Positions 1 to 64,000 of a stretch of 64,000 bases of DNA are shown here, one piece after another. The position numbers and the translations under genes are program-made. Source of the DNA: a virus; IMG/VR virus record IMGVR_UViG_3300050821_003228, positions 1 through 64,000 of that record; one strand, written 5' to 3'. How positions within the stretch are numbered: the stretch's first letter is position 1; each line of letters starts with the position of its first letter. The notes beneath the pieces are model-generated. The model searched no databases. It was not told the origin of the DNA and saw nothing but the letters and a program-made list of their open reading frames with translations.

Positions 1-31
1 TAGAGCCTACCTGATACAGAGATAGGCTCTA
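1..31 (-). terminator. hairpin downstream of the DUF3846 gene
   Basis: Perfect 9-bp inverted repeat (TAGAGCCTA at 1-9, TAGGCTCTA at 23-31) with a 13-nt loop, 10 bases past the stop of the last minus-strand gene. There is no clear T run inside the window, so it may be a terminator or an mRNA 3'-end stabiliser. Confidence 0.45.
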
Positions 32-41
32 GGATTGGCTG

Positions 42-341
42 CTATTGCAATTGTGAATCATCGCATAGCAGGGCGGAACCCACAATTACGTCATAGTCCG
101 CGCCAAAGATGCGAGTAGCCTCTAGATTGAGGCTCTTATCTGTTAGCTTACCCTCTTCATCTATGATCAGAATCTTCCCGCTGTACTTCGGATTCTGAGG
201 ATAGACTACTTCGATCATGCTGCAATCCAGCATCTTGTATAACTCTGGTAGATGAAAGCTAATCCCATTCTTCGGGCTAACTTCCGTCTTGGTTGTAATG
301 ATTGCCCCGTTTATCTCCTCAACACGATACAACGTTGCCAT
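42..341 (-). CDS. DUF3846-like small phage protein
   Basis: 99-aa protein. The pattern of an early LPELYKML segment, then IEVVYP, then ILIIDEEGKL and a late DVIVGSALL is what I remember of the DUF3846 family, found in many phages and plasmids with no proven function. It is the last gene of a minus-strand group with the AAA+ ATPase and the DUF7192-like gene, separated from the latter by a GC-rich hairpin. Family assignment is by pattern only. Confidence 0.7.
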   Translation of the reverse strand: MATLYRVEEINGAIITTKTEVSPKNGISFHLPELYKMLDCSMIEVVYPQNPKYSGKILIIDEEGKLTDKSLNLEATRIFGADYDVIVGSALLCDDSQLQ

Positions 342-369
342 AGATTTCCTCAGAGTCTAGATGACTCAA

Positions 370-396
370 TCGCCCGACTACTTGAGAATCGGGCGA
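370..396. other. intergenic GC-rich hairpin
   Basis: Perfect 8-bp inverted repeat TCGCCCGA (370-377) / TCGGGCGA (389-396) with an 11-nt loop between two minus-strand genes. No T run follows, so it is more likely an RNA processing or stability element than a terminator. Confidence 0.4.
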
Positions 397-405
397 ATGT
401 GTAAC

Positions 406-1212
406 CTACTCTGGTATCGAATACAGAGACAAGTGAGAGTTAATCCACTTGACAGGGTTAGTCAAAATTTCATCGGTAATGTACGTGGATTCTATCAAAA
501 TATCTTGCTCTGTAATACCTAGAACCTTTGCACGCCATTCCTGATAGTTCGCTGTAGGCTTTCCGCCTGAATAACCTTTGGGCCATCCACCTTGAAAACC
601 ATCTGAATAGGCAATTGAATAGGTCAAGTCTCTTGCGACATACACGTTTGCAAGGGCATTGATCGTATGAGCAAGAGAGACCGGACGGGATTCTAACGGT
701 ATCGTATACAGTGAATCTCTATCGCCTATCTCAGTCTCATGGTAAAGAATTACTTCGACAGGGCGAATAGCTTGCAGGGCCATAACTAGCGCCATGATCG
801 TAACGCCACGTTCCTGCATTGCCTGTTGACTAATCCCCCCAGAGCAAACGATTCCCACAAAAATGCGAACGGGAGAGACATCCGAGACTTGATTGACTAT
901 CCGCCTAAAGGGAGTGGAAATATCCGCGAGATAACTAGGCACGTTGATTACCTGCCCGAATACGTCACTTTTCCAAACTTGTCCCACTGATTCAATAGAT
1001 GCGTCTAACTTGTCTATCAGTTTTTCAGCCATCGGTACTAGGGATTCATCCCCATTCAAAGCGAGTGTAGCCGTATGGTTTGAATCCCCAGACCATGAAC
1101 GATCAAAATTCGCTTGTATGGTCTTAAAATACTTGACCATTGCGGGAAGCGAATCGAAGTTACGGATTAGGTTCCGCGAACCATCGTAAGGTGGATTGTA
1201 GGGTTTATACAT
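406..1212 (-). CDS. DUF7192-like protein, partner of the AAA+ ATPase
   Basis: 268-aa soluble protein. The N-terminal part (FDSLPAMVKYF, then DRSWSGD) and the later hydrophobic strands (VRIFVGIVCSGG, RPVEVILYHETE) resemble DUF7192 phage proteins that accompany MoxR-type ATPases and may have a VWA-like fold. Its start overlaps the stop of the upstream ATPase gene by 8 bases, so the two are probably translationally coupled and work as an ATPase plus adaptor pair. The specific role is unknown. Confidence 0.55.
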   Translation of the reverse strand: MYKPYNPPYDGSRNLIRNFDSLPAMVKYFKTIQANFDRSWSGDSNHTATLALNGDESLVPMAEKLIDKLDASIESVGQVWKSDVFGQVINVPSYLADISTPFRRIVNQVSDVSPVRIFVGIVCSGGISQQAMQERGVTIMALVMALQAIRPVEVILYHETEIGDRDSLYTIPLESRPVSLAHTINALANVYVARDLTYSIAYSDGFQGGWPKGYSGGKPTANYQEWRAKVLGITEQDILIESTYITDEILTNPVKWINSHLSLYSIPE

Positions 1213-2389
1213 GGCGAACCTGATTCCATTGATCTTCCGTCATCCCCTGTCTAATGACCATTAATTCGACTTGCGCCTGTGGGATGCCAGCGGAAAGTAG
1301 AGTGTCGCCTGTGTACGATGCGCGAGGAGTAACAAGGATTTTCAATCCTAGACTCTTCACCTTATGCCGGATGGCGATAACGCGATTAGCCCATTCCTGA
1401 TTAACACAAAGGGAACGCTCAAGGGATTCATCATACGGCCAATCAAGCCAAACGAAACGGGAGAGTGTAGCAGCATCAAGCTTCACACGTCCGACATAAT
1501 CAGATGTTCCACCTAATCCAAACGTGTTAGCAGCCGCAAGAATGATGCAATCACGGTCCCGTTTGATAACGCCATCTGGGAAAGCGCAATGCCCGTTTGC
1601 TAGTGCCGCATTGAATGACAATAGAGCATTCGCGCTAGAGCCGTCTACTTCATCTAGCAGAAAAATCCCACCATTCTCGTATGCTTCCCTAAATGCCGTT
1701 CGGACTAATCGCCCGTTTGCATCCATGTAGCCTAGCAGGGAGTAAGGCTCTGCAATCGCACCGCTGAAGTAAAACTTTAGCCCTAACGCCTCTGCTACCT
1801 GTTCCGCTGCTTTCGTTTTCCCACTGCCAGCAGGGCCGATAAGCCAAACGTTGATAGGTGTAGTGCTCCCAGAATGCGCGGCACAAAGTTTTAGCAGCAT
1901 ATCGAACTGCGCGTGAACCTTACCGATGTTTCGAGTCATACTCTCGGTATCAGTCTTGACAGTTACTTCTAGCTCACGCGGAAGAGTCAATTGACTCAAT
2001 TCAGCTTGAATTGAATCAGAGACTAACTTTTTAACATCATTAAGGTTCGCCTTGACATCAAGCTTTGTCTCAATCAAGGGAAGCAATTCTCCCGCGAATA
2101 GCTCCATTAAAGCAGATGCGTTAGACGCGGGTTTCACTGCCATAGCGTTAACTGTTACAGATTCGGGCGATACCGCGATTGCCTTTGATTCTTGAATATG
2201 CTCGCTATTCGCGTTAGCATTGATAGTTGCGTTAATGTCAGTGGGAATGTGAGGATTGGCCCAGACGTTATTACAGTCTTGGTGCCAAACTTTCTTGATT
2301 CCGCGCCTTGTCCAATTGATATATTGTCCCGGTTCAATCGGTTTCGCGCAATTACCACAGGTTGAGCGATACTTACTAGGGAATGACAC
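1205..2389 (-). CDS. MoxR-type AAA+ ATPase with N-terminal zinc ribbon
   Basis: 394 aa. Residues 11-39 carry CGNC and HQDC, a likely zinc-binding ribbon. A low-complexity linker leads to the ATPase: Walker A GPAGSGKT at about 185-192, Walker B GIFLLDEVDG at about 241-250, and sensor-1 Asn in AAANTFG near 288. This is the AAA_5/MoxR class, which remodels partner proteins, usually with a VWA-like partner encoded next door, here the following gene. The start is GTG, supported by GGAGG five bases upstream; an ATG two bases further up is out of frame. Transcribed from the minus promoter at 2424-2451. Confidence 0.85.
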   Translation of the reverse strand: MSFPSKYRSTCGNCAKPIEPGQYINWTRRGIKKVWHQDCNNVWANPHIPTDINATINANANSEHIQESKAIAVSPESVTVNAMAVKPASNASALMELFAGELLPLIETKLDVKANLNDVKKLVSDSIQAELSQLTLPRELEVTVKTDTESMTRNIGKVHAQFDMLLKLCAAHSGSTTPINVWLIGPAGSGKTKAAEQVAEALGLKFYFSGAIAEPYSLLGYMDANGRLVRTAFREAYENGGIFLLDEVDGSSANALLSFNAALANGHCAFPDGVIKRDRDCIILAAANTFGLGGTSDYVGRVKLDAATLSRFVWLDWPYDESLERSLCVNQEWANRVIAIRHKVKSLGLKILVTPRASYTGDTLLSAGIPQAQVELMVIRQGMTEDQWNQVRHV

Positions 2390-2423
2390 ATTAGCCTCCG
2401 TCCGAAAATTCGGTACTCGGGCA

Positions 2424-2451
2424 ATGATATGCCTTATCTAATCAATGTCAA
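2424..2451 (-). promoter_or_regulatory. sigma70-like promoter of the AAA+ operon
   Basis: On the minus strand TTGACA (2446-2451), 16-bp spacer, TATCAT (2424-2429). The start site should fall near 2417, giving a short leader with GGAGG before the GTG of the ATPase gene. Confidence 0.65.
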
Positions 2452-2862
2452 TAATGCTTTTTTAATACCAAACTAATTTTTATTAGCTAGTTTGATTACC
2501 TTTATTTTCGTCCGATTGGTAATAATTACACAGTCGAATGAACTATGCAATATCTTGCACACTTCGCCATTTGTTCGCCTGTCAGTCTCAGAGTGAGAAT
2601 GCCCGTATTCGAGCGTTAACTGATACAGGTAGGATTGGCTCTAATGCGCGGGAATCGCTATGTACTCTCTTGATACTCCCATGAGTTAAATCCTTTAGAA
2701 TCAATGCCTGATTTTATTCTCTTATTGTTCGCTCTATCTGCCTTTTATTCGCCCACTGTGTCAAAATTTAGACAGGGAGAATATCGAGCAAACATTTTAC
2801 AATAGTTTACATATAGTTCTATACCCATTCGTGATGCTTTTTAGTTGCCAAAACCTGTTAAT
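2452..2862. other. gene-free stretch
   Basis: About 410 bases without a convincing gene. It holds one copy of a 14-bp palindrome (2546-2559) and otherwise AT-rich sequence. I see no tRNA or clear terminator. Confidence 0.5.
2546..2559. promoter_or_regulatory. palindrome TGCAA-N4-TTGCA, copy 1
   Basis: TGCAATATCTTGCA, a 5-bp inverted repeat with 4-bp spacer. A near-identical copy preceded by the same ACTATG context lies at 3207-3220, on the other side of the T5orf172-type gene. It looks like an operator for a dimeric DNA-binding protein. Confidence 0.4.
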
Positions 2863-2877
2863 ATGTTACAATTAATT

Positions 2878-3171
2878 ATGATTTATTTTATACAGGTAGG
2901 TAAAATCGGGCCAATCAAAATAGGACATACAATGGGTAATGATATTCGAGACAGATTCTCCTCATTACAAATGTCCAATCCTGAAGAGTTATTTTGTATT
3001 GGAACAATCGAGGGAGACAGGGAGCTAGAGAAGACAATTCTAGCAAAATTTAGATGCCACAGGATACGCGGCGAATGGCATAAGCCTGTCCCTGAGCTAC
3101 TTGAGTTTGTCAAGACCTTCGCAATGGAATGTCATGTAATCAGACCTAAACCTAATCCTAATCGGATTTAG
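2878..3171 (+). CDS. GIY-YIG / T5orf172-type domain protein
   Basis: 97 aa from this ATG. IYFIQ near the start, GPIKIGHT, a DIRDRFSSLQ helix, LFCIGTIEGDRELE and a late GEWH match the T5orf172/MUG113 branch of the GIY-YIG superfamily, single-domain DNA-binding or nuclease-like proteins common in phages. In-frame starts at 2863 (ATG) and 2845 (TTG) also exist and none has a good Shine-Dalgarno sequence, so the start is uncertain. The gene stands alone between two copies of the TGCAA-N4-TTGCA palindrome. Confidence 0.7.
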   Translation: MIYFIQVGKIGPIKIGHTMGNDIRDRFSSLQMSNPEELFCIGTIEGDRELEKTILAKFRCHRIRGEWHKPVPELLEFVKTFAMECHVIRPKPNPNRI

Positions 3172-3206
3172 TCAAGTAAGCTTTACATTACGCAATTCTT
3201 ACTATG

Positions 3207-3220
3207 TGCAATTTCTTGCA
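3207..3220. promoter_or_regulatory. palindrome TGCAA-N4-TTGCA, copy 2
   Basis: TGCAATTTCTTGCA, partner of the copy at 2546-2559. Candidate operator. Confidence 0.4.
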
Positions 3221-3481
3221 TACTGTGTATCGCACAGTGTTCTGAGTTCAGCATAAGGCGAAGTATCTCTAACCTACTGATTCTAATAACCCTATGCTAC
3301 ATTTTTCCACACTCTATTAAAAACTGTAGAATACTCGAAACCTTAGCAATCAAACTGCCAAACTGCCGTTACAGTACGTTACAAGCAAATCATTTCTTAA
3401 CTCTAAGATTCTAAAGAGATTAAAGGATTGTTTTTCTAGCTTTGACCCCTAGCCGGGGGAGTCTCCCACCTTCACTGTTGA

Positions 3482-3495
3482 GGCCAAGCTTGGCC
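3482..3495. repeat. 14-bp perfect palindrome
   Basis: GGCCAAGCTTGGCC lies in a locally GC-rich island of an AT-rich gene-free region. Function unknown; a protein-binding site is possible. Confidence 0.4.
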
Positions 3496-3618
3496 GAGCC
3501 AAACCCGACTGAAAAGGGTGGTATAGGGGTGCCTTCTAATAGGCTAAGTCCTTTGTTTAGGGTGGTCAGGTCTTAAAGAAAGGTGGTCAGTATATATGTA
3601 TGTATATGTATATAATTA

Positions 3619-3653
3619 TTGACAATTGTATTTAATACAGATATAATCAATTC
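3619..3653 (+). promoter_or_regulatory. leaderless-type promoter
   Basis: TTGACA (3619-3624), 17-bp spacer, TATAAT (3642-3647); the ATG of the next gene follows after only 6 bases, so transcription should start at or next to the A of ATG. Confidence 0.8.
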
Positions 3654-3995
3654 ATGGATAAAATCGTTTCAGAACGTTATTTATTAAACTCAGGATGGAA
3701 AAAAGATGCCTGTGGTTGGTGGATTTCCCCGTTTGGTTATGGTCTAAACGAAGCAATAGAATTACATAAGAATGCTTCTGAGTCTACCGCCCGAGCTATG
3801 GAAAAAGAATGCCCGGATTTGATACCACGTTGGCTAAACCAAGAACGTAAAATAAATGTAACAAATACAAAAAACTGGATCAATGCATTTAAAATGCCAG
3901 ACGGAACTATTCACCTTGTTTGTGGATTATGTATGGCGGTCGATAAGGCATTAACTAATCCAGACAGTACTTGTACCCACGGCCAGAATTTATGA
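3654..3995 (+). CDS. hypothetical protein, leaderless
   Basis: 113 aa, unrecognised. Trp-rich N-terminus (KDACGWWISPFGYG) and a C-terminal CGLCMA plus CTHG that could bind a metal. It has no Shine-Dalgarno sequence because the ATG lies 6 bases after the -10 box. The stop overlaps the next ATG as ATGA, so it heads a chain of tiny coupled genes. Confidence 0.65.
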   Translation: MDKIVSERYLLNSGWKKDACGWWISPFGYGLNEAIELHKNASESTARAMEKECPDLIPRWLNQERKINVTNTKNWINAFKMPDGTIHLVCGLCMAVDKALTNPDSTCTHGQNL

Positions 3996-4183
3996 ATTAT
4001 ATTAAATACATTTTATTAGCCGGGTTATTAATGGACGGAAGAACAAAACAGATTGATCTGACAATTCCAACTGACTGCATCAAATCAGTCATTCTCGTAG
4101 ATTGTCAGATGAGTAATCCACCGAAGTGTAGAACCGCTAAGATTGAATATAAGTACGGATGTGAACAGATCAGTTTGAAATAG
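3992..4183 (+). CDS. hypothetical small protein
   Basis: 63 aa beginning MNYIKYILLAG, coupled to the previous gene by an ATGA overlap. A short hydrophobic N-terminus precedes a polar remainder with three Cys. No family recognised. Confidence 0.55.
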   Translation: MNYIKYILLAGLLMDGRTKQIDLTIPTDCIKSVILVDCQMSNPPKCRTAKIEYKYGCEQISLK

Positions 4184-4223
4184 GCCCGATTTTAGAATTA
4201 TACTTATTACATTAATATTTTTC

Positions 4224-4251
4224 TTGATATTATGCCGAATTATGGTATACT
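4224..4251 (+). promoter_or_regulatory. promoter candidate
   Basis: TTGATA (4224-4229), 16-bp spacer, TATACT (4246-4251). Start expected near 4258, ten bases before the ATG at 4268. Confidence 0.5.
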
Positions 4252-4267
4252 TATTAAAGAACAATAT

Positions 4268-4432
4268 ATGAAAAGTTATCTTAATGGCTCAAATGTTATA
4301 GGATATAGTTGTCTTTATGGCGTGGTGGCCGGAATTCTCGTTCACATACATTCGTATGGTGCAGCAACATTATTACTTACAGCGTGGTCAGCACATATTG
4401 CTAAAATGATAGTAATGGGGTATCGAGATTGA
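4268..4432 (+). CDS. small membrane protein
   Basis: 54 aa with two hydrophobic stretches (VIGYSCLYGVVAGILVHI and ATLLLTAWSAHIA). I prefer this ATG because an upstream ATG at 4232 lies before the likely transcription start. Its stop overlaps a TTG start of the next frame. Function unknown. Confidence 0.5.
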   Translation: MKSYLNGSNVIGYSCLYGVVAGILVHIHSYGAATLLLTAWSAHIAKMIVMGYRD

Positions 4433-4554
4433 AAAGAATTATTAAAGCATTTTATATAGGCTTTAAAGCCGGGTTAAAATGTCCTTACTACAAAAACCCA
4501 TTAATTGAAGGGTTTTTTAAAGTTCAAAAGGAATTGAATGAAAGTTATATGTAA
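4429..4554 (+). CDS. small basic protein, TTG start
   Basis: 41 aa (KRIIKAFYIGFKAGLKCPYY...) starting with TTG inside the previous stop (TTGA overlap) and running 17 bases into the next gene. Kept because it fits the chain of overlapping genes without gaps; it may not be expressed. Confidence 0.35.
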   Translation: MKRIIKAFYIGFKAGLKCPYYKNPLIEGFFKVQKELNESYM

Positions 4555-4753
4555 TCACTGTCACGGAAGTGGACATTCAGACCATGAGGCCGATTCTTAC
4601 TGTCACCATTGCCAAGGGGCCGGATTTATCAATATTGTATCTGTTACAATCGGCCAATTTGCTGATCATGATCCAAAACAAGGAGAAGCGATTGATCATT
4701 CTATCGCTACCGGAGAGGGACTATTTACGGATAATAAATGCCTAACTTATTAA
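4538..4753 (+). CDS. DnaJ-type zinc-finger small protein
   Basis: 71 aa. Residues 5-30 contain CNHCHGSGH and CHHCQGAGF, two CxxCxGxG-type repeats as in the DnaJ cysteine-rich domain, predicted to bind one zinc. There is no J domain. Such orphan fingers may bind unfolded proteins or serve as scaffolds; role here unknown. Confidence 0.65.
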   Translation: MKVICNHCHGSGHSDHEADSYCHHCQGAGFINIVSVTIGQFADHDPKQGEAIDHSIATGEGLFTDNKCLTY

Positions 4754-4887
4754 AAGCAGTTGTATTTATAGTAGGCGTTATGGGGGCGGCGTTAAGTGCC
4801 GTATTTTTCACTATATTAAGTATTCAATATCATTTTATACCGGCGGTATTAGTGCCGCTCGGATTATTTCTAGCATTAGGCGCATGA
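4738..4887 (+). CDS. small membrane protein
   Basis: 49 aa, MPNLLKAVVFIVGVMGA then a second hydrophobic segment IPAVLVPLGLFLALG: two predicted membrane spans. Overlaps the end of the zinc-finger gene by 16 bases. Holin or membrane-modifier role is possible but unproven. Confidence 0.5.
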   Translation: MPNLLKAVVFIVGVMGAALSAVFFTILSIQYHFIPAVLVPLGLFLALGA

Positions 4888-4904
4888 GCCACATTTGAGG
4901 TATA

Positions 4905-5132
4905 ATGACACAATATAACGAAAGAACTAAGTTACCATTCACTGAAGAAGACTATATCGAGCAGACGCTTGCCCGACTTGGCCGGATTGCAAAGAAAGGT
5001 ATACATCCGGGCCGATATATCTTTTATGAACATGAAGTCAAGGAAGTCTTGAAAGAGTTGATCAAAGAGGTAAAAGAAATGCCCGAATCTAGTTTTGATA
5101 CACCAGTTAACCAAAGAATAAAAATGCTATGA
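4905..5132 (+). CDS. hypothetical helical protein
   Basis: 75 aa, highly charged and helical (EHEVKEVLKELIKEVKE). GAGG lies four bases before ATG. Coupled by an ATGA overlap to the next membrane peptide. Confidence 0.6.
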   Translation: MTQYNERTKLPFTEEDYIEQTLARLGRIAKKGIHPGRYIFYEHEVKEVLKELIKEVKEMPESSFDTPVNQRIKML

Positions 5133-5227
5133 TACTAGATTTCATGTATTACATCGTGTTACCATTTTTAATCATTACAGCATGGGCTGTTTTTGCATTT
5201 TATCTCATAGACATGTTTAGAAAATAA
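5129..5227 (+). CDS. 32-aa single-span membrane protein
   Basis: MILDFMYYIVLPFLIITAWA then AVFAFYLIDMFRK: one strongly hydrophobic segment with a positive C-terminus. Its ATG overlaps the previous TGA (ATGA). Confidence 0.45.
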   Translation: MILDFMYYIVLPFLIITAWAVFAFYLIDMFRK

Positions 5228-5230
5228 TAC

Positions 5231-5264
5231 TTGACAAATGTTTTAAACTGTGTTATGATCTATC
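5231..5264 (+). promoter_or_regulatory. leaderless-type promoter
   Basis: TTGACA (5231-5236), 17-bp spacer, TATGAT (5254-5259), ATG five bases later at 5265. Confidence 0.8.
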
Positions 5265-5423
5265 ATGGATCAATTTAAGGCTCATAAGAGAATTTCTTAT
5301 CTAAAATCGGGCATACGAATTCTTGGTTATCTAGCGCTGTATTATTTACCGATTTTGGTCGGCTGTTTGATCTTGATTTTTTCAGAGATATTTGGTATTA
5401 TAGAAGAAATGGTGGTAGGATAA
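5265..5423 (+). CDS. small membrane protein, leaderless
   Basis: 52 aa with one or two membrane segments (YLALYYLPILVGCLILIF). The ATG lies five bases after the -10 box, so the mRNA should be leaderless. Unknown function. Confidence 0.55.
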   Translation: MDQFKAHKRISYLKSGIRILGYLALYYLPILVGCLILIFSEIFGIIEEMVVG

Positions 5424-5477
5424 ATGATTAATTGCGCGGCTTGGGCCTAGTGCATGAAGATCGTCACCCTTGAACAT

Positions 5478-5506
5478 GGGCAGTAAAGCCTAGATATAGT
5501 CTGCCC
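5478..5506 (+). other. hairpin in leader
   Basis: GGGCAG / CTGCCC inverted repeat about 18 bases upstream of the ATG at 5524. Possibly modulates that start. Confidence 0.3.
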
Positions 5507-5523
5507 GATATTTTGGAGGAAAT

Positions 5524-5697
5524 ATGACCGGCAAAGAATTGCAATACGTAATTGATACTGTAAAACAAGAAGGTCTTGATTATGCTTTTGAAAGCTATAG
5601 TGACTATTCAGAAATTAAAGATAAACAATTTCACAAACTTCGCAAGGCATATACTACTGCCGCGAGTGAATTAAGAGAATTTTTAGGTATTGATTAA
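5524..5697 (+). CDS. hypothetical protein
   Basis: 57-aa polar helical protein (MTGKELQYVIDTVKQEG...). GGAGG precedes ATG by four bases, which fixes the start. It ends three bases before the first tRNA of cluster 1. Confidence 0.6.
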   Translation: MTGKELQYVIDTVKQEGLDYAFESYSDYSEIKDKQFHKLRKAYTTAASELREFLGID

Positions 5698-5699
5698 AC

Positions 5700-5778
5700 G
5701 CCCCCTTCGGCGCAATTGTAAAGTCCACTCGGCTACGAACCGGGAAAAGTGAAGGTTAGAGTCCTTCAGGGGGTACCA
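5700..5778 (+). tRNA. tRNA-Arg(ACG)
   Basis: Acceptor GCCCCCT/AGGGGGT, anticodon stem CTCGG/CCGGG with loop CTACGAA, T stem GAAGG/CCTTC, CCA encoded. The T loop TTAGAGT is slightly atypical. Confidence 0.85.
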
Positions 5779-5819
5779 TATTACGGGCTAGCATCCCGTC
5801 TAACAACTGCATAATATTT

Positions 5820-5902
5820 GCCCGAATGGTGGAATGCAGACGCGCAACGTTTAGACCGTTGTCCTTAAATGGGTGGGGGTTCAAATCCCTCTTCGGGTAC
5901 CA
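5820..5902 (+). tRNA. tRNA-Leu(TAG)
   Basis: Acceptor GCCCGAA/TTCGGGT, anticodon loop TTTAGAC in CAACG/CGTTG, extended variable arm, canonical T loop, encoded CCA. Confidence 0.9.
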
Positions 5903-6018
5903 ATTTTCAGAGTCGGTCGGACTCTACTACTGATTATACTGACGGGTATAAAAGTCGCAACGTAGATTTTCTGAAACGTGATTGGACCGGCACGATATAA
6001 AACCGGTCCACAATTTTC

Positions 6019-6093
6019 GCATCACTAATTTAATAATAGAAGCCGATCCTCTTAAGATCGTGAGTCCGAGTTTGACTCTCGGGTGATGCACCA
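6019..6093 (+). tRNA. tRNA-Lys(CTT)
   Basis: Acceptor GCATCAC/GTGATGC, anticodon stem CGATC/GATCG with loop CTCTTAA, T arm CCGAG/CTCGG, CCA encoded. Confidence 0.85.
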
Positions 6094-6100
6094 AATTCAA

Positions 6101-6149
6101 AAGCTGGCGCTCAGGTCATTCCTGTTAGCTGAGTTCGATTCTCAGGCAC
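6101..6149 (+). pseudogene. tRNA remnant with intact T arm
   Basis: CTGAG-TTCGATT-CTCAG at 6129-6145 is a perfect T arm, but no matching acceptor or anticodon arm precedes it and the next tRNA begins at 6150. Probably a truncated tRNA gene. Confidence 0.45.
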
Positions 6150-6236
6150 GCGGGATTGGCTGGAACGGCAGACACGACCGGCTCAAAATCGGTTGTCAGA
6201 AATGACGTATAGGTTCAAATCCTATATCCCGTACCA
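6150..6236 (+). tRNA. tRNA-Leu(CAA)
   Basis: Acceptor GCGGGAT/ATCCCGT, anticodon loop CTCAAAA in ACCGG/TCGGT, long variable arm, CCA encoded. Confidence 0.85.
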
Positions 6237-6241
6237 AGTTT

Positions 6242-6329
6242 GCGGCTGTGGTGGAATTAGGTAGACCGGGAAGCCTTAAAAGCTTTCGTCAGAAATGACG
6301 TGCAGGTTCGAGTCCTGTCAGCCGCACCA
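6242..6329 (+). tRNA. tRNA-Leu(TAA)
   Basis: Acceptor GCGGCTG/CAGCCGC, anticodon loop CTTAAAA, long variable arm, CCA encoded. Confidence 0.9.
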
Positions 6330-6333
6330 ATTT

Positions 6334-6516
6334 ATGAAGTATAATGGTATTTATACAATCGACTATGACGGCACGATTCGGGCACCCGATCTAGATGAAA
6401 AGAATAGTAACCCGTTGAAGAGATTTACGACATTGGCCGATTTTGAAGAAGTATTCAATAGTAAGTATAATACGTATAAAGACGGGCCGTATTATGAAAA
6501 GCCAAATATACCATAA
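6334..6516 (+). CDS. hypothetical protein
   Basis: 60 aa, MKYNGIYTIDYDGTIRAPDL...; ATG four bases after a tRNA 3' end, no Shine-Dalgarno sequence. The IDYDGTI start recalls the first motif of HAD phosphatases, but the protein is far too short for that fold. It overlaps the next gene by 23 bases. Confidence 0.5.
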   Translation: MKYNGIYTIDYDGTIRAPDLDEKNSNPLKRFTTLADFEEVFNSKYNTYKDGPYYEKPNIP

Positions 6517-6679
6517 TATATTGTTATTTTTCTTTCTAACGACTTTGGCACTTGAATTTTACGGCCTGTATTCACATAATTACACGTTGTCAGATTTAAT
6601 CATCAAATACGTGCCAATGAGATTCAGGATTGCAATTTTAGCTTTTCTATGTTATCATTTCTTAGTAGAATATAAGTAA
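6494..6679 (+). CDS. small membrane protein
   Basis: 61 aa with two hydrophobic helices (NILLFFFLTTLALEF and FRIAILAFLCYHFLV). ATG lies inside the previous gene. Sits between two tRNAs. Confidence 0.5.
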   Translation: MKSQIYHNILLFFFLTTLALEFYGLYSHNYTLSDLIIKYVPMRFRIAILAFLCYHFLVEYK

Positions 6680-6680
6680 T

Positions 6681-6772
6681 GCTCCTATGGTGTAACGGCA
6701 ACACGACACCCTTATAAGGTGGAAGCGCCAGATTAGCGCACAATCTAGGTCCGAATCCTAGTAGGAGTACCA
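6681..6772 (+). tRNA. tRNA-Ile(TAT) with enlarged variable loop
   Basis: Acceptor GCTCCTA/TAGGAGT, anticodon loop CTTATAA, T arm CTAGG/CCTAG, CCA encoded. The variable region is about 22 nt and contains GCGC-N7-GCGC, unusual for an isoleucine tRNA. Anticodon stem pair 27-43 is A-G. Confidence 0.75.
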
Positions 6773-6774
6773 AA

Positions 6775-6850
6775 GCGCGTGTAATTCAACGACTAGAAGC
6801 CCGGTCTTTTAAACCGGAGAATGAAGGTTTGATTCCTTCCACGCGCACCA
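6775..6850 (+). tRNA. tRNA-Lys(TTT)
   Basis: Acceptor GCGCGTG/CACGCGC, anticodon CCGGT-CTTTTAA-ACCGG, CCA encoded. Confidence 0.9.
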
Positions 6851-6855
6851 ATTTT

Positions 6856-6931
6856 GCTCCTGTAACTTAACAGAAAAAGTCTCTGTCTTCTAAACAGATG
6901 TATAAGAGTTTGAATCTCTTCGGGAGTACCA
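6856..6931 (+). tRNA. tRNA-Arg(TCT)
   Basis: Acceptor GCTCCTG/CGGGAGT, anticodon TCTGT-CTTCTAA-ACAGA, CCA encoded. Confidence 0.9.
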
Positions 6932-6941
6932 TCTTAAACGG

Positions 6942-7017
6942 GCCGGAATAGTTCAATTGCATAGAACAAAGATTTCCTAAATCTTAGATTCGGATTGGAG
7001 TTCCGATTCTGGCACCA
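6942..7017 (+). tRNA. tRNA-Arg(CCT)
   Basis: Acceptor GCCGGAA/TTCTGGC, anticodon AAGAT-TTCCTAA-ATCTT, T arm TCGGA/TCCGA, CCA encoded. Its 3' part overlaps the end of a gene on the opposite strand. Confidence 0.85.
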
Positions 7018-7264
7018 TTCCTATTCTTACTAAACGTATCAATTCCTCGGCCTCTTCTTTAGTCCAAGATTGTCCAATAATAGATTCAAAAGCTTTATCA
7101 TACGGACTAATCATCTTCAAATTAAAATTTTTTGTAAGATACTCTTCCATCTCTGATCTAGCCCGCCATAATTCAGAATTAAATAAAGACCAAGATAAAG
7201 CCAAAACCTCTTTAGCTTTATCATAAAAAATTTCAGATCGTGCGTACTTATTAGTCATCTCCAT
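6977..7264 (-). CDS. hypothetical protein
   Basis: 95 aa from an ATG preceded by GAGG with six-base spacing. Charged helical protein (WRARSEMEEYLTKNF, WTKEEAEELIRLVR). The last codons are antisense to the 3' part of tRNA-Arg(CCT). Its start overlaps the upstream Cys-rich peptide gene. No family recognised. Confidence 0.6.
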   Translation of the reverse strand: MEMTNKYARSEIFYDKAKEVLALSWSLFNSELWRARSEMEEYLTKNFNLKMISPYDKAFESIIGQSWTKEEAEELIRLVRIGMVPESELQSESKI

Positions 7265-7385
7265 TCTTATCCTCACTAAATCTTGGCATATCCCAATGAC
7301 GAACGCCCGAAATCGCGCAAACGTCCTCACCATAACAATCTAAACAATCACCACAATATTCACAATAATCGTTACATTCCTTCAT
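7251..7385 (-). CDS. 44-aa cysteine-rich protein
   Basis: MKECNDYCEYCGDCLDCYGE followed by DVCAISG: six Cys in the first 23 residues spaced CxxxCxxCxxCxxCx5C, suggesting a zinc or iron-sulfur site. A GGGAT stretch precedes ATG and it overlaps the next minus-strand gene by 14 bases. Not recognised; possibly a small regulator. Confidence 0.5.
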   Translation of the reverse strand: MKECNDYCEYCGDCLDCYGEDVCAISGVRHWDMPRFSEDKNGDD

Positions 7386-7433
7386 CTTTATCCCATTTCT
7401 GTTTTCTAATATGGCCCGGCCCGATTTGTAAAC

Positions 7434-7471
7434 AAAAAAATGCCTCTCTTTCTGTTTCCAAGTAGAGAGGC
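7434..7471 (-). terminator. rho-independent terminator (minus strand)
   Basis: GCCTCTCT (7442-7449) / AGAGAGGC (7464-7471) 8-bp stem; on the minus strand the hairpin is followed by ATTTTTTT. It would end transcripts coming from the 8.2-kb promoter. Confidence 0.75.
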
Positions 7472-7634
7472 GAACTCAGTCCAACCGGAAGCTTACGCCC
7501 CTGCGGCTGCGGACATAGCCAATACATTCGTATTTGCTTTTATTGTTTATATGTTTATTTAACATCGTCCATACTACGATGACACGCAAGTTAAAAATTA
7601 TTCTGATCGCAATCGAAGCCGTTACACGCCCTCA

Positions 7635-7709
7635 ATAAATGATAAACTCGGGTCCAGACCTACATACTAACCTCAGCTAATACAGTCTTAGAGAACATTT
7701 ATCATTTAT
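7635..7709. repeat. 12-bp inverted repeat spanning 75 nt
   Basis: ATAAATGATAAA (7635-7646) and its exact complement TTTATCATTTAT (7698-7709) flank 51 bases. The right arm ends where the minus-strand tRNA-like CCA begins. Confidence 0.4.
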
Positions 7710-7743
7710 GGTGGACGTGACCGGAGTCGAACCGGTTTCTTAC
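7709..7743 (-). pseudogene. tRNA remnant on the minus strand
   Basis: Reading minus: ACCGG-TTCGACT-CCGGT, then CACGTCC-A-CCA, a perfect T arm plus acceptor 3' strand and CCA. I could not find the matching 5' acceptor strand or anticodon arm within 100 bases, so this is probably a decayed tRNA. Confidence 0.4.
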
Positions 7744-7903
7744 AATAGAACAACTAACCTTCAACGTGCATACTCTTTTGGTGGACATGGTAAAGGTTCC
7801 CGACCAATACTCATTAATAAATTATTAACATCAGCAAGTACAGTTATATACTTATTTACACGCAATTTCATCATAACTATTGTCTCTAGGTTTACGACAA
7901 TAA

Positions 7904-8224
7904 TCACAAAGCATTATTTTGGTCATATTCCTTTACCTTATCCCAATCTACTTCACCTTTCGTCTTCCAATTCTTTCGCCGCTCATCCGTCCTTTCTCGT
8001 ATGAACTGGCTCAGGTCAGACATACAATCTTCTTCAAGAATGACATTATTCGTAAAGAATGCGTACTTCCTCCACCATGCCATCCATTTTACATGCCCGA
8101 GAAATTGGCCGGTTTTCGTTGTTACTTGATACAATCTAGTCTTAGACCCTTTAGCAAGCGGCCCTTTATCGTGGAAGTAAATATTATCGCCCTCCCACCA
8201 ATCCGGCCCTTTCTCTATAAGCAT
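7904..8224 (-). CDS. hypothetical protein, leaderless
   Basis: 106 aa, Trp-rich (GPDWW, HVKWMAWWRKYAFF, RKNW). Starts at the ATG five bases after the -10 box, so the mRNA should be leaderless; an in-frame TTG six bases upstream lies inside the -10 region and is unlikely. Function unknown. Confidence 0.65.
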   Translation of the reverse strand: MLIEKGPDWWEGDNIYFHDKGPLAKGSKTRLYQVTTKTGQFLGHVKWMAWWRKYAFFTNNVILEEDCMSDLSQFIRERTDERRKNWKTKGEVDWDKVKEYDQNNAL

Positions 8225-8258
8225 AACCAATCATATCATTATCGACCTATTTTGTCAA
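8225..8258 (-). promoter_or_regulatory. leaderless-type promoter (minus)
   Basis: TTGACA (8253-8258), 17-bp spacer, TATGAT (8230-8235), then five bases to ATG at 8224. The -35 box overlaps the stop of the upstream 33-aa gene. Confidence 0.8.
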
Positions 8259-8356
8259 CGAAAATATGGTATATGAGCAAAAACAAAAATAATCAATCCA
8301 GATAACAAATAAAACGAGACACCCACAATAATTAAATCTCTTATTATTTCTTCCAA
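8255..8356 (-). CDS. 33-aa membrane peptide, TTG start
   Basis: EEIIRDLIIVGVSFYLLSGL then IIFVFAHIPYFR: one membrane span. The TTG start lies inside the end of the polymerase gene and is preceded by GGAGG with four-base spacing, good evidence that it is translated. Confidence 0.55.
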   Translation of the reverse strand: MEEIIRDLIIVGVSFYLLSGLIIFVFAHIPYFR

Positions 8357-10824
8357 TAGACCTCCACGTTATAATCTGTCTCCATGACAAGCTTTTTAAA
8401 CTTCCGAGCAGCGGCTTCTTTAATGCATTGACTGATCAACTTTCCCATTTCTTCACCATGCCGCTTTGGAACCTTAATCAACAACTCATCATGAACCATT
8501 TTAATCAACTGTGCTTTATATTCCGGCAAACGGTGCCACAATGTTGCCATTGCAATTTTAATAATTGTGGCGTTCGTGCTTTGAATCGGGTGGTTCTTAC
8601 CTGCCCTCTCAATGCTTCCAGACATAGCTTTGAAGGCGTTACCAACTTCAAAATCAGTCGGCTTCCTGTGAGTCAATATCCACTTCTCGGAGTCAACATC
8701 AGATAGCCCACCTTCCGGCTTACGTCCCGTTTCAATGATAAAATCGCTGATATTCTTATCAGCAATCTTCTTGTCAAATAGAAGTTTTTCTTTCCTGTCT
8801 TCCTTCGCTTTATAGAGTGCCCGTTCCCAAGTCGGCTCTGGAAAGAGACGGCGACGGCCATACATATCAAACGACTTCTTTAACATCTTCGCTGACTTAC
8901 CAGATGCTTCTAAATAGGTCCAGAGGATCGGAAAACTCTGCCGATGCTTCTCTAGAATTTCCTTCGCCCGAGATAACGGTTTTTTCAACTGAGTAGCGAG
9001 ATTAGACGGCCCCCCACCATAAGGAATCAGGAAGTTCGGAACCTTCGTTTCATCACGAAGTTCCTTATGCTTAGGACAATTACATTTATATCTCTGTGGT
9101 TCTCCATCCTCTTTTAACTTGAAATAAGCACAATCATCTAACGCGAGAGTCGGCCATTCATCAGGATATTGAATCTCTGTACAAACCGCATGTAAATCTT
9201 CTCCACGATTAAAAGCATCAATCCAAACCGGTTCACCCGACAATTCGGCAAGAATACGAAGTTCAGCCCCACTCATATCGGCCTTTACATAAACCATTTC
9301 CTCCCCATCTTCATCAGGACCAACTATAAAGCAGGAACGAATTTCTTTCTCAGTTTTGATATTTTGCCCATTTGGATGTGAACTGCTTGAGCGGCCCGTT
9401 TCTGCTTCATACTGATTATACTGTGAATGTAATTTCCCATCGCCCGGATGTAGCCACCCCTCTTCTTTACAAGGATGAGTAGTCCACGTTTGTGTCCATG
9501 CCATACCATAAGTATTAATTTCTTTCGATAATTCACGATACTTCTGGATCAGTTTGATAACCGGGAATTGAGAGAACTCCTGAAGCGTATCATCGCCAGT
9601 GTCTTTCAACTTCGCTAACGTCTTATTCATCTGCCCGAGTGCTTCTATCAACTGCACGCCGGAATCGTAATTTATTAACGCCTCACCTTCACACTTATCA
9701 CTCAACTTTTTAATCTCAGAATACTTCCTACGAAGTGCGTAATGCTTCTCTTTCAGTAATTCTTTCTGATGTTTTCTCCCTTCCTCTAATCTGACTTGTT
9801 CCTCACGAAGTAACTGCTTCAGTGTTAAGTCTTTTTCTTTCCTGATTTGTGCCCGAAGATTGACTTCTTCATCTGTTACAATATTCAAACTCTTCCACTT
9901 CTTTTCAGCTTCATCAAGTTGCTCTTGTGTGATCGTTTCTTTCTTAGAACCAACAATCGGCAAGAAATGACGATCTAATTCATCAAGTGTATTTTTCAAG
10001 TCTTGTTTTCGGGCATCAATATTCTTCGTCCACTTCTCTTTATCAATATGCTCCCCATTGATATGCATGTCTACAAATGCGCCGATAGCGTTGTTCTCAA
10101 TCTCGGCTATTTCACGAAGATCATCACCAAAGAGATACTTCGGAAGATGATCTAATTGCTTCGTCATCTTGCCTGATAGAATAATATTCTGCATCGCTCT
10201 GATAGCAAGCGGAAGTCTTGTATCTAACGCGGCATATTCAATCTGCTCTTGTGTCAATGGACCAGTCAAATTGAATGACATCTGTAGCTCTTTATTAATC
10301 TGAACACCGAAATAGCGGGCCATCATGTTTTCCATATCATAGAATTCATAATGTTTCAGACTATGATCCCCGGCCCAAATACATCGCTCAACTAATGAAC
10401 AATCGAAGAATTTCCACGGACGTAACCCGAAATTCCAGCGCGAAGTCATGTACTCGAATGATAAATTTACTCCAACCCACGTAATTTTACCGCCCTCAAG
10501 GTGCGGCTGTAACATATCAAATAGTTTTTTTAATTTAGGCGCTTTATTTAAATTTTTACCAAAATATCCTTGACAATTTTGTAATAAATTTGTATCACCA
10601 TTACAAAGAGAAAGAAAATCTATTACGAATTGTTTATTTTGATTACCAAACTGAAATGTTCTACAATAACGCCAAAAATAATCTTTTGTTGGCAAAGTTT
10701 CACAGTCCCAACCAACATGGGACAAAGATTTTAAAAACGCATCAATTAAATCAAAACCATTCTCATCATTGATTATCACTGCTTGCAAGGGCGGATTCAA
10801 TATTAATGCCTTTGGCTCGTTCAT
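8344..10824 (-). CDS. DNA polymerase, family A, with 3'-5' exonuclease
   Basis: 826 aa. Exonuclease: WDCET (Asp40, Glu42), NLSFEY (120-125, Glu where many have Asp) and YAALD (198-202). Polymerase: motif A DMSGAELR with Asp516, motif B Lys594-x7-Tyr602-Gly603, motif C His778-Asp779-Glu780. An insertion rich in charged helices lies at roughly residues 270-400. This is the phage replicative polymerase, without a 5' nuclease domain. The start is the ATG with GGAGG just upstream; an ATG twelve bases earlier contains that ribosome site. It overlaps the HNH gene end by 59 bases and is probably transcribed from that gene's promoter. Confidence 0.95.
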   Translation of the reverse strand: MNEPKALILNPPLQAVIINDENGFDLIDAFLKSLSHVGWDCETLPTKDYFWRYCRTFQFGNQNKQFVIDFLSLCNGDTNLLQNCQGYFGKNLNKAPKLKKLFDMLQPHLEGGKITWVGVNLSFEYMTSRWNFGLRPWKFFDCSLVERCIWAGDHSLKHYEFYDMENMMARYFGVQINKELQMSFNLTGPLTQEQIEYAALDTRLPLAIRAMQNIILSGKMTKQLDHLPKYLFGDDLREIAEIENNAIGAFVDMHINGEHIDKEKWTKNIDARKQDLKNTLDELDRHFLPIVGSKKETITQEQLDEAEKKWKSLNIVTDEEVNLRAQIRKEKDLTLKQLLREEQVRLEEGRKHQKELLKEKHYALRRKYSEIKKLSDKCEGEALINYDSGVQLIEALGQMNKTLAKLKDTGDDTLQEFSQFPVIKLIQKYRELSKEINTYGMAWTQTWTTHPCKEEGWLHPGDGKLHSQYNQYEAETGRSSSSHPNGQNIKTEKEIRSCFIVGPDEDGEEMVYVKADMSGAELRILAELSGEPVWIDAFNRGEDLHAVCTEIQYPDEWPTLALDDCAYFKLKEDGEPQRYKCNCPKHKELRDETKVPNFLIPYGGGPSNLATQLKKPLSRAKEILEKHRQSFPILWTYLEASGKSAKMLKKSFDMYGRRRLFPEPTWERALYKAKEDRKEKLLFDKKIADKNISDFIIETGRKPEGGLSDVDSEKWILTHRKPTDFEVGNAFKAMSGSIERAGKNHPIQSTNATIIKIAMATLWHRLPEYKAQLIKMVHDELLIKVPKRHGEEMGKLISQCIKEAAARKFKKLVMETDYNVEVYWKK

Positions 10825-11374
10825 TTTCCTCCACATATTTTACAATATTTTTTAACTCTGACAAAGTGCCGTCGCTTTTAATTCTATTGGCTCTCCATGA
10901 TATAATACAAATATTACCTTTAATATATCCCAATTCAGGCACTATTCTATCGATAGATGGCGAATTATTTTGTCGGCCTTTTGTACCAATGATAATAGGA
11001 ATATTTAAAACCGGACAAATAGTGGGAATTACAAAATCATCTTCAGTTAAATTAAAAGATAACTTTAATTTATTCGCCCGCTTTCGTGCATCCCCAAGTA
11101 GACGGGTAGAAATAGTTTTTTCATAATATAATCTATGCTTTTTAACAAGTTTTTCTGCATTTTTAGCAGCATATATTTTAACTTTTTTAATTATTTCTTC
11201 ACGATTTTTTAAATAATATGCTCTCGCATATTCTTTTCGTTCTCGTTTTTTACTCTTACGATAATTTAAATGGCACTCATTACACCAGCACTGTTTTTTC
11301 GATACAGTTGAAGAACACAATGAAAATTGATCTTCAAATTTAACTGCCCCACATTTAGGGCATAATTTAGTCAT
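10766..11374 (-). CDS. HNH-type endonuclease with zinc ribbon, leaderless
   Basis: 202 aa. N-terminal CPKCG and a later CWCNEC form a zinc ribbon; a basic helical middle follows; the C-terminal part has SIDRIVPELGYIKGNICIIS and WRANRIKSD, typical of phage HNH homing-type endonucleases (an S-x-D-R-I-D/V-P core). Free-standing, directly upstream of the DNA polymerase gene, a common location for homing endonucleases. ATG follows the -10 box by six bases. Confidence 0.75.
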   Translation of the reverse strand: MTKLCPKCGAVKFEDQFSLCSSTVSKKQCWCNECHLNYRKSKKRERKEYARAYYLKNREEIIKKVKIYAAKNAEKLVKKHRLYYEKTISTRLLGDARKRANKLKLSFNLTEDDFVIPTICPVLNIPIIIGTKGRQNNSPSIDRIVPELGYIKGNICIISWRANRIKSDGTLSELKNIVKYVEENERAKGINIESALASSDNQ

Positions 11375-11409
11375 AGGTTAATTATATTATAAATAAATAT
11401 CAAAGTCAA
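11375..11409 (-). promoter_or_regulatory. leaderless-type promoter (minus)
   Basis: TTGACT (11404-11409), 17-bp spacer, TATAAT (11381-11386), six bases to ATG at 11374. Confidence 0.8.
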
Positions 11410-11428
11410 GTAAAATTTTTAAGTATAA

Positions 11429-11463
11429 TTGACTTTTCCTAACAATATTGGTAAACTAGTAAC
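11429..11463 (+). promoter_or_regulatory. leaderless-type promoter
   Basis: TTGACT (11429-11434), 17-bp spacer, TAAACT (11452-11457), six bases to ATG at 11464. It is divergent from the HNH-polymerase promoter. Confidence 0.75.
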
Positions 11464-11880
11464 ATGAACGCTTTTACCGTTATGTTTGACGGCAGTTGTG
11501 CTCAAAATCCGGGCGGTATGGGCGCTTATGGTTATATCGTATACAAGGGCGCTGAAAAGATTCATGAAGGATACGGTAAAATCGGCCAATGGGACACGAT
11601 GACTAACAACTTCGCTGAATTTTATGCCCTCTATAAAGGATTAGAATATCTCTATTCTATCACAACCTTTCCTGTAATCATAGTCATAAAGGGCGATTCA
11701 GACTTAGTGATCAAAATTATGAGCAATAAATGGAAAGCGCGAAGGGATCGGCCATATTACAAAGCCTATGAAGAAGCGGCCAAATATGTCCGATTATTAC
11801 GAAACTCGGGCGGGCATCTGACGTTCAACTGGATACCAAGAGAGATGAATCAAGAATGTGACGACCTGAGTAAACGATAG
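11464..11880 (+). CDS. rnhA: ribonuclease HI, leaderless
   Basis: 138 aa, full RNase H fold: FDGSCAQNPGG (Asp9), NNFAEFYAL (Glu52), GDSDLVI (Asp78) and ECDDLSK near the C-terminus supply the DEDD metal ligands. It degrades RNA in RNA-DNA hybrids, removing primers and possibly host transcripts. A second RNase H gene lies at 13.1 kb. No Shine-Dalgarno sequence; leaderless promoter. Confidence 0.85.
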   Translation: MNAFTVMFDGSCAQNPGGMGAYGYIVYKGAEKIHEGYGKIGQWDTMTNNFAEFYALYKGLEYLYSITTFPVIIVIKGDSDLVIKIMSNKWKARRDRPYYKAYEEAAKYVRLLRNSGGHLTFNWIPREMNQECDDLSKR

Positions 11881-11939
11881 AGACTTTAGACTCTAGTCGA
11901 AAGACTCTTGACAAGTGTTGTATAATTATAATAGTAGTA

Positions 11940-12368
11940 AAATACTGGTAGCTTCCCGGCACTGCGTATACCTTAATTAACGGGCCGATTGTTTGGCCAT
12001 TTTGTAATTGATACCGATAATTATCAAGTAACAGCGTAATCTGTTATCAAAATGGAATGTTAACCTGATGTAATTCCCGGCGATAGATGGAACCTATACT
12101 GAAAGGCATCAGAGGCATCAACTTTATCTCGTATTGTAGCGAGAGAGGAATAGAATATTGCAGGTAGCCAGAACTAACCCATCTGGAACTCAAGCTTGCT
12201 TACCAAGCCAGTGCAGTAATAACTACTTTAGTATCAACATCTTACAAGATATGCTAACGATACTAAAATTAGCTATTATTATTCTAGAATTCAATAATAT
12301 ACAACCAATTATCGAAATAAGACTAGCTTACTAACTTTCAGGTAGGGTTGAGCCGGGTTGTGTTTTTT
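11940..12368 (+). ncRNA. large structured non-coding RNA
   Basis: No coding capacity but dense helices: CCATTTTG (11998-12005) pairs with CAAAATGG and encloses TTGATA/TATCAA and TAACAG/CTGTTA hairpins, a clear three-way junction. TCTCG/CGAGA, CCAG/CTGG, GCTTG/CAAGC and TTTAGTATC/GATACTAAA (nested hairpin inside) follow. CCCGGC (11955-11960, repeated at 12076) can pair with GCCGGG (12352-12357), just before T6 at 12363-12368, a plausible terminator. Size, complexity and a tRNA-rich phage setting recall GOLLD-class RNAs, but I cannot assign it. Confidence 0.6.
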
Positions 12369-12488
12369 AATATGTAATAAATACACTAATGTTTACTAAA
12401 CAGTAATAGCTAGTCAATTTGTTTACTTTATAGTAACTATTAAATATTTATTTTCTCTTTGTTTTCAATGGTTTATACTGTTTTGCTA
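12369..12488. other. AT-rich spacer
   Basis: Contains AGTAATAGCTAGTC near 12402-12415, which can pair with GACTAGCTTACT near 12331, and small TTTACT/AGTAA hairpins. May be a 3' extension of the preceding RNA; no coding signal. Confidence 0.3.
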
Positions 12489-12517
12489 TTGACATTTGTA
12501 TAAACAGGGTGTATAAT
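12489..12517 (+). promoter_or_regulatory. consensus promoter of the virion operon
   Basis: TTGACA (12489-12494), 17-bp spacer, TATAAT (12512-12517). Start near 12524, about 210 bases upstream of the first gene. Confidence 0.85.
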
Positions 12518-12523
12518 TTTATT

Positions 12524-12735
12524 ATAGGGTTAAGTAATAGCCCTAACGATAATAGGGGTGGGCCTCCTCCGGGTCAGCTAAATACTGACTTCCTGCCCCT
12601 TCTTTTAGTGGGGTTGCGTATTTATTACGTCCATTCTTAATAGAGCTTAGCTCCGCATCCCACTATTTTAATTGTTACAATTTGGAGGGAGACTAGCTCC
12701 GTGAAAATCGGAGCGTTTTGTTTTTAGGAGGAGAT
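12524..12735 (+). promoter_or_regulatory. structured leader with attenuator-like terminator
   Basis: Contains AGGG/CCCT, GTCAG/CTGAC inside AGGGG/CCCCT, AGTGGG/CCCACT and GAGC/GCTC helices, and ends with a terminator directly before the ribosome site. CTCCTCC (12564-12570) is a perfect complement of the Shine-Dalgarno GGAGGAG (12727-12733). The terminator 5' arm GCTCCG occurs twice (12650-12655 and 12696-12701), so exclusive pairings are possible. It looks like a cis-acting antitermination or attenuation element. Confidence 0.6.
12696..12725 (+). terminator. intrinsic terminator in the operon leader
   Basis: GCTCCG / CGGAGC stem with loop TGAAAAT, then GTTTTGTTTTT, one base before the ribosome site of the first gene. 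Confidence 0.75.
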
Positions 12736-13071
12736 ATGGGTATTTATCAAATAGATAACCAAGAAGTAACTGATGTTAAATCAGTAAGTTATATGGATCG
12801 GGATGAACAGTTAGAACTTCCTTTTCCACCCCCGGCGCAAGTAAATCCGAAAGAAAGGGTTGAAAGTCCTCGGGAGAAGATGTTGCGTGAAAAGCAAGAG
12901 CAAGAAGAGTTGTTCCGTCAATTTAGGACTGTTCTTCAAGGTCGAGATGTCGCAACGGAACATAAGCAACAAGTCTTTATCACAGTCTTGAATAACTTTA
13001 AAAACGGGAATCCAGCGATTTCAAATCTTTCTCGTTCCTTCCTTCTTGAGTTTCTATTGCGTGGTTTATAA
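12736..13071 (+). CDS. hypothetical protein, first gene of the virion operon
   Basis: 111 aa, acidic N-terminus, proline stretch (LPFPPPAQ) and a charged helix (SPREKMLREKQEQEELF). AGGAGGAG ends three bases before ATG and fixes the start; an upstream TTG in frame lies in the terminator. The end overlaps the RNase H gene. Not recognised. Confidence 0.65.
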   Translation: MGIYQIDNQEVTDVKSVSYMDRDEQLELPFPPPAQVNPKERVESPREKMLREKQEQEELFRQFRTVLQGRDVATEHKQQVFITVLNNFKNGNPAISNLSRSFLLEFLLRGL

Positions 13072-13456
13072 ACTTTATACCGATGGCGCGGTCACTCGTA
13101 ATCCCGGTGGGACTGCCTCATATGGTTTCGTTCTTTTTCTTGATGATCAAGAAATTAGCTTTGGGTATGGCATTATTGGTTCTAGTGCGAAAATGAATAA
13201 TGTACTCGCAGAATATTATGCCATTTCTCAAGGGTTAGCGGACTTTACCCGACATTGGGATAAGCCGAAGAGTCAGTTGTATATTTACAACGATTCAAAA
13301 TACGTTGTTAGCCAAGTATGGAAAGATCGAATAGTTGGCTTTCAATTGCAACAATTGCAACAACATCTTGACGTTAAAGTAGCATGGATTCCTCGAATAC
13401 AAAATATTCGGGCCGATGATCTGGCGAAACGTTTAAGATCGCCTGAAATTGCCTAG
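13061..13456 (+). CDS. second RNase H-like protein
   Basis: 131 aa from GTG; TTG at 13046 is an alternative. YTDGAVTRNPGG, NNVLAEYYAIS, YNDSKYVV and RADDLAK match the four metal-ligand motifs of RNase HI. It differs clearly from the first RNase H in the middle and C-terminal parts, so the two are divergent paralogues or separate acquisitions. Its place at the head of the virion operon is unusual. Confidence 0.75.
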   Translation: MVYKLYTDGAVTRNPGGTASYGFVLFLDDQEISFGYGIIGSSAKMNNVLAEYYAISQGLADFTRHWDKPKSQLYIYNDSKYVVSQVWKDRIVGFQLQQLQQHLDVKVAWIPRIQNIRADDLAKRLRSPEIA

Positions 13457-13477
13457 CATACTTCAGGCAAGGATAAT

Positions 13478-14092
13478 ATGGCTAATATTGCTCAGGCCCC
13501 TGTACAGTTTAGTGGGCCTTATACAGTTTTAACAGGAACAAGCGTTCAGTACATTCCGACAACTGCTGCCGGTGTGACTGCTGGTTTGCCTTCTGGAAAC
13601 TTTTTTTTAACCGCACCACAATCTGATCTTTTGAATGGAGCGAGTTTCAGGGTGAGGTTCGGTGGTTGGTACAAGTCTCACGGCACATCACAAACTCTTG
13701 CTCTTGGTTTGTATTGTAACCCGTTCACTAGTTCAAATAACCCGACTGGTAACGGAACATTGACATCCGCAACAGCAGTGGCTTCTGGTACTTTGACTGC
13801 CGGAACTGTTTATAATTTTTATTTCAATCAGGAATTTTTTGGAGATTCAACTGCCGGAACATTGTCATTTGGTACTCCGACAATTTTGATTGCTGGTGCG
13901 GGCGTAACACAAGCGTCTAGTACAACCCCACTTGCTGTTACATTTGCTTCAGGAAGTCAGACTTCTCCTGTAACTGGTATTAACACGACTTATGATTGGC
14001 CGTTGGCTAATTTCTATGTCGGTATTACAGACGGCGTATCTGATACAGCGGCAACGCTTCAGTTGACAGAATTTTATATGAGTCAAGCGTAA
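13478..14092 (+). CDS. probable virion structural protein
   Basis: 204 aa, rich in Ser, Thr, Gly and Ala with beta-strand periodicity (GGWYKSHG, NFYFNQEFFG, ATLQLTEFYMSQA). This composition suggests a head decoration or fibre-like beta protein. AAGGAT precedes ATG. Confidence 0.5.
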   Translation: MANIAQAPVQFSGPYTVLTGTSVQYIPTTAAGVTAGLPSGNFFLTAPQSDLLNGASFRVRFGGWYKSHGTSQTLALGLYCNPFTSSNNPTGNGTLTSATAVASGTLTAGTVYNFYFNQEFFGDSTAGTLSFGTPTILIAGAGVTQASSTTPLAVTFASGSQTSPVTGINTTYDWPLANFYVGITDGVSDTAATLQLTEFYMSQA

Positions 14093-14113
14093 CGCGGGAC
14101 TGAAAGGAAAATC

Positions 14114-14635
14114 ATGTTTGATTATATTTCACAAGGACCGCCTACCGCTCAAGTACCGGGCGCAGGATCATATGCTCTTGCGGCTGATGTTTTGAATGGT
14201 GCGCTCTATGTTGGTACAGGCGGCGTTTGGAAACCAGCAGGAAGTGGTATAGTAGCTTCATTAAGTCTTACCGCACAAACCTCGGCTTCTAACGTCAATT
14301 CACTTTATACACCAACTTCAACGACAACTGGAATGTATGCTCTTGATTGGTACACGAAGTTGACTACGACAGGAACTTCTCCTGTTCTTGGTCCTTTTGT
14401 TGTAACGTATAAAGATGCGGTTGATAACGTTTCTCAGAGTGTAACTGCTCTTGGACAAACACAGGCGGGCGCTGCTGCAACAAGTTTGACAGCAACTACA
14501 ACGGGCCAGATTCTTTCTGGAACGTTGATTATTAATGCTGGAACTGCTGCTGCAATTTCTACAACATTGACTGTTTCTGGTACTATCGGGGCCGCACTAT
14601 ATGAATTGTACGTAAGGCTGGAGTTTTTAGGCTAA
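14114..14635 (+). CDS. probable virion structural protein
   Basis: 173 aa, Thr/Ser-rich. The N-terminus FDYISQGPPTAQV then LNGALYVGTGGVW matches the N-terminus of the protein at 51185 (FDYICEGPPTFPV, NNNLYV), so this is a shared anchoring module with different C-terminal parts. Followed by a strong terminator. Confidence 0.5.
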   Translation: MFDYISQGPPTAQVPGAGSYALAADVLNGALYVGTGGVWKPAGSGIVASLSLTAQTSASNVNSLYTPTSTTTGMYALDWYTKLTTTGTSPVLGPFVVTYKDAVDNVSQSVTALGQTQAGAAATSLTATTTGQILSGTLIINAGTAAAISTTLTVSGTIGAALYELYVRLEFLG

Positions 14636-14669
14636 TAGTTAAAATATTCCCTCTCTTGGGGGAAATATC

Positions 14670-14725
14670 GGGAGCGGTGACAGCAACATCATAATGATTA
14701 CTGCTAGTCCGCTCCCAATTTTTTT
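14670..14725 (+). terminator. rho-independent terminator
   Basis: Long stem: GGGAGCGG (14670-14677) pairs with CCGCTCCC (14709-14716), with inner AGCA/TGCT pairing, then AATTTTTTT. Confidence 0.85.
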
Positions 14726-14737
14726 CTTGAGGAAAAT

Positions 14738-15163
14738 ATGAAATGTCGTGTCAGGATTAATAAGCACGCACTAAATTACTTCCGCAAGAAAGCAAAGGAT
14801 GCACAGCCAAAGGAAATACAGGCATTTTTGATTGGCCGTGTTATCAGTCCAGAATTAACAATTGTAGATGAAGTTCATTATACGAAAGAATATGCTGAAC
14901 AATCGTCGTCAACTGTTCGTTGGTGGATGAATGATTATGAAATAGTGAAGAAAGGCGCGGAGGAGCGAGGTTTGAGAGTGGTAGGAGATTTGCATTCTCA
15001 TCCTAACTGGTTGCCGATCATGTCTTCGACTGACTATCGTTCTCATATTGAAGAAGGTTTTCGTATATGTGGAATTTGTAGTGTAATCGGGCGAAAGACA
15101 AAGGTATTTTTTTGGACTAGTGAAAGCGCTCTACCATGTTGTGTAGAGCATGAAGCCAGATAA
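14738..15163 (+). CDS. JAMM/MPN-domain metalloprotease
   Basis: 141 aa, a complete JAB1/MPN domain. The zinc motif is exact: His86-Ser-His88, seven residues, Ser96, two residues, Asp99 (HSHPNWLPIMSSTD), with a candidate catalytic Glu26. Such enzymes cleave isopeptide or peptide bonds, for instance of ubiquitin-like proteins. In phages they occur in tail-assembly proteins, but here the domain is alone and begins a new operon, so a role against host ubiquitin-like conjugation is conceivable. GAGGA precedes ATG. Confidence 0.85.
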   Translation: MKCRVRINKHALNYFRKKAKDAQPKEIQAFLIGRVISPELTIVDEVHYTKEYAEQSSSTVRWWMNDYEIVKKGAEERGLRVVGDLHSHPNWLPIMSSTDYRSHIEEGFRICGICSVIGRKTKVFFWTSESALPCCVEHEAR

Positions 15164-15470
15164 TAAAGTCAATAGCACAAGATTACAAAAGAATTTTTTA
15201 AGGAATTTGATTCGTGATGAAAGGCTTCATCCGAATAAACGATTTCTTGCTGTTCTTCTTCTTTCTCATCTAGAAGAAACCCACCCTCGGGCACTTCTTG
15301 AATCGTTGATTAAGGAACAATTTGGAACGCCGGAGAAGGCGAAGATACATAGTGATGGAGAAGGTGATATAGAAACAGCGTTAGATTCAAATGCAGCGAA
15401 GGAATTAAAAGAAGAATGGAAAACTATTCTTATGGAGGAGAATAATGCAAGTAGCGTTTCCACAGATTAG
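15150..15470 (+). CDS. hypothetical protein
   Basis: 106 aa, basic helical N-terminal half (RLQKNFLRNLIRDERLHPNK) and acidic C-terminal half. Overlaps the JAMM gene end by 14 bases. Not recognised. Confidence 0.6.
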   Translation: MKPDNKVNSTRLQKNFLRNLIRDERLHPNKRFLAVLLLSHLEETHPRALLESLIKEQFGTPEKAKIHSDGEGDIETALDSNAAKELKEEWKTILMEENNASSVSTD

Positions 15471-15660
15471 TAAGGAAGAGACACAGAAGTTTGCAAAGGT
15501 TTGGACGTATAATGGAATTGTTGTTTCACTAGATGATACGGCACTTCAGTTTGCAACTGACTTCTCGAATGTTTTATTGAGGCAGGTATTTTCAGGAATG
15601 GCACAGGCCGCACAGTTGGCGGAACAGAAACAAGAAGAAAAGAAAGTGGTGGTAGAGTAA
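15445..15660 (+). CDS. hypothetical small protein
   Basis: 71 aa; GGAGGAG before ATG within the previous gene. Helical C-terminus (AAQLAEQKQEEKKVVVE). Function unknown. Confidence 0.6.
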   Translation: MQVAFPQISKEETQKFAKVWTYNGIVVSLDDTALQFATDFSNVLLRQVFSGMAQAAQLAEQKQEEKKVVVE

Positions 15661-15902
15661 TGATAAATACACAATGTCAAGCTGATACCCAACCGCAAGT
15701 TGATAATGCGTGGGGTGGTAGTACATATACATATCCATATGGTCATGTTTGCCCGTATTGTGGGCGTTGCCGTGGTTGTGGCGGGCATCCTTATCCAACA
15801 AATCCATATTCTTGGCCCACCTATCCTTGGAATCAGCCAATTTGGTGTGGCACAACTAATGTGGGAAGTACATCGAACGATCAATATCAAGTATGGAACT
15901 AA
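15660..15902 (+). CDS. Pro/Tyr/Cys-rich small protein
   Basis: 80 aa with CPYCGRCRGCGG (knuckle-like cysteines) flanked by Tyr/Pro/Trp-rich sequence. Starts by TAATG overlap with the previous stop. Could be a zinc-binding virion component. Confidence 0.55.
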   Translation: MINTQCQADTQPQVDNAWGGSTYTYPYGHVCPYCGRCRGCGGHPYPTNPYSWPTYPWNQPIWCGTTNVGSTSNDQYQVWN

Positions 15903-16226
15903 ATGGGCATATTCAGTGGCATTACTACTAGTGACGGTGTGTTATTGGCAATAGCAGTAACTACTGCGTGGAATACTCGACAAACAAGCAAGATTAAATC
16001 AACTGGTGAAGCAACTCACATTTTGTCGAATAGCTCGATGGGTGAGCAAAAGAAGACGAATGTTGAATTAGCAACTCAGATTGCAAAACTTTCACATTAC
16101 ATTGCAACGTTAACTAATACTGAAGATGCTCGTATGGCCGCTTCTGCCGCCGATGTTTTAGTGAAAGAAAAAGAAGCTATTTATAAAGACCATCTAGTGA
16201 AGCAAGCAATTGTAGATGCGAAATGA
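15903..16226 (+). CDS. hypothetical protein with N-terminal hydrophobic segment
   Basis: 107 aa, GVLLAIAVTTAW near the N-terminus then helical, Ala-rich sequence. May be membrane-anchored; no family recognised. Confidence 0.55.
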   Translation: MGIFSGITTSDGVLLAIAVTTAWNTRQTSKIKSTGEATHILSNSSMGEQKKTNVELATQIAKLSHYIATLTNTEDARMAASAADVLVKEKEAIYKDHLVKQAIVDAK

Positions 16227-16366
16227 AATACGTAGATAAAACTTTTACACTTCCGGCGAATACTTCAAAAATATCTCAGAAGGAATGGGATCGAATTTTT
16301 AATGAAGCAGATAATAAAGAATTTGTTCGTGGGAGACAAGGAAGACGCGCCGATAGCAATAAGTAA
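16223..16366 (+). CDS. 47-aa basic protein
   Basis: MKYVDKTFTLPANTSKISQK... ending RGRQGRRADSNK. ATGA overlap with the previous stop supports translation, but its last 65 bases overlap the phosphatase gene in another frame. Confidence 0.4.
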   Translation: MKYVDKTFTLPANTSKISQKEWDRIFNEADNKEFVRGRQGRRADSNK

Positions 16367-16793
16367 GGATTTTGCAGTTGCTTCCATGTGCAAAGAGTCG
16401 CCTTATGGACACCGATATATGGTTGGATATAAAACCCCTGGTGCTACACCCGGCCCTGACTACTACTTTATTAAACGCGGTAAGCAATTTGCCGCTAACC
16501 TCATTGACATTGAAAACCCCAATTTTATACCAGAGGAGGTCATAAATCCGGCCCTCGACTTCATTCGTGAACATTATGATAAGGGAGAGAAAGTTTTAAT
16601 AAGGTGTGAGCGAGGAAAAAGTCGTTCGCCTTCAACTTGTTTGCTTTTTCTTCGTTCAATCGGAGAAATGCCGTATTCATTCAAAACGGCAGAGAAGATA
16701 TTTAAAACGCTTTATCGTCCGTATGATCCGTCTAACGGAATTCGTGCTTATGTTCGGACTCATTGGAATGAAATAGGAAACAAAAATGGCTGA
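16302..16793 (+). CDS. dual-specificity-type protein phosphatase
   Basis: 163 aa. NLFVGDKEDA near the N-terminus is the usual DSP opening, and IRCERGKSRSPS carries the Cx5R signature (Cys102, Arg108) with the following Ser. Predicted to dephosphorylate protein or RNA 5' ends. It ends overlapping the next ATG. It belongs to an accessory set with the JAMM protease between virion operons. Confidence 0.8.
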   Translation: MKQIIKNLFVGDKEDAPIAISKDFAVASMCKESPYGHRYMVGYKTPGATPGPDYYFIKRGKQFAANLIDIENPNFIPEEVINPALDFIREHYDKGEKVLIRCERGKSRSPSTCLLFLRSIGEMPYSFKTAEKIFKTLYRPYDPSNGIRAYVRTHWNEIGNKNG

Positions 16794-17433
16794 TAAACCG
16801 GCTGAACAAGCGCCTGAGTTATTAAGGAAAATTCTTAAAGGTCCGGTTGAGGATGGGCTATATACTGTTCCGACAGAAAAGTTAACAGTTGAAGAGGAAA
16901 CCGAAGCAGCCAAGAGAAGGATGCGTTGGGTAAGAATAGCTGATTACGCTGATGAGACATGCGGTATATCAAACACTCTTGATCCTGAAGCTGCTTATTT
17001 ATGTGGCGGGCGGGAAGATGGATCGTCATCTCCCTGTAATATGTTTCGTGGCAATGGTGATAATCGTTGCCTAATACTTGAGGGCGGGCCGATGAAAAAG
17101 CCTCACCTGTCTTCTTGTGGTAAATGGGAAATTCGTAATGATGGTGATCCCGAGGGTGATTCTTGTCATAAAGGATTTTTTTCTGCTGCTGATTTAAGTT
17201 TTGGCGTTACTAAGAATCCGCAGGGTTGGGGATGCGTTCGTTGTGAATACGGGCAGAAGTTTATGCCGGAACCTGACTCTGAAGGTCGAACACGTTTCTG
17301 TCAACTTGCTAATATCGCTGTAGGAGAAAAAGCTTGTTGTCGTAGAAATGAAGCGATAAAGATTGAAGAAAAAGAAGAATCGAAAGATAAAGCGCTAGAT
17401 TCAGTGAAAGACATATTGGGTGGTAAAGGATAA
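16786..17433 (+). CDS. hypothetical Cys-rich protein
   Basis: 215 aa with about a dozen Cys in pairs (CGISN, YLCGG, CNMFRG, CVRCEYG, CCRRN), probably metal binding. The C-terminus DSVKDILGG is repeated at the N-terminus of the next protein. Start overlaps the phosphatase stop. Confidence 0.6.
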   Translation: MADKPAEQAPELLRKILKGPVEDGLYTVPTEKLTVEEETEAAKRRMRWVRIADYADETCGISNTLDPEAAYLCGGREDGSSSPCNMFRGNGDNRCLILEGGPMKKPHLSSCGKWEIRNDGDPEGDSCHKGFFSAADLSFGVTKNPQGWGCVRCEYGQKFMPEPDSEGRTRFCQLANIAVGEKACCRRNEAIKIEEKEESKDKALDSVKDILGGKG

Positions 17434-17438
17434 AAGAT

Positions 17439-17735
17439 ATGGCAATGGATTCGGTAAAAGATATATTAGGCGGGCACGAAGCACATAAACCGGCCAAGAA
17501 AATAAAAGAAATTCGTCATCGTCATGGTGCAGATGGTTCGCATATATTTGAGCACCACCACACCCATCCAGAACATCACCCGATGGAAGAACATACTGCC
17601 CCACACGATGATGCCGCTATCGAACATTTTATGCAGAATGCTACACAACCGGCAGAAGGTCAGGCGGAAGCCGAAGCTGGACAGCATGGAATTCCTGAAG
17701 GAACTCCGGGCGCTCCTCCACCGATGGTAGGATAA
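17439..17735 (+). CDS. His-rich protein
   Basis: 98 aa: MDSVKDILGG, then a His cluster (FEHHHTHPEHHPMEEH) and a low-complexity Pro/Gly tail. The shared DSVKDILGG suggests a common docking motif with the preceding protein. His richness suggests metal binding. Confidence 0.55.
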   Translation: MAMDSVKDILGGHEAHKPAKKIKEIRHRHGADGSHIFEHHHTHPEHHPMEEHTAPHDDAAIEHFMQNATQPAEGQAEAEAGQHGIPEGTPGAPPPMVG

Positions 17736-17743
17736 GGCATGTA

Positions 17744-17998
17744 ATGGTTCCCGAGGGTTGGCATTTTTATAATCCTAAAACGGGCGAAGAAATAAAGGAA
17801 ACTATGGTACATAATAAAGGTTTATATCATGCGATAAATCATCTTCATAAAGGCGGGTTGCATAAGGTACTCCATGTGCCTGAGGGAGAAAAAATTCCGG
17901 CTGAACGGCTTGAAGCTGCTCGACACTCAACGAACAGCCACGTTAAACATATGGCCGATTTCGCGCATGTGTTAGGTGGTTTTCATCATGGTAGTTAA
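17744..17998 (+). CDS. hypothetical His-rich protein
   Basis: 84 aa (YHAINHLHKGGLHKVLHVPEG). Also ends GGFHHGS. Overlaps the next signal-peptide protein by 11 bases. Not recognised. Confidence 0.55.
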   Translation: MVPEGWHFYNPKTGEEIKETMVHNKGLYHAINHLHKGGLHKVLHVPEGEKIPAERLEAARHSTNSHVKHMADFAHVLGGFHHGS

Positions 17999-18416
17999 GT
18001 TATTGAGTTTAGTTTTATTACTTTGTTCATTCTGTTTTGTTTCTATAGCACAAGAATTGCCCGGCGCACCTGTTCCTCAAATTTCAGTTGAACATCCAAA
18101 ATTTTTTGATGGTTGGCAACAAGGAAAAGATCACATTCGGACAAATAAGCAGACGATGAAAAGTCCGTGGTTTTGGGCACCTGAAATGATGATGTATAGT
18201 GCCGTGATTATTGATGTAAAAATAAATCAAGGACTTCCAGCAACTAGGGGGTTGAGCGGTAAAGAAATGTACCTTGATGCTTTATTGCCCGCTGTAGCAT
18301 GTACAGGAATGCATTATGTTGCAGATCGTTGGGTATGGCGTCCAGTTGGATTAGGATTAGTTGGTTATTTTATTGTTAGACATACGAATGGAGCAGCAAG
18401 ACAGGTGTATCCGTGA
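17988..18416 (+). CDS. exported or membrane protein
   Basis: 142 aa from ATG; signal peptide VVKLLSLVLLLCSFCFVSIA with probable cleavage before QELPG, then a second hydrophobic region (PVGLGLVGYFIV) near the C-terminus. Unusual for the inside of a virion operon; may act in the envelope. An in-frame GTG at 17976 is the alternative start. Confidence 0.6.
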   Translation: MVVKLLSLVLLLCSFCFVSIAQELPGAPVPQISVEHPKFFDGWQQGKDHIRTNKQTMKSPWFWAPEMMMYSAVIIDVKINQGLPATRGLSGKEMYLDALLPAVACTGMHYVADRWVWRPVGLGLVGYFIVRHTNGAARQVYP

Positions 18417-18432
18417 GGAGTAGGTTTTTAGA

Positions 18433-19488
18433 ATGGACAAAAAAGATGTACGATTAGCTTTAGTTTTTAAGGACTTTTGTGCTTGGTTACATGTTTCGTG
18501 TATTGGACTGAACATCGCGGGTTATACAACGGCAAAAGTATTACAAGAGAATGGTATTGATACAGTAGTATTTCCGGTACGTGACAATATTGATGTTGTC
18601 AATGATATTAATAAGTATAATCAAGAACATGATGTAAAATTAACGCATGTAGTAATTGCGGCCCCTTGGTTGAGTGTTTTTGATCTTCGTGCAATCTTAA
18701 CGGCATACCCTGATATTCAATTCTGTATTGAATCACATTCAAATGTAGGTTTTCTTCAGGCCGATCCCGGTGCTGTTGAATTACTTCGTGAATATTTGAA
18801 GTTGATGAATGAGTTTAGTAATTTGCAAGTGGCCGGTAACTCGCCTTTCTTTGTAGAATGGCTTGAACTCGCTTATGGTCAAGAAGTTGTATTACTTCCT
18901 AATTTATATCCGTTAGAAAGGCATAATAAACGTCCTGCATGGGACGGCGATCCTTTAAAAATTGGTGCGTTTGGTGCGGTTCGTCCTGAGAAGAATTTCA
19001 TGACTGCCGCTGCCGCTGCCGTTGTAATTCAAAAAGAATTGAATGTTCCGGTTGAATTTCATATGTCAACGGGCGGCGAAGGTGATCAAGGTCGTGTAGC
19101 TCCTGCAATTAAGCAGATGACTGATGGAATTGAAGGATTTACCCTTGTTCGTCATGATTGGGAATTGTGGGATAAGTTTATTAAGCGCGTGTCAAACATG
19201 GATTTATTGATTCAGGTTTCATACACTGAATCATTCAATATGGTTACTGCTGATGGTATTTCAGTCGGTGTCCCCTCTGTTGTGAGTCCCGCTATTTATT
19301 GGGCACCTGAGAATTGGAAAGTTAATCCTGATAGTGCCGTCGCGGTCGCGCATCTCGGTGAAGAGATTCTGTTGAGTGAGAAGCTGAAGAATGAAGGATT
19401 TCACTCATTGAAGCGACATAATGAATTAGGTTTGAAAAATTGGTTCAGATTTTTAGGAATACCAGAACATCATTGGTATGATTTTTAG
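18433..19488 (+). CDS. GT4-like glycosyltransferase
   Basis: 351 aa. The C-terminal half has GAFGAVRPEKNFMTAAAAAV and YTESFNMVTADGISVGVPSV, the phosphate-binding and E-x7-type nucleotide-sugar motifs of GT-B (family 4) enzymes; the N-terminal half is a Rossmann-like acceptor domain. It may glycosylate a virion protein, phage DNA or a host surface sugar. Lies directly upstream of the large terminase gene. Confidence 0.75.
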   Translation: MDKKDVRLALVFKDFCAWLHVSCIGLNIAGYTTAKVLQENGIDTVVFPVRDNIDVVNDINKYNQEHDVKLTHVVIAAPWLSVFDLRAILTAYPDIQFCIESHSNVGFLQADPGAVELLREYLKLMNEFSNLQVAGNSPFFVEWLELAYGQEVVLLPNLYPLERHNKRPAWDGDPLKIGAFGAVRPEKNFMTAAAAAVVIQKELNVPVEFHMSTGGEGDQGRVAPAIKQMTDGIEGFTLVRHDWELWDKFIKRVSNMDLLIQVSYTESFNMVTADGISVGVPSVVSPAIYWAPENWKVNPDSAVAVAHLGEEILLSEKLKNEGFHSLKRHNELGLKNWFRFLGIPEHHWYDF

Positions 19489-19496
19489 GGGGAGAA

Positions 19497-21497
19497 TTGC
19501 TGATCAGTACATTAAGAAAGTTGGCAGAATCGTGTCTTACAAACGAGCACTTTCAACATAAAGATAAAACTGATAAGCAAATTCGGGAGTTAGCTAAGAA
19601 AAGTTTCATGCGTCTCCCGATAAGTCAGGCTGAGGGGGTGATCACATCTTGGTCTAAACGGTGCCGTGAAGAAAATATTGAACCTAGTTTAGAAGAATTG
19701 CACTATCTGCGTTTTCTCGCCCAGACAAACCTGTTTTTCCTTTGTCACCTTCTTGAACGTTACAACAAAGTAGATGAAAAAACGCATCAAGATGTATGCA
19801 ATGCTTTTTTCGTTTCTAAAGACCCAACCTTCAAGACATTTGAAGATTTCGCAAAAGCTTATGTTGGATTGAAGGATCGCCTTCTTTTAGTACCTCGCGG
19901 CGGGTTTAAGTCGTCAATTGATATTGCTGACATTGTACAGTGGCTTATATGCTTTCCTGAAACTACAGTTCTTGTATTGACTGGCGTGTATGCGTTGGCT
20001 AAAGATTTCGTTGGCGAGTTAGCTAGTCATTTCACGCTTGAAGAAATCGGGCGTGATGCAAAAGATCATCCTAAGTATGGTCCTAAGAAGTTCATGGATA
20101 ATACGAGAAGTATTTTTCAAGTTCTATTTGCTGAACATACTGTAACGCCTAACGAATGCCGTGATACTGAATTTCAAGACCCGGCCAGTTTGTTACTTGA
20201 TAAAGAGCCGTCAGTGATGGCGGCATCTATTGAACAGAACTTGTCAGGATGGCACTTCGGCATTATGAAGTTGGATGATGTCGTAACAAATGAAAACAGT
20301 TTAACTATTACACGTCTTGAGGCAGTTAACCGTCAGGTTGATGTTAATCGAGCTATGTTGCATCCCTTCGGCTTCTTTGATCTTATAGGTACGTGGTACG
20401 ACGAAAGCGATGTCTATGGATTGAGTATCAAGAATGAAGAACGTTTCGCTGAAGAAGAAGGATTGAAGCATAAAGTTCTTGGTTCTGTCTGGGATGGTTA
20501 TTTTAACAGTGAAGTAACGATGAAGATTTATCTTCGTTCGGCATGGTGGCCGACTGAAGAAGCAAAGAAGGCCGGCAAGATTGAAGAGGAAATGAAGAAA
20601 GAAGATTGGATTCTTTGGTTTCCTGACCGTCTTCCTTATGAATTTCTTATTCGTGAAAAGAAAAAGAATGCTGAAGGATTTGCTATCAAATATGAGAACA
20701 ATCCAAGGAAAGTACATCAAGTAAAGTTTCCTCGGGAATTGTTGATCAGAAGGACTATTCCAGCAACTTATCTTCCACAAACGGGATTGATTATTTCTGC
20801 CGTTGATACGGCATATTCTGTTAAGAGTTGGGCCGATTATACAGTGATGGTAACTGCTATTATTTATGGCGGGATATTTTATATTATAGATGTACTTCGT
20901 GGAAAATTCAATGAATATGAACTTCCGAAGGTCATTGCTACAACCGGGCATAAGTGGAAACCGAAGAGAATAGCGATTGAAGATTCGGTCGGTGTTCGTT
21001 GGTTCAGTCGAGAATTGAAGAGAGAGATGGATACTCTTCAAATTAGTATTCCAGTCGAATATGTTTCACTTGGAACTGGTACGAAGGCGAAATCGAAGGA
21101 ATTGAAAGCGAAGCCGGTCGTTAGGTTACTTGGTGATGAGAGGATGTTCTTCTCTAATTCATGTGCTGGATTAGAAGAATTATATAAAGAATTAGAGAAT
21201 TTTGGAACCGCATCAAGTACACACGATGATGTTGTTTCTGCATTGTCAATACTTGTCGATCAGTTCGGCGGGTATGCCGATATGGATTCTCGGGCCGGAA
21301 TGGTCAGCACGCAATTCGTTGCTGATCAAAGATCAAAATTGAGACATGATTTGATTTACGGACTCGGGCAGTTTAGCAAATTTAATAATAATTACGCGAT
21401 TGAAGACAATCCAGTTACAGTCTTTCAACAAGAGAATCAACAACAGGAATCATTTCGAGATATTGACCCTTTCGAGGAAGCCGGTTTGTTAGGATAA
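19497..21497 (+). CDS. terL: terminase large subunit
   Basis: 666 aa. ATPase: Walker A PRGGFKSS near 133-140, Walker B GIMKLDDV with Asp260-Asp261. RNase H-like nuclease: VDTAYS with Asp437, IAIEDS, and a late THDDVVSAL. Powers DNA packaging and cuts the concatemer. Starts with TTG preceded by AGGGGGAG. No small terminase was identified nearby. Confidence 0.9.
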   Translation: MLISTLRKLAESCLTNEHFQHKDKTDKQIRELAKKSFMRLPISQAEGVITSWSKRCREENIEPSLEELHYLRFLAQTNLFFLCHLLERYNKVDEKTHQDVCNAFFVSKDPTFKTFEDFAKAYVGLKDRLLLVPRGGFKSSIDIADIVQWLICFPETTVLVLTGVYALAKDFVGELASHFTLEEIGRDAKDHPKYGPKKFMDNTRSIFQVLFAEHTVTPNECRDTEFQDPASLLLDKEPSVMAASIEQNLSGWHFGIMKLDDVVTNENSLTITRLEAVNRQVDVNRAMLHPFGFFDLIGTWYDESDVYGLSIKNEERFAEEEGLKHKVLGSVWDGYFNSEVTMKIYLRSAWWPTEEAKKAGKIEEEMKKEDWILWFPDRLPYEFLIREKKKNAEGFAIKYENNPRKVHQVKFPRELLIRRTIPATYLPQTGLIISAVDTAYSVKSWADYTVMVTAIIYGGIFYIIDVLRGKFNEYELPKVIATTGHKWKPKRIAIEDSVGVRWFSRELKREMDTLQISIPVEYVSLGTGTKAKSKELKAKPVVRLLGDERMFFSNSCAGLEELYKELENFGTASSTHDDVVSALSILVDQFGGYADMDSRAGMVSTQFVADQRSKLRHDLIYGLGQFSKFNNNYAIEDNPVTVFQQENQQQESFRDIDPFEEAGLLG

Positions 21498-21500
21498 ATT

Positions 21501-23600
21501 ATGGCAGAGTTTTTAGTGGCAGACGGTAATCCGAATGCTTCACTTGTAAAAGAGGATTACAATTCGGATGGTTCATTAAAAACTAAAGCTGCCGATCTTG
21601 CACTAGTTTGTCAATCTGCCGTTGCCGCTGAATCATTTATTGCATCAAAACAGTGGGGATTGATGTGGCGCGATTCGGATTTACTTTTCCAGAGTCCGCG
21701 ACCGATGGAAGTTTGGGAGAACACATATATATTATCTCCTAACGTGCAAAGATTTACCGTTGCACAGGTTTGTAATGCGATTGTTCCACAGTTGTATAAA
21801 GGGTTGTTTTATGATGATCCTCCGATGATTCTTCGCCCACGTCCGGGCACGTCCCAGACTGTCGTAGATGCGAAGACGGCTCTATTCTCATACCTTCTTG
21901 ATCAATGTAATTTCAAGAGAGAAACGAAATGGGGATTAGAACAAATGACGTTCCTTGGAACGGGCATCTGGAAGTGGGGCAAAGAATACAAGAAGATTCA
22001 GATTAAAAAAAGGAAAGCAACTGTCGCAGACATTCCTACTGGAACTGTAACAGGACCGTCAACTGAGCAAGTTGTCACTGATGAAAAGCCACAGATTACG
22101 ATTGAAGAGAAAACAATTTGTCATCCGTTCTTTGAGTGGCGTTCACTTCAGCAAGTTCTAGTTGATCCACATACTCCTGTAGGCGACATTCGTTTCGCAG
22201 ATTTCGTCTGTGATGTGCGCTATATGGACTGGTATCAAATGAACGATTTGAAAGAATCGGTTACTGATGCCGAAGGTAAGTTGATGGATGGGTGGGAATT
22301 TCCGCCCGATATGATGGACTGTTGGCTTCCGCCGATGGCCGAAAACGCGGCCCCGAAGTTGATGTCTGATCAACAGACTTATACAACAGGAATCGTGCAT
22401 CACGCGCAAGATATAAATATCTCTGTTAGTCCTGATGCATTGTTTAAAAAATTAGAAGTTATTGAATATTGGGATAAGAAGAGGAAGATACTAGTACTTA
22501 ACCGTAAGAAGGTTATTTACAGGGGTGACAATGAGTTTCATGAAATTCCGTTCTTATCTGCTAATAATTGGAATCGTCCAAAGGCATTTTATGGAATGGG
22601 ACTCGGCTTAATAGTAGGTCAGAATCAACGTGTTGATCAAGGCACAATTAACGCTATTTTGAAGATGTTGTCTCTTGGCGTTAACCCGGTTTATCTTCGT
22701 AATCGTAATGCAAATTCGCCAACCCAGATGTTACGTTCCGGTTTAGGCAGGATATTAACAGTTGATGGGGAAATTGATAAAGCATACAAATTGTTAGAGA
22801 CGCCGAAGGTTCCGGGCGAAGTATGGAACGCTTTAGCTGAATCACAGCGAGCGACTGAATCAAGTTCGGGCGCTGATGCACAGTTAGTTCAAGGAAGTTC
22901 AGCAGGACCGCGTAGTTCTATGGGCAGGACTGCAACAGGGGCATCAACATTGGCCGGTGCTTCGGCTACGAGGTTAGACGGGCCGCTTGATAATTTCATT
23001 GAGCAAGTATTCAAACCGTTTCTTTATATTCTTGATAAATTAGTCTTCGAGTACATGACAGATCGAGAGATTATGGATGTTCTTGGTAAGGAGCTAGGCT
23101 CTGCCTTCCGAGTAGACATGCAAGAGTTTCATGATGCTGTTATAGAATATGAAGTACTAGCGGGGGCGAGCCTTTCAGCGAAGCGTCAAATGGCGCAGTC
23201 ATTAACACTGATTACTCAGATTTTTGAGAATCCGACAATTCAACAGAATCTTGCTGAAATCAATGGTGAGTATATCGACTTCAAACCGATCCTCAATATG
23301 TGGATGGAAGCGAGCGAATGGAAGAATCGTCAGGATATTATTAAACCTTTGACACCTGAGATGAAGCAAAGGATGCAGGAGAAGTCTCAGGCCGCGCAAC
23401 AGCAATCACAGGCTAATGTTCAGGCGCAAAGTAACCAACAAAAATTTGAAGCTAAGGCTCAGTTGGAAGACCAAGCAAACGACAATCGCATAAAACGTGA
23501 CATCGTGCGCGAAGCATTTAGGCATGATAGTATGAACGAGGCAGTGACCGGCGAAGCAAGTGATGTCACCGGTTTACAATCTGGTCCTGAAGTAGTTTAA
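21501..23600 (+). CDS. portal protein
   Basis: 699 aa. Order (directly after terL), size and features such as RFTVAQVCNAIVPQLYKGLF and a long C-terminal Gln-rich coiled tail (QQQSQANVQAQSNQQK) fit a podovirus-type portal with helical barrel, forming the packaging vertex. Confidence 0.8.
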   Translation: MAEFLVADGNPNASLVKEDYNSDGSLKTKAADLALVCQSAVAAESFIASKQWGLMWRDSDLLFQSPRPMEVWENTYILSPNVQRFTVAQVCNAIVPQLYKGLFYDDPPMILRPRPGTSQTVVDAKTALFSYLLDQCNFKRETKWGLEQMTFLGTGIWKWGKEYKKIQIKKRKATVADIPTGTVTGPSTEQVVTDEKPQITIEEKTICHPFFEWRSLQQVLVDPHTPVGDIRFADFVCDVRYMDWYQMNDLKESVTDAEGKLMDGWEFPPDMMDCWLPPMAENAAPKLMSDQQTYTTGIVHHAQDINISVSPDALFKKLEVIEYWDKKRKILVLNRKKVIYRGDNEFHEIPFLSANNWNRPKAFYGMGLGLIVGQNQRVDQGTINAILKMLSLGVNPVYLRNRNANSPTQMLRSGLGRILTVDGEIDKAYKLLETPKVPGEVWNALAESQRATESSSGADAQLVQGSSAGPRSSMGRTATGASTLAGASATRLDGPLDNFIEQVFKPFLYILDKLVFEYMTDREIMDVLGKELGSAFRVDMQEFHDAVIEYEVLAGASLSAKRQMAQSLTLITQIFENPTIQQNLAEINGEYIDFKPILNMWMEASEWKNRQDIIKPLTPEMKQRMQEKSQAAQQQSQANVQAQSNQQKFEAKAQLEDQANDNRIKRDIVREAFRHDSMNEAVTGEASDVTGLQSGPEVV

Positions 23601-23614
23601 CTCTGGGAGGAGAA

Positions 23615-23923
23615 ATGGAATTAACACAGGTGGAACGTGCTCAATTGAGTGCGTTCCAAAGTACTGAAGGTTTTCAACTCATTTGTTTGATTATGAAAAA
23701 TGAGTTGATCAAATTTAACACAGCTTTATTGAACGCAAAGAAACCGGAAGACGTTTTAATAGCCCATAATTTAGCATCAGCGGCGGCTAAATTTTATGAA
23801 GGTGTATTGAATACAATTGAAGCTGAAATTGCAATTTATACAGGAACACCAAAACCGGGGGATCGTCCATTTGATGTCACCGATGGCGTACTAGATTTAC
23901 AGAATTATGTTGAGGAGGAGTAA
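23615..23923 (+). CDS. hypothetical protein
   Basis: 102 aa, helical, preceded by GGGAGGAG. Lies between portal and scaffold; stop overlaps the next ATG (TAATG). Possible head-assembly accessory. Confidence 0.6.
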   Translation: MELTQVERAQLSAFQSTEGFQLICLIMKNELIKFNTALLNAKKPEDVLIAHNLASAAAKFYEGVLNTIEAEIAIYTGTPKPGDRPFDVTDGVLDLQNYVEEE

Positions 23924-24822
23924 TGGAAAATCAAATAGAAGAGAATGTAATAGAGACGAAGGAATTTGTTTATCGTTATCAGCCGGTCGATAGTCTTGGC
24001 CGGAAATTAGGTGCGGAGCAAGTTTTCAAGGGCGCGACTGCTCAAGAAGTGCTTGATAAGGTTGCTGAAGCTAATAAGAACTTAATTCAATTGAATCGTA
24101 ATTTGAAGAGGAGTTTACGTCTTGGTGAATTTGAGCGAGAAGAGTTGCCGAATGATGCGGCTAAGATTAGAAATAATCAAATTCTTCAACCGAGAGAATT
24201 GACGCTGGAAGAAAAGGCGCAATTCGCAAGAGACATTCTTGACCCAGAAAAATTTGATGATGTTAATAACAGGATTGTAGAAGCGCAACTCGGCGCTAAA
24301 CCTGAAGAGATTCGCAACCGTATCAATAGTCAGGAACAGAGGTTAGCTAATATTGAAGCGCGTCAGGAAGCTGAAGCGTTTTCAATGGCAAATCCTGATT
24401 ACTTCGTTTGTGTAGATAATTTCAAGACGATCACGGCTTGGATGGTGAAAAATGAACTTCATCCAGTTCGTGAGAATTTTCAACTTGCTTATGACACTTT
24501 GAAAGCGGAGGGACTGATTATTGAAGCGCCAGTTAAAGAGATTATTCCTACTCCTGCTATTCATTCAGTTCCACCTGTTGAAGTCGCGCCGGTTATACCT
24601 GTTACACCACCTGTTCCGCCAGTATCAGCAGCTAGAGTCGCGCCTTCAGGATTGACTCGTGAATTAGCATCAGATGCGGGCACTCCTCCAGTGAAAACGA
24701 CATTGACAATTCGTGATATTGAAAGAATGCCTTCAGCAGAATATAAAGATCGTCTATTGCATGATAAGAATTTTGCAAAAGCGGTCGATGAATTGTATAC
24801 CAAGAAGGTAGCGCGTGATTAG
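23923..24822 (+). CDS. scaffold-like protein
   Basis: 299 aa, charged helical first half (NKNLIQLNRNLKRSLRLGEF, LTLEEKAQFARDILD), a Pro/Val-rich hinge (APVIPVTPPVPPVSAA) and a short basic C-terminus (AVDELYTKKVARD) of the type that docks on capsid protein. Position upstream of the capsid gene fits a scaffold. Confidence 0.6.
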   Translation: MENQIEENVIETKEFVYRYQPVDSLGRKLGAEQVFKGATAQEVLDKVAEANKNLIQLNRNLKRSLRLGEFEREELPNDAAKIRNNQILQPRELTLEEKAQFARDILDPEKFDDVNNRIVEAQLGAKPEEIRNRINSQEQRLANIEARQEAEAFSMANPDYFVCVDNFKTITAWMVKNELHPVRENFQLAYDTLKAEGLIIEAPVKEIIPTPAIHSVPPVEVAPVIPVTPPVPPVSAARVAPSGLTRELASDAGTPPVKTTLTIRDIERMPSAEYKDRLLHDKNFAKAVDELYTKKVARD

Positions 24823-25249
24823 AGAGTATCAATCTGGGGATATGCAGTGGTTATGGAATTGTTATAAAAACTACCTTCCTGAATTGAATTTAAGGTCGCC
24901 TATATCCGGGTTTTCTCAATTTGCTGATGCTGTTGAGAAGGATAAAACTTTTATATACAATAATGAAAACATTAATTGTGGTTTCATAACTTCGTTTGTA
25001 GATGAAGGATCGCCGTGGATTTGGACCGTTGTGGTCAGACTTGATTGGCAAAATAAAGGTATCGCTACAAGGTTGATTAATAAGGTTGAGGAGCATTATA
25101 AGAATTTAGGTTATAGCCATATATGTCTTTATGTGGCAGACGATAACCCGGCCCAGAAATTATATTTTGATCTTGGTTATCGTGTTGTTCGAGTTATGAA
25201 GGGCGTTTATGGAGATAAACCGGCCCTTAAAATGGTTAAATATTTTTAG
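24815..25249 (+). CDS. GNAT-family acetyltransferase
   Basis: 144 aa, complete GNAT domain: WTVVVRLDWQNKGIATRLIN is motif A with Q-x-x-G-x-A, and NPAQKLYFDLGYRVV is motif B. GTG start overlaps the scaffold stop. Acetylates an amine with acetyl-CoA. Its location next to an ATP-grasp gene and the capsid gene suggests modification of a virion component or peptide. Confidence 0.8.
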   Translation: MIREYQSGDMQWLWNCYKNYLPELNLRSPISGFSQFADAVEKDKTFIYNNENINCGFITSFVDEGSPWIWTVVVRLDWQNKGIATRLINKVEEHYKNLGYSHICLYVADDNPAQKLYFDLGYRVVRVMKGVYGDKPALKMVKYF

Positions 25250-25257
25250 GAGTGAGG

Positions 25258-25929
25258 ATGATTAATCAGAATAGCATGTTGTATTGGTGGCCTAAGATTA
25301 AAGATTTAGGCATACCAGTTCCTAGAACTGAAATTGTTGAGTTTGGTTCACAAGATTTTACATCTTCAGACCGATTAGAAGAACGGGTCAACCTTATTGG
25401 TTTGCCTGTTTTTATACGTACCGATCTTTGTTCAGGTAAGCATGATTGGAATCAATCTTGTTTTGTTGACCGAATGAATGTTCTTATACAACGGTTTGCT
25501 AAAGTTGATGAGAATAATGTTCGTTGGCGAATGTTGGGTATTGAACCAAAAGCATTGGTTATTCGTGAGTTTCTTGATTTAGAATCGTCATTTCGGGCAT
25601 TTATTGGTAATATGCCGATTACTAAGGAACGACGTTATTTTGTTAAAGATGGTAAAGTTATTTGTCATCATCCCTATTGGCCTGTCACAGCATTTAATAA
25701 TCATCCAGCACGAATGGTTGATGATATTAATTGGAAACAAAAACTTGAAATATTAAATCAAGAAGATGATTCTGAAAGTATATTAGTTAACTATGCTGAG
25801 AAGGTTAGTTGGGCGGTTGATGGTTATTGGTCAATAGATTTTGCTAAGGGAAGGAATGGTAAATGGTATTTAATTGATATGGCTTTAGGAGAGAATTCAT
25901 ATCATTGGGCGGGCTGTAAAAAGATTTGA
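25258..25929 (+). CDS. ATP-grasp-like ligase
   Basis: 223 aa. PVFIRTDLCSGKHDWN, VIREFLDLESSFRAF, RRYFVKDGKVICHH, and WSIDFAKGRNGKWYLIDMAL follow the order of ATP-grasp domains ending in the E/D-N-type metal site. Predicted to form an amide or similar bond using ATP. ATG with AGGAG five bases upstream preferred over a GTG six bases earlier. Paired with the GNAT gene. Confidence 0.65.
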   Translation: MINQNSMLYWWPKIKDLGIPVPRTEIVEFGSQDFTSSDRLEERVNLIGLPVFIRTDLCSGKHDWNQSCFVDRMNVLIQRFAKVDENNVRWRMLGIEPKALVIREFLDLESSFRAFIGNMPITKERRYFVKDGKVICHHPYWPVTAFNNHPARMVDDINWKQKLEILNQEDDSESILVNYAEKVSWAVDGYWSIDFAKGRNGKWYLIDMALGENSYHWAGCKKI

Positions 25930-26105
25930 AAGTATCTTATCGGATTATAAGGTACTATCCCGAGTGCGTGAGGTAACTTTGATTTACTTTAGTCAAAGAT
26001 AATTGATTCCGGTCGGATTACCGGATAGGTTGATCGCAGTGAAGTCAAGTGAGTCCCTGACTATCAAAATTATTTTGAAGATCGGGCCATTTGTTAAGGA
26101 AAAAT
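25930..26105 (+). promoter_or_regulatory. structured leader of the capsid gene
   Basis: Hairpin AGTATCTTAT / ATAAGGTACT with loop CGGATT, hairpin CTTTGA/TCAAAG, hairpin CCGGT/ACCGG again with loop CGGATT, and AGTCA/TGACT. Two different stems presenting the same hexaloop suggest a protein- or ribosome-binding RNA element before the most highly expressed gene. Confidence 0.5.
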
Positions 26106-27592
26106 ATGTCTTTTTCTCCATCAAGTAATGTACAGTCAAATTTACCTCAATCGACTGTAAAGTACTATGATAAAAAGTTTAGGGAGAATTTGAAGGCTCA
26201 GACTCCTTTCGTTGCTTGTGCAGAACGTTTGGATTTGCCTATGAAGTCTGGTAACCAATACCAGATGTTCATGTACGTGCCTTTGGCTGGTAATACTAGT
26301 CAGACTGCACAAGGTACAGTGGGCGCGGGTATTCAAGTATCTGTCCTAACTACGACAGCAACGATTGGCGAATACGCTGATTACGCATCGTTCTCTAGTT
26401 TGTCTCTTGCAACTGCAATCGACAATACTGTAGAAAATGTTGCGAGAGAGATGTCTTATCGTCTTGGTGAGTCATTGAGCGCACTTGTTCGTGCAACTGC
26501 TGACGGAGCAAACTCTGTTGATAGTTCTGTATTGACAAGTCTTGCTGCAACAAGTACTACTAGTTTTACAACTTTGAGTCTATCTCAAATCAGGAATTCA
26601 GTTCAGTCACTAGCTGGCCGTTCTGTGCGTCCTTTTGATGAAGCTTCAAAGGCTTTCGCGGGCGTGATCCATCCGTTCGCTTTGGGTGATGTATTGGCTG
26701 ACAATTCAAATGACAGCCCAATCGACATCTTGAAGCACACTCCCGTAGGTCAAGCACGAATGGATGAGTTAGTCTCTGTTGATTTGACAGAAGTCATTGA
26801 ACTTCCCGCATCGGGCGTTCATTTCTTCCAGTCTAATCAAGTTACTACCACATCTAACTATAAGTCTGTAACTGGATTGACTGCGTTACGTACTTATATT
26901 TTCGGGCGTGATGGAATCTTCGCTATCAACCTTGGCGCACAAGGCGACGTAGGTTATGGTGACGGAGAATGGCAGAACATTTATATTGGTGTTCTTTAAA
27001 TCTTTTTTAATTGACTCGAACCCTGAAATGGCAACGAGGCGCAAGCAGAGAAATCGTGCAGCGTGAGAGACTAAACAAAGAGACTCAGAAATGAGATGTA
27101 ATAGTCCGGTCTAGTGCAAATAAAAGTACTAGAGATAGACAGAAATGTTCTATCCTGTGAAAACAGTAACAATTCGCAAATGTAACATCGTTCAAAACGC
27201 TGAACCTAGCGTTGCGGACCCTGAAGGTTTGATTCCCGGCTTTATAATTGTCTGGCCGGATTATCTGGACTAAGAAGTTAGGGACAAGTTATCGCGTGCA
27301 TTTTACGACGAGCCTTGGCCCAGATACAACCATTAAAATTGTACTAGTAAAATGGATACACGGTGGTTGTTAAATTTACTCTGATTGACTTGAACGCTGA
27401 AATGCCAACAAGGGGCAAGCCGAAAGGCAGCCTGAGAGACTAAGCGAGTAAACACGGAAACGTGATGCGATAGTCCGTTCTAGTTGTTAATAAGTAAACA
27501 CTAGAGGTTAGCAGAAATGACTAATCCCGCCGAAAGGTGAGTAACAAGTAAGTCGTATCCGCGAAATTGATTCAGCATCGGCCATAAGTTAA
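26106..27592 (+). CDS. major capsid protein, N4-gp56-like, split by two group I introns
   Basis: Exon 1 26106-26980, exon 2 27177-27333, exon 3 27553-27592. Exon 1 alone encodes 291 residues typical of the N4-gp56 capsid family; read through it would stop at 26999, losing the conserved C-terminus. Exon 2 supplies NIKCNIVQNAEPSVADP and SYRVHFTTSLGPDTT, exon 3 IRIREIDSASAIS. Both 5' splice sites make P1 helices with a U.G pair. Within exon 2 the frame shifts by +1 at a near-duplicate ATTGTCTGG/ATTATCTGG (27247-27268); removing 13 nt gives one frame of 352 aa. AAGGA precedes ATG. Confidence 0.75.
26981..27176 (+). ncRNA. group I intron 1 (196 nt)
   Basis: P1: exon GAACAT (26975-26980) with GTGTTC (26989-26994), U.G at the cut. 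P3/P4 region begins TTGACTCGAA; P7 strands GACTA (27069-27073) and TAGTC (27102-27106); P8 hairpin CTCA-GAAA-TGAG; then CTAGT/ACTAG and GATAGA/TCTATC P9 hairpins. Ends in G. Core-only, no ORF. Confidence 0.85.
27334..27552 (+). ncRNA. group I intron 2 (219 nt)
   Basis: P1: exon ACAACCAT (27326-27333) with GTGGTTGT (27363-27370), 8 pairs with terminal U.G. Core parallels intron 1 (TTGACTTGAACGCTGAAATG), P7 GACTA (27438-27442)/TAGTC (27471-27475), P8 CACG-GAAA-CGTG, P9 hairpins, ends in G. The two introns are clearly related to each other. Confidence 0.85.
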
Positions 27593-27651
27593 TGAAAATA
27601 AAGGACTTAATAATCCAATGTTAATTAGTTGATAAGTGGCAAAATATTATA

Positions 27652-27686
27652 TTGACATAAGGCGGTATATATGATATACTGTCCTT
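27652..27686 (+). promoter_or_regulatory. leaderless-type promoter
   Basis: TTGACA (27652-27657), 17-bp spacer, TATACT (27675-27680), six bases to ATG at 27687. Confidence 0.85.
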
Positions 27687-28247
27687 ATGTTGATATATGA
27701 TTTAGCTGGTCAAGTATTTTCAAAATTAAAAGTTCGTTGCAAAGACGGTAAAATAGGTACTCGTACTGCTTGGTTATGTGATTGTGAATGCGGCGGCACA
27801 ATAAGAACTATTCGTAAGAGTCTTCGTAATCGAAGTACCAAAAGCTGTGGATGTCTACGGCAAAAAGTAGGCCGCGCAAATAAAACGCACGGTGCAACAG
27901 TAGGCGGTAAACCGACTGTTGAATATTTTGCTTATATAAATGCAAAACGGCGTTGTAATAGCCCAAAAGCACAGGCATACGGTCGCTATGGTGCTCGTGG
28001 TATAAAATTTAATTTTACCAGTTTTGAAGAGTTTTTTTTTGAAGTTGGGCCACGTCCCTCAATAAACCATTCGCTAGACCGCATTAATAACGACGGGCAT
28101 TATGAAAAAGGTAATGTAAAGTGGTCAACTTATAAAGAACAGGCAAATAATCGGCACACTTCGTTAAAATATGTAAGAATGTTAGAGGAGCAAGTAAAAA
28201 ATTTAGAGGAACAATGCCGGTTGATGAAAATGGAGAAGAGTACATAG
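27687..28247 (+). CDS. HNH homing-type endonuclease, leaderless
   Basis: 186 aa. N-terminal zinc module (WLCDCECGG, KSCGCLR), then YGARGIKF, the HNH core HSLDRINNDGHYEKGNVKWS, and NNRHTS, the standard order for phage HNH proteins of this type. It follows the intron-split capsid gene, so it may drive spread of the introns or neighbouring DNA in trans. Confidence 0.85.
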   Translation: MLIYDLAGQVFSKLKVRCKDGKIGTRTAWLCDCECGGTIRTIRKSLRNRSTKSCGCLRQKVGRANKTHGATVGGKPTVEYFAYINAKRRCNSPKAQAYGRYGARGIKFNFTSFEEFFFEVGPRPSINHSLDRINNDGHYEKGNVKWSTYKEQANNRHTSLKYVRMLEEQVKNLEEQCRLMKMEKST

Positions 28248-28372
28248 ATTGGTGTACAGTTTTAGTATCTCATATTATACGTTGTGAGAAACATAAAAAA
28301 TGGGATTGCAATGATAAAGAATGTGATCGGTTAGCTTGTATAAAGATTGAAGAGATAAGTGGGACGGACTAA
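28214..28372 (+). CDS. small Cys-containing protein
   Basis: 52 aa (MPVDENGEEYIDWCTVLVSH, later CNDKECDRLAC). AGAGGA before ATG; overlaps the HNH gene end. Stop sits in the terminator stem. Unknown. Confidence 0.5.
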   Translation: MPVDENGEEYIDWCTVLVSHIIRCEKHKKWDCNDKECDRLACIKIEEISGTD

Positions 28373-28390
28373 ATCCGTCCCTTTTTCTTT
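28361..28390 (+). terminator. rho-independent terminator
   Basis: GGGACGGA / TCCGTCCC perfect 8-bp stem, loop CTAAA, then TTTTTCTTT. Confidence 0.9.
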
Positions 28391-28410
28391 GGGCCGATTT
28401 TGGAGGATAA

Positions 28411-28824
28411 ATGGAGATAAAAGAGGCGGAACGATTGGTTTCTGAATTACAGAAAGCCAATCAAATAGTCGGGTTTGTAAAGAGGGGCGAGACTCTAAAT
28501 AAAGAAAAGGATTTTAGGAATAAGAGACAAAAAGAATGTAATCATCGTAAGGGACACGTTATTAACAGTTACATTGATAATCGTGGCGATTTACATACTG
28601 ATGTTACTGTTTCTGGTTCAAAATATAATAATTATTCGATAATTAAACATACATTCTTTCGGGGAGATACTTGGGTTATATGTCCGAATTGTGGTAAAAA
28701 GTGGAAGCCGGGCGATACTGATTATGAAGTTGCATTAAAATTTCCTACCAATAACCAAGCATCTGCATCAATCCAAATGACTGTAGATGTTAATCAGGCT
28801 CGACAATTAACTAAAGAGAGTTAG
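28411..28824 (+). CDS. zinc-binding phage protein, paralogue of 30005-30586
   Basis: 137 aa: CNHRKGH, IIKHTFFRGDTWVICPNCGKKW, YEVALKFPTNNQ. The same blocks in the same order occur in the protein at 30005. Likely zinc ribbon of unknown role, in the virion operon. GGAGG precedes ATG. Confidence 0.65.
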   Translation: MEIKEAERLVSELQKANQIVGFVKRGETLNKEKDFRNKRQKECNHRKGHVINSYIDNRGDLHTDVTVSGSKYNNYSIIKHTFFRGDTWVICPNCGKKWKPGDTDYEVALKFPTNNQASASIQMTVDVNQARQLTKES

Positions 28825-28832
28825 GAGGAGTT

Positions 28833-29027
28833 ATGGAGGAGTGTGTACGCTGTCAATTATTGACAGAAGTAATAGACGAATTATCGCATGAATTGGCGAA
28901 GGCTCAACAAGGAAGACGGGCCGCGTTCAGAGAATCCCTTGCTTTAAAGAGATTGTTACTGATCGACATGGAAGTAGAACATGAAAAAGCGATAAGTCAG
29001 GCTGATGGGTTTGGAAATTCGGCGTAA
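28833..29027 (+). CDS. small coiled-coil protein
   Basis: 64 aa, CVRC at the N-terminus, then a continuous helix (LTEVIDELSHELAKAQQGRR). GGAGGAG before ATG. Unknown. Confidence 0.6.
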   Translation: MEECVRCQLLTEVIDELSHELAKAQQGRRAAFRESLALKRLLLIDMEVEHEKAISQADGFGNSA

Positions 29028-29182
29028 TCATTCGGAAGGTCGGATTACTGGAAAAATGATTATGGGGTAGGGAGAGAAGGCCAATCGTAACTATCCGGTA
29101 AAGAGGAAGCGGCCTGATCCGCTGTCTCGATTTTTATTTCGTGTGAAGGTTCCCTCTCGGAGCCTAACGGGAGGGAGCATTC
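29028..29182 (+). other. leader with hairpins
   Basis: Contains GCGG/CCGC and CCCTC/GAGGG type hairpins immediately upstream of the TTG at 29183. No gene. Confidence 0.35.
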
Positions 29183-29785
29183 TTGGATACAGTAAAAGAT
29201 AATCGAGCACCGTGGGAAACTTATTCTCTAGACGAGAAGTTAGATCAACGGTTAGAAGAAGAAGTTAACGAATATAGTAAGAAGAGACATACTAAAACGT
29301 CAGAGCAAAATGCTGAAGAATTGGCCCGTTGGGAAGAAGAAAACCAACAATTAGCTAGACAGTACCAATTTTTAACACCTGATGAATATCGTGATGAAGG
29401 CGCACGAATCGGTAAGATCATACACTCCTCAAAATTTTTGAATATACTTCGGAAAGAATTCAAGCTGAATGCGTGGTATCGAATTCATCCTCACAAAGAC
29501 AAGTTAACTCTGATAGTTCAAAGAAAGAACTTTGAACCGGAAGTTGCTTGTTGGGCAATGAAGGGATTCATGCCGGAGTATGAAATCGTTCGATTTGATA
29601 AATATGGCGTGCCGTTAGATTCTAAATATCGTGGGTGGAGAACCTGTTGCCTTCAGATGATATTGAAGGGTATATTGAACGAGAAGGATGTAGACCGAGT
29701 ATTTGGTCGGGCACAAGGACCGGCATCAGAGAGGTATTGTAGTACGTTATTTGAGATTCGTAATCATTATGCGAAAGCGGTATAG
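29183..29785 (+). CDS. hypothetical protein
   Basis: 200 aa, TTG start with GGGAGGGAG upstream. Charged helical N-terminal third, then a compact domain (NAWYRIHPHKDKLTLIVQRK, GFMPEYEIVRFDKYGVP). No family recognised; context suggests a virion-associated role. Confidence 0.6.
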   Translation: MDTVKDNRAPWETYSLDEKLDQRLEEEVNEYSKKRHTKTSEQNAEELARWEEENQQLARQYQFLTPDEYRDEGARIGKIIHSSKFLNILRKEFKLNAWYRIHPHKDKLTLIVQRKNFEPEVACWAMKGFMPEYEIVRFDKYGVPLDSKYRGWRTCCLQMILKGILNEKDVDRVFGRAQGPASERYCSTLFEIRNHYAKAV

Positions 29786-29792
29786 GAGGAGT

Positions 29793-29996
29793 ATGAGTGG
29801 TTGGGGATTTGATCTAGGTGATTTAAAGAAGGATTATAAAGGTGTCATTAGAAAGAAATTGATGAATGGTTATCAATTAGATGATCCTTTAGTTTATTTT
29901 GAATTTAAGTACAACATTGAAACGAAGGAAGCGGCCAGACTATTGATTGATCGTTTGACTAAGTTAATAGATGAATGTGATCAGTACGGATTATAG
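29793..29996 (+). CDS. hypothetical protein
   Basis: 67 aa starting MSGWGFDLGDLKKDYKG, chosen because GGAGGAG lies just before this ATG. Helical, charged. Confidence 0.6.
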   Translation: MSGWGFDLGDLKKDYKGVIRKKLMNGYQLDDPLVYFEFKYNIETKEAARLLIDRLTKLIDECDQYGL

Positions 29997-30004
29997 GAGG
30001 AATT

Positions 30005-30586
30005 ATGACAGAAGCAGTTACACCGGTACAGAAGAAACAATCGCTTGAAGATATGGAGTTAGAGTTTAAGCGATTAGAAATTGAAGCTAAGAAATTAGAG
30101 TTGTTAGATATACGTGATCGCGTTGATGATCGTCAGATGAAGCGCGATAATCGTGAACAAAGGACGAGGGCGAACGGTCAGGTATTAGATAATAACCTAG
30201 CTCAACGCCGTGCTGTTCAAGAACAGTGTAACCACCGTAAGGGTGGTAACGGGTTAGAAGGATTTGCGTCTGGACAAGGCGATGATCCTCAATATGCAGT
30301 GCTAAAGCATCAATTTCTTAACAGTGATGTTTGGGTCCGTTGTCTTCGTTGTGGTAAGTGGTGGAAACCACCTGTCGAGTCATCTTTCTATTTTGATGCG
30401 CGAGGAAGAGAAGTTGCCTCTAAAGATGGCAAGTTTGATGCAGAGAAGTTCGCTCAAGCTAAAGCTGAATACGCTATCGCGCTAAAGTTTCCTACAAGGA
30501 ATTCGATGTCAGGATCATACCAGTTCAAATTCTCAGACGGCGGTCAAGTATTTCGTGAAGCAACGAAAGATACCGACAAGACTTAG
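30005..30586 (+). CDS. zinc-binding phage protein, paralogue of 28411-28824
   Basis: 193 aa. Helical N-terminus, then CNHRKGG, VLKHQFLNSDVWVRCLRCGKWWKP and YAIALKFPTRNS. The CxxC pairs suggest a zinc ribbon. Shares its block order with the 137-aa protein upstream, indicating duplication. Confidence 0.65.
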   Translation: MTEAVTPVQKKQSLEDMELEFKRLEIEAKKLELLDIRDRVDDRQMKRDNREQRTRANGQVLDNNLAQRRAVQEQCNHRKGGNGLEGFASGQGDDPQYAVLKHQFLNSDVWVRCLRCGKWWKPPVESSFYFDARGREVASKDGKFDAEKFAQAKAEYAIALKFPTRNSMSGSYQFKFSDGGQVFREATKDTDKT

Positions 30587-30593
30587 GAGTTAA

Positions 30594-31706
30594 ATGAGCA
30601 GCAACAGTAGCGTTAAATTAAATCAGCTTGTTGATGATGCAAATTCAATGGGGGATTTAGCGCCCGCTTTGGCTACAGGCGGGTTTTCTGATGCCCCGGC
30701 TATTTCTATCGCTAATGATGTGATGGCCGCGATGATCCTCGGTGGAGCACAAGGTCAGCCGTTAAATCATAAATGGAATCGTATCAATGTCGCGCCATTT
30801 CCAACGATTAGTTATCAGCAAGATTATTTAACGAATATCGTAAATCTTGCGTGGATTGAATCGGCTTGGGCTACAAATATTAATCAGACTCAGGTTATTA
30901 AGCAGAAAGTTCAACTTGAAGTTCATCGTGATCTTCTTGTTACATATTGGCAATATGGTTATCCCGGTAAAATCTGTTGGATGCAGAATGATACATTATC
31001 GACAGGAGTTTGGGGATTACACCCCTTCGGGCCGACTGCTGGAAATCCTTCCGGTGAAACAACTTCTATCTTCGGTAATATAACAGGATTACAGAATCCC
31101 GGCCCCGGCGTAATATATACAAATCCGATCGGCGCGTCTCCAAGTGGGCCGATAAATGCTACCACGAATATTACTGATCCTAATGGTAATCTTTGGGTGG
31201 TAACGACATTTGGTACTTGTGGAACTGTTCAACCAACTTGGCCGACTACACCGGTTTATCCGACTTATAACAGTCCGTCAACTGTGGCAACTACAGTGAC
31301 AGATGGAACAGTCGTATGGACGGCAATCAATCCGAAGGGGCAGGGATTCAGATTAAATCCGATTCCTTCTCAAACAGGGTGTGTATGGTTAATTCAACCC
31401 GTTTGTCAAGCAAGGGCAGTTCAGTTTACAAGTTTAACTCAGACACTTGATCCTGTTCCTGACGATTATGCGACATACTTTAAGCAAGGATTTTTTGCTC
31501 AATGTTATCGTCGTAGTCCTGATCCCAAGGTTCGAGCAAAGTTTGCTGATGAGTGGCGTCTTTGGCTCGACTCGTTAAATCGTTCAGTTTTGAGCGGTCA
31601 ACGTGAAACTGACGATATGGGATTTTATCCCTCAAATTCTATAATGGATTCTGGGGTTGGATGCTATCAGTGGTTTCCTACAATCGGTTATCCGTATGTA
31701 GTATAA
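30594..31706 (+). CDS. tail tube/adaptor-like protein
   Basis: 370 aa. KWNRINVAPFPTISYQQDYL at the N-terminal part and PVPDDYATYFKQGFFAQCYR near the C-terminus are shared with the protein at 32242, with a Gly/Thr/Pro-rich beta insertion between. The set resembles podovirus tubular A (gp11-like) head-tail connector proteins. Confidence 0.6.
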   Translation: MSSNSSVKLNQLVDDANSMGDLAPALATGGFSDAPAISIANDVMAAMILGGAQGQPLNHKWNRINVAPFPTISYQQDYLTNIVNLAWIESAWATNINQTQVIKQKVQLEVHRDLLVTYWQYGYPGKICWMQNDTLSTGVWGLHPFGPTAGNPSGETTSIFGNITGLQNPGPGVIYTNPIGASPSGPINATTNITDPNGNLWVVTTFGTCGTVQPTWPTTPVYPTYNSPSTVATTVTDGTVVWTAINPKGQGFRLNPIPSQTGCVWLIQPVCQARAVQFTSLTQTLDPVPDDYATYFKQGFFAQCYRRSPDPKVRAKFADEWRLWLDSLNRSVLSGQRETDDMGFYPSNSIMDSGVGCYQWFPTIGYPYVV

Positions 31707-31714
31707 GGAAAATT

Positions 31715-31990
31715 ATGAAAAAGAAAATGAAAAGTAAAGAATCACACATGTCTGGTGGAACTCCACCGGCAGATACTAAGCCTGAATATCCAGAACAGTT
31801 TGGAAAAAAGGCCGGTTTAGGTCGTTTACGTAAGGGTGGTGTTCAACCCGATTATCCAGAAGGTCATTGTCTAGGCCCATTTAAAGGTACTCGCGCCGGA
31901 GCAAAGCGTCATGGCGATAATCGTATTATGATTGGTTATCCCGATGCGCCGATGGCCGGTGATGGACATCCGGGTGCCCATCAGAACTAG
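31715..31990 (+). CDS. hypothetical basic protein
   Basis: 91 aa, Gly/Pro-rich and basic (MKKKMKSKESHMSGGTPP). AAGGA precedes this ATG. Low complexity; perhaps a disordered virion protein. Confidence 0.55.
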   Translation: MKKKMKSKESHMSGGTPPADTKPEYPEQFGKKAGLGRLRKGGVQPDYPEGHCLGPFKGTRAGAKRHGDNRIMIGYPDAPMAGDGHPGAHQN

Positions 31991-31998
31991 GAGAGTTT

Positions 31999-32235
31999 AT
32001 GATTGATTCAGTTTTAGCTTCTGAAATAAGGTCACGCACTACTTTTGCTTGTTGTTCAGATAGTCAAACAACTTTTATGTTGATTGGTGGTCTGCTATGG
32101 CAAAATAATGGCGATGGTTGGAATCCGGCAGGCTATGGGTTAATGGATAAAATATTTGATAAGCACTCGACTATAAGAATTAAACGAACACTTGTAATTG
32201 ATAGTGCTCATCGAACAACTGAAGTTGAATTATAA
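31999..32235 (+). CDS. hypothetical protein
   Basis: 78 aa, mixed sequence with CCSDSQTTFMLIGGLLW. GGAGAG before ATG. Not recognised. Confidence 0.6.
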   Translation: MIDSVLASEIRSRTTFACCSDSQTTFMLIGGLLWQNNGDGWNPAGYGLMDKIFDKHSTIRIKRTLVIDSAHRTTEVEL

Positions 32236-32241
32236 GGAAAT

Positions 32242-33153
32242 ATGGCAAGTTCTAGTATATTATTACTCAACACGCTCGAATGGGCGAAAACCTTTAATTT
32301 CGGTCGTAGTTTTGCTAATGGTACTTATCTAGAACCTGCTATGACTAGTGCTAATACTGTCCTTCAGACAATTGTTGGTGCTCCTTTTTCTTGGCGCTGG
32401 AACCGTGTTGTTACGGGGTTTATATCTACAATCGGGCAACAGGATTATCTTGTCATCAATTGGTCTGCTTCATTACCTGTTACAGTCGGCACGTATTTAG
32501 TTGATGCTGCCGGATATAGTCAGAAGGTGACTACAGCCGGAACTACAACAACTTCTATTCCTTCATTTAATGCGACTCCGGGTGGAACTACAACTGATGG
32601 AACGGCGGTATGGACTAATCAAGGCTTGATTCCAACAAAGACATCATCAACCTATTCTCTCGCGTGGATTGAAACTTCAAGCATTCAAGATGTCACGTTG
32701 ACATCGCCCGCTTGGATTGAAATGGAGAGTAAGACGGTTCTCGGTTTAGAATCGAAGCAATCTCGTTCCCGTTTCATTTCTGCTCAATTGAATGACAGTC
32801 TCGGTAACATGACTTTCAGGTTGATGCAAACACCCGATAAGACATATCCTGTAGCAATTACAATTCAACAAAAACCGGGTCTATTTACAAGCGTTAATCA
32901 AACGTGGTCGCCCATTCCTGATGAATATTCGCATATTTATAATTGGGGATTTCTTGCGATGATGTATATGTACGCTGATGATCCTCGTTTTGCTTTCGCA
33001 AATCAAAAGTTTGTTGCTCATCTTTTAGCCGCAAGCGAAGGATTAACTGACACAGAGGTCAATATTTTTCTTCAGAATTGGCAGTATGTGACAGGTTCGC
33101 CTATAGAAAAAACTATCAGAACACAGCAAGGTGGGCAAGCGCGGGGGACATAA
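32242..33153 (+). CDS. tail tube/adaptor-like protein, second copy
   Basis: 303 aa. FSWRWNRVVTGFISTIGQQD and PIPDEYSHIYNWGFLAMMYM align with the protein at 30594, which has a longer middle. Predicted connector/tubular A-like component. Stop overlaps the next ATG (TAATG). Confidence 0.6.
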   Translation: MASSSILLLNTLEWAKTFNFGRSFANGTYLEPAMTSANTVLQTIVGAPFSWRWNRVVTGFISTIGQQDYLVINWSASLPVTVGTYLVDAAGYSQKVTTAGTTTTSIPSFNATPGGTTTDGTAVWTNQGLIPTKTSSTYSLAWIETSSIQDVTLTSPAWIEMESKTVLGLESKQSRSRFISAQLNDSLGNMTFRLMQTPDKTYPVAITIQQKPGLFTSVNQTWSPIPDEYSHIYNWGFLAMMYMYADDPRFAFANQKFVAHLLAASEGLTDTEVNIFLQNWQYVTGSPIEKTIRTQQGGQARGT

Positions 33154-33536
33154 TGGACCGTTGGATAACAGAAGATGACCGTAGTTTATTAGAGCTAAGT
33201 CTCGCCTCAGATCAGTATCATCAGACTACGAAGGCCGATTTTTATTTCAAAACGGGCACTTTTACTAAGTGTTATGAGGACGAACAAGGGCCGGTTTTAT
33301 TTATTCGTGGCGCGAAGTCCCTTCGGGTTGATATACAGTTTTTGAATAATTATGATTATGAACGTAATCGTAAAATGTTAATTGATAACTTCGCTTCTTT
33401 TGTTAATCAATGTAAGTCTGCTGGATTTCAGGAACTAGTGTTTAACACTACGAATCCGTTATTACGTCGATTTTGTAAGCAAAGTTTGAAGTTTGAAGAT
33501 GTTGAAGGTAACGAGTTAAGATATTTCATAGAGTGA
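33153..33536 (+). CDS. GNAT-like small protein
   Basis: 127 aa from the ATG overlapping the previous stop. GPVLFIRGAKSLRVDIQFLN and FQELVFNTTNPLLRRFCKQS look like the strand-helix pattern of degenerate acetyltransferase-fold proteins common next to podovirus tail genes. Weak call. Confidence 0.45.
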   Translation: MDRWITEDDRSLLELSLASDQYHQTTKADFYFKTGTFTKCYEDEQGPVLFIRGAKSLRVDIQFLNNYDYERNRKMLIDNFASFVNQCKSAGFQELVFNTTNPLLRRFCKQSLKFEDVEGNELRYFIE

Positions 33537-33540
33537 ATAA

Positions 33541-36500
33541 ATGCCAAACCAAACGGCAATGGCCGGTTCTCAATCACAGAAACAGAAAGCGCGTAAGTAT
33601 GCTCCTATTTGGGTAAACCGCTTCATTTCTGGGTATTGGCCGAACCGTAATCCGCTCCGTGATGCTTCACTTCCTGTTTTACAAGAAAAATTTTATGGAG
33701 CGTTGAATGATGCTCTCTACGATGGGTTAAATTGTGAACTGAATACGAAGTCAGAATTAACTCGTCGTGCGGGCAATTCAATCTTTGATTCTAATACTTT
33801 CGGCCCGCAACAACGTTTTTATTCGTTCCCCGTTTTTGGCAATAATGCTAATTCTTATCAGCGTGTATTAACTTCATCAAGTTCACAGATTACCGATATT
33901 ACTGGCGGGGGAAATAATGTTATTTATAATCGTGCCCAATTAGTACAAACTGGAACGTTAGTTAATATTACAACTTTGAATACTCCAATTTTTGTTTTAG
34001 TTGGTAGTATTAATAATATGTTTGTCGGACAGAAGTTGAATATTGATGTCGGAGCTAGTGCCGAAGTTGTTACTGTTTTGGGTCTTGAAAATGTGTCCGG
34101 TGGGGTTCTTTTCCAAGCTGTATTTACTAAAACTCATGGCGTTGATACATTAGTTGCTGCCCCATATTCAACAAAGGTAACATTTCAAGCAATTGGTGAT
34201 ACAACATTTTTTGCCGATCAATACAATCCAAGTCAATTATTGAGTTTCATTAGTTCATGGACAGCCAATACTATTTTTCAAATTGGCACTGGAATTACTG
34301 ACAGTAATGGTAATGTCCAAAAGAATTTGGGCGCTGCCGCCGCTATTACCAGTATTACGATTTCATCGGCTGTCCCTCAATATTCAGTTCAAATAACATA
34401 TACAGGGACCATTCCTGTTGTTGTTAGTAGTAAAGTTACTTTAGTCAATATCAATTATTATCCATTTACATTTTTAAATGGTACAACGCAAACAGTAACG
34501 GCCACTGGTGTAAATACTTTCACATTTTTAATAAACAATACTGTTCCAATTGGAACCAGTTCATTAACCGGCGCTACTTATGTTTTAGGTACTAATAATG
34601 TTGGTTCTACTGGAACAACACAACCGGCTTGGAGTACATCATATCAGGGGCTAACGTTTGACGGTAATACAATTTGGCAGTATAACGGCCACGCGGTACG
34701 TAACATCGGTATTGTAGCTCCTACAACTTCTCCCGTTGTGACTAATACGCCCGCACCGCCAACGGGAAATCCGTGGGCTGCAAGTACTTATTATTTCCCC
34801 GGACAGGTGATTTATGATTCAACTGGTACGACTGTTCAACAGTTAACAACTGCTGGAACTACAGCGGGGGCACCGCCAGTGTTTGCGACGACAGTTGGTG
34901 TAACAACTAATGACGGGTCCGCTGTGTGGACATGCATTGCTTCAGGAGCAAGTGGAAGTACTTCAGCAACTCGCGCCGTTTCTACTGCTTATGCTGTGGG
35001 AGCAATTACATTAATAACATGGACGAAAACGTTCATTAGTGGGTATAATACATCACAGAATAGCGATACTCCGGGGCATACAGTAGCTCCTGCAACTCCG
35101 ATTTATAGCACCGTTACATATTCAGCATTTTTTCAATGTACTATTGCCGGAACTACATCATCAACAGCAACAAATTCAATTTCTTGGCCGTTATCAGGCA
35201 CCTATGTGGATGGTGGGGTAACTTGGGCATTTGTTGGTCTTCAAATAAAACGAGGAGCAACCTCATCTTCGCCTTCAGTAACAACTTCAACATTTACGTT
35301 TGGTGTTATTGGTAATACAACATTAGTATCAATTTTTGGTAGTCTTGCTATTGTTAATTTTGTTTCGGCCCCATTGAATGATGCTGTATCTTCGGGCGGT
35401 GGTGCTGGTAATTTTGAAGTTATCGCGTTGGCCGGTTTAAGTGGTTCTACTCATCCAACATGGCCTTCAGGTGCTGGTTCAAGTGGGGTAACGACGGTTG
35501 ATGGTGGAGCGAACTGGATTAGCGCCGGTTCTGCCGGTTCTGCTGCTAATACTGGATATTGGACTTATGCATATGCATTTTTAAGTTCAAGCACTCCTGA
35601 TATTTCATCGGCAAGTCCGCTATCTGTTCCTATTATTCGTGCTCCGGGATCATTCATTTCTATTAGTGGTCAAGGTGATCCTAATAATATGTTCCTTGAT
35701 GGCGTAGATACAATAAGAATATACCGCAGTACTCAGCAAGCAACTAACGTTGCATTGCCGGGGGCCGACCTTTTCTGGATTGCTGATATCCCAGCAATGA
35801 TTAATCCAATTATAGGTTCAGGATTAGCATGGAATTTTGTTGACACAACTAATGATCCACCTGATCCTAATAGCACGATGAATAATCAGATTATTGCGGA
35901 TACTATAGGAGTTAATACTACTCCACCTTCGGCTATAACGAATTTGGTTTATTATCTTGGCCGACTTTGGGGATCAATCGGTAACACGGTTTATGCAAGT
36001 GCTGGACCGGATGTGTTAAATGGTGGAAACCCGTTTACGGCATTTCCGCCGTCTAATTTTATGGATTTTCCGGCAACAGTTGTACGTATGGTTTCATCGT
36101 CTCAAGGATTGATGGTCTATACGTCTTCTGGTGTACAAGTGGTCACTGGTAACGGTGTCGCCCCTGTCGGTTCATTTTCTGGATTTACTACATTTGTGCC
36201 TGTTATCTTTGCTGAGGGAATTTCTCTCGGTAGTTATGACAATTTGGCAATTGATGGTGGAACAACATATATTTATACAACTGACCGTAATCTTGTAAGT
36301 ATTTCATCTAGCGGATTACGTTGGATGAGCACGGCAATTGCTAATAAACTGATTGCCCCGTTCAATCTTCCAGATGGAACGAATGTTGATTTTAATCCAG
36401 CAAACACTTATTTGTCATGGTATGTCAACAGTGATGATTATGGTCTATTTCTTTCAGATGGTAAAACCGGCTGGTTTAGAATGATGCCAAGTACATCTCC

Positions 36501-37020
36501 TGATGCTGGTAATATGGTTTGGAGTCCATTTGCAGAGATTGCTGGTGGAGTTTCCGCCGTGCAGAATATTGAAGTAACACCGGGCATACATAAGTTGTTA
36601 GTAGCTCCGGGCGTTAGCGGCCCAATCTTACAAAGGGATACAACTGTCAACCTTGATAATAATGCAACATATTCGTGGTTTGCTACGTTTGGAAGTGTCA
36701 TATTGGCACATCCGGGCGAAATAGCGATGGTTCAAGCGATTACTGTTGACTCAATTGCTGTCGGTAGTCATCCAACTTTGACTGTCTATTTCGATGAAAT
36801 TAATAATGTAAACCCGAATGTTTATACTAATTACAAGTATGATCCATATTCGGCAAGTCAATCGAATACAGTCTTCGCTGACAGATTCTTTATGTCAGAA
36901 GATACTACTGCTAACGCTATTTGTCGTCATCTTCAGTTCACTATTGGATTCCCCGCTGAAAACGCGGCTAACACCGTACTATCAGCAACTATCATAGGCG
37001 CAACTGAATACGATAATTAA
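33541..37020 (+). CDS. large tail nozzle-type protein
   Basis: 1159 aa. RFISGYWPNRNPLRDASLPV, EKFYGALNDALYDGLNCELN and TRRAGNS are the N-terminal signature of gp12/tubular B-type stabilisation proteins; a long Thr/Gly-rich beta insertion (residues ~150-680) precedes a propeller-like C-terminal part (GGTTYIYTTDRNLVSIS). Expected at the distal tail. Confidence 0.65.
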   Translation: MPNQTAMAGSQSQKQKARKYAPIWVNRFISGYWPNRNPLRDASLPVLQEKFYGALNDALYDGLNCELNTKSELTRRAGNSIFDSNTFGPQQRFYSFPVFGNNANSYQRVLTSSSSQITDITGGGNNVIYNRAQLVQTGTLVNITTLNTPIFVLVGSINNMFVGQKLNIDVGASAEVVTVLGLENVSGGVLFQAVFTKTHGVDTLVAAPYSTKVTFQAIGDTTFFADQYNPSQLLSFISSWTANTIFQIGTGITDSNGNVQKNLGAAAAITSITISSAVPQYSVQITYTGTIPVVVSSKVTLVNINYYPFTFLNGTTQTVTATGVNTFTFLINNTVPIGTSSLTGATYVLGTNNVGSTGTTQPAWSTSYQGLTFDGNTIWQYNGHAVRNIGIVAPTTSPVVTNTPAPPTGNPWAASTYYFPGQVIYDSTGTTVQQLTTAGTTAGAPPVFATTVGVTTNDGSAVWTCIASGASGSTSATRAVSTAYAVGAITLITWTKTFISGYNTSQNSDTPGHTVAPATPIYSTVTYSAFFQCTIAGTTSSTATNSISWPLSGTYVDGGVTWAFVGLQIKRGATSSSPSVTTSTFTFGVIGNTTLVSIFGSLAIVNFVSAPLNDAVSSGGGAGNFEVIALAGLSGSTHPTWPSGAGSSGVTTVDGGANWISAGSAGSAANTGYWTYAYAFLSSSTPDISSASPLSVPIIRAPGSFISISGQGDPNNMFLDGVDTIRIYRSTQQATNVALPGADLFWIADIPAMINPIIGSGLAWNFVDTTNDPPDPNSTMNNQIIADTIGVNTTPPSAITNLVYYLGRLWGSIGNTVYASAGPDVLNGGNPFTAFPPSNFMDFPATVVRMVSSSQGLMVYTSSGVQVVTGNGVAPVGSFSGFTTFVPVIFAEGISLGSYDNLAIDGGTTYIYTTDRNLVSISSSGLRWMSTAIANKLIAPFNLPDGTNVDFNPANTYLSWYVNSDDYGLFLSDGKTGWFRMMPSTSPDAGNMVWSPFAEIAGGVSAVQNIEVTPGIHKLLVAPGVSGPILQRDTTVNLDNNATYSWFATFGSVILAHPGEIAMVQAITVDSIAVGSHPTLTVYFDEINNVNPNVYTNYKYDPYSASQSNTVFADRFFMSEDTTANAICRHLQFTIGFPAENAANTVLSATIIGATEYDN

Positions 37021-37026
37021 GGAAAT

Positions 37027-37254
37027 ATGGAACGTTTTTTAACGCCCGAACAAGTTGAAAATTTGGGCATGACAGTATCAACTATGAGGCACGGCTCGTT
37101 AACCGGGCCGATGCCTATAAACCCCGTAATTGCTTTCTATCGTGGGCCATTACCTTCAACAAGTACATTTACTGATAGTGTTGTAAATTTTTATACTGAG
37201 AATAATTTTCGTAGTCAAAGACTATTTCAGCCCCGATTGAATGGAAGTCTTTAA
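37027..37254 (+). CDS. hypothetical small protein
   Basis: 75 aa; AAGGA before ATG. Pro/Thr-rich; follows the nozzle gene. Unknown. Confidence 0.55.
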   Translation: MERFLTPEQVENLGMTVSTMRHGSLTGPMPINPVIAFYRGPLPSTSTFTDSVVNFYTENNFRSQRLFQPRLNGSL

Positions 37255-37261
37255 GGAATGC

Positions 37262-37996
37262 ATGTTTATAACGACTAGAATAACATGGGATTTATCAGGT
37301 AAAGTTATTGAACATGAGGGCTATTTTTATTCCGGGCCGATTTCATCCCTTTGTGGCGCTTCATCGCAGCAAAATCAGATAGAGGCTCAGCAACAAGCCT
37401 ATTATCAAACTTTGACACAACAGGCGCAACAAGAATTCGGCCAAGCATCAAAAGTCTTTGATGATCTTTATGCTGCAATGAGTCCTATAGTTGCTGCTGG
37501 AATTAATCAACAAGGATTTTCAACTGGTGAATTACAGAACTTGAATTCAATAGCTGAAACTAGTTCTGGTGAAGCTTATAGTGCGGCTGCCCAGAATGTT
37601 CGTGAACAAGAGGCCGCTGCTGGCGGAAGTAATTTCGTTCCATCGGGCGCGAATGAACAGATTAACGCTGAAGTTGCTGCTCGTGGTGCAGGACAAACGG
37701 CGGGTGAATTAAATCAGATCGAACAGGCTAATTATGCTACTGGACGATCAAATTATCTAGCCGCTGCTGGCGATTTATCTGCTGCAACAGGAACTTATAG
37801 TACTTCAATTGGTGCAGCTAACGCCGCTACTGCGGGCGGAAATGCTGCTGCCAATACTGCCAACCAAATTGCACAAGAGAATAATTCGTGGGTCGGGGCC
37901 GTAACTGGCGCTCTTGGTGGAATCGCGGGATCAGTTGTTTCTGGTGGTATGAGTAATCTTGGTAAAGGTGTTGGATTCTTCGGACAGAACGGATAA
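37262..37996 (+). CDS. internal virion-like protein
   Basis: 244 aa from ATG with AAGGA five bases before; an ATG at 37241 is an alternative. Gln/Ala-rich helical body (QQAYYQTLTQQAQQEFGQAS), Gly-rich hydrophobic C-terminus (VTGALGGIAGSVVSGGMS). Composition and order match gp14-like ejected membrane-active proteins. Confidence 0.55.
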   Translation: MFITTRITWDLSGKVIEHEGYFYSGPISSLCGASSQQNQIEAQQQAYYQTLTQQAQQEFGQASKVFDDLYAAMSPIVAAGINQQGFSTGELQNLNSIAETSSGEAYSAAAQNVREQEAAAGGSNFVPSGANEQINAEVAARGAGQTAGELNQIEQANYATGRSNYLAAAGDLSAATGTYSTSIGAANAATAGGNAAANTANQIAQENNSWVGAVTGALGGIAGSVVSGGMSNLGKGVGFFGQNG

Positions 37997-37998
37997 AC

Positions 37999-40521
37999 AT
38001 GGCAGATACACTAAACAACTTTAGCGGGCCAATGATGGGCGATTTTCAGCCAGCTACACTAGATAATGCCCCGTTAAATGATAGAACTGCGCCAATAACA
38101 CAACAACCAGTTCCGCCTGTACCAAGTACAAATAATATTCCGGCTGTATCGCCTAAAACGGCGAATACTCCACAGCCGCCCCCTGTACATCCGGCTGTCC
38201 AAAAAGCTAGTATGGGCGCGAACATTGTGAAGGGCATTGCTGATGTATTATCTCCTCCACAATATAAGACTGAAATAAATCCTGACGGTTCTACGAAACA
38301 AACGCCAATTCCGCGCACTCGTAAAGATGTTGGTATGTCTATTGCGTTAGCTGCATTATCAGGTGCATTTTCTGGATTAGGTCAAGTCGGCCCCGGTCAT
38401 CTCGGTCGTGCTGCCGCTGCTGGATTTAATACTACGATGCAACAGAGGCAACAGGCTGATCAACAACAGAGTCAACAGGCACAGGCCGATTTTGCTCGTA
38501 AACAGGCTACAGTTTCATTTAATATGCAACAAATGAATGCTGCATTAGACCTTGGCACTAAAGATAAGTCGTATCATGAAGATTATGTTCAAAGTTATGA
38601 TCATCTTGTAAAACAATGGTCTGAATTGCCGAATGTTGCAGATATAATTAAATTTGGAAGTCCTGATGCACCATTATCTGAGGATGAAGCCGAAGATATT
38701 AAAAAGCATTCAGTTTTTGAATTGATGCGCGTTCCTGTTAGTACTTATGAACGCCGTGACCCTAAAACTGGTAAACAAGTTTGGGTTAATAATAAGGGGG
38801 AAGTAGTTCCAGAGGGTAGTTATTCTGCTCATCCTGCTTGGGATAACGGTTACATTCTTGTTGATAAAAATGCGCCAGCAAAATTGAGTGATGAAAATGG
38901 TCCTACCCAAACGGTGAAAGATTTAGTTGCTAAATATGATGGTATAATTCCGGGTGTTAATAAATCGTTATTAGCCGGTAAGGGGGTTCAAGAACCAATA
39001 CCTGCCACATCATACGGACAAATGTTGTTTAAGGCCAACACTATTAAGTCAGCGCAAGATACGGTTAATAATTTTGTTAATACATTGAATGAAGGGGAAT
39101 CTGAGAAAAATCAGATAAAACCCGTCGATTTGGTCGATGCTATTAAAAATAATAAGATTACGTTGAATGATCTTGATTTATTTCAACGAGCAATTGGCAA
39201 GTCTTCACAGGCGAATGCTACATCATTACAGACAAAACTTGATGCTGTATCAGCAAAAAATCAGGCAGCGGGAGCTAGATTAGTTGGTTTTTTTGATTCA
39301 TTAACTCCTACAGGGGAAGGATTAAAAACTTTTGATCAGAAAATTCAGGCCCAAGGTAAAGCATATGTTGCAAAGTTAGAACAAGAATCTAAAGCAATGA
39401 CTCCTGATGAAGCCGAATCTATTCAGGCGAAAGCTGTCGCAGGTCAACATGTTGATCCTCACGATTTAGCTGTTGCAAACGAGTTTACTAGAATTCATAC
39501 AGCAAATATTGTTAATAAAGATAAACAAGTTGAACAGGGTAAACAAGATTTAGCTGATCAACAAAATCGAAAAGTTCTTGCATATACTGAAACTCCTCCG
39601 GGCTGGGGTTTACAACAAGCACAAACTGCCGCTAGTATGCGTGATCCTTTTGCAATTGAAGAATATTTAAAGAAGAATAATGTGCCGAATGTGCCTTATC
39701 TTCATGATTTAATTTCAATTTCACAGTACCGAGATTCATTAGATGAATTTACAAAGAGATTGACGAAAGGTACCGGACAGATGGATGAAGCTACTGCCGC
39801 AACATTCATTAATAAGTTTTTGAATCCGGGGTTCACGAAAGAAAAGTTTAGAGAAGGTAGTGCATGGTTTCAAGAACTTGGTCAAACGAAACCGGGAACT
39901 GCTGGCGGTACGATTATGGCTGCTGGAACAGCGGCAAGACATCTTGACCATTATGGGCCGTTGTTAGAGGCGGTTAATAATGGCGATGTTCAATTATATA
40001 ATAAGTTACTTACTAATTTAGCTCAACAAACAGGTAGTACACCAATTGTACAGGCGCAGATTGTGGCTAACGCTCTATCTGCTGAAACTGAAAAGGTTAT
40101 TACCGGATCAACACCTCTTGAATCAAGAATGAAGGATGCTTCACAAGGATTAAATCCGAAAGCACTTAGTAAGGATCAAGGGTTCGGGGCTATCAAAACT
40201 CTTTCAGGATTGATGAATGATCGTTTGAATGAGTTGAATGATAAGAATATGGCTCTTTATGGAACGCCATTGAATTTGATTAGCCCACATACAACTCAAT
40301 TTATGAAGAAACTCGGATTTGAGACTTCATGGGATCAAAAGAGCGAACAACAGAGACAACAAGAAACTAATCAACAGAAGCAGCAGAAGCTTCAAGCTAT
40401 TACACTTCCGGGCGGTGGTCATCCGGTTGATATAAAGTATAAAGGTAATACCACGATTGTTTCAGATGGTCATCAATGGATAGATTTAGCAACTGGTAAA
40501 CCTTACGTTGCTCAGAAATAG
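37999..40521 (+). CDS. internal virion protein
   Basis: 840 aa, Pro-rich N-terminus (PVPPVPSTNNIPAV), hydrophobic AALSGAFSGLGQVG, then long Gln-rich helices (QQRQQADQQQSQQAQADF). Fits a large ejected internal protein. The family is not certain. Confidence 0.55.
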   Translation: MADTLNNFSGPMMGDFQPATLDNAPLNDRTAPITQQPVPPVPSTNNIPAVSPKTANTPQPPPVHPAVQKASMGANIVKGIADVLSPPQYKTEINPDGSTKQTPIPRTRKDVGMSIALAALSGAFSGLGQVGPGHLGRAAAAGFNTTMQQRQQADQQQSQQAQADFARKQATVSFNMQQMNAALDLGTKDKSYHEDYVQSYDHLVKQWSELPNVADIIKFGSPDAPLSEDEAEDIKKHSVFELMRVPVSTYERRDPKTGKQVWVNNKGEVVPEGSYSAHPAWDNGYILVDKNAPAKLSDENGPTQTVKDLVAKYDGIIPGVNKSLLAGKGVQEPIPATSYGQMLFKANTIKSAQDTVNNFVNTLNEGESEKNQIKPVDLVDAIKNNKITLNDLDLFQRAIGKSSQANATSLQTKLDAVSAKNQAAGARLVGFFDSLTPTGEGLKTFDQKIQAQGKAYVAKLEQESKAMTPDEAESIQAKAVAGQHVDPHDLAVANEFTRIHTANIVNKDKQVEQGKQDLADQQNRKVLAYTETPPGWGLQQAQTAASMRDPFAIEEYLKKNNVPNVPYLHDLISISQYRDSLDEFTKRLTKGTGQMDEATAATFINKFLNPGFTKEKFREGSAWFQELGQTKPGTAGGTIMAAGTAARHLDHYGPLLEAVNNGDVQLYNKLLTNLAQQTGSTPIVQAQIVANALSAETEKVITGSTPLESRMKDASQGLNPKALSKDQGFGAIKTLSGLMNDRLNELNDKNMALYGTPLNLISPHTTQFMKKLGFETSWDQKSEQQRQQETNQQKQQKLQAITLPGGGHPVDIKYKGNTTIVSDGHQWIDLATGKPYVAQK

Positions 40522-40527
40522 GAAAAT

Positions 40528-42330
40528 ATGGAACCAGATGTAACAATCCCTCAACCTGTGAGCAGCGGGGCTGTTGATCACCCAGAAGCAGCACAATCTG
40601 GCGTCCCTCAATCGCCCGCTGTACCAGAAGGTTTTGGGGATACTCAGGGACCGCCCCCACCGGCAGGATTTACTGATACTCCTCCTGAACAGGGTAATAC
40701 CGAAAAACCGGGTTTTTTTTCAACTCTTGGTTCTGATGTTTTAAACGCGGGTAAAGGATTGCGCGATTTAAGCTATAATACAGCTAATTTTTTAACATCT
40801 ACGCCTAATAAAGAAGGTCTTGAACAAGGTAGACAAATACAAGAAGAACATAAACATAAAGTTTATACTCAAATAAAAGATGATCTGCACAACGGCAATT
40901 ATGTTCAAGCTTTTAGTCATTTTGGCGATTTGTTTGATCCTCACTACGATGATCCTAATGATCCTATTTCAAGAGTTATACAGGCTCAATGGGATTCTAG
41001 TAAACTTGCCAAAGAGCGTATGATGGAGGCAGCTAAGAACAAAGATTACGCTTCTGTTGTTCAACATGCAGCAGGAATTCTTCCTGTAGCTAGTCAAGTT
41101 GATTCAGCAATGGAAACGTATAGAAAAGACCCTACGCGAGAGAATTTGGCCCATGTTATTTCATCAGCTATTCCCGCATTTGTTCCTTCTTTAATGAAAG
41201 GGGCAAAATACGTGATGGAAGGGGCCAGCGAGACTTTAGAGGCGGCAAAGGCCACAGGTAAGGCCACTACTGAAGTTCCTAAACCTAATTTAGTGCGCCC
41301 ATCAACAGTTAAAATAGCTGGAGAAGATGTGCCAGTAAGTACGCCGCAATTAAGTACACAATCAAAACTATCAAAAGCCGTTTCATCTGTTGCTACTGAA
41401 GAGGGGGCGCAAGGATTTATTGATAGAGAAGTTCAGCCTGCGGCTATTAATGCTACAGGTAATACGTTTCGTGATGTTGCTCAAAAAGCTGTTTCTGATT
41501 TACGAGATCTAAGCGGAGAATCCGGTTCTATCCCTCGTATGGAAACTATTGATGAAATGGCTAAAGCAATGGAAGCTGAGGCAAAAAAGACCTATTCTCG
41601 ACTTGATGATGCAGGCCAAAGTGATATAGAGGCTGTTGTTAAGCGTAACAAAGAGGGGGCAGCAGCAGCAAGAGCGGCGGGCAGAGATTTTACGCCACAA
41701 GAATTGCCGAAATCTTTTACCGAATTGCAAGAAGGTATTAATGATGCTAAAGCTACATTGAAATCTCGTACCGCGAGTACAGTCGATAAAGAGCTTGCAA
41801 AAAGTAGTTTAAAAGATTATAACAGTCAAATGGGCGAGTTTTTAACTAAACACGGCGATTCTGTAAATTATGGCGAATTGGACGCAGCTAACGGAATTTA
41901 CCAAAGAGCGCAACGTTTTAAATACATCGCAAAAAATATACGCTCTGCTGTAAAAGGGGTTGAAGAAAGTGATTCTGAATTAAATTCGGTTCCTAGTTCA
42001 ATTAATAAAGATGCTCTTGCCAGCTTACCTGCTAAATTTGATAATCGTTTTGGTGAAGGTGCATTTGAAAAAACCCTTGGTAATGAAGGTTTAAAGAATT
42101 TTAATGATATAATAAAAGTTCTACAGAACCCGTTTTCTAAAGCAGGAAATGAAGGGCTAATTAGTACAACAGCTAAGGCCGGGGCAAAAGCAAGTGATTT
42201 TATTACCTCTGTTGCAAAACTTATAGGTAAACCTGTTTCGTGGACAGCCGATAAATTGTTATTTGATCCTGAATTTGGGCAAAGCATGTTAAAACGTTTC
42301 GGCCAGTTAAACAGGCAACTAAAGCGTTAG
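40528..42330 (+). CDS. internal virion protein
   Basis: 600 aa, Pro-rich start, then helical, charged body (YTQIKDDLHNGNYVQAFSHF). Probably another ejected protein. The +1 frame remains open across its stop into the SleB-like hydrolase, so the two may once have been one polypeptide. Confidence 0.55.
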   Translation: MEPDVTIPQPVSSGAVDHPEAAQSGVPQSPAVPEGFGDTQGPPPPAGFTDTPPEQGNTEKPGFFSTLGSDVLNAGKGLRDLSYNTANFLTSTPNKEGLEQGRQIQEEHKHKVYTQIKDDLHNGNYVQAFSHFGDLFDPHYDDPNDPISRVIQAQWDSSKLAKERMMEAAKNKDYASVVQHAAGILPVASQVDSAMETYRKDPTRENLAHVISSAIPAFVPSLMKGAKYVMEGASETLEAAKATGKATTEVPKPNLVRPSTVKIAGEDVPVSTPQLSTQSKLSKAVSSVATEEGAQGFIDREVQPAAINATGNTFRDVAQKAVSDLRDLSGESGSIPRMETIDEMAKAMEAEAKKTYSRLDDAGQSDIEAVVKRNKEGAAAARAAGRDFTPQELPKSFTELQEGINDAKATLKSRTASTVDKELAKSSLKDYNSQMGEFLTKHGDSVNYGELDAANGIYQRAQRFKYIAKNIRSAVKGVEESDSELNSVPSSINKDALASLPAKFDNRFGEGAFEKTLGNEGLKNFNDIIKVLQNPFSKAGNEGLISTTAKAGAKASDFITSVAKLIGKPVSWTADKLLFDPEFGQSMLKRFGQLNRQLKR

Positions 42331-42383
42331 CCGTTGATGAGACGGCCCGATCGGAGGGATTTATACTTCGTCAAGATGATTTT

Positions 42384-42767
42384 GTGAAGGCCCATTTAGT
42401 TACAGTGGGCTATAATTGCGGGAAAGAATACGGTGCCCATCTAGCAGCATGCATGATTATGTCGTGTATAGCGAACCGCGTGAGGTTGGGGTGGGGCACT
42501 TGGCTAGATATAATTAATACATTACCGAAATACGCGGCTGAAGAAAATTTACCAACTGGAATACCTTCTCTTTGGGATGTTAATTTTATCAGGTTATTGA
42601 CCGAAGTTGAGGGTATCTACGATGGTTCTGCAAAGGATTTATCTTGTGGGGCATTATATTGGTGTGATTCGCGCCGGGTGACTAGGAAGTGGTTTCGTGA
42701 TGAAATCATTCGTTCACCGAATCACATAGTAACCGCAAACATGAACTCTCTCACTTGCTACCGCTAG
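42384..42767 (+). CDS. SleB-like cell wall hydrolase
   Basis: 127 aa: AACMIMSCIANRVRLGWGTW, LWDVNFIRLLTEVEGIYDGS, LSCGALYWCD follow the Hydrolase_2/SleB pattern; candidate endolysin or virion muralytic enzyme. The GTG start has no nearby Shine-Dalgarno sequence; GGAGGG at 42353-42358 lies 25 bases upstream and the frame is open back into the previous gene, so the true N-terminus is doubtful. Confidence 0.65.
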   Translation: MKAHLVTVGYNCGKEYGAHLAACMIMSCIANRVRLGWGTWLDIINTLPKYAAEENLPTGIPSLWDVNFIRLLTEVEGIYDGSAKDLSCGALYWCDSRRVTRKWFRDEIIRSPNHIVTANMNSLTCYR

Positions 42768-42773
42768 GAAACT

Positions 42774-43091
42774 ATGATACAAGGGCAAAATTTAGAGATT
42801 AGCCGACAGTTTTATACGGAATTTAAGTTTTGGGGGCCAGTGATCGGCGGTATCTGGTCTGTTTTTAAACTTGTAGATTGGTTTAAAGCTATTAAAACCG
42901 ATGATTTACAGCAAATTAAAGATGGTATTAAAAATTTTAATGTTCAACTTGATCAAGGTTTACAGAAGCAGACTGACACTATAGTTAATAGCATGACAGT
43001 AAACACGAATGAGTTGAAAGAATTGCGCGTTGATGTTAAAATGATGACATCAGCCGCGTTAACGAAAGCGGCCCGCGTTAGGAAGAAGTAG
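42774..43091 (+). CDS. membrane-associated hypothetical protein
   Basis: 105 aa: FWGPVIGGIWSVFKLVDW hydrophobic segment then a coiled coil (LQQIKDGIKNFNVQLDQGLQ). Adjacent to the hydrolase, so a lysis role (spanin or holin-like) is possible but unproven. Confidence 0.5.
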   Translation: MIQGQNLEISRQFYTEFKFWGPVIGGIWSVFKLVDWFKAIKTDDLQQIKDGIKNFNVQLDQGLQKQTDTIVNSMTVNTNELKELRVDVKMMTSAALTKAARVRKK

Positions 43092-43127
43092 TTGACTTCT
43101 GGTGATAAATCGAGTATACTCATTAAT
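43092..43127 (+). promoter_or_regulatory. leaderless-type promoter
   Basis: TTGACT (43092-43097), 17-bp spacer, TATACT (43115-43120), seven bases to ATG at 43128. Confidence 0.8.
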
Positions 43128-43901
43128 ATGGAGAAAAATAGTCTTGGTCCACGCATACTTGTGCTGGACATAGAAACGCTACCCAACCAAGCCTTTGTCT
43201 GGGGCACATATGATCAAAATGTTATTCGGTTCATTAAACAAAGTTGTATAGCAACATTTTCAGCAAAGTGGTTGGGCGATAAGAAAATGATTTCAAGGGC
43301 GTTGATAGATTATTCAGGGTATGTGCCCGGTTCTTATGATGACCAACATTTAGTTCGTGATTTGTGGGAATTAGTTGATCAAGCTGATATTATTATCGCG
43401 CATAATGGTAATGGGTTTGATTTCAAGGTTTGTAATGCGCGGTTCATATTTCACGATTTGAAGCCGCCTAGCCCGTTTAAGACGATTGATACGAAGAAAA
43501 TCTTTAAGGAAATCGCCCGTTTTAATACGAATAAATTAGACGATCTTTGCCAGCTTTTAGGAATTGGCGCGAAGATCAAGACTGATTTCGATCTATGGGA
43601 AGGATGTATTAATGGGGATAAAAAGTCTTGGAAGTTGATGGTTCAGTATAATGAGCGTGATGTAAAAATGCTTGAAGAATTGTATCTGAAAGCACTTCCG
43701 TGGGTGAAAGATCATCCAAATTTGACTTTATGGACTCAAGGATTGTGTCCGAAGTGCGGCTCACATCAAGTTCAATATCGCGGGTATCAAGTAACAACTA
43801 CAAGGCTTTATCGAAGATTCCAGTGTGTAAATTGCGGCGGTTGGGGTAGAGTAGTAAAGTGTGAAAAAGATGTAAAAGCATTGACAACTAATGCAGTTTA
43901 G
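43128..43901 (+). CDS. DEDD 3'-5' exonuclease with zinc ribbon, leaderless
   Basis: 257 aa. LVLDIETLPN (Asp-x-Glu), IIIAHNGNGFDFKV and YNERDVKMLEEL are the three exonuclease motifs of RNase H-like DEDDy enzymes; the C-terminal CPKCGSHQVQYRGY ... CVNCGGWGR is a zinc ribbon. May act on DNA or RNA; its nearness to the tRNA/Ro region makes RNA processing conceivable. Confidence 0.8.
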   Translation: MEKNSLGPRILVLDIETLPNQAFVWGTYDQNVIRFIKQSCIATFSAKWLGDKKMISRALIDYSGYVPGSYDDQHLVRDLWELVDQADIIIAHNGNGFDFKVCNARFIFHDLKPPSPFKTIDTKKIFKEIARFNTNKLDDLCQLLGIGAKIKTDFDLWEGCINGDKKSWKLMVQYNERDVKMLEELYLKALPWVKDHPNLTLWTQGLCPKCGSHQVQYRGYQVTTTRLYRRFQCVNCGGWGRVVKCEKDVKALTTNAV

Positions 43902-43914
43902 GCTATAATTAATT
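43881..43914 (+). promoter_or_regulatory. leaderless-type promoter
   Basis: TTGACA (43881-43886), 17-bp spacer, TATAAT (43904-43909), five bases to ATG at 43915. It lies in the end of the exonuclease gene. Confidence 0.8.
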
Positions 43915-44019
43915 ATGTCAGATTTTACTGCTGCATTAATTGGGGTTGTATTAGCTTTTGTATTGATATATATTTATCAAGAAATAGCTTTTAAATCGGG
44001 CGATAAAAAGATTAAATAA
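43915..44019 (+). CDS. 34-aa single-span membrane protein, leaderless
   Basis: MSDFTAALIGVVLAFVLIYI then YQEIAFKSGDKKIK: one membrane helix and a basic tail. A perfect promoter dedicated to so short a gene is good evidence that it is real. Confidence 0.6.
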   Translation: MSDFTAALIGVVLAFVLIYIYQEIAFKSGDKKIK

Positions 44020-44038
44020 AAAGATTATTGGAGGATAA

Positions 44039-44431
44039 ATGTTAGCTAGAGAAGTAGTTTATGGTGGATTAACTCGGGAAGATAATTATGCTCAAGGGTG
44101 GTCAAAAGGAAAAAAGAGTTTAGACAATCTTGTACCAGATCATATGGTGTCTAGACGTACCGGACATGCTTTTACAGAAATGGATTGGATTGTATTTGCG
44201 GAAAAGTATCTAAATGAAGCAAAAAGGGCGTATTCAGATTTTTGTCCCGATATTCGTACAGTTCATGTCCGTATGTTGAAGGCGGCATCACTTTTAGTTT
44301 CTGGTTTACAGTGTAATGCTGAGGAAGTGGAGAGTATTAGTGGTATTTCTAGTAATAAATTTCCCTTACGGCAAGATGGTGGTGGGTTACAATCTTTTTT
44401 AAAATCTGATATAAAGCAGGACGGTGTTTAA
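44039..44431 (+). CDS. hypothetical helical protein
   Basis: 130 aa with WIVFAEKYLNEAKRAYSDF and VHVRMLKAASLLVSGLQC. GGAGGAT before ATG. Stop overlaps the next ATG, so it probably works with the nucleotide hydrolase. Not recognised with confidence. Confidence 0.6.
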   Translation: MLAREVVYGGLTREDNYAQGWSKGKKSLDNLVPDHMVSRRTGHAFTEMDWIVFAEKYLNEAKRAYSDFCPDIRTVHVRMLKAASLLVSGLQCNAEEVESISGISSNKFPLRQDGGGLQSFLKSDIKQDGV

Positions 44432-44880
44432 TGTCTGCTTATAGACGAAAAGTAAAGTTAAATATTCCCGCTTTGAAGGCAAGTATTTCTGTATTAGATA
44501 AACACGTTAATGGTAAAGAAGTTGATCCAAAAGGACTTGATCCTAAGACACAAGGGGCAAAATTGGATTTAGGAAAGCCGCCCGTTTTTCAAGGCGTGTT
44601 AAGTTATTTTCCTAAGGCATTGAATGCGGTATCTCTCGTTTCTTTAGCGGGCGCTAAGAAGTATCATTGGAAGGGATGGGAGAAGGTAGAAGACGGGTTT
44701 AACCGCTACAGTGATGCGCTTGGTCGCCATCTGCTGAAAGAATCGTATGAATTATATGATGATGTAGACGATAATGGTAATGAAGGAACGCATTTGCTTC
44801 ACGCAGCGCAAGTTGCGTGGAACTCACTCAGTCGGTTAGAATTTCTATTACGCGAACACAAAGTCAGCAGTCAAGGATAA
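44431..44880 (+). CDS. dATP/dGTP diphosphohydrolase-like (DUF5664)
   Basis: 149 aa: GAKLDLGKPPVFQGVLSYFP, LAGAKKYHWKGWEKV, RYSDALGRHL and HAAQVAWNSLSRLEFLL are the DUF5664 pattern, annotated in phages as dATP/dGTP diphosphohydrolase. Such enzymes shape the dNTP pool, in some phages for base-modified DNA. The remaining modification genes are not visible here. Confidence 0.6.
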   Translation: MSAYRRKVKLNIPALKASISVLDKHVNGKEVDPKGLDPKTQGAKLDLGKPPVFQGVLSYFPKALNAVSLVSLAGAKKYHWKGWEKVEDGFNRYSDALGRHLLKESYELYDDVDDNGNEGTHLLHAAQVAWNSLSRLEFLLREHKVSSQG

Positions 44881-44882
44881 AA

Positions 44883-45122
44883 ATGTGGCGTTCATTTAAG
44901 GTGTTTACTGTAGGCATTTCTTGGTTATTGGCGATGTTGTTTTTCGTCATTTCCCTTTACCTTGGTACACACGGCTTTCTCTTTGCTGGTGGATTGATTT
45001 TATTCTTTGGTGTTGGATTGTGGTGTTTTTCTCGGGCACTTGAACAGGATTTAGTTAGAGAATCGGGCGATAAAGATGATGATGATCAAAATCCTACTAC
45101 AACGATATATAAATTCGCTTGA
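44883..45122 (+). CDS. small membrane protein
   Basis: 79 aa from ATG with AAGGA upstream; two membrane spans (VGISWLLAMLFFVISLYLG and FLFAGGLILFFGVGLWCF) and an acidic tail. Unknown. Confidence 0.55.
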   Translation: MWRSFKVFTVGISWLLAMLFFVISLYLGTHGFLFAGGLILFFGVGLWCFSRALEQDLVRESGDKDDDDQNPTTTIYKFA

Positions 45123-45147
45123 CAATCGGGCGGTAATGGGGTATAAT
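45119..45147 (+). promoter_or_regulatory. consensus promoter of tRNA cluster 2
   Basis: TTGACA (45119-45124), 17-bp spacer, TATAAT (45142-45147). A 7-codon frame follows at the leaderless position, but the real products are the tRNAs from 45185. Confidence 0.8.
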
Positions 45148-45184
45148 TAATTATGATAGGTACAGAGTGGTTGTAGGTTTATGT

Positions 45185-45261
45185 TGTTTTGTCGTATAAT
45201 TTGATAGTATGTCGCTCTGTTAAAGCGAAAGGTGCAGGTTTGAATCCTACCGAAACAGCCA
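45185..45261 (+). tRNA. tRNA-Asn(GTT) 1
   Basis: Acceptor TGTTTTG/CGAAACA, G73, anticodon TCGCT-CTGTTAA-AGCGA, CCA encoded. One T-stem mismatch. Confidence 0.8.
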
Positions 45262-45285
45262 AGTTGTTGATTGTAAAATATTTAC

Positions 45286-45368
45286 GGGCCGGACACCGAA
45301 CGGTTTTGGTAGCAATCTGTTAAATTGCCGCGTAAGCATAGTTGGTTCGACCCCAACCCGGTTCGCCA
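45286..45368 (+). tRNA. tRNA-Asn(GTT) 2
   Basis: Acceptor GGGCCGG/CCGGTTC with two G.U pairs, G73, anticodon GCAAT-CTGTTAA-ATTGC, T arm GTTGG/CCAAC, CCA encoded. Variable region about 12 nt, longer than normal. Confidence 0.8.
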
Positions 45369-45512
45369 TTTTAGTTAGTGTCTTTATCTTAAACAGTAAT
45401 GTTTACTCCGAATTTAAAAGCGTGTTAATCGGGCCTTAACCCGAATGATTGTTAAGGTGGTCGGGAGGCTTTTCACTACACCGATGCTCTGAGAAAGCGT
45501 CAGTGAAAGCAA
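45369..45512 (+). other. structured spacer before the HNH gene
   Basis: CCTTAAC/GTTAAGG hairpin and GCTTTTCACT/AGTGAAAGC (one bulge) enclosing GATGC/GCGTC; AGTAA/TTACT. Looks like a folded RNA of unknown role. Confidence 0.35.
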
Positions 45513-45854
45513 TTGCCATACAAAGATGAAGGGTTACAAAAACTTGCTCAACATGAGCATTATTTAAGAAATAAAAAGTATTTTAAAGAAAGAACAAGAT
45601 TAAGACGAAAACAGCAAAGAGCATGGTTTCAGGAATTAAAATCAAAATTGGTTTGTAGTAATTGTCCTGAACCTGATTCAATATGCCTAGATTTTCATCA
45701 TCTTGATCCTAAAGATAAGAGCGATACTGTTTCAAAATTGGCAGCAGAATTACGAAATAAAGAAATAATTTTAAAAGAAATTGCTAAATGTATTGTTCTA
45801 TGCTCTAATTGTCATAGAAAATTACATAGAGATGAATATCAGCCTGTTGGGTAA
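45513..45854 (+). CDS. HNH endonuclease inside the tRNA cluster
   Basis: 113 aa from TTG. Basic helical N-terminus (RLRRKQQRAWFQELKSK), CSNCPEPDS, CLDFHHLDPKDKSDTVSKLA and CSNCHRKLH form a zinc-stabilised HNH domain. It ends within the first 15 bases of tRNA-Pro(CGG). Probably a mobile free-standing homing endonuclease. Confidence 0.8.
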   Translation: MPYKDEGLQKLAQHEHYLRNKKYFKERTRLRRKQQRAWFQELKSKLVCSNCPEPDSICLDFHHLDPKDKSDTVSKLAAELRNKEIILKEIAKCIVLCSNCHRKLHRDEYQPVG

Positions 45855-45914
45855 TGGTAACCCCCAATCCTCGGACGATTGTATATGCAGATTCGACTTC
45901 TGTCAGGCTGACCA
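45840..45914 (+). tRNA. tRNA-Pro(CGG)
   Basis: Acceptor CAGCCTG/CAGGCTG with C1-G72 as usual in bacterial tRNA-Pro, anticodon CAATC-CTCGGAC-GATTG, CCA encoded. Confidence 0.85.
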
Positions 45915-45915
45915 T

Positions 45916-46002
45916 ACGGGTGTAAAACGGTAGTTGGGAGCCGTCTCGCTTTGGAAGCGAGAGATAAGATCACTAGAGGTCCGAATCCTCTCACCCGTAC
46001 CA
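45916..46002 (+). tRNA. tRNA-Pro(TGG)
   Basis: Acceptor ACGGGTG/CACCCGT, anticodon CTCGC-TTTGGAA-GCGAG, T arm AGAGG/CCTCT, CCA encoded. Variable region about 13 nt. Confidence 0.8.
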
Positions 46003-46022
46003 TTTTCATAATGATCCTTGAA

Positions 46023-46058
46023 TTGACAAGGTTCTACCGGTTATGATAAACTGGCATT
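46023..46058 (+). promoter_or_regulatory. leaderless-type promoter
   Basis: TTGACA (46023-46028), 18-bp spacer, TAAACT (46047-46052), six bases to ATG at 46059. Confidence 0.7.
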
Positions 46059-46211
46059 ATGTTTGATAAAAGTATACAAACTGAATTAGAAGATTTGTGG
46101 AAGAAATTGAATCCATATCCAGAAGGAAGTTACAAATGGTATGGATGGAGTTTAGAAGTAGATTGCGAGAATTATCAATTTGATAACACGGACAGTGAGC
46201 TAGTTAGGTAA
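46059..46211 (+). CDS. 50-aa acidic protein, leaderless
   Basis: MFDKSIQTELEDLWKKLNPY..., acidic and aromatic. Its last 22 bases are the 5' part of tRNA-Phe. Unknown function. Confidence 0.55.
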   Translation: MFDKSIQTELEDLWKKLNPYPEGSYKWYGWSLEVDCENYQFDNTDSELVR

Positions 46212-46265
46212 TAGCGTTCGGTTGAAGCCCGAAAGAACGGGGATCGTTACCTCGACTGTCCACCA
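46190..46265 (+). tRNA. tRNA-Phe(GAA)
   Basis: Acceptor GGACAGT/ACTGTCC, D stem GCTA/TAGC, anticodon TTCGG-TTGAAGC-CCGAA, CCA encoded. Confidence 0.85.
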
Positions 46266-46283
46266 TGTTTAAAAGGAAAAAAA

Positions 46284-46475
46284 TTGCTACAAATTTTAAT
46301 AGTTTTAATTGTTGTAGGCGTTTTGTTGTGGTTAGTTAATACATACATCCCGATGGATGGTAAGATTAAGACGATTTTAAATGTTGTAGTAGTCATCTGT
46401 GTTGTTCTTTGGTTATTGAACGTTTTCGGTGTGCTCGGAATGGATGTGCCCGTTCCGCGTGTTCATCGTTATTAA
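46284..46475 (+). CDS. Thivi_2564-like small membrane protein
   Basis: 63 aa, two membrane spans (LIVLIVVGVLLWLVNTYI and ILNVVVVICVVLWLLNVFGV) around PMDGKIK, matching the small bacterial Thivi_2564 family as I remember it. TTG start with AAAAGGA upstream. Probably host-derived. Confidence 0.65.
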   Translation: MLQILIVLIVVGVLLWLVNTYIPMDGKIKTILNVVVVICVVLWLLNVFGVLGMDVPVPRVHRY

Positions 46476-46477
46476 GG

Positions 46478-46680
46478 TTTTGATGGGAAGTTGGCTTAGA
46501 AGCAGCCATCTTTTAAAGAGTAGCACTGAACGTGGAACCACTTAAAAAATAGGGCACTCAATTTTAAAACCTATTTGATCCTATACAGGCGGTATAGGTT
46601 GAGGACAGTCCCGTATTGAGCGTTTCTCAGGACGGCCATTTGGCCGATAACACTTTTGGCGTAATAGCACACCATCAAAA
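46478..46680 (+). ncRNA. RNA mimicking the 23S rRNA GTPase-associated centre
   Basis: Bases 46490-46510 are identical to the 23S rRNA L11-binding domain hairpin (core GGCTTAGAAGCAGCC), followed by TTTAAAGA (46512-46519); after an insert the second strand GCGTAATAGC (46659-46668) is also identical. A perfect 9-bp stem TTTTGATGG (46478-46486)/CCATCAAAA (46672-46680) closes it, different from the rRNA stem, so pairing is kept while sequence changed. The ~140-nt insert folds into CCTATAC/GTATAGG, CTCAA/TTGAG, GTCC/GGAC and GGCC/GGCC helices. No coding signal. Confidence 0.75.
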
Positions 46681-46687
46681 AGTTTAT

Positions 46688-46775
46688 GCATTGGTTGGGC
46701 TAATGGTAGCCTCGCGCTCTGTAAAAGCGCCTCTCTTAGCGAGAATAGTGAGTTCAATTCTCACCCAATGCACCA
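46688..46775 (+). tRNA. tRNA-Tyr(GTA)
   Basis: Acceptor GCATTGG/CCAATGC, anticodon GCGCT-CTGTAAA-AGCGC, long variable arm as expected for bacterial Tyr, T arm GTGAG/CTCAC, CCA encoded. Confidence 0.9.
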
Positions 46776-46790
46776 TTTTAGGAGGAATGA

Positions 46791-47105
46791 TTGAAAGTAA
46801 AATTTGAACCGGCACCTAATAAAGTCCTTGTACGTGTGGCCGATCCTGTAACTATTACGAAAAACGGAATACATGTTCCAGATTCGGCCCAGATGAGGCC
46901 AATGGAGGGCGTCATAGTTAAAATCGGGCCAAATAGTGATACAGTGGATAAACTGACTAAGGGTGTTGTTCATGTCGAACCTCTTTGGAAAGAGAAGGAT
47001 CACGTTCTATTCGGTAAGTATGACGGTATTGAAATCAGGATAGATGAAGAGGATTTCCTTCTTTTAAATCATGATCAGATTTTAGGTAAAAGGACAGGCA
47101 ATTAG
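46791..47105 (+). CDS. groES: GroES-like co-chaperonin
   Basis: 104 aa, Cpn10 fold: NKVLVRVADPVTITKNGIHV, GVIVKIGP, HVLFGKYDGIEIRIDEEDFL. Caps GroEL to fold phage proteins, probably the capsid or the large tail proteins, with host GroEL. TTG start supported by GGAGG five bases upstream. The stop lies inside tRNA-Gln(CTG). Confidence 0.85.
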   Translation: MKVKFEPAPNKVLVRVADPVTITKNGIHVPDSAQMRPMEGVIVKIGPNSDTVDKLTKGVVHVEPLWKEKDHVLFGKYDGIEIRIDEEDFLLLNHDQILGKRTGN

Positions 47106-47169
47106 TTAATTGACATAACCTTCGGCCCTGAACCGAAAAAAGAACGTTTGATTCGTTCATTGCCTACCA
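47096..47169 (+). tRNA. tRNA-Gln(CTG)
   Basis: Acceptor AGGCAAT/ATTGCCT, D stem GTT/AAC, anticodon TTCGG-CCCTGAA-CCGAA, T arm GAACG/CGTTC, CCA encoded. Position 33 is C instead of the near-universal U. Confidence 0.75.
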
Positions 47170-47170
47170 C

Positions 47171-47246
47171 GGTGCGGTAGTTTAACTGTTAAAATGCTTT
47201 CCTGTCACGAAAGACGATGCGGGTTAGAATCCCGTCGGCACCGCCA
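47171..47246 (+). tRNA. tRNA-Asp(GTC)
   Basis: Acceptor GGTGCGG/CGGCACC (one G-G mismatch), G73, anticodon CTTTC-CTGTCAC-GAAAG, CCA encoded. Confidence 0.8.
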
Positions 47247-47254
47247 TAATTTAG

Positions 47255-47283
47255 TTGACAAAATGGTTTAAAAATAGTAAGAT
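47255..47283 (+). promoter_or_regulatory. promoter of Y RNA 1 and the Ro gene
   Basis: TTGACA (47255-47260), 17-bp spacer, TAAGAT (47278-47283); expected start 47290-47291, exactly the first base of the Y-RNA stem. Confidence 0.75.
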
Positions 47284-47290
47284 TGATCTT

Positions 47291-47353
47291 GACGTGGTGA
47301 AGAGTAGAGTTACTTCTCGATTAGAAAAAACACTCTACTCGTTTGTTCCCGTC
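47291..47353 (+). ncRNA. Y-RNA-like element 1, leader of the Ro mRNA
   Basis: GACG/CGTC lower stem, conserved internal loop TGGTGA on the 5' side and TTTGTTCC on the 3' side, then a perfect 9-bp upper stem GAGTAGAGT/ACTCTACTC, with TACTTC at the start of the apical loop. The same motifs recur in three more elements around the Ro gene. It ends 22 bases before the Ro ATG. Confidence 0.65.
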
Positions 47354-47375
47354 ATTTAATTTTCTCGGAGGAGAT

Positions 47376-48764
47376 ATGTCGTCAGTCAATACAGCTACAA
47401 AGACAGCAAAATATACGCATGAAGGCGCGAAGGCGTCTAATATTACGAAGAAACAAGAGCTTCGCCGTAGTGTTACAGCTTGTATGCTTTGGGAGAACAC
47501 CTTCTATGAAGATGGAAAGGCGATTGCTGACCGTATCAAGGAATTAGTTCATCAGCTTCCCGGCCAATTTGTTTCAGAATTGGCAATTGAAGCGCGTGAG
47601 AAGATGAAACTTCGTCACGTTCCGCTGTTCCTAGTTCGTGAATTGGCCCGTCATCCTAAGAAGGCTGAACGACAGTTTGTATCAGATACATTGGCCCGAG
47701 TAATTCAACGTCCTGATGAATTGACTGAGTATATTGCAATTTATTGGAAAGACGGTAAAGAACCGTTGTCTGCTCAATCCAAACTTGGATTAGCAAAAGC
47801 GTTTCTGAAGTTTAACGAATATAGCTTTGCTAAGTACACCCGTGATGGCGCTGTGAAGCTTCGTGACGCATTGTTCTTATCCCACGCAAAGCCGGGCACG
47901 AAGGAACAAGAGAAACTGTTCAAGAAGATCGTAGATAACACTCTTGTTACTCCTGATACTTGGGAAGTCGCACTTTCAGGTGGGGCCGATAAGAAAGAGA
48001 CGTTTACTCGATTGCTGAAAGAGGGCAAGCTTGGTGCATTGGCTCTATTGCGTAATCTACGTAACATGAGTGAAGCCGGGGTATCAACCGAGTTAGTTAC
48101 AGAGTCATTAGAGAATTTGGATGTCATTCGCGTACTGCCGTTTAGATTTATTTCTGCCGCGAAGTATGCTCCACAACTTGAATCAGTTCTAGAGAAGACA
48201 ATGTTTAAAGCGTTGGAAAGTCATCCTGAATTGCCGGGCAAAACTGTAATGATTGTTGATGTCTCTGGCTCAATGGGCGGCAATGTTTCTGGTAAGTCAG
48301 AAATTGGACGAGTTGATGCTGCTGCATCTTTAGCAATTCTTCTTCGTGAAATTTGTGAAGATTTTTCAATTTATGCAACAGCGGGTAATGATTATAGTCG
48401 TATTCATAAAACGGCATTGATTCCTTCACGTCATGGTTTTGCACTGAAAGATTCAATTTTGAAGTCCAAAAATGAATTGGGTGGTGGGGGAATATTTTTG
48501 AAACAAGTTATGGATTATGTTTATAACTTGGAAAAAAGCAATGATGTCGCTCGTATCATAGTAATTACTGATGAACAAGATTGTGATACTGATCCGGCTA
48601 AATCGCCGTCAAAAGCAAATACGTTTGGTGCTAATAATTATCTGATAAATATAGCTAATGAGAAAAATGGCATTGGCTATGATAAATGGGTTCATATTGA
48701 TGGTTTTTCTGAAGCAGTAATAGATTACATTCAAGCCTTTGAAGATCAAGGCGATGAAGATTAA
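47376..48764 (+). CDS. rsr: Ro60/TROVE-domain protein (Rsr)
   Basis: 462 aa. Residues ~10-280 form the TROVE HEAT-like ring (SVTACMLWENTFYEDG, LRHVPLFLVRELARHP, LGALALLRNLRNMSEAGVST); residues ~288-462 form a VWA-like domain with MIDAS DVSGSMGG (Asp295, Ser297, Ser299). Ro binds Y RNAs on the outside of its ring and misfolded RNAs in the hole, and can direct exonucleases to structured RNA. GGAGGAG precedes this ATG. Y-RNA-like element 1 is its leader and three more lie downstream. Confidence 0.92.
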   Translation: MSSVNTATKTAKYTHEGAKASNITKKQELRRSVTACMLWENTFYEDGKAIADRIKELVHQLPGQFVSELAIEAREKMKLRHVPLFLVRELARHPKKAERQFVSDTLARVIQRPDELTEYIAIYWKDGKEPLSAQSKLGLAKAFLKFNEYSFAKYTRDGAVKLRDALFLSHAKPGTKEQEKLFKKIVDNTLVTPDTWEVALSGGADKKETFTRLLKEGKLGALALLRNLRNMSEAGVSTELVTESLENLDVIRVLPFRFISAAKYAPQLESVLEKTMFKALESHPELPGKTVMIVDVSGSMGGNVSGKSEIGRVDAAASLAILLREICEDFSIYATAGNDYSRIHKTALIPSRHGFALKDSILKSKNELGGGGIFLKQVMDYVYNLEKSNDVARIIVITDEQDCDTDPAKSPSKANTFGANNYLINIANEKNGIGYDKWVHIDGFSEAVIDYIQAFEDQGDED

Positions 48765-48769
48765 AACGT

Positions 48770-48807
48770 ATGAAGCGGATTAACCGCTGATTTCAAGTTA
48801 CCGCTTC
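48770..48807 (+). other. hairpin after the Ro gene
   Basis: GAAGCGG and CCGCTTC form a 7-bp stem; GCGG-ATTAA-CCGC is an alternative inner hairpin. No T run, so perhaps an RNA-processing signal releasing Y RNA 2. Confidence 0.35.
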
Positions 48808-48813
48808 GCAAGT

Positions 48814-48903
48814 TTGCGTGGTGATAGGTTGTAGTTACTTCTTACTGAAAAAAAGGAAGTTGGGTGAAATCCCCGACATACCTGCAATCGCATGTTCCCG
48901 CAA
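48814..48903 (+). ncRNA. Y-RNA-like element 2
   Basis: TTGCG/CGCAA lower stem, conserved TGGTGA and GCATGTTCC internal loop, upper stem GGTTGTAG/CTGCAATC, TACTTC, then inner hairpins ACTTC/GAAGT and GTTGGG/CCCGAC, the latter T-arm-sized. Confidence 0.65.
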
Positions 48904-48978
48904 TTAATTTAGAGTGTAGACGCACGATAAAATGTTAAGGTTTTACGGTAGTCCTTGAAATAAACCGTCTAAGTTTAT

Positions 48979-49088
48979 TTGTGATGGCGTAGAATGCAGA
49001 TACTTCTCTTACTTAAAGAGACTGTGTGGTTCGATTCCATAAGTAAGGATGGTTCCTAGTCATTTCTGTAATCGCTTGTTCCTCACAA
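48979..49088 (+). ncRNA. Y-RNA-like element 3 with tRNA-like T arm
   Basis: TTGTGA/TCACAA lower stem, diverged TGGCGTAGA, conserved CGCTTGTTCC, upper stem TGCAGA/TCTGTA, TACTTC. The apical part is a CTTACTT/AAGTAAG 7-bp stem containing TGTGG-TTCGATT-CCATA, a canonical T arm: an acceptor/T-arm minihelix like the tRNA-mimic domain of bacterial YrlA RNAs. Confidence 0.65.
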
Positions 49089-49104
49089 TTATTTGTGTTA
49101 TAAT
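49076..49104 (+). promoter_or_regulatory. promoter of the ClpP-like gene
   Basis: TTGTTC (49076-49081), 17-bp spacer, TATAAT (49099-49104). The -35 box is part of the conserved 3' strand of Y-RNA-like element 3. Confidence 0.55.
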
Positions 49105-49136
49105 CACTATAGTAAATTCAATTAAAGGATAACAAA

Positions 49137-49937
49137 TTGAGCAAAGTATTGGATGCTGCTACAAAGCTTGTAACTAAAGAGGAAGCTGAAACTGAAAAAT
49201 TATTGAGTGAAGCGGCATTGCGTCGTTTTCGTCTTGAATCGGAGAGAAAGAATGGCCCGAAAGAAGATGAACTGATTCTTGCCCGTCGTCAGGCTGAAGT
49301 TGAAAAAATTAAGAATGAGTCTCAGAAGGCCCACTTTGAAGCGGCCTGTGCGGAATTGATTTTCAATAACGCAAAACGTGAAGAAGATAAGATTCTGACT
49401 GGCGACCGTTATAACAAAGTTTATCGCTTTGTTCATGAAGTTTGTCATGAATCTGTCGCTGACTGTATGATGATTCTTTCTCGTTGGTCGCGTCTTGAGC
49501 CGGAATGTGCGATGGAAATCGTATTCTGTTCGCCCGGTGGAAGCATTATTGACGGTTTCGCTCTTTTCGATTTTATCCAAGATTTGAAAGCAAAGGGCCA
49601 TAAGGTCACTACAAAATCAATCGGTTATGCTGCAAGTATGGCAGGTGTATTGTTACAGGCCGGAAGTGATCGAGTGATGGGCCGTGAATCGTGGCTTTTG
49701 ATTCATGAAGCTTCATTCTTTGCGATGGGTAAAATCGGCGCGGTTGATGATACGGTTGAATGGATCAAAAGGATGTGTGATCGTATTGTAGACATTTTCG
49801 CTGAACGTGCATCCGAGAAAACTGGAAAATCAGTAAAGGCAATTCGGGCAACAATTAAAAAGAATTGGCTTCGTAAAGATTGGTGGCTTTCTGCTGACGA
49901 GGCGCTAGAGTACGGTTTTTGTGATCGTATTAGTTAG
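49137..49937 (+). CDS. ClpP-like serine protease
   Basis: 266 aa. About 95 N-terminal residues are charged coiled coil, then a ClpP/crotonase domain: FCSPGGSIIDGFALFD, GYAASMAGVL with Ser167, LLIHEASF with His190. The Ser-His spacing matches ClpP. Could serve as a head or general protease; location beside Ro and GroES suggests a quality-control function. TTG start with AAAGGATAACAAA upstream. Confidence 0.8.
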   Translation: MSKVLDAATKLVTKEEAETEKLLSEAALRRFRLESERKNGPKEDELILARRQAEVEKIKNESQKAHFEAACAELIFNNAKREEDKILTGDRYNKVYRFVHEVCHESVADCMMILSRWSRLEPECAMEIVFCSPGGSIIDGFALFDFIQDLKAKGHKVTTKSIGYAASMAGVLLQAGSDRVMGRESWLLIHEASFFAMGKIGAVDDTVEWIKRMCDRIVDIFAERASEKTGKSVKAIRATIKKNWLRKDWWLSADEALEYGFCDRIS

Positions 49938-49945
49938 GAGAGAAT

Positions 49946-50155
49946 ATGTCAGTTAATGAAGCAATAATGTTTATACATCCGCTAGATTTTGTAAGAATGC
50001 TGAATCATCGTGATGGTCCGATTGATATTATATTTCGGAAATTACACGGTCTTCAGGTGAATGAAGTTAATGGTGTAATATATTATCAAACGGTTGAAGT
50101 GCCAGAAACGCTTCAAGATGCAGAACCGGCCAACTGTTGGCCGTATAAATTTTAA
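49946..50155 (+). CDS. hypothetical protein
   Basis: 69 aa; GGAGAG before ATG; in operon with the ClpP-like gene. Mixed beta-like sequence, not recognised. Confidence 0.55.
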   Translation: MSVNEAIMFIHPLDFVRMLNHRDGPIDIIFRKLHGLQVNEVNGVIYYQTVEVPETLQDAEPANCWPYKF

Positions 50156-50158
50156 AGT

Positions 50159-50254
50159 TTGTAGTGGTGATTGATAGAGATACTTCAAGGTGAAAGTTGA
50201 CTAATACTCAACGTGCTGTCGAAAGCACAAGCCTCTGTCGCTTGTTCCCTACAA
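50159..50254 (+). ncRNA. Y-RNA-like element 4
   Basis: TTGTAG/CTACAA lower stem, TGGTGA and CGCTTGTTCC loop, upper stem GATAGAG/CTCTGTC, TACTTC, then apical hairpins GTTGA/TCAAC and GTGCT/AGCAC. Followed ten bases later by tRNA-Ile. Confidence 0.65.
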
Positions 50255-50263
50255 TTAAGTTTT

Positions 50264-50338
50264 GCCCGTATCGTCTAAAGATAAGGCCCACGCCCGATTA
50301 GCGTGAGATGATCGGTTTAATTCCGACTACGGGTACCA
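50264..50338 (+). tRNA. tRNA-Ile(GAT)
   Basis: Acceptor GCCCGTA/TACGGGT, anticodon CACGC-CCGATTA-GCGTG, CCA encoded. C33 instead of U33. Confidence 0.75.
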
Positions 50339-50340
50339 AT

Positions 50341-50415
50341 GCTCGGCTAGTAGAGTGGCTATAACACTTCTCCTACAAAGAAGAGAGCAAGGTTCGATTC
50401 CTTGGCTGAGTACCA
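50341..50415 (+). tRNA. tRNA-Val(TAC)
   Basis: Acceptor GCTCGGC/GCTGAGT, anticodon CTTCT-CCTACAA-AGAAG, T arm CAAGG/CCTTG, CCA encoded. C33 instead of U33. Confidence 0.75.
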
Positions 50416-50423
50416 TTTTTATT

Positions 50424-50743
50424 GAGGCAATAACTCGGCACCTGACTGAATAAGGATTGCCAGTCCTCAAAGTATGGGATAGCTAACCGAGAGGTTACTA
50501 TTCTAGTTGTTGCGTAATCGCTACATAAAGGTCTAAATAGTGGCTCTAGATCGAGAGCCATGACGTAAGGACACGACAAATCGTCTATTATACATAGAGA
50601 TGGCTGTATCGTGCTGTGAGTAACCATACTCACCAGACATTAACTGTTAGAGTAATTACCTAACAGGTCTGTGACCGAATAATGAGGCGTTTACTGCGAA
50701 CTTATGGGTATTCTCAAATCCCATGATGCTGAGTTATTGCCTC
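50424..50743 (+). ncRNA. large structured RNA closed by a 17-bp stem
   Basis: GAGGCAATAACTCGGCA (50424-50440) pairs with TGCTGAGTTATTGCCTC (50727-50743), 17 positions with one G.U. Inside: TAACC-GAGA-GGTTA, GGCTCT/AGAGCC, GTGAGTA/TACTCAC, CAGAC/GTCTG enclosing CTGTTAG/CTAACAG, ATGGG/CCCAT. No coding frame explains it. It lies between tRNA-Val and tRNA-Gln and is probably cotranscribed with them. Confidence 0.7.
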
Positions 50744-50746
50744 TAT

Positions 50747-50822
50747 ACCGGGATCGTTCAACATCCGAGGACGGTTGCCTTTGAAGCAATTTATCTAGGT
50801 TGGAATCCTAGTTCCGGTGCCA
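50747..50822 (+). tRNA. tRNA-Gln(TTG)
   Basis: Acceptor ACCGGGA/TTCCGGT, G73, anticodon GTTGC-CTTTGAA-GCAAT, T arm CTAGG/CCTAG, CCA encoded. Confidence 0.8.
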
Positions 50823-50860
50823 TTTTTCACAAGGCATTGTTTAAAAGTGCGACGGGAGCG

Positions 50861-50889
50861 CGGCTCGGATTAATTTCCGGGCCGTTTTT
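50861..50889 (+). terminator. rho-independent terminator ending tRNA cluster 2
   Basis: CGGCTCGG / CCGGGCCG 8-bp stem (one G.U) followed by TTTTT. Confidence 0.85.
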
Positions 50890-50901
50890 ATTGGAGTAAT
50901 T

Positions 50902-51180
50902 ATGAAGTGTGGAAACTGTTATCAAGAACAGCCGTGTAAATGTATTGTGAACACTCCAATTCATGAGCACCAAAAAATTAAATCTAGAACGAATGGACAA
51001 GAATATGAAATTATGTTTGGTCCTCAACCTGGAAATTTAGTTCCGGCTAACCCATTTGCCTCAAAACTTCAAAGTCGATTTGCTCATGCTAATCCTGATA
51101 AGTTTGGTGGCAAAAAGGGATTAGAACATTGGGATAAGGTTACTAACTACTCTAGTTTACCTGAAAAGAAGGAAGGGTAA
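50902..51180 (+). CDS. hypothetical protein with N-terminal zinc knuckle
   Basis: 92 aa: MKCGNCYQEQPCKC gives four Cys; the remainder is polar. GGAG before ATG. Opens the second late gene group after the terminator. Confidence 0.6.
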   Translation: MKCGNCYQEQPCKCIVNTPIHEHQKIKSRTNGQEYEIMFGPQPGNLVPANPFASKLQSRFAHANPDKFGGKKGLEHWDKVTNYSSLPEKKEG

Positions 51181-51184
51181 TTCT

Positions 51185-51634
51185 TTGGCGTTTGACTACA
51201 TTTGCGAAGGCCCTCCAACATTTCCAGTAACAATGAATCCGGCTTTACTATTAGATATAGTAAATAACAATCTCTATGTTTCTTCGCCATACAGCACGAA
51301 CTGGATTCTAATTGGTAATTCGGGCGGAACTAATGATTCTGTCCAGAATGCAAATATATCACAGACAATTAGTTTCCTTGGCGCAACTAATACATTTTTA
51401 AAAGCTACTGCTGGAGTGCCCGGAATTACATTAACTCTGCCCGATTCAGTTGGTAATTCGGGACAAAGAGTAACAGTTATCATGGTTGATACTGGTGCCG
51501 GTGGAGTTACGATCAATACAACAAATTCTGAAACTATTAATGGAAATTTATCTTATGAACTTACGAATCAATATCAAGCAGTTACTTTTGAGTCCGATAA
51601 CGCTAATTGGTTTGTCGTTGCTACTTCTAACTAG
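51185..51634 (+). CDS. probable virion protein, paralogue module of 14114-14635
   Basis: 149 aa from TTG. FDYICEGPPTFPV and NNNLYVSSPYSTNW match the start of the protein at 14114; the C-terminal part (VTVIMVDTGAGGVTINTTNS) is a beta-rich tail-protein-type domain. Confidence 0.55.
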   Translation: MAFDYICEGPPTFPVTMNPALLLDIVNNNLYVSSPYSTNWILIGNSGGTNDSVQNANISQTISFLGATNTFLKATAGVPGITLTLPDSVGNSGQRVTVIMVDTGAGGVTINTTNSETINGNLSYELTNQYQAVTFESDNANWFVVATSN

Positions 51635-52295
51635 TTGTGCATCGGCCCGAATACCAATAGTTATACCGACTGCTCCCCCATTACAGGTTGCAACGGCTAC
51701 ACGATCTGTTTCTTCGTTACCAGCAACGTGTAAGGGCGGCAGTCCTTTTATGCCCACTGACATTGTTGTAGTTATATCGGGCGGTAATGGAACGTTAAAT
51801 TGGTGTAATTCAACGAATCATTGGACTTCTGGAACAGGAACCTCGCCGGGCGGTTCTCCTAATCAAATTCAATATAATTTATCAGGAGCATTTGCTGGAT
51901 TTACAATGACTGGCGATTGTACTGCTGTTGTTAGTACGGGCGTAATAACTTGCACAAAAAGTAGTGGCACTCCATTTGGAACGGGCGCGTTCTTAAATAA
52001 TGTCACCCAAACGATAGCAAACGGATCGGCTGCACTTGGTACATCAGCGATTTCTTCAGGTTCTTGTGCAAGTCCGGTCACCGTATCAACTTCGGGCGTA
52101 GCAACATCTGATGTCATACAAGCAACTTTTAATAGTGATCCAACATCGACTGTAGGATATATTCCGTCAACATCGGGCGGGTTAACGATCTTCGTTTATC
52201 CAACCGCAAATAACGTCAATTTCAAAGTGTGTAATTCAACGACTTCGAGTATAACTCCGGGGGCTGTAACAGTTAATTTTCGTGTAACAAGGTAA
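51555..52295 (+). CDS. putative lipoprotein
   Basis: 247 aa from ATG inside the previous gene. The N-terminus ends LLLLTSC, a lipobox, then a Ser/Thr/Gly-rich beta domain. A lipoprotein with tail-fibre-like composition is unusual; it may be displayed on the host envelope, for example for superinfection exclusion. Confidence 0.6.
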   Translation: MNLRINIKQLLLSPITLIGLSLLLLTSCASARIPIVIPTAPPLQVATATRSVSSLPATCKGGSPFMPTDIVVVISGGNGTLNWCNSTNHWTSGTGTSPGGSPNQIQYNLSGAFAGFTMTGDCTAVVSTGVITCTKSSGTPFGTGAFLNNVTQTIANGSAALGTSAISSGSCASPVTVSTSGVATSDVIQATFNSDPTSTVGYIPSTSGGLTIFVYPTANNVNFKVCNSTTSSITPGAVTVNFRVTR

Positions 52296-52297
52296 TA

Positions 52298-55200
52298 ATG
52301 AAGAAGTTTTTATTTATCATTCTATTATTAGCATTGCCCGCATTTGCTCAAAGTGTAACAAATAACACTTCAGCGTGCGGCCCTGCAAATGGATTTCCAA
52401 CGGCGGGCTGTAATTTAACGACAGGAATGCCGTTTCTTGGTAATCCGGCTAATACGGGTTTAGAAACTGCAACGCCCGATCCATTACCGGTTAACACTTC
52501 AACCTTGAGTGTTCATAATTATCTTTATGCCGGATCGACAACAAGACATATCGGTGAATATCAGCCGTGGTTCTGTAATACATCAAATCCATGTAACGGG
52601 CACAAAGTCAATGGAATGGAAGAGTCTAATGCGGCCCAAGTTCTAGTTCAGGCGCAATGGATGTTCACTGTCGGAATGGATGCAACAGTAGTAGATTGGT
52701 ATGGTTGTTCTGATTATTGCTCTACTCCACAAAGTTCTGCTCAACATTATAATAATTCGGTTACCCTTGCTTTAGCTTCAGCTATTAATAGTAATCCTTC
52801 GACAACGCCGAAGTTCATGATCATGCTCGACATTGGAGCAATTGATGGTTCTGGTACAGGACAATGTGCTCCTGCTGGTGGGGATCAATCAGCGTGTGTA
52901 ATTGCCGCGATTAATCTTCAAATGGACTATGTAGCAGCAACTTGGCTAGGCCATAGTTATTATGAGACAGATCGTAACGGTCGGCCAATGGTTCTTATAT
53001 TTGGTATTAATACGGGACCGTATCCGGGCACTAATTTTACTACAGTTTGGAATGCAGTTTCAGCACATGTAACTTCTGGTAATTCATGCGGTACAGGATG
53101 TACTTATCCAGCAACAATAGATTTTATAGATGAGAACGCTGGCGCATTTAGCGAATCAGGTATTGCGGGCGGATATGCTTGGCCTCAACCGAATTCTTGG
53201 AGTAGTACTAATCAATTTTGTTATCTAGGCAACCCTTGCTCATTCAATTATATTGCTGATTTCTATTCACACGCCCGCTCCAACCCAAGTAAGATTGCAA
53301 TCGGTGTAGGGTATAAAGGGTTTGATGATTTCAATGCAAGTTGGGGATCAAATCGTGTTATAGCGCAGGAATGCGGCCAATTGCCCGGACTATTAGGAAC
53401 TGCTGTATCAACGGCGGGCTATAGTTCTTCTAGTCAGTTAGATTATTTTCAATGGGCAACATTGAATGATTATGAAGAAGGAACTGAAGTAGAATCGGGC
53501 ATTGACAATTGTATGACTGTAAGTACTCCTGTAATTTCTGGTAGTACGATGTCATGGTCATTATTGAACACTGATGCTACTTATGCCAGCACGAATACTA
53601 TCAATAGTTTCAGTATTTATACGGGGACGGGTTCACCAACAACATTATTTGCTTCAGGCATTTCTGCGACCTCGACTAGCCATGCTGCACCCACTTTGAC
53701 GGCAGGGCAATCTGCGTGGGTGTACATGGTTGGTCAACCGCTGATTCATAATCAATTATCTGGCCCGAGTGTGAATAATAATCCGGCAGGATATGTTGCT
53801 TATACGGGAACAGATATTGTTATACCTTCGACAACTCCTCCAAATTTAGGTACATACACGAAGAATAATGCGATTGTTTATGACAATTCTTATGTATCTC
53901 ATGGATTTAGTTCAGCTAATTTAAGTCCGCACGCCCGCTGTACGGATCAAAACTTTACGCCTACAAACGGATTGAAGGGGTTTTCAGCGGGACAGGGCGG
54001 CGGCGGTGGAGCTATAATGTGGAATGCCGGATCACCACCGACATTAATTCACGTTGTAACTAATGGCGGCGGTTCTGCTATTTCACTATTTAATGCAACA
54101 ACGATGTCTTGTCTTGGGGCGATTACTGCGGATAAGAATTTATCTCATCCCGGCTCATCTTCTAATATAGCTTCTTTTGGAGACGGACAATTTGATCGTC
54201 AAAATTCTAGCAAATGGTGGGCATTTGGTGTAGTAGGCAATGATATTTTAAGCAATACTTTTGTAACACCACTTACAATTAATACTACTACTGGAACATT
54301 TACTGAGGGGGCGACAGCCGTTGATTTTAAATCAGGGCTACCGCTAGGAACTAATGCTCCTGAATGGTTACCGAATCATGCGTATATTAAGGGCGCTTAT
54401 GTTTCGCATACAATGGTACCGGGTGAATTTTTTACTTATCAATCTAACTATAGCGGATTTCATCTTGGAGATATTATTTGGCCCCTTTATCCTTCTGGAT
54501 GTGGATTTACTTTAAGGGTTGCAGGAACAACGGGAGCAACTCCCCCTAATTGGTCAACTTCGGCCAATTGTGGAGTTAATCCTACAGTTGTTAAAGATGG
54601 AACTGCAACATGGCATAGTTTAGTAGGTCCAGCAAAATTTGTATTTCAATTGATCAGTTCTAGTGGTACTTCAGGCAGTCCTACACCAGCATTTGTTCCT
54701 GTAGCTACAAAACACCCTGATGTATTAAGCCAAGTATCAGATAATGGCTTGACTTGGGAAAATGTAGGTGTTAACTCGTCTAATCCAATATGGGGAAGCT
54801 TAACTAGTGTTTCATTTGATGGAACAAAATTTGCAAAAGGGTGGAGTACAAATATTTATGGAGCCGATCCTAGTTCACTCGGCGGCGCGTTTAATCTTTG
54901 TGTGTACTCAGGTTGTGGTGGAGGTCAAGGTACAGGGTTTTATATTGTAACTTACGATTCTGTTGCTAATGTATATCACTTATTGAATACTGTAACAGCA
55001 ATGCAAACAGATATAACATGTAGTGGCGGAATAGGTTATAATTGTGCCGGTGGAACGCAAGTATTTACAACTGCCGGAACTGCAACCGGAATTGCGTGTC
55101 CGTTCTTTATTCATGATAATTCTGGTTATGCTAATTCTAATCCAATTCAAATGCAACCACAGGCTGGATATATCGGCGTTGGATGCCCGTCTGGTATAAA

Positions 55201-56167
55201 CAATTTATTATGGTCACCATATCAACCGTTTAATGCGACAACACAAGTACAAGTGTTTCGTACACCGCTGAACCATCCGGCCAGCGGGGTTAGTCATGTT
55301 TCATTTACTGGACAAAATGCTAGTAATTATGGGTTTGAAACGGGCGCATATGCGGTAGAATATCCTATTAATGATATCGCTGATGTTCCACCTATTACAT
55401 GGCAAGCCGTTCCGTGTGACACTATAGTTCCTTCGGTTTGGTTTCCGGGCGATCCTAATCAGCCATGTTTCTTACAATGGGATAACCATCTTTCTTGGGC
55501 GTATAACCCCAATCAAGATGATACTACCCCCGTTTGTGGAACTTATTTTGGTAACGTTGTAGCAAACGCCGGTCAAGTTCCTGTAGCAGCCTATGAAGGT
55601 GAAGTTGTTTGTTATTCAACTGTTCCATCATGGACTGATACATCAACTCCAAATTCAGGACAAACACAGTGGAGATTCGGGCATACATTTAATTTTCAGG
55701 CTAATGTAAATTTTAACATCTGGTTTAACATCGGTCAATGGTCGTTAGATGGCCTTTATTTCGCATACGGCACAGATTGGTACGGGCAATTTGGATCAAC
55801 TACAGGTGTAGCCCCTGTATTGCCGATACCTAACGCTTCAGTTCTATGCCTTGGTGGATTTCCTTGGCAAGCAAGCCATACTTATACTTTAGGGTCAGTC
55901 ATTAATCCGGTGGCTAATTTAAGTGGGGGCGGCTCACCATATGATGTGTTTCAAGCGATTGCTGTAACCGGGCCGAGTGGCAGCACTGCTCCGGCTTGGG
56001 GAACTGCATCAATTGGTTCAAATTTGACTGATAATGGAATTATATGGCAAAATGTTGGTGTAGGCAATTGTCGTGGGGATGTTGTCATCGTTAAAATGAC
56101 TCCATTTTCAACCCCACCACCATCAGGAACATTAACAAATATTTCGCCAATTATAATAACATTTTAG
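52298..56167 (+). CDS. large secreted GH71/GH99-like protein
   Basis: 1289 aa. Signal peptide MKKFLFIILLLALPAFA then QSVTNN. Residues ~60-400 look like a glycoside-hydrolase barrel (HIGEYQPWFCNTSNPC, GMDATVVDWYG, TIDFIDENAGAF, ATLNDYEEGTEVESGI) of the GH71/GH99-like type; the rest is beta-rich. Possibly a polysaccharide-degrading tail or secreted enzyme. A signal peptide on so large a phage protein is unusual. Confidence 0.6.
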   Translation: MKKFLFIILLLALPAFAQSVTNNTSACGPANGFPTAGCNLTTGMPFLGNPANTGLETATPDPLPVNTSTLSVHNYLYAGSTTRHIGEYQPWFCNTSNPCNGHKVNGMEESNAAQVLVQAQWMFTVGMDATVVDWYGCSDYCSTPQSSAQHYNNSVTLALASAINSNPSTTPKFMIMLDIGAIDGSGTGQCAPAGGDQSACVIAAINLQMDYVAATWLGHSYYETDRNGRPMVLIFGINTGPYPGTNFTTVWNAVSAHVTSGNSCGTGCTYPATIDFIDENAGAFSESGIAGGYAWPQPNSWSSTNQFCYLGNPCSFNYIADFYSHARSNPSKIAIGVGYKGFDDFNASWGSNRVIAQECGQLPGLLGTAVSTAGYSSSSQLDYFQWATLNDYEEGTEVESGIDNCMTVSTPVISGSTMSWSLLNTDATYASTNTINSFSIYTGTGSPTTLFASGISATSTSHAAPTLTAGQSAWVYMVGQPLIHNQLSGPSVNNNPAGYVAYTGTDIVIPSTTPPNLGTYTKNNAIVYDNSYVSHGFSSANLSPHARCTDQNFTPTNGLKGFSAGQGGGGGAIMWNAGSPPTLIHVVTNGGGSAISLFNATTMSCLGAITADKNLSHPGSSSNIASFGDGQFDRQNSSKWWAFGVVGNDILSNTFVTPLTINTTTGTFTEGATAVDFKSGLPLGTNAPEWLPNHAYIKGAYVSHTMVPGEFFTYQSNYSGFHLGDIIWPLYPSGCGFTLRVAGTTGATPPNWSTSANCGVNPTVVKDGTATWHSLVGPAKFVFQLISSSGTSGSPTPAFVPVATKHPDVLSQVSDNGLTWENVGVNSSNPIWGSLTSVSFDGTKFAKGWSTNIYGADPSSLGGAFNLCVYSGCGGGQGTGFYIVTYDSVANVYHLLNTVTAMQTDITCSGGIGYNCAGGTQVFTTAGTATGIACPFFIHDNSGYANSNPIQMQPQAGYIGVGCPSGINNLLWSPYQPFNATTQVQVFRTPLNHPASGVSHVSFTGQNASNYGFETGAYAVEYPINDIADVPPITWQAVPCDTIVPSVWFPGDPNQPCFLQWDNHLSWAYNPNQDDTTPVCGTYFGNVVANAGQVPVAAYEGEVVCYSTVPSWTDTSTPNSGQTQWRFGHTFNFQANVNFNIWFNIGQWSLDGLYFAYGTDWYGQFGSTTGVAPVLPIPNASVLCLGGFPWQASHTYTLGSVINPVANLSGGGSPYDVFQAIAVTGPSGSTAPAWGTASIGSNLTDNGIIWQNVGVGNCRGDVVIVKMTPFSTPPPSGTLTNISPIIITF

Positions 56168-56169
56168 AC

Positions 56170-56198
56170 TTGACAATCGCCCGAATTTCTGATATATT
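56170..56198 (+). promoter_or_regulatory. promoter
   Basis: TTGACA (56170-56175), 17-bp spacer, TATATT (56193-56198); short leader with AGGAG before ATG 56214, so not leaderless. Confidence 0.75.
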
Positions 56199-56213
56199 CA
56201 TAATAGGAGAAAA

Positions 56214-56621
56214 ATGAAATTTAAACAAGTATTAATGGCTTTAATATTGTGCCCGCTATTGACAGTTGGTGTAATAAGTACAACGGGGTGTATGAATCGT
56301 CCCGCTGCTCCGGTGCCCGGATCGTTAAATCAGTTCGATTCTGATACGTACCTCGCGCTAATAACGGCGAAAGGTGTGATTGATCAGACTAAAACTGATT
56401 TAATAAATGATATATTTCCGCCTAATCAGGTTGCAATTGTGAAAAAGTCGGTCAACGATCTTATAACGTATTATAATGTATCAGATACAGCATACACGGC
56501 TTATCATGCGGCTTCATTAGCAGGAACGGCCACACTTGAGCAACAACAGGCTGTACAAGCGACTGTCGATAATTTGAATAAAGCGGTCGTAGCAGTCAGT
56601 ACTGCAAAGGCAGGAAATTAA
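56214..56621 (+). CDS. putative small lipoprotein
   Basis: 135 aa; signal ending ISTTGC (lipobox), then a helical domain (NDLITYYNVSDTAYTAYHAA). AGGAG before ATG. Overlaps the next gene by TAATG. Could be an outer-membrane spanin or moron; not certain. Confidence 0.6.
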   Translation: MKFKQVLMALILCPLLTVGVISTTGCMNRPAAPVPGSLNQFDSDTYLALITAKGVIDQTKTDLINDIFPPNQVAIVKKSVNDLITYYNVSDTAYTAYHAASLAGTATLEQQQAVQATVDNLNKAVVAVSTAKAGN

Positions 56622-56824
56622 TGGCAAACTTATCGTTAACAAGTATATTGCAGATCATACAAATTGCACTGACAGCGCTACAAGCAATTCCGGCAACCGG
56701 TGCAGTTGATCGTGAAGTGAGTGCATTAGTCGGGCTATTACAAGCAGGATTGAATGCTTATCATCAAGCTTCTGGTTCGCCACTTGATCTAACTCGAATA
56801 CCTTTAGAAACGCCGATACCGTAA
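56621..56824 (+). CDS. small amphipathic protein
   Basis: 67 aa: SILQIIQIALTALQAIPATG then a polar part. Coupled to the lipoprotein gene; possible lysis partner. Confidence 0.5.
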   Translation: MANLSLTSILQIIQIALTALQAIPATGAVDREVSALVGLLQAGLNAYHQASGSPLDLTRIPLETPIP

Positions 56825-56859
56825 TTGACAAGTCGGGCGGTTTGTAGTATATTAATAAT
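56825..56859 (+). promoter_or_regulatory. leaderless-type promoter
   Basis: TTGACA (56825-56830), 17-bp spacer, TATATT (56848-56853), six bases to ATG at 56860. The -35 overlaps the previous stop region. Confidence 0.8.
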
Positions 56860-57021
56860 ATGTCACATAGAGAATATGGAACTACAAACGGAAAACATTT
56901 GAAAATTCATCCAAAGCAGTTTATATCCGTAATCCGTCACATCCACGAATTCTGGCCTAAAGGCTGTCTTTGTGTAGCGTGTAAAGCAGTTGACAACCGT
57001 GAGGATATTGTGGTAAGATAG
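56860..57021 (+). CDS. 53-aa basic protein, leaderless
   Basis: MSHREYGTTNGKHLKIHPKQ... with CLCVAC near the C-terminus. Placed at a leaderless start; the end contains the promoter of the next gene. Unknown. Confidence 0.55.
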   Translation: MSHREYGTTNGKHLKIHPKQFISVIRHIHEFWPKGCLCVACKAVDNREDIVVR

Positions 57022-57025
57022 CATT
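56990..57025 (+). promoter_or_regulatory. leaderless-type promoter
   Basis: TTGACA (56990-56995), 18-bp spacer, TAAGAT (57014-57019), six bases to ATG at 57026. Confidence 0.7.
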
Positions 57026-57250
57026 ATGATGACTCGCGGCAAGTTTCAATGTTATAGTGATAAGAGAGTTTACTGGAATAAGGACGTTCATGTCTACACG
57101 TTTCAGGCAGTTTGTAATGATGGAACACCTGAAAACGAGCGGTTTCATAAGTATACGCCATCAGGATCAATTGAAATAACAGTTGATAATCCTAATGTCG
57201 TTCTTGAACCGGGCAAGTTTTATTATGTAGATTTTACTGAAGTAAGTTAA
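57026..57250 (+). CDS. hypothetical protein, leaderless
   Basis: 74 aa, beta-rich small domain (KDVHVYTFQAVCNDGT, GSIEITVDNPNVVLEPGKFY). Five bases before tRNA-Ala. Unknown. Confidence 0.6.
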   Translation: MMTRGKFQCYSDKRVYWNKDVHVYTFQAVCNDGTPENERFHKYTPSGSIEITVDNPNVVLEPGKFYYVDFTEVS

Positions 57251-57254
57251 AGTT

Positions 57255-57330
57255 GGGCTTATAGCTCATTCAGGAGAGCGCCTGTCTTGCAAACAGGAGG
57301 CGACCGGGGCGGAACCGGTTAAGTCCACCA
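57255..57330 (+). tRNA. tRNA-Ala(TGC)
   Basis: Acceptor GGGCTTA/TAAGTCC, D stem GCTC/GAGC, anticodon CCTGT-CTTGCAA-ACAGG, CCA encoded. T loop GGCGGAA is atypical. Confidence 0.8.
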
Positions 57331-57335
57331 TTTTT

Positions 57336-57410
57336 GAGGCTAGGGTATGACTGGCGGTGCCACAGGTTTCCACCCTGTAGAGTCCGATTCGATTTCGGAT
57401 AGCCTCTCCA
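57336..57410 (+). tRNA. tRNA-Gly(TCC)
   Basis: Acceptor GAGGCTA/TAGCCTC, T73 as expected for Gly, anticodon ACAGG-TTTCCAC-CCTGT, T arm TCCGA/TCGGA, CCA encoded. Confidence 0.9.
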
Positions 57411-57414
57411 TTTT

Positions 57415-57489
57415 GGGCGCGCACCTTCTGGTGAAGGCTCAAGTTTGTGAAGCTTGTAGAAATACATTCGATTTGTAGCGTGCCCTCCA
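57415..57489 (+). tRNA. tRNA-His(GTG)
   Basis: Acceptor GGGCGCG/CGTGCCC, anticodon CAAGT-TTGTGAA-GCTTG, CCA encoded. Discriminator is T rather than the usual C. Confidence 0.75.
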
Positions 57490-57494
57490 TTTTT

Positions 57495-57570
57495 GGATAT
57501 GTCGTATAAAGATAAATACTCTGTTTTCGTAAAACAGCTAATGTCGGCTCAATCCCGGCCATATCCTCCA
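57495..57570 (+). tRNA. tRNA-Thr(CGT)
   Basis: Acceptor GGATATG/CATATCC, anticodon CTGTT-TTCGTAA-AACAG, CCA encoded. Confidence 0.85.
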
Positions 57571-57645
57571 GTAGATATAATATAATGGCTATTATAATTT
57601 CTTGGTAAGAAATTTATATGCGTTCGATTCGCATTATCGGCTCCA
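57571..57645 (+). tRNA. tRNA-Thr(GGT)
   Basis: Abuts the previous tRNA. Acceptor GTAGATA/TATCGGC (one mismatch), anticodon ATTTC-TTGGTAA-GAAAT, T arm ATGCG/CGCAT, CCA encoded. Confidence 0.75.
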
Positions 57646-57646
57646 T

Positions 57647-57720
57647 GCACTTGTAGCATAATGAAATGCCCCATACTTGTAATATGGCTTATGTCGGCCC
57701 ATTGCCGATCAAGTGCTCCA
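57647..57720 (+). tRNA. tRNA-Thr(TGT)
   Basis: Acceptor GCACTTG/CAAGTGC, D stem GCAT/ATGC, anticodon CCATA-CTTGTAA-TATGG, CCA encoded. Confidence 0.85.
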
Positions 57721-57728
57721 TTTTTATT

Positions 57729-57803
57729 GCGGGAATAGCTCAGAGGCAGAGCACAACATTGCCAATGTTGAGGTCGCGGTTTCAACATCCGTTTCCCGCT
57801 CCA
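57729..57803 (+). tRNA. tRNA-Gly(GCC)
   Basis: Acceptor GCGGGAA/TTCCCGC, T73, D stem GCTC/GAGC, anticodon CAACA-TTGCCAA-TGTTG, CCA encoded. Confidence 0.85.
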
Positions 57804-57804
57804 T

Positions 57805-57881
57805 ATGCCGTTGGCGAAGAGGTCAAACGCGGAAAGCTACAACCTTTCTAATCAGGGGTTCGACTCCCTTACGGCATTCCA
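57805..57881 (+). tRNA. tRNA-Cys(ACA)
   Basis: Acceptor ATGCCGT/ACGGCAT, T73 (Cys identity), anticodon GAAAG-CTACAAC-CTTTC, T arm AGGGG/CCCTT, CCA encoded. The anticodon is ACA where bacteria use GCA. Confidence 0.75.
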
Positions 57882-57886
57882 TTTTT

Positions 57887-57967
57887 ATGTTTGAATTTAT
57901 ATTAATGATTTTAGCTAATTTGGCCCATAGAATCGGGCCGGAATATCCTAATTATAAACAAGATTAA
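57887..57967 (+). CDS. possible 26-aa peptide
   Basis: MFEFILMILANLAHRIGPEY and six more residues, between two tRNAs, no ribosome site. Weak candidate. Confidence 0.2.
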   Translation: MFEFILMILANLAHRIGPEYPNYKQD

Positions 57968-57968
57968 T

Positions 57969-58042
57969 AGGTGATTGATGTAATGGAAGCATGACAGTCT
58001 CCAAAACTGTTCGTAAGGGTTCAAGTCCTTTATCATCTGCCA
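57969..58042 (+). tRNA. tRNA-Trp(CCA)
   Basis: Acceptor AGGTGAT/ATCATCT, G73, anticodon ACAGT-CTCCAAA-ACTGT, CCA encoded. Confidence 0.9.
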
Positions 58043-58045
58043 TTT

Positions 58046-58186
58046 ATGGGCAAAGCTAATAAAATGCCTTATGTACCGACAGAATGGGCTAAACATCTTC
58101 GCCCGTTTCTGAAACGGCTGTTCTGGAAGAAAGTTCGCCGTAAAACGAAAGAATTGACAAATCGAGTAAAGGATGATATAAGTTAA
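58046..58186 (+). CDS. 46-aa basic protein
   Basis: Lys/Arg-rich helix (LRPFLKRLFWKKVRRKTKEL). No ribosome site; starts four bases after tRNA-Trp. Its end carries the promoter of the HNH gene. Possibly nucleic-acid binding. Confidence 0.45.
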   Translation: MGKANKMPYVPTEWAKHLRPFLKRLFWKKVRRKTKELTNRVKDDIS

Positions 58187-58188
58187 AT
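58154..58188 (+). promoter_or_regulatory. leaderless-type promoter
   Basis: TTGACA (58154-58159), 17-bp spacer, TATAAG (58177-58182), six bases to ATG at 58189. Confidence 0.8.
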
Positions 58189-58695
58189 ATGCAAGACTGT
58201 TTAGTGGTGGATTCAACACATCGGCCCATCGCTTACTGCTCTTGGATGGAAGCGGTCAAACTTTATTATGAAGGTGTAGCGGACATTATTAAAGAGGATG
58301 CTGAGAAAGAAATACACTCGCCCTCTGTAACAATGAAGGTTCCAAGAGTTATAGCAATTAGGAATTACGTCTCGAAGAGATTCGGGCGCGATACTATAAC
58401 ACTTACAAGACGTAATATTGCTATCCGTGATGAACGAAAATGTCAGTACTGCGGGCTGGAATTAAGTAATGATGAACAAACGCTTGATCACGTTATTCCC
58501 CGTTCTCGCGGCGGCAAGAGTTCATGGGATAACCTTATATTATGTTGCAAGCCATGTAACCGCTTAAAGGCAGATTTAACTGTTGAAGAAGCAGGAATGA
58601 AATTGTTAAGCATTCCAAAGAAACCCAAACCGGGAGTGCAGTACCGAGGAATCGGGCACGTTAGACCGGAATGGGCCGATTACGAGAGGAATTAG
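58189..58695 (+). CDS. HNH endonuclease, leaderless
   Basis: 168 aa. CQYCGLELSNDEQTLDHVIP, RSRGGKSSWDNLILCC and CNRLKADLT form the classic HNH with two CxxC pairs, preceded by a ~75-residue domain found in widespread bacterial HNH proteins. Probably a free-standing homing nuclease in tRNA cluster 3; its stop overlaps tRNA-Met by one base. Confidence 0.88.
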   Translation: MQDCLVVDSTHRPIAYCSWMEAVKLYYEGVADIIKEDAEKEIHSPSVTMKVPRVIAIRNYVSKRFGRDTITLTRRNIAIRDERKCQYCGLELSNDEQTLDHVIPRSRGGKSSWDNLILCCKPCNRLKADLTVEEAGMKLLSIPKKPKPGVQYRGIGHVRPEWADYERN

Positions 58696-58769
58696 GCTGT
58701 TTAGCTCAAAGATGGAGCAAGCGTCTCATTAACGCAAGGCTATTGGTTTAAATCCAATAACAGCCACCA
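58695..58769 (+). tRNA. tRNA-Met(CAT) 1
   Basis: Acceptor GGCTGTT/AACAGCC, D stem GCTC/GAGC, anticodon loop CTCATTA, T arm ATTGG/CCAAT, CCA encoded. Could also be an Ile tRNA if C34 is modified to lysidine. Confidence 0.8.
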
Positions 58770-58789
58770 AGTCGGGCCGGGGAGAGAGG

Positions 58790-58935
58790 TTAAATGGGAA
58801 CTATGCCTATTCTCACAAGTGATTCCCACAACGGTCCATCAATTTTTGAGTAGCCCACATTGCTGAGGCAAGGCCAGCCCAAAGATAAACGGAAGAGAAA
58901 GCACCACAGCCTAGCGCCGTTTCTCAAAAACCAAT
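58790..58935 (+). ncRNA. structured RNA between two tRNA-Met genes
   Basis: TGGGAA/TTCCCA helix, then TTTTTGAG pairing with CTCAAAAA and adjacent AAACGG/CCGTTT, with TTGC/GCAA inside: a multi-helix fold of about 145 nt and no coding frame. Confidence 0.5.
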
Positions 58936-58941
58936 TTTTAT

Positions 58942-59018
58942 GGCGAGTTAGTAGCGTAGGACAATACGAGAGGCTCATAACCTCTAAACGGTGCGTGCAA
59001 ATCCACCACTCGCAACCA
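58942..59018 (+). tRNA. tRNA-Met(CAT) 2, 1-72 unpaired
   Basis: Acceptor GGCGAGT/ACTCGCA with G1 opposite A72 (mismatch), anticodon AGAGG-CTCATAA-CCTCT, CCA encoded. An unpaired 1-72 is an initiator feature, but the three G-C anticodon-stem pairs of fMet tRNA are absent. T stem has a bulge. Confidence 0.65.
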
Positions 59019-59034
59019 ATTTAGTTGTACAATA

Positions 59035-59066
59035 GTTACTAGGGAGAGAAACAGCTTCCTAGTAAC
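59035..59066 (+). other. 9-bp perfect hairpin
   Basis: GTTACTAGG (59035-59043) / CCTAGTAAC (59058-59066) between tRNAs, no T run. Possible processing element. Confidence 0.4.
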
Positions 59067-59075
59067 AGCGCGTTT

Positions 59076-59153
59076 GTGGAATTAGTTTAAATGGCTTAGA
59101 ACCCTTGACTTTCAATCAGGAAGATGCGAGTTCGACTCTCGTATTCCACACCA
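59076..59153 (+). tRNA. tRNA-Glu(TTC)
   Basis: Acceptor GTGGAAT/ATTCCAC, anticodon CTTGA-CTTTCAA-TCAGG, T arm GCGAG/CTCGT, CCA encoded. Confidence 0.85.
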
Positions 59154-59161
59154 AAATTTAT

Positions 59162-59251
59162 GGATAACGGGCAGGACGGGTAATGCAATGTCCTGCTAAG
59201 TCATGATAACCGAAAGGTTATAACCGAGTTCGACTCTCGGGTTATCCGCCA
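59162..59251 (+). tRNA. tRNA-Ser(GCT)
   Basis: Acceptor GGATAAC/GTTATCC, G73, anticodon loop CTGCTAA, long variable arm ATAACC-GAAA-GGTTAT, T arm CCGAG/CTCGG, CCA encoded. Confidence 0.85.
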
Positions 59252-59252
59252 C

Positions 59253-59345
59253 GGAAGGTACCGCTGAGAGGTCAGCAATTGGCTTTGAACACCAAGGAAA
59301 CCGTATGCACTACGGTTTAGCGTTCGACTCGTTTATCTTCCGCCA
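59253..59345 (+). tRNA. tRNA-Ser(TGA)
   Basis: Acceptor GGAAGGT/ATCTTCC, G73, anticodon loop TTTGAAC, long variable arm AACCGTA/TACGGTT, CCA encoded. Confidence 0.8.
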
Positions 59346-59346
59346 C

Positions 59347-59420
59347 GAAGCTGTCATCTAATGATAGGATAGAACTTTCTCAAGGTTTTAATACGGGTTT
59401 GACTCCCGTCAGCTTCACCA
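59347..59420 (+). tRNA. tRNA-Glu(CTC)
   Basis: Acceptor GAAGCTG/CAGCTTC, anticodon GAACT-TTCTCAA-GGTTT, T arm ACGGG/CCCGT, CCA encoded. Confidence 0.85.
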
Positions 59421-59452
59421 AATTTAATGGGATCATTGATCCCGCCAAATCA

Positions 59453-59476
59453 GACTCACTTCGGTGGGTCTTTTTT
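59453..59476 (+). terminator. rho-independent terminator ending tRNA cluster 3
   Basis: GACTCAC-TTCG-GTGGGTC with T6; preceded by a GGGATC/GATCCC hairpin at 59429-59443. Confidence 0.9.
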
Positions 59477-59490
59477 ATTTTAAGGAACTA

Positions 59491-60999
59491 ATGCCAGTTA
59501 CTATTGATGAAATCTATGGCGGAAAATTTTCTAATCCTGACGGATCACCGTTAAACGGTGGAAAAATTCTTTTCCAGTTATCAACAAATGCAATGGTCAC
59601 TGGCGGGGATGAACAAATAGCTCAAGGCCATATCATTGCTTACACATTAGATTCTAACGGCAGTGTGCCCGGTCCTGATACTAGTCATGTACTTTGGGGC
59701 AATGATCAATTAACGCCTACTAATACTTATTATATTGTACGCCTTTATAATGCAAATGGTCAACTCGTTGCTGGCCCGATGAACGGGGTAATTCAAGGGA
59801 CATCACCGATTGATTTAGGTTCTGTCAATTTTTCAAGTGGCGCGGGTTCGGGCGGTATTGGCTCTAGTCTTCTATTACAAACGAATGATGTTAACAATAC
59901 AAATCAAGCTTTATTAGATTTGAAACAAGGCTCTAATATCAGCCTTGCAAACGTCAACGGTGTAACAACTATTACAGGCACGGCTGTTCCTATTACACTA
60001 CAAACAAACGGAACGCCCAATTCTAACCAAAGTCTATTAAATATTGCTCAAGGCAGCAATATGACAATTAGTAACTCAGCCGGGACAACGACTATTACCG
60101 GGCCAACTCCCCCTCTATTACAGACTAATGGTAGCACAAATTCAAGCCAAACGCAACTAAATCTTGCTGCTGGAACGGGTATCAGTCTTGCTAACGTTAC
60201 TGGTACTACAATGGTGACTAACAGTGCTCCCGCCTTGCCATCGGCCCAAATTGGAGATGTCGCTCGCTTTAATGTTAACGGTGATTCATTGTGGGATAGT
60301 GTCAATTTTGCCACTAAAGCAGTAACAATCTTCGCTAATTATGCTCAAGGTGATTTAGAAGCATATGGAGCAACTAAAAATAACCCTACCGTTAATTCAC
60401 CAAGTCACGGCACAGTCGCACCAACTGCGACAGATAGTGGAGCATACAACCAATCCGCCCCTGCTACCGCATCTACTAGCACTGTCTTAGGGTTTACTGA
60501 AGGCGCAAATCCGAACTTTGGTGGTTATGGATTTGGAGCATTCTATCGTTGGTCACTTCGTTATGCTCTTGGCGTTACAACTAATGCCCGATTTTGGTTA
60601 GGAATTACTGCGTATAATACAAGTGGTGGTGGTACAGAAGGACAAGACCCGAAAGCTTCTGCTAGTTTTGCTACTAATACTCCAAACCGTTCTACAATAG
60701 CGTTTCGTTATTCGGCGGGCACCGATACGACATGGAAAGCTACGACACAGGTGACGGGCGGTTCTCAAACTGTTGTTGATACAACTGTTGCAGTTGATAC
60801 TAATCCACATAATTTTGAATTCACTTATGATGGAACAACAGTACGATTTTATATTGATACAGTGTTACGGGCATCAATAACAACGAATATACCGGCAGCT
60901 AATGCTAACCCGTTTATGCAAATTGCTGTAGTTGATAATCAAAATACAAATAATGCAGTATCAGCCACGATTTATCATGGCTTTCTTTCTTTGAAATAA
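59491..60999 (+). CDS. tail fibre-like protein with internal repeats
   Basis: 502 aa from ATG with AAGGA upstream. N-terminal domain (MPVTIDEIYGGKFSNPDGSP) followed by about four repeats of the type LQTN(G/D)xxNxxQxxLNL.xGxx(I)xx (e.g. LQTNGTPNSNQSLLNIAQGS), then a lectin-like beta-sandwich C-terminus (YRWSLRYALGVTTNARFWLG). Likely receptor-binding or fibre component. Confidence 0.65.
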   Translation: MPVTIDEIYGGKFSNPDGSPLNGGKILFQLSTNAMVTGGDEQIAQGHIIAYTLDSNGSVPGPDTSHVLWGNDQLTPTNTYYIVRLYNANGQLVAGPMNGVIQGTSPIDLGSVNFSSGAGSGGIGSSLLLQTNDVNNTNQALLDLKQGSNISLANVNGVTTITGTAVPITLQTNGTPNSNQSLLNIAQGSNMTISNSAGTTTITGPTPPLLQTNGSTNSSQTQLNLAAGTGISLANVTGTTMVTNSAPALPSAQIGDVARFNVNGDSLWDSVNFATKAVTIFANYAQGDLEAYGATKNNPTVNSPSHGTVAPTATDSGAYNQSAPATASTSTVLGFTEGANPNFGGYGFGAFYRWSLRYALGVTTNARFWLGITAYNTSGGGTEGQDPKASASFATNTPNRSTIAFRYSAGTDTTWKATTQVTGGSQTVVDTTVAVDTNPHNFEFTYDGTTVRFYIDTVLRASITTNIPAANANPFMQIAVVDNQNTNNAVSATIYHGFLSLK

Positions 61000-61001
61000 T
61001 T

Positions 61002-61220
61002 ATGACGACGACGATTTCACAAGTCAAGTTTCCAAAAATGTATATTAAAGGCGGGCAAGGTAATATTGCCGATGTCAATAATAGTTCCCAATTATTAACC
61101 AACACTGGTGGAGTAGGAATTTCAATTTTAAGTATGGGTTCGCAATCAATGATTGCCGGGCCAAGCGGTTATATAGCCAACGTTTCATCAACCGGCGATT
61201 TACAAACAACGAACGGATAA
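61002..61220 (+). CDS. short tail protein, partial duplicate
   Basis: 72 aa: ISQVKFPKMYIKGGQGNIAD and MIAGPSGYIANVSSTGDLQT match the N-terminus of the 61791 protein (INQINFPKVFVVGPSGYIAD, LQTT) twice over. It ends just before the GIY-YIG gene. Confidence 0.55.
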   Translation: MTTTISQVKFPKMYIKGGQGNIADVNNSSQLLTNTGGVGISILSMGSQSMIAGPSGYIANVSSTGDLQTTNG

Positions 61221-61221
61221 C

Positions 61222-61785
61222 ATGAAAGTTTATTACACCTATTTATGGTTGCGCGAAGACGGAACGCCTTACTATGTGGGTAAAGGGACTGGCATTAGAG
61301 CGTTTACTAATAGTTCACATAATGTTCATAAACCTTTAGATGAATCTTTAATTTTAACACAAGAATTTCCTGATGAACAATCCGCTTTTGCTGCTGAAAA
61401 ATTTCTGATTGCCTATTACGGACGTAAAGATTTAGGTACAGGATGCCTTCGCAATTTAACCGACGGTGGGGAAAATCCTCCAACACATAGAAGAGGCAAT
61501 CCGGGTCATATACCTTGGAACAAGGGTAAACCGTGGTCTGAAGAAATTAAATTAAAATTTAGTAACGCGAAAAAAGGAAAACCTTCAAACTGGTCGGGGA
61601 TGAAAGCATCTGATGAATTAAGACGAAAATTAAGTCGAGCACACTCTAAGTTTACGCAAGAACAAATAAATGAAATAAAAGAATTAAGAAAACAAGGTAT
61701 TAAATATCAAGTTATAGGAAAACAATTTGATATAAGTGCTAGTTATGTTGGTGAAATTTGTTCTGGAAAGAAGTGTAATTTCTAA
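61222..61785 (+). CDS. GIY-YIG homing endonuclease
   Basis: 187 aa. YYTYLWLREDGTPYYVGKGT is the GIY-YIG core; middle NUMOD3-like DNA-binding repeats (PWNKGKPWSEEIKLKFSNAK); C-terminal helix-turn-helix (IKYQVIGKQFDISASYVGEI). Free-standing, inserted between two related tail genes. Confidence 0.88.
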   Translation: MKVYYTYLWLREDGTPYYVGKGTGIRAFTNSSHNVHKPLDESLILTQEFPDEQSAFAAEKFLIAYYGRKDLGTGCLRNLTDGGENPPTHRRGNPGHIPWNKGKPWSEEIKLKFSNAKKGKPSNWSGMKASDELRRKLSRAHSKFTQEQINEIKELRKQGIKYQVIGKQFDISASYVGEICSGKKCNF

Positions 61786-61790
61786 AAAAT

Positions 61791-62492
61791 ATGGCTAATA
61801 CTATAAATCAAATAAATTTTCCAAAAGTTTTCGTGGTTGGTCCGAGCGGTTATATTGCCGATGTGACGAGCGCGGGGCAGCTTCAAACTACTGGAAGTGG
61901 AGCAAGCGGTAGCGTCACTAGTGTAGGAACTGCCGGTATTGCTACAGGTGGGCCGATTACTACAACCGGAACTGTAACAGTTCTAGGTTCTGGTAATACG
62001 ACAACTGCTGTTACAGCCGGAGCTAGTGTCGCTGGCGCTGCTAATAACGACGTTCTAGTTGCTGACGGTTCAGGTAATGCTAAAGATAGTGGCGTATTGA
62101 TTGGTAGTCTCGCCCCATTAGCATCGCCCGCATTCACTGGTAATGCATCTGCTATCAATATTACAATTTCAGGCGCACAGGTTAACACACCGACAATAAT
62201 TGCGTTCTCTGCTACACCCACTTTTAACGCGGCTACAGCTAACAACTTTAAAATTACATTGACCGGTAACGTTACTAGCTCAACACTCTCAGGAGCAACA
62301 GCGGGCCAAAGAATAATAATGGAAATTATACAAGATGGGTCCGGGGGACACACTTTTGTATGGCCTAGTAATATGAAAAATACAATGAATATCGCTGATC
62401 AAGCGGCAGGAGCAAACGAAGTCTCATTACAAGAATTTTACTATGATGGTACGAACGCCTATGCGCTTACGACCGGAATGATATACCCATAA
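61791..62492 (+). CDS. tail protein
   Basis: 233 aa: FPKVFVVGPSGYIADVTSAG module, repeats of fibre type (ATGGPITTTGTVTVLGSGNT, LAPLASPAFTGNASAI) and a C-terminal domain (IMEIIQDGSGGHTFVWPSNM) found in many tail and fibre proteins. Confidence 0.65.
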   Translation: MANTINQINFPKVFVVGPSGYIADVTSAGQLQTTGSGASGSVTSVGTAGIATGGPITTTGTVTVLGSGNTTTAVTAGASVAGAANNDVLVADGSGNAKDSGVLIGSLAPLASPAFTGNASAINITISGAQVNTPTIIAFSATPTFNAATANNFKITLTGNVTSSTLSGATAGQRIIMEIIQDGSGGHTFVWPSNMKNTMNIADQAAGANEVSLQEFYYDGTNAYALTTGMIYP

Positions 62493-62499
62493 GGATTTA

Positions 62500-64000
62500 A
62501 TGAAAAAGATAATCACAGTTTTATTAACTATTATAGCGTGTCTCGGCGTTTCTGTAGCCCAAAACTCGTCTGTCAACAGTTTAACATTTGGGCCGCGCTA
62601 TACAGTAAGTACGTTACCCGCCGCTGCATCAAATAATAAAAGAATTTTTGAAATTACAGACGGTACTACAGGGGCAGATTGTACAGTCGGGGGCGGTAGC
62701 TCAGTTAATCTTTGCCAATCAAACGGCAGTGTATATGCTTCTTTGAATACTAATAGCATTACTTCAATAGTGACAGCAAACCAAATAGCTGCTGCCGCAA
62801 AATGTAATGATATATCTGTCTCAGCTAATACTATTACCTGTAACCCTACGAATGCTTTGACTGCTTATGTCGATGGAACATTGTTGGAAGTAAAAGTAGC
62901 TAATACTGACACCGGAGCTACAACAATTAACGTTTCATCTATTGGTAGTAAAAATGTAAAGTCTAGTCTTGGCAATCCAACCGCATTAAGTGGCGGTGAA
63001 TTGGCCGCTGGATCAACTTATTTATTATATTACGATGGAACACAATTCGTAATGATGAACGATTTTGCTTGGGTAGATGCAGCAACATTCCCTGGAGCAA
63101 CGGCTGATGTTCAAATTGCTAATGCAATTACTGCCGGATGTACAAGCCGTTCGGCTGTTGTTGAAGCACGAAACCTTGTTTCTCCAGTTTTTGTTGCTAA
63201 CCCATTTCAGGCATTAATTGGGGCCGGATATAAGCCTTCTTGTACTGGAATATTGTTACTTCCGTCAGGTGTTGTAACAGTTAATGTGCCGTTAATTATT
63301 CCGGGCGGTTGGAGAGTTCTTGGCGTAGGCGCTAATGATACGTTGAATAATGCTAATTCTACTGAAATTTTAGCTTCTGCTACCAATTTTAAAGGGCCAT
63401 ATTCAGCCGGAACAGCGGCTAATGCGGTCTGTTCTGGAACACCGCTGACTTGCGCTATCACAGGTACAACAACATCATGGACAACAGCTAATATATCTCT
63501 TGGTATGCGTTTTACAATGTGTACAGCCGCGATTACAGGAACAGCTTGTGGCGGAACCCCCGCAGCTAACGCTGTCACCGGATTAATTACAACGATTACA
63601 GATAGTACACACATTACGATTACAACGAATCAGGCGTATTCATCTAATACAGCGTCTAGTTATGTCATAGTGCCTTCTGTAGTTGAAATGGGTGATGAAT
63701 CTGGTGTAGCTTCTCAGCCGGGCAACTTTGATGTCGGCATTGGTGGGTTTGTAATTCAAACTAATAATATAACAGGTGTAAATGGTCTAGCTAATTATAG
63801 CTGCCAAAACTTATGTCATTTTATTGATAGTATTTTTATTCATCCTGCACCTAGCGCAATCGGGTTCGATATGGAAAGTCCACAAGCACAAAATTCTGGA
63901 CCTTTTTATCCATTATGGGTTGTAGGACAAACTGGCGGTTGTAATACAAGTACAATTGGAATTGTTGTTCGTGCTTCAACTTCTATGCCGTTCGCTCTTG
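62500..64000 (+). CDS. secreted tailspike-like protein (partial, runs off window)
   Basis: Open for 500 codons to the window edge. Signal peptide MKKIITVLLTIIACLGVSVA then QNSSVN. LLLPSGVVTVNVPLIIPGGW and later RVLGVGAND are typical of the start of pectate-lyase-like beta-helix domains; AAGGAT before ATG. Likely a depolymerase or spike; the signal peptide is unusual for a virion protein. Confidence 0.6.
   Translation, partial: MKKIITVLLTIIACLGVSVAQNSSVNSLTFGPRYTVSTLPAAASNNKRIFEITDGTTGADCTVGGGSSVNLCQSNGSVYASLNTNSITSIVTANQIAAAAKCNDISVSANTITCNPTNALTAYVDGTLLEVKVANTDTGATTINVSSIGSKNVKSSLGNPTALSGGELAAGSTYLLYYDGTQFVMMNDFAWVDAATFPGATADVQIANAITAGCTSRSAVVEARNLVSPVFVANPFQALIGAGYKPSCTGILLLPSGVVTVNVPLIIPGGWRVLGVGANDTLNNANSTEILASATNFKGPYSAGTAANAVCSGTPLTCAITGTTTSWTTANISLGMRFTMCTAAITGTACGGTPAANAVTGLITTITDSTHITITTNQAYSSNTASSYVIVPSVVEMGDESGVASQPGNFDVGIGGFVIQTNNITGVNGLANYSCQNLCHFIDSIFIHPAPSAIGFDMESPQAQNSGPFYPLWVVGQTGGCNTSTIGIVVRASTSMPFAL

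What the first reader, a model, noticed from the sequence alone, without database searches (positions are those of the whole stretch)
11940..12368. Ornate non-coding RNA upstream of the virion operon
About 430 nt with a three-way junction, several hairpins, long-range CCCGGC/GCCGGG pairing and a U run at the end. Large ornate RNAs such as GOLLD are known from tRNA-bearing phages; whether this is one of them or new cannot be told by eye.
Basis: partly seen in the sequence, partly recalled or inferred. Interest (0 to 1): 0.75.

Follow-up and report, generated by a model that had tools for sequence, protein, structure and literature searches.

The report
New large phage RNA family
Next to the structural genes of a soil-bacterium phage lies the gene for a large folded RNA that belongs to no catalogued family but recurs, with matching base-pair changes, in many related phages and in a few bacterial genomes; what it does is unknown, but a cultured phage carries it, so it can be tested.

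Summary
The RNA is real and is not GOLLD or any other Rfam family. Window 11940-12368 is non-coding, has its own sigma70-like promoter, and lies between an RNase H gene and the virion operon. Its folding energy is no better than chance (z -0.66), so comparative evidence decides. Relatives at the same place in phage contigs, and in the cultured Acidobacteriota phage Tunturi_3, show one modular RNA superfamily. One module (beta) covaries strongly (27 double-change cells against 6.9 in shuffles) and occurs once per phage. Beta also occurs in a few Acidobacteriota and Planctomycetota genomes. The window carries the alpha form without beta; its three-way junction and three further helices recur, with changed bases, in L066, L073 and L077. 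The CCCGGC/GCCGGG long-range pair is not supported.

Just downstream, after a perfect sigma70 promoter, lies a second new element: a hairpin showing CUCCUCC as a bulge between two stacked stems, in 17 of 18 relatives, with strong covariation. It begins the virion transcript.

Most likely the large RNA acts in trans and the small hairpin in cis on the late operon. Function is inferred, not shown. Tunturi_3 makes both testable.

The parts
11897..11926 (+). P1: sigma70-like promoter (TCGAAA-18-TATAAT; overlapping TTGACA at 11908) of the large RNA
   Evidence: 10/12 matches; across relatives 10 of 17 loci have a site of at least 10/12 in the 180 nt upstream of the module, 0.45 expected
11940..12368 (+). 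large structured non-coding RNA; ends approximate (5' end inferred from P1, 3' end from the conserved tail)
   Evidence: no ORF of 60 aa or more, no Rfam match, modules shared with relatives
11949..11992 (+). alpha module TAGCTTCCCGGCACTGCG..AATTAACGGGCCG; helix 11956-11960/11984-11988
   Evidence: 9 sequences, 23 invariant columns; 93.3% of cells paired, 2 of 5 pairs with double changes, modest covariation
11997..12055 (+). three-way junction (outer helix 11997-12004/12048-12055; hairpins 12008-12027 and 12030-12045 with CGTAAT loop)
   Evidence: MFE of window, L073 and L077 each give it; L066 by inspection
12065..12112 (+). helix CTGATG/CATCAG enclosing the motif GATGGAACCTATAC (12086-12099)
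   Evidence: same helix from different bases in L066, L073, L077; motif seen in L066, L071, L077
12168..12186 (+). delta hairpin CCAG-AACTAACCCAT-CTGG
12327..12346 (+). 3' tail hairpin CTTAC..GTAGG followed by G..GTGT
   Evidence: extended, base-changed versions in L066, L073, L077
12489..12517 (+). P2: perfect sigma70 promoter TTGACA-17-TATAAT of the virion operon
   Evidence: 12/12
12555..12599 (+). gamma element: hairpin with CCUCCUCC (12563-12570) as an 8-nt bulge between two stacked stems
   Evidence: 17 of 18 relatives; covariation 14 double-change cells against 4.4 shuffled; no Rfam match; one copy in G000
12696..12714 (+). terminator-like hairpin followed by GTTTTGTTTTT, between gamma and the first gene
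   Evidence: terminator-like in 6 of 18 relatives, 0.26 expected
12726..12738 (+). Shine-Dalgarno AGGAGGAG and ATG of the first ORF after gamma
   Evidence: sequence
11464..11880 (+). RNase H-like gene, constant upstream neighbour
   Evidence: homologues; the Tunturi_3 homologue is annotated Rnase H

Best explanation
A new family of large structured phage RNA. SHOWN: it is conserved and structured, non-coding, one copy per phage, and in most relatives preceded by its own sigma70-like promoter. INFERRED: it is transcribed during infection from P1 as a stand-alone RNA of about 430 nt and works in trans as a folded scaffold (RNA particle or RNP), as GOLLD and ROOL are thought to. The main reason is that the genes next to it differ between phages, prophages and other elements while the RNA stays. 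SHOWN for its neighbour: after a separate promoter-like site (P2), at the head of the virion operon, lies a covarying hairpin that displays CUCCUCC. INFERRED: that hairpin is transcribed first from P2 and acts in cis at the start of the late operon, most likely helping polymerase past the terminator-like hairpin that often follows.
For: Covariation of the beta module: 13 pairs, 8 with double changes, 27 cells against 6.9 shuffled, at most 8 in any slid register. The model finds 3 of 3 members left out of it (L069 43.6, L074 51.0, L082 41.3 bits). It has exactly one match in each of 18 records, all of which I chose because they hold alpha or beta. Alpha links the window to beta-bearing members: the alpha search pattern did not include AATTAACGGGCC, yet every true new hit has it. 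Window helices recur with other bases in L066, L073 and L077. P1 at 10 of 17 loci, 0.45 expected. Unannotated copy in cultured phage Tunturi_3 at 93287-93382, gamma at 93714-93753. For gamma.
Against: No expression data. The beta model does not hit the window (best 4.0 bits) nor its genome, so the window's tie to the wide family rests on alpha, position, tail and its own type-B helices (4 sequences, arms chosen by me). Alpha covariation is modest (23 of 500 shuffles reach it). In several members the RNA runs straight into a Shine-Dalgarno and ORF (L012, L082, L097, L105), which would also fit a cis-acting leader. Neighbours are constant in the 18 syntenic phages.
Confidence: 0.5

Rival explanations
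1. The large RNA is a cis-acting 5' leader (riboswitch-like or antiterminator) of the transcription unit that follows.
For: Fixed place upstream of the virion operon in the 18 syntenic phages; in L012, L082, L097 and L105 the conserved tail runs into SD plus start codon.
Against: Downstream gene differs (HNH, ERF in L105, ParB-like in L136, ArdC in G189); in the window a new perfect promoter intervenes before the operon; no terminator is called at its end.
Confidence: 0.27
2. The RNA is the guide or scaffold of a small HNH nuclease, a HEARO/OMEGA-like or homing module.
For: Five homologous HNH proteins sit next to it in 5 of 18 phages, directly after it in L002, L073, L077.
Against: Absent from most members including the window; before the RNA in L066 and L071; no HEARO match. 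Free-standing homing genes beside a conserved target explain it more simply.
Confidence: 0.06
3. It is a diverged GOLLD or ROOL.
For: Phage with many tRNA genes (27 tRNAs), large ornate RNA.
Against: No match even at E up to 10; much shorter; own conserved modules.
Confidence: 0.03
4. The RNA serves or counters host restriction/defence as cargo of mobile elements.
For: In 3 of 3 Planctomycetota genomes found by the model beyond the centre genome it lies 0.25-3.4 kb from a type I restriction gene; ArdC beside it in G189; AbiEii about 4.5 kb away in G248.
Against: Small numbers, noticed after the fact; mobile islands collect such genes anyway; no such neighbours were noticed beside the RNA in the window phage.
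Confidence: 0.1
5. Chance folding of an AT-rich intergenic stretch.
For: z -0.66.
Against: Conserved modules and covariation.
Confidence: 0.04

Closest known systems
GOLLD RNA
   Same: Large structured non-coding RNA of phages and prophages, unknown function, less conserved 5' part (passages of PMC12286853)
   Different: No Rfam match; 429 nt instead of often over 800; different conserved motifs; own promoter before a virion operon
ROOL RNA
   Same: Phage/prophage ornate RNA, abundant, no known partner (PMC12286853 passages)
   Different: No Rfam match; different sequence and architecture
HK022 put RNA (compare with gamma)
   Same: Promoter-proximal structured leader in front of phage genes that are preceded by terminators (PMC9378689 passages)
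   Different: put is about 70 nt with two stem-loops at early promoters; gamma is one hairpin of about 45 nt with a CUCCUCC bulge at the virion operon
lambda late control region (Q, pR', tR')
   Same: Promoter, then terminator, then late genes (recalled; PMC6606751 abstract start only)
   Different: lambda uses a DNA site and protein Q; here a covarying RNA hairpin
HEARO (OMEGA RNA of IscB/IsrB-like nucleases)
   Same: RNA beside an HNH gene in some members
   Different: HNH gene is optional and on either side; no HEARO match

Membership tests
GOLLD | matches the Rfam covariance model | tested here: not met
   no hit at gathering score over the window or at E up to 10 over 11881-12740; none in L019, L002 or 14 further loci
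GOLLD | often over 800 nt, near tRNA islands | tested here: inconclusive
   about 430 nt; nearest tRNA ends at 7017, 4.9 kb away
GOLLD / ROOL | assembles into RNA nanocages | not testable with these tools
   needs cryo-EM or native gel
ROOL | matches the Rfam covariance model | tested here: not met
HEARO | matches the Rfam model and precedes an HNH-bearing ORF | tested here: not met
   no match; in the window no HNH follows, judged by eye from the ORFs
self-splicing intron | matches group I or II intron models (that Rfam holds them is recalled) and interrupts a gene | tested here: not met
   no match; intergenic with its own promoter-like site
put-like antiterminator (for gamma) | two stem-loops of about 70 nt close to the promoter | tested here: not met
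   one interrupted hairpin
put-like antiterminator (for gamma) | makes RNA polymerase read through terminators | not testable with these tools
   needs in vitro transcription or a reporter

The most novel reading that the evidence does not exclude
The large RNA is the first described member of a mobile RNA superfamily shared by phages, prophages, a conjugative-type element and restriction islands of Acidobacteriota and Planctomycetota. It acts in trans in the conflict with host restriction. In these phages it is paired with a second new RNA device that displays an anti-Shine-Dalgarno-like CUCCUCC bulge at the start of the virion transcript and gates late gene expression.
Probability: 0.1. Interest if true: 0.92.

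Novelty: new variant of a known kind. Interest (0 to 1): 0.72.

Why it matters
Large ornate phage RNAs are few, and those known (GOLLD, ROOL) have no established function. This is another such family with no Rfam counterpart. It has a modular build, clear covariation, a wide but sparse spread over phages and mobile elements of two little-studied phyla, and a copy in a cultured, complete phage (Tunturi_3), so expression, knockout and structure are testable now. The adjoining CUCCUCC-bulge hairpin is a second new RNA element and offers a tractable model of late-gene control in phages whose regulation is unknown.

Tried and rejected
Energy-based evidence: rejected, z -0.66. Direct similarity: blastn of the window region in phages gave only matches of 38-48 nt at 80-85% identity in six records; L068 and L105 RNAs gave none in phages, and L105 none in plasmids. 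First pattern scan TTCTGC..GCAGTTT: 43 stretches, the family ones being only copies of L002, L013 and L019; the rest look like chance by eye. Alpha pattern in genome contigs: 0. Beta pattern in genome contigs: 50 stretches, only 4 with the expected 3' strand within 110 nt; the other 46 were set aside as chance.

Idea that the large RNA pairs with the gamma bulge: rejected, longest run 4.76 on average against 5.05 in shuffles, 17 loci. Idea that it is a translated leader: rejected. Beta in the window: not found. Gamma in 396 Acidobacteriota genomes: none at E up to 1e-4, under strict filters and without a positive control. L076 does not fold as gamma in my test. The gamma model missed L077, L097, L107 and L076 and gave one unrelated weak hit (L084, E 0.11). 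G415 (30.6 bits) lacks the 3' beta strand and is probably a false or broken copy.

Full report
WHAT IS THERE. The window is bases 1-64000 of a 97,817-base IMG/VR virus record. It has 27 tRNA genes and a permuted tmRNA. Between the RNase H-like ORF 11464-11880 and the first ORF after P2 (12718-13071; ATG at 12736) lie about 840 bases without an ORF of 60 aa or more (longest frame inside the RNA 58 aa). The stretch 11940-12368 folds with -96.7 kcal/mol, z -0.66, 28 of 100 shuffles as good. Energy therefore does not show that it is an RNA. Rfam 15 gives nothing at gathering scores here and only two implausible matches at E 1.6 and 6.9 in 11881-12740.

FINDING RELATIVES. DNA search in 50,697 phage records found nothing useful. 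Protein neighbours did better. RNase H gave L002 (L003 and L004 carry the same DNA). An alignment of two DNA polymerases gave L011-L020, and an alignment of six RNase H sequences (A2) gave L066-L089. tblastn of the polymerase in the phage collection found two cultured relatives, Tunturiibacter phages Tunturi_3 (42.4% over 99%) and Tunturi_4; the terminase is 52.9% identical to that of Tunturi_3. Hosts of both are Tunturiibacter, Acidobacteriota (records; paper PMC11924767: abstract start and found passages seen; 'ncRNA', 'non-coding', 'tmRNA' occur 0 times in its main text). In Tunturi_3 the stretch between RNase H and ORF140 is unannotated.

THE FAMILY. Beta module: a hairpin CTG..CAG, then CCGGG-CA-ACG ... 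CGT-CCCGG enclosing a hairpin such as GCAGG-TAGTCGAT-CCTGC. On A4 (17 sequences): 93.2% of cells paired, 8 of 13 pairs with double changes, 27 such cells against 6.9 +/- 2.1 shuffled, none of 500 shuffles as high; slid registers give at most 8. The outer helix exists as CCGGG/CCCGG, CCTGG/CCAGG, CTAGG/CCTAG, CTGAG/CTCAG and, outside A4, CCTCG/CGAGG and CTGGG/CCCAG. Model R1 finds 20 loci above 39 bits among 49 sources, including the three family members not used to build it, and one copy in each of 18 records, all chosen because they carry alpha or beta. It was found in 5 of 396 Acidobacteriota and 4 of 392 Planctomycetota genomes; both counts include the centre genome, which was chosen as a carrier, and one Acidobacteriota hit (G415) is doubtful.

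Alpha module: TAGCTTCNNGGCACWGC...AACGGGCC. The pattern scan used only the first half. Of 11 stretches, L097, L100, L104 (the same RNA), L102, L105 and L107 are new and have the second half; L099, L101 and L106 are already known relatives; L098 and L103 are chance. L097, L105, L107 and G021 carry alpha followed by beta, which joins the two forms. Alpha stem: 93.3% paired, 2 of 5 pairs with double changes, 23 of 500 shuffles as high: conserved in sequence, modest as covariation.

THE WINDOW RNA. It has alpha but not beta (best R1 score 4.0 bits; none in G000). With L066, L073 and L077 it forms a second type. All four show, in the same order, alpha, a three-way junction whose second hairpin has a GTAA-containing loop, a helix that in the window, L066 and L077 encloses GATGGAACCTAT-, a delta hairpin and a 3' tail hairpin. 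The arms pair at 147 of 152 positions within a sequence and 190 of 407 between sequences. I chose the arms, so the first number is biased; the junction, however, comes out of separate MFE folds of the window, L073 and L077. The MFE of L066 differs and its junction is by inspection. L071 shares ATGGAACCTATACGG but was not modelled.

Counting the 18 syntenic phages that I aligned for gamma: 13 have beta by R1 (L002, L012, L013, L019, L064, L068, L069, L074, L076, L078, L082, L097, L107), 4 are alpha without beta (window, L066, L073, L077), and L071 rests on the motif alone. L069 and L095 are one contig.

PROMOTERS. Upstream of the RNA module 10 of 17 loci have a site of at least 10/12, 0.45 expected from mononucleotide shuffles; in seven of them (L064, L068, L069, L074, L076, L078, L082) it ends 58-67 nt before the module. 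L066, L073, L077, L097, L107 and L012 have none there, and L002 has one of 9/12.

GAMMA. After P2 (12/12 in the window) comes a 45-nt hairpin. In 17 of 18 phages the MFE leaves CUCCUCC unpaired as a 7-9 nt bulge on the 5' strand between two stems with nothing opposite; mean z -3.6 over all 18; outer pairs 1-5 are standard in 17 of 17 with up to five pair types. These pairs come from folding each sequence, so they lean towards pairing. On A8 (7 sequences) there are 14 double-change cells against 4.4 shuffled, none of 500 as high. R2 built from those 7 finds 7 further members (L095, L068, L012, L064, L074, L073, L071) at E 0.003 to 0.09 and misses L076, L077, L097, L107; one copy in G000 and Tunturi_3. 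A sigma70 site of at least 10/12 precedes 8 of 18 (0.52 expected) and a strict terminator-like hairpin follows in 6 of 18 (0.26 expected). CUCCUCC resembles the anti-Shine-Dalgarno end of 16S rRNA (recalled). Every ordinary SD is partly complementary to it, so complementarity to the first SD (AGGAGGAG in the window) proves nothing.

NEIGHBOURS ELSEWHERE. ERF gene after the RNA in L105; ParB-like genes beside it in L110, L136 and G801; large terminase 0.8 kb downstream in L150; integrases near it in G006 and G248, ArdC and a TraG-like ATPase in G189. HsdR lies about 0.25 kb away in G749 and about 2 kb away in G568, and HsdM/HsdS about 3.4 kb away in G801. Each of these three genomes has only one or two HsdR and two HsdM matches, so the closeness is striking, but I noticed it before testing it. 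Five homologous HNH proteins lie beside the RNA in L002, L066, L071, L073 and L077, on either side.

INTERPRETATION. Varying neighbours, one copy and an own promoter favour a trans-acting RNA, as for GOLLD and ROOL, whose functions are also unknown (PMC12286853, found passages only). That it is made, its ends, partners and role are inferred. Gamma's place at the head of the virion operon, often before a terminator-like hairpin, is most simply explained as a cis-acting antitermination or attenuation element, in the manner of put RNA (PMC9378689, found passages only). Literature: searches showed no paper on this RNA; from the other listed papers I saw only listings, abstract starts and, for PMC2864571, found passages. 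I do not claim that nothing is in print beyond those searches.

Noticed in passing
window 7402-7801 (-): Phage-encoded tmRNA of the permuted type (Rfam RF04321, 65.1 bits; ARAGORN tag ANTNVLAMSAAAGA) beside a cluster of tRNA genes.
   Followed up: no
window 12546-12618 and 17 relatives: Covarying hairpin with an invariant CUCCUCC bulge at the 5' end of the virion operon.
   Followed up: yes
window 11464-11880 and 13046-13456: Two RNase H-like genes flank the RNA region; they are 35% identical to each other.
   Followed up: no
L002, L066, L071, L073, L077: Homologous small HNH proteins sit directly before or after the RNA; in L066 the HNH frame overlaps the alpha module.
   Followed up: partly
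L176, L177, L178 (G801, G568, G749): The RNA lies close to type I restriction genes in three Planctomycetota genomes.
   Followed up: partly
G021: L102 12744-12795 and L167 963-1029: Two alpha modules in one 47.8-kb phage contig, one with beta and one apparently without.
   Followed up: no
17 large RNAs: The longest stretch complementary to CCUCCUCC (SD-like) is on average slightly shorter than in shuffles, as if ribosome binding were avoided.
   Followed up: no
window 10766-11374 (-): Small ORF whose start-distal end overlaps the start of the polA ORF; looks like a homing endonuclease by eye, not tested.
   Followed up: no
window 57805-57881: tRNA-Cys called with anticodon ACA instead of the usual GCA.
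   Followed up: no

What the first reader, a model, noticed from the sequence alone, without database searches (positions are those of the whole stretch)
12489..12738. Attenuator-like leader controls the virion operon
A consensus promoter is followed by a ~200-nt folded leader, an intrinsic terminator that ends one base before the ribosome site, a duplicated terminator arm (GCTCCG) allowing exclusive folds, and an upstream CTCCTCC exactly complementary to the Shine-Dalgarno sequence. This could be a cis-antitermination element or switch for late genes, or a ~200-nt small RNA.
Basis: partly seen in the sequence, partly recalled or inferred. Interest (0 to 1): 0.75.

Follow-up and report, generated by a model that had tools for sequence, protein, structure and literature searches.

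The report
Conserved RNA hairpin leading phage late-genes
Just after the promoter of the virion-gene operon, this soil phage and eleven relatives (the one isolate infects Acidobacteriota) make the same small RNA hairpin with an invariant CCUCCUCC bulge; it is a previously uncatalogued control element, probably one that helps transcription of the very long late operon, though how it works is not yet proven.

Summary
The observed anatomy is real: a 12/12 sigma70-type promoter (12489-12517), a folded ~200-nt leader, an intrinsic terminator (12696-12714 plus U-tract) touching the ribosome site, then ATG 12736. The interpretation needs correction. The GCTCCG 'exclusive fold' is not supported (pairing probability 0.000, 5 kcal/mol worse). 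CTCCTCC/Shine-Dalgarno complementarity alone is expected of any strong SD, and nested pairing to it is predicted in only two of twelve lineages.

The real find is in relatives. CCUCCUCC is the invariant core of a small RNA hairpin (12555-12599): a covarying lower stem ending GG/CC, a one-sided 8-nt CCUCCUCC bulge, and a covarying upper stem opening with U-A. It occurs once per record, at the same place (5' leader of the late operon), in 12 diverged lineages of Tunturi_3-like phages; it is present in every searched record with the terminase and absent from those without it. 12 of 15 pairs show compensatory change; no Rfam match. Four of twelve leaders carry an intrinsic terminator before the first gene. 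The first gene differs in three lineages, so the element appears to serve the operon.

Best mechanism: cis-acting, put-like aid to transcription through terminators (about 0.4). Rivals: SD pseudoknot control, trans-acting anti-SD RNA.

The parts
12489..12517 (+). Late promoter, TTGACA-17-TATAAT; start of transcription expected near 12524
   Evidence: 12/12 consensus; a sigma70-type promoter precedes the hairpin in nearly all relatives
12545..12549 (+). AACGA just 5' of the hairpin, shared in similar form by several relatives (ACGAGATAG in L002, L137, L215; AACGA in L132, L133, L138)
   Evidence: read from leaders; not tested statistically
12555..12599 (+). Conserved hairpin: lower stem GGGGTGGG/CCTGCCCC (12555-12562 with 12592-12599), upper stem GGGTCAG/CTGACTT (12571-12577 with 12585-12591)
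   Evidence: CM R1 match 37.3 bits; covariation in 12 lineages
12563..12570 (+). Invariant CCUCCUCC one-sided bulge (anti-SD-like sequence)
   Evidence: identical in 11 of 12 lineages; CUCCUCC in L137
12607..12664 (+). Second leader hairpin; relatives often have an unrelated GC-rich hairpin in this place (L002, L133, L138, L217, L218)
   Evidence: fold; relatives' folds
12696..12725 (+). Intrinsic terminator with U-tract, directly before the ribosome site
   Evidence: equivalents in L132, L137, L218
12726..12733 (+). Shine-Dalgarno AGGAGGAG, complementary to the bulge (7 nt)
   Evidence: sequence; duplex -13.2 kcal/mol
12736..13071 (+). First gene of the late operon, 111 aa, no family match; not detectably the small AGNT...RSGQKI protein found first in most relatives

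Best explanation
The feature is the 5' leader of the late (virion) operon of a Tunturi_3-like phage (likely host phylum Acidobacteriota), and its core is a conserved cis-acting RNA hairpin (12555-12599) with an invariant CCUCCUCC bulge. SHOWN by computation: conserved sequence, covarying structure, one copy per record, fixed promoter-proximal place, presence in every searched record that has this phage group's terminase. INFERRED: as it leaves RNA polymerase the hairpin is recognised, through the bulge and the flanking conserved GG/CC and U-A pairs, by the elongation complex or an associated factor and makes transcription resistant to termination, so that the leader terminator here and the terminator after the major capsid gene can be passed and the tens-of-kilobases late operon is made. 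It would work like HK022 put or a nut/LoaP leader without being one of them.
For: 12 diverged lineages (terminase 55-60% identical to the window's), hairpin always in the 5' leader, 34-60 nt after the -10 box where that box is clear and 39-178 nt before the first start codon. Covariation: 96.3% of cells paired, 12 of 15 pairs with compensatory change, 0 of 500 shuffles, slid controls at or below 46%; RNAalifold finds the same structure unaided. G-U pairs are kept in several lineages, which points to RNA, not DNA. One copy per record, none in pol-only relatives or Tunturi_4; presence follows the terminase exactly (with the weak but syntenic L137 copy read). Intrinsic terminators lie in the leader in 4 of 12 lineages (window, L132, L137, L218) against 0.06 expected per leader (binomial about 0.005). 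A strong terminator also lies right after the major capsid gene in Tunturi_3, G005 and G006, and after the MCP/HNH region in the window, with no promoter of 11/12 or better for many kilobases beyond. The first gene differs in window, L132 and L138 although the hairpin stays, arguing for an operon-level role.
Against: 8 of 12 leaders have no intrinsic terminator by the strict scan. Post-MCP terminators could simply be leaky dosage terminators, as T7 T-phi after gene 10 (own knowledge), and would be pointless if polymerase were permanently terminator-proof. The model does not match HK022 DNA 25000-40000, no NusG-type factor is encoded, and there is no expression or biochemical evidence. The anti-SD letters of the bulge are not explained by this model.
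Confidence: 0.4

Rival explanations
1. Translational control in cis: the CCUCCUCC bulge pairs with the first gene's Shine-Dalgarno sequence, as a pseudoknot that keeps the lower stem or as an alternative fold, and holds the first late gene (and by polarity the operon) off until a signal or ribosome opens it.
For: Every leader has a GAGGAG/GGAGGA/GAGGA-type complement downstream; best duplex -9.7 to -13.2 kcal/mol, mostly at the SD. In L132 and L133 the strong GAGGAG is not at the first start codon but still present. In the window, fold probability of bulge-SD pairing is 0.42 and in L138 0.65.
Against: Any strong SD is complementary. Nested folds show no bulge-SD pairing in most lineages and SD accessibility does not change when the bulge is replaced by A8. 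L002 and L212 have only 5-nt complements at the SD. The bulge stays invariant while the SD varies. First genes differ. Pseudoknots were not computed.
Confidence: 0.25
2. Trans-acting small RNA: the leader is released (by the terminator or by processing) and its exposed CCUCCUCC seed blocks Shine-Dalgarno sites of host or early phage mRNAs, as the anti-SD hairpins of the alphaproteobacterial ar14 RNAs such as NfeR1 do.
For: ar14 RNAs carry an ultraconserved CCUCCUCCC in unpaired regions of hairpins whose stems vary freely, and silence mRNAs at the SD (PMC10746234); here too CCUCCUCC is fixed and stems covary. Window, L132, L137 and L218 would give discrete RNAs ending at a terminator.
Against: 8 of 12 leaders have no terminator; the hairpin never leaves the 5' leader of the late operon; only one seed; the inner stem pairs (GG/CC, U-A) are conserved beyond pairing, unlike ar14; no Rfam match.
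Confidence: 0.15
3. Binding site for a phage or host protein on the late mRNA (for example a ribosomal protein, cold-shock protein or nuclease-protection factor) that sets mRNA stability or autoregulates late expression.
For: A sequence-conserved bulge flanked by conserved closing pairs is typical of protein-binding bulges; position at the 5' end suits a stability element.
Against: No candidate protein identified; no direct evidence.
Confidence: 0.15
4. No RNA function: a chance leader or a DNA-level site (operator, packaging or origin element).
For: The region is at the early/late junction of the genome.
Against: Covariation with G-U pairs, always downstream of a promoter on the same strand; the same DNA pattern in 85k bacterial genomes gives only background hits, the five acidobacterial ones inspected lying in unrelated sequence with no visible promoter.
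Confidence: 0.05

Closest known systems
HK022 put RNA (protein-free processive antitermination element)
   Same: Phage RNA element just downstream of an operon promoter, followed by terminators, acting (here: proposed) in cis
   Different: put is ~70 nt with two stem-loops on early transcripts of a lambdoid phage (PMC9378689); this is one bulged hairpin on a late transcript; model R1 finds nothing in HK022 25000-40000
ar14 / NfeR1 ('cuckoo') anti-SD small RNAs of Alphaproteobacteria
   Same: Invariant CCUCCUCC(C) in an unpaired part of a hairpin whose stem sequence varies
   Different: ar14 RNAs are free trans-acting RNAs with three such hairpins (PMC10746234); here a single one-sided bulge inside an mRNA leader, in phages of the Tunturi_3 group, with conserved pairs next to the bulge
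Attenuator leaders (terminator/antiterminator) of bacterial operons
   Same: Promoter, folded leader, intrinsic terminator before the first gene in 4 of 12 lineages
   Different: No competing antiterminator fold found; terminator absent in most lineages
Tunturiibacter phage Tunturi_3 (PP885686)
   Same: Cultured relative with the same gene order and hairpin (93714-93753)
   Different: No terminator in its leader; the describing paper (PMC11924767) does not mention promoters or regulatory RNA

Membership tests
HK022-type put RNA | Two stem-loops of ~70 nt with put sequence | tested here: not met
   Single conserved hairpin of ~45 nt; model finds no match in HK022 25000-40000
HK022-type put RNA | Located just downstream of an operon promoter | tested here: met
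   34-60 nt after the -10 box where it is clear
HK022-type put RNA | Suppresses termination in cis without phage protein via the RNA polymerase zinc-binding domain | not testable with these tools
   Needs transcription assays
ar14 / NfeR1 anti-SD sRNA | Ultraconserved CCUCCUCCC in unpaired regions, stems variable | tested here: met
   CCUCCUCC in 11 of 12, CUCCUCC in one; 12 of 15 pairs compensatory
ar14 / NfeR1 anti-SD sRNA | Three such hairpins in one free RNA; match to a described family | tested here: not met
   One hairpin per record; no Rfam match
Transcription attenuator with exclusive folds | Antiterminator helix competing with the terminator | tested here: not met
   GCTCCG 12650 pairing P = 0.000; 5.1 kcal/mol worse
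LoaP/NusG-paralogue RNA antitermination | Specialised NusG-type protein encoded with the element | tested here: not met
   No PF02357 match in 14 phage records, control genomes positive; a host-encoded one is not excluded
Known Rfam family | Match to a curated covariance model | tested here: not met
   No match at gathering score or at E <= 5 except an irrelevant microRNA hit at E = 1.7 on the other strand

The most novel reading that the evidence does not exclude
A protein-free or host-factor-dependent antitermination RNA built on a CCUCCUCC-bulge hairpin, unrelated to put, that lets Acidobacteriota phages transcribe their whole late operon from one promoter: a second independent origin of RNA-only polymerase control in phages.
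Probability: 0.25. Interest if true: 0.82.

Novelty: new variant of a known kind. Interest (0 to 1): 0.62.

Why it matters
It gives a defined, covariation-supported RNA element at the control point of late gene expression in phages whose cultured member infects Acidobacteriota, an abundant but little-studied soil group. A cultured member (Tunturi_3 on Tunturiibacter psychrotolerans X5P2) makes it testable. If it acts on RNA polymerase it would be a new instance of RNA-only antitermination outside lambdoid phages; if it acts through its anti-SD letters it would be a new way for a phage to steer ribosomes.

Tried and rejected
Single-protein relative searches with the first gene, second RNase H and DNA polymerase found nothing; the first RNase H and a DNA polymerase alignment did. 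A loose DNA pattern for the hairpin returned 119 mostly chance hits; only the RNase H relatives were real. A first MAFFT alignment of the hairpins misaligned the 3' arm (A6); N-padding of loops fixed it (A7), and the later 12-sequence alignment came from the model (A9). Antiterminator via the GCTCCG repeat: rejected. Conserved nested SD sequestration: rejected as a general feature. Bacterial chromosomes as a source: 88 pattern hits, background. NusG-type phage factor: none. The tool alignment of the upstream RNA region failed because of wrong reverse-strand coordinates (A10); the scripted alignments were used instead. Four of the twelve lineages (L212, L215, L217, L218) were found by a sequence pattern that fixes GGGCCTCCTCCTR and TACCC, so they test pairing but not the invariance of the bulge; the other eight, found by protein similarity or being the window itself, do.

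Full report
OBSERVATION. A 12/12 promoter TTGACA-17-TATAAT lies at 12489-12517, a terminator at 12696-12714 with U-tract to 12725, AGGAGGAG at 12726-12733 and ATG at 12736. The leader 12524-12727 folds with z = -3.0. No Rfam family matches.

CONTEXT. The window is part of a 97.8-kb virus record. DNA polymerase (-) and an RNase H (+) lie on the early side; terminase, portal and major head genes lie downstream on the + strand. The closest cultured relative is Tunturiibacter phage Tunturi_3, isolated on an Acidobacteriota host (DNA polymerase 42%, terminase 53%, RNase H 43% identity). Its description paper names no regulatory RNA (PMC11924767). That the window phage itself infects Acidobacteriota is inferred from this relationship.

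THE CONSERVED ELEMENT. RNase H relatives and Tunturi_3 showed the same promoter, then GGCCTCCTCC, an upper hairpin, and a closing arm, although the stem letters differ. A DNA polymerase alignment brought in more relatives with the same element. A covariance model and a stricter DNA pattern raised the count to 12 lineages: window, L002, L127 (Tunturi_3), L132, L133, L134, L137, L138, L212, L215, L217, L218. L137, whose bulge is CUCCUCC, scores only 14.8 bits but lies at the expected place between promoter and first late gene.

STRUCTURE. On the 12-sequence alignment 96.3% of paired cells are standard pairs, 12 of 15 pairs have changes on both sides, and none of 500 shuffles reaches the observed values; sliding the partners drops pairing to 34-46%. 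This alignment is fitted to the model, so the count leans toward it, but the slid and shuffled controls are far away and RNAalifold predicts the same helices. Conserved beyond pairing are CCUCCUCC, the GG/CC pairs below it and the U-A pair above it. The bulge is open in the conserved structure. G-U pairs occur in several lineages, as expected for RNA.

DISTRIBUTION. The element occurs once per phage record. Every searched record that encodes the terminase has it, and records that share only the DNA polymerase do not. The same DNA pattern in 85k bacterial genomes gives 88 hits; the best model scores among the loci returned are below those of most phage copies, and the five acidobacterial hits that were read out lie in unrelated sequence with no visible promoter. 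The element therefore belongs to this phage group's late module.

TERMINATORS. Four of twelve leaders (window, L132, L137, L218) have a strict intrinsic terminator between hairpin and first gene; the background rate on the same loci is 0.06 per leader, so about 0.7 expected. Others have a GC-rich hairpin without U-tract or none. A second strong terminator follows the major capsid gene directly in Tunturi_3, G005 and G006, and follows the MCP/HNH region in the window; no promoter of 11/12 or better lies within many kilobases beyond it. Late transcription thus seems to start mainly at one promoter and to cross terminators.

WHAT IT DOES. The hairpin always sits 5' of the operon, but the first gene is not always the same: most lineages have a small AGNT...RSGQKI protein, while window, L132 and L138 have others. 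This favours an operon-level, cis-acting role. The best mechanism is antitermination or processivity control through the elongation complex, put-like in logic; HK022 put is described as a promoter-proximal RNA that lets polymerase read through terminators without phage protein (PMC9378689). It is not a put family member: one hairpin instead of two, no model match in the HK022 stretch searched. No NusG-type partner is encoded.

RIVALS. Pairing of CCUCCUCC with the SD is energetically possible in all leaders, but nested folding predicts it only in window and L138, and replacing the bulge does not free the SD elsewhere; a pseudoknot remains possible and untested. The anti-SD hairpins of NfeR1/ar14 small RNAs (PMC10746234) are a striking sequence analogue, so a trans-acting leader RNA is kept as a rival; most lineages lack a terminator that would make it.

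NOVELTY. No Rfam family and no paper found in the searched library describes this element. It is a new cis-regulatory RNA family of a known general kind (promoter-proximal phage leader element). The structure and location are well supported; the mechanism is inference at about 0.4.

Noticed in passing
window 11940-12370; L127 4730-5140; L002 6490-6910: A second noncoding region of ~430 nt with its own sigma70-type promoter lies between RNase H and the late promoter. In nine relatives it has conserved blocks (CTACAGCAGT, GTTCTGG..CCAGTTTT-CCGGGCAACGG, ACGTCCCGGT, GGAAAGCC..GTGTATCTA); scripted alifold on seven gives 24 of 54 pairs with compensatory change. No Rfam match. Window copy strongly diverged. 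Possible new large structured RNA.
   Followed up: partly
window 26091-28247: The major capsid gene looks split by group-I-intron-like stretches (near 27012-27140 and 27388-27500) followed by an HNH endonuclease; MCP homologues in G006, G010 and G014 are also interrupted. Rfam does not call the introns.
   Followed up: partly
window 28361-28381; L130 7507-7528: Strong intrinsic terminator right after the major capsid gene in Tunturi_3, G005 and G006 (after the MCP/HNH region in the window), reminiscent of T7 T-phi.
   Followed up: partly
window 7493-7769 (-); L132 9842-10049: Phage-encoded permuted tmRNA (Rfam RF04321), tag ANTNVLAMSAAAGA in the window, beside a large set of tRNA genes.
   Followed up: no
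window 11464-11880 and 13046-13456: Two RNase H genes flank the noncoding late-promoter region.
   Followed up: no
L002 7607-8152, L127 5286-5666, L212, L133, L134, L137, L217, L218: First late gene in most relatives is a small protein with an AGNT motif near the N-terminus and a C-terminal RSGQKI-like end; function unknown.
   Followed up: partly
window 43881-43909 and 45119-45147: Two further perfect 12/12 promoters in the late half, the second before a tRNA cluster; neither carries the hairpin.
   Followed up: no

What the first reader, a model, noticed from the sequence alone, without database searches (positions are those of the whole stretch)
46478..46680. Phage RNA mimics the GTPase-associated centre of 23S rRNA
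Bases 46490-46510 equal the L11-binding hairpin of 23S rRNA as I remember E. coli 1059-1079, TTTAAAGA follows, and GCGTAATAGC (second loop of the same domain) appears 140 nt later in the correct order. The enclosing stem is a new perfect 9-bp helix (46478-46486 with 46672-46680), so the fold is kept with unrelated sequence. This domain binds L11 and contacts EF-G, EF-Tu and RelA, so a decoy could titrate L11, alter the stringent response or bind thiopeptide-like drugs.
Basis: partly seen in the sequence, partly recalled or inferred. Interest (0 to 1): 0.95.

Follow-up and report, generated by a model that had tools for sequence, protein, structure and literature searches.

The report
Phage RNA family copying ribosomal L11 site
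Many large, tRNA-rich bacterial viruses carry an undescribed small RNA that rebuilds the piece of the ribosome to which protein L11 binds and where translation factors dock, on helices unrelated in sequence to the ribosome, so they may use it to capture a host ribosomal protein during infection.

Summary
The window RNA (46478-46680) carries helices 43 and 44 of the 23S GTPase-associated centre (GAC): 45 of 50 bases equal E. coli 1055-1104. The closing helix has unrelated sequence, and a 133-nt arm enters between 1090 and 1091.

It belongs to a phage RNA family that has no Rfam entry and no paper I could find. I found 92 non-redundant members, including un-annotated copies in Xanthomonas XacN1, Serratia BF, Cronobacter GAP32, Pectobacterium CBB, pf16, ME3, Aeromonas 4_4572 and others. 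The closing helix keeps the exact H42 register and covaries through all pair types; the third-arm stem and the 1082-1086 pair covary too. The core is near-invariant. Of 540 neighbouring tRNA/tmRNA genes, 539 lie on the same strand, often within 20 nt. None of 399 bacterial genomes has the phage-type H44.

Compared with 23S, the factor- and thiopeptide-contacting tips are relaxed (A1067 60/78), while the core (G1071, C1072) is kept and A1061, a variant used in folding studies, is enriched.

Best explanation: a trans-acting RNA made with the tRNA array that binds host uL11, so changing L11-dependent functions such as RelA activation. Family and fold are shown; transcription, L11 binding and function are inferred.

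The parts
46478..46486 (+). 5' strand of closing helix (positions 1047-1055, register of 23S H42)
   Evidence: Perfect 9-bp helix with 46672-46680; same register in 77 regular family members, all Watson-Crick types
46488..46512 (+). H43 hairpin (1057-1081), L11-binding hairpin
   Evidence: 46490-46510 identical to E. coli 1059-1079; 1057-1081 and 1058-1080 covary across the family
46513..46519 (+). Junction 1082-1088 (end of TTTAAAGA), with lone pair 1082-1086 and A1088
   Evidence: 1082-1086 is U-A 40, C-G 23, A-U 6 of 77 in the family; U-A in 118/118 rRNAs
46522..46654 (+). Phage-specific third arm (133 nt) inserted between 1090 and 1091
   Evidence: Basal pair i1-e5 is paired 77/77 in the family (GC 56, AT 15, TA 6), next pair 75/77, although neither was used for selection
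46655..46658 (+). Conserved UUUG linker before H44
   Evidence: e2-e4 = U in 75-76 of 77 members
46659..46668 (+). H44 hairpin GCGTAATAGC (1091-1100)
   Evidence: Identical to E. coli 1091-1100; followed by phage-specific A1101 (77/77 members; U in rRNA)
46672..46680 (+). 3' strand of closing helix (1104-1112)
   Evidence: Pairs with 46478-46486; covaries across family
46688..46775 (+). tRNA-Tyr (GTA) 7 nt downstream of the RNA, same strand
   Evidence: ARAGORN; in 27 members a downstream tRNA starts within 20 nt of the helix
46190..46265 (+). tRNA-Phe (GAA) upstream in the same array
   Evidence: ARAGORN
45119..45147 (+). Consensus sigma-70-like promoter TTGACA-17-TATAAT before the first tRNA of the array (possible promoter of the unit)
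   Evidence: 12 of 12 consensus match; consensus match only, not evidence of use

Best explanation
The element is a free-standing structured RNA of large tailed phages, transcribed as part of the tRNA array and probably cut out by the tRNA-processing enzymes. It folds into an autonomous copy of the 23S GTPase-associated centre (H42 base, H43, H44, lone pair 1082-1086), with a phage-specific third arm inserted into H44. It most likely works in trans by binding host uL11, mainly the C-terminal RNA-binding domain. By holding free L11 it would leave new or L11-depleted ribosomes poor in L11, damp L11-dependent functions such as RelA/(p)ppGpp activation, and bias factor use in favour of phage translation. 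Shown: sequence and covariation of the fold, conservation pattern, phage specificity, tRNA-array position. Inferred: transcription, processing, L11 binding, sequestration and its physiological effect. My split: real functional RNA family with GAC fold ~0.97; binds uL11 in vivo ~0.65; main role is L11 titration or relocation ~0.45.
For: Covariation: 96.6% of cells paired, covariation score 0.717 against 0.163 shuffled and at most 0.213 with slid partners, 0/500 shuffles. Third-arm stem 77/77 paired without being selected on. Core near-invariant: G1059, U1060, C1079, A1084, A1085, A1088 in 77/77; in the set found through H44 alone, G1071 and C1072 77/78 and G1063 77/78. G1062-C1076, G1063-C1075 and G1059-C1079 are almost frozen while neighbouring helices vary freely, which points to sequence recognition and not only to a fold. 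Enrichment of A1061 (24/77 vs 3/118 in rRNA, p=1.6e-8): the U1061A form is the one used in folding studies of the isolated domain (PMC10161774). The isolated 58-nt domain folds on its own and is the L11 site (PMC4409310). Tips are relaxed: A1067 60/78 vs 117/118 (p=2e-7), G1068 66/78 vs 118/118, A1070 64/78 vs 114/118; A1096G in 11 members vs none in 46 rRNA-bearing genomes. 539/540 tRNA/tmRNA genes on the same strand, many within 20 nt. 0/399 bacterial genomes carry the phage-type H44. A search with E. coli L11 finds no convincing phage uL11, so the partner would be the host's. L11 is essential for RelA activation (PMC4974054, PMC7058999).
Against: No binding or expression data. Invariant core residues are also those needed for the GAC fold, so a pure scaffold could show much the same pattern. 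A1095 is kept (3 exceptions), so the tips are only partly relaxed. The third arm changes the H44 base (U1101A, insertion at 1090/1091); whether L11 still binds such a GAC is unknown. Not all members have a tRNA nearby: 31 of 92 have none within 2 kb on the DNA held, and 17 of the 39 members with 2 kb of flank on both sides lack one. Members are not phylogenetically independent.
Confidence: 0.45

Rival explanations
1. Scaffold: the phage exapted the GAC tertiary fold as a rigid junction that positions the variable third arm; uL11 is not the target and the arm does the work.
For: The third arm carries recurring modules: GGCACCCCGUAACUGGUAAGGCU in 18/92 members, at a near-fixed 21-23 nt from G1091 in 17 of the 18, and GCGAAAUGC..UGAUGUG in 9/92, against 0 hits of the first in flank controls.
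Against: Arms range from 36 to 365 nt with no module common to all, and one contig has a compact GAC with no arm (L011). The GAC is the only universal part. Upper H43 pairs are nearly frozen where a scaffold would let them covary (1064-1074 does change to A-U in three lineages).
Confidence: 0.2
2. Decoy for factors that use the GAC directly (EF-G, EF-Tu, IF2, RF3, RelA) or sink for thiopeptides.
For: Both tips and A1095 are mostly retained; thiostrepton sits between A1067, A1095 and the L11 N-terminal domain (PMC5960728).
Against: A1067 is changed in 23% of the H44-selected set (13 G, 3 C, 2 U) and G1068, A1070 and A1096 are relaxed, although these are near-invariant in rRNA. A1067 and A1095 changes reduce thiopeptide binding (PMC5960728). 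In the cryo-EM structures the L11 N-terminus contacts the A/R tRNA and not RelA (PMC4974054).
Confidence: 0.1
3. Decoy for an enzyme or toxin that attacks or modifies the GAC or an L11-free 50S intermediate (a host defence nuclease, RNA methyltransferase or assembly factor).
For: The nosiheptide-resistance methyltransferase binds the isolated hairpin well even when 1067 is changed (PMC4409310), so an enzyme of this sort could be titrated.
Against: No GAC-targeting defence factor is known to me; the resistance methyltransferases are, to my knowledge, found in antibiotic producers.
Confidence: 0.13
4. Cis-regulatory element for a downstream gene, like a ribosomal-protein leader.
For: In some phages a CDS follows closely.
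Against: Downstream neighbours differ between phages and are often tRNAs; no ribosomal protein gene was listed in any annotated stretch; no phage uL11 was found.
Confidence: 0.05
5. Recently captured 23S fragment or assembly artefact without function.
For: A few phage records do contain true host 23S, e.g. Pd_22F (L128).
Against: Closing helix unrelated to 23S and covarying, fixed U1101A and third arm in all 77 regular members, same-strand tRNA arrays, absence from 399 bacterial genomes.
Confidence: 0.01

Closest known systems
GTPase-associated centre of bacterial 23S rRNA (H42-H44, within Rfam RF02541)
   Same: H43 and H44 sequence, H42 register, G1056.A1103, lone pair 1082-1086, A1088, A1095
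   Different: Free-standing RNA in phages; closing helix unrelated and variable; arm of 36-365 nt between 1090 and 1091; A1101 in place of U1101; relaxed A1067, G1068, A1070 and A1096; frequent A1061 and C1082-G1086
Ribosomal-protein leader RNAs that mimic rRNA sites (L10, L20, S15 leaders; own knowledge)
   Same: RNA copy of a ribosomal-protein binding site outside rRNA
   Different: Those act in cis in host mRNAs; this one lies in phage tRNA arrays with no ribosomal-protein gene
ROOL and GOLLD large phage RNAs
   Same: Ornate non-coding RNAs in phage genomes beside tRNAs; L070 carries both a ROOL and this RNA
   Different: No model match over the element at gathering thresholds; much shorter; contains an rRNA domain
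Phage-encoded tRNA, tmRNA and ribosomal-protein sets
   Same: Phage takeover or support of host translation; same arrays
   Different: Carries an rRNA domain and no tRNA or protein

Membership tests
23S GAC domain fold | H43 stem-loop with GGCYURGAAGCAGCC core | tested here: met
   Window identical to E. coli 1059-1079; the 78 distinct hairpins found through H44 are near-invariant in the core
23S GAC domain fold | H44 loop GCGUAAYAGC | tested here: met
   46659-46668; most of 83 candidates found without using the H44 loop carry it, with A1096G in 11
23S GAC domain fold | H42 closing helix in register with 1055-1104 | tested here: met
   1055-1104 and 1054-1105 paired 77/77 with pair-type changes
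23S GAC domain fold | Lone pair 1082-1086 and U1060/A1088 | tested here: met
   69/77 paired with UA, CG, AU; U1060 and A1088 77/77
Functional 23S rRNA (Rfam RF02541) | Embedded in a full LSU rRNA; model above gathering score | tested here: not met
   23.3 bits against a gathering score of 50, 41 nt only; closing helix unrelated
23S GAC domain, functional | Binds uL11 | not testable with these tools
   No binding data; needs an assay
Any described Rfam RNA family | Match at gathering threshold over the element | tested here: not met
   None in the window or in 12 other members
Ribosomal-protein leader | Upstream of a ribosomal-protein gene on the same transcript | tested here: not met
   Followed by tRNAs or varied phage genes; GroES gene after tRNA-Tyr in the window
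ROOL / GOLLD | Covariance model match over the element | tested here: not met
   The ROOL model hits a separate place in L070 only

The most novel reading that the evidence does not exclude
A widespread, undescribed class of phage trans-acting RNAs that rebuild a ribosomal RNA domain to capture a host ribosomal protein (uL11) and so reprogramme ribosomes during infection, for example by making them blind to RelA or by changing release-factor use; the latter could matter because several of these phages also encode amber-type (CUA) tRNAs.
Probability: 0.45. Interest if true: 0.95.

Novelty: categorically new. Interest (0 to 1): 0.88.

Why it matters
It would be the first natural family of free-standing GAC mimics that I know of, found un-annotated in well-known jumbo phages and in over 100 viral contigs. 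It suggests that phages act on the ribosome through an RNA copy of one of its protein sites. Natural A1061 and C1082-G1086 variants also make it an independent experiment on what the GAC fold needs, relevant to thiopeptide antibiotics. The question is directly testable: L11 binding, expression, and deletion in a phage of a laboratory strain such as pf16 on Pseudomonas putida.

Tried and rejected
A covariance model from the trimmed core (R1) found the window copy but aligned the 3' half wrongly because of the long third arm, so the survey rests on anchored pattern searches with register-fixed pairing. Comparison of the third-arm modules with E. coli 16S, 23S and 5S gave nothing above shuffled controls. 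The plasmid search gave only matches to the H43 part, of the kind expected from true 23S. The search for phage uL11 gave what look like bacterial contaminants, including MaAM05, which holds a bacterial secE-nusG-rplK-rplA cluster. Ten paper searches found no description. A recent rRNA insert and a cis regulator were considered and rejected (see rivals). No protein structure prediction was run, as none bears on the question.

Full report
What is there. Window 46478-46680 holds H43 (46488-46512), the junction TTTAAAGA and H44 (46659-46668) of the 23S GTPase-associated centre, closed by a perfect 9-bp helix 46478-46486/46672-46680. Against E. coli rrlB, 45 of 50 bases of 1055-1104 are identical. 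Two of the five differences (1058, 1080) are a compensated pair; the others are 1089, 1090 and 1101. Only 2 of 18 closing-helix bases are shared. A 133-nt arm (46522-46654) is inserted between 1090 and 1091. The RNA lies directly after a 63-aa ORF (46284-46475) and 7 nt before tRNA-Tyr (46688), inside a same-strand tRNA array that begins behind a consensus promoter-like site (45119-45147). The record is a virus of 97,817 bp with terminase, DNA polymerase A, an SU10-type adaptor, GroES, ClpP and a TROVE protein.

It is a family. An IMG/VR scan for the H43 hairpin stopped at its limit with 119 stretches. Nearly all show the same plan: hairpin, GAGU, variable insert, UUUGGCGUAAYAGCACAC, complementary closing helix. 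An independent scan for the phage-type H44 gave 107 stretches; over all sequences then held, 99 of 110 matches have an H43-like hairpin within 600 nt upstream. Public phages with copies, nearly all un-annotated, include XacN1, Astolliot, Milchi, UNO-G1W1, Serratia BF and its Erwinia relatives, XbC2, GAP32, CBB, pf16, ME3, Aeromonas 4_4572 and Vibrio 2.275.O. Pd_22F (L128) is true 23S. No Rfam family covers it. None of 399 bacterial genomes of one phylum carries TTTGGCGTAANAGCACAC.

Structure. In 77 regular non-redundant members the closing helix keeps the H42 register: 1055-1104 and 1054-1105 pair in 77/77, with 63 to 75 of 77 for the pairs outward to 1047-1112, using all Watson-Crick types. 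Candidates had been scored partly on closing-helix pairing, so the unselected evidence matters more: the basal pair of the third arm is paired in 77/77 (GC, AT, TA) and the next in 75/77. The lone pair 1082-1086 is UA, CG or AU in 69/77; it is UA in 118/118 rRNAs. On 50 sequences the named structure has 96.6% paired cells and a covariation score of 0.717, against 0.163 shuffled and at most 0.213 with slid partners. Some members carry an extra hairpin at about 1077-1079 (L133, L148, L160 and others), and one contig has a compact form without the arm (L011).

Conservation compared with rRNA. In the set chosen by H44 only (78 distinct), core residues are kept (G1063, G1071, C1072: 77/78) while the tip varies: A1067 60/78, G1068 66/78, A1069 71/78, A1070 64/78. 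In 118 rRNAs chosen without constraint on the loop these are 117, 118, 118 and 114; Fisher p = 2e-7, 9e-6, 1e-3, 8e-4. A1096G occurs in 11 members and in no hit from 46 rRNA-bearing genomes. A1061 is 24/77 against 3/118. U1061A is the variant used for folding and L11-binding work on the isolated domain (PMC10161774); that it stabilises the tertiary fold is my own knowledge of the Draper-laboratory work, not tested here. A1101 replaces U1101 in all 77.

Setting. 539 of 540 tRNA and tmRNA genes around the 92 members are on the same strand; 27 downstream tRNAs start within 20 nt of the closing helix and 19 upstream ones end within 8 nt. 61 of 92 members have a tRNA within 2 kb on the DNA held. 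This suggests a co-transcribed and co-processed stable RNA (inference).

How it most likely works. The retained core, the nearly frozen G1062-C1076 and G1063-C1075 pairs beside freely varying helices, and the relaxed factor-contact tips point to recognition of the core. In the ribosome this region is the L11 site and folds autonomously (PMC4409310). Phages here encode no credible uL11, so host uL11 is the natural partner. Ribosomes lacking L11 or its N-terminus fail to activate RelA (PMC4974054, PMC7058999), so L11 capture would damp (p)ppGpp; an effect on release-factor use is possible (own knowledge). A thiopeptide or direct factor decoy is less likely because A1067 is changed in 23% of the H44-selected set, and A1067/A1095 changes reduce thiopeptide binding (PMC5960728). 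A scaffold role for the fold cannot be excluded.

Novelty. I found no description in Rfam 15 or in ten searches of the open-access library; subscription papers and preprints were not searched, so prior description is possible. The kind of thing, a phage RNA that rebuilds a ribosomal RNA domain, matches no known family I could name.

Noticed in passing
window 7402-7801 (-): Permuted tmRNA gene (Rfam tmRNA_permuted 65.1 bits; ARAGORN tag ANTNVLAMSAAAGA) in a phage genome.
   Followed up: no
L204 1975-2370: Permuted tmRNA directly followed by the phage-type H44 (CCCCTTTGGCGTAATAGCACAC), with TTTAATGAGT between the two tmRNA halves and no H43 found; perhaps a fused or rearranged GAC RNA.
   Followed up: partly
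window 47343-48764, 46791-47105, 49137-49937: TROVE/vWA (Ro60-like) protein, GroES and ClpP genes close to the RNA and tRNAs; Ro60-type proteins bind structured RNAs, so a link to the GAC RNA is conceivable.
   Followed up: partly
third arms, e.g. L012, L008, L070, L135, L140: Recurring module GGCACCCCGUAACUGGUAAGGCU (18/92 members, 17 of them with GGUAAGG 21-23 nt before G1091) and GCGAAAUGC..UGAUGUG (9/92); no match to rRNA above shuffled controls.
   Followed up: partly
L070 1503-2100 (-): ROOL RNA (337.6 bits) in the same tRNA array as a GAC-type RNA.
   Followed up: no
L046 5138 and 5456: Two GAC-type RNAs in tandem separated by a tRNA-Pro.
   Followed up: no
L015, L022, L036, L050, L104: CUA-anticodon (amber suppressor-type) tRNAs in arrays that carry the GAC RNA.
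   Followed up: no
L011 about 3700-3790: Compact GAC mimic without third arm, followed by a tRNA-like sequence; single contig in IMG/VR.
   Followed up: partly
MW495066.1 (L336), L128 and several OR84xxxx phage records: Records labelled phage that contain bacterial 23S rRNA or a bacterial secE-nusG-rplK-rplA cluster, probably contamination.
   Followed up: partly
window 46284-46475 (+): Hydrophobic 63-aa ORF ending 2 nt before the RNA; no Pfam match.
   Followed up: no
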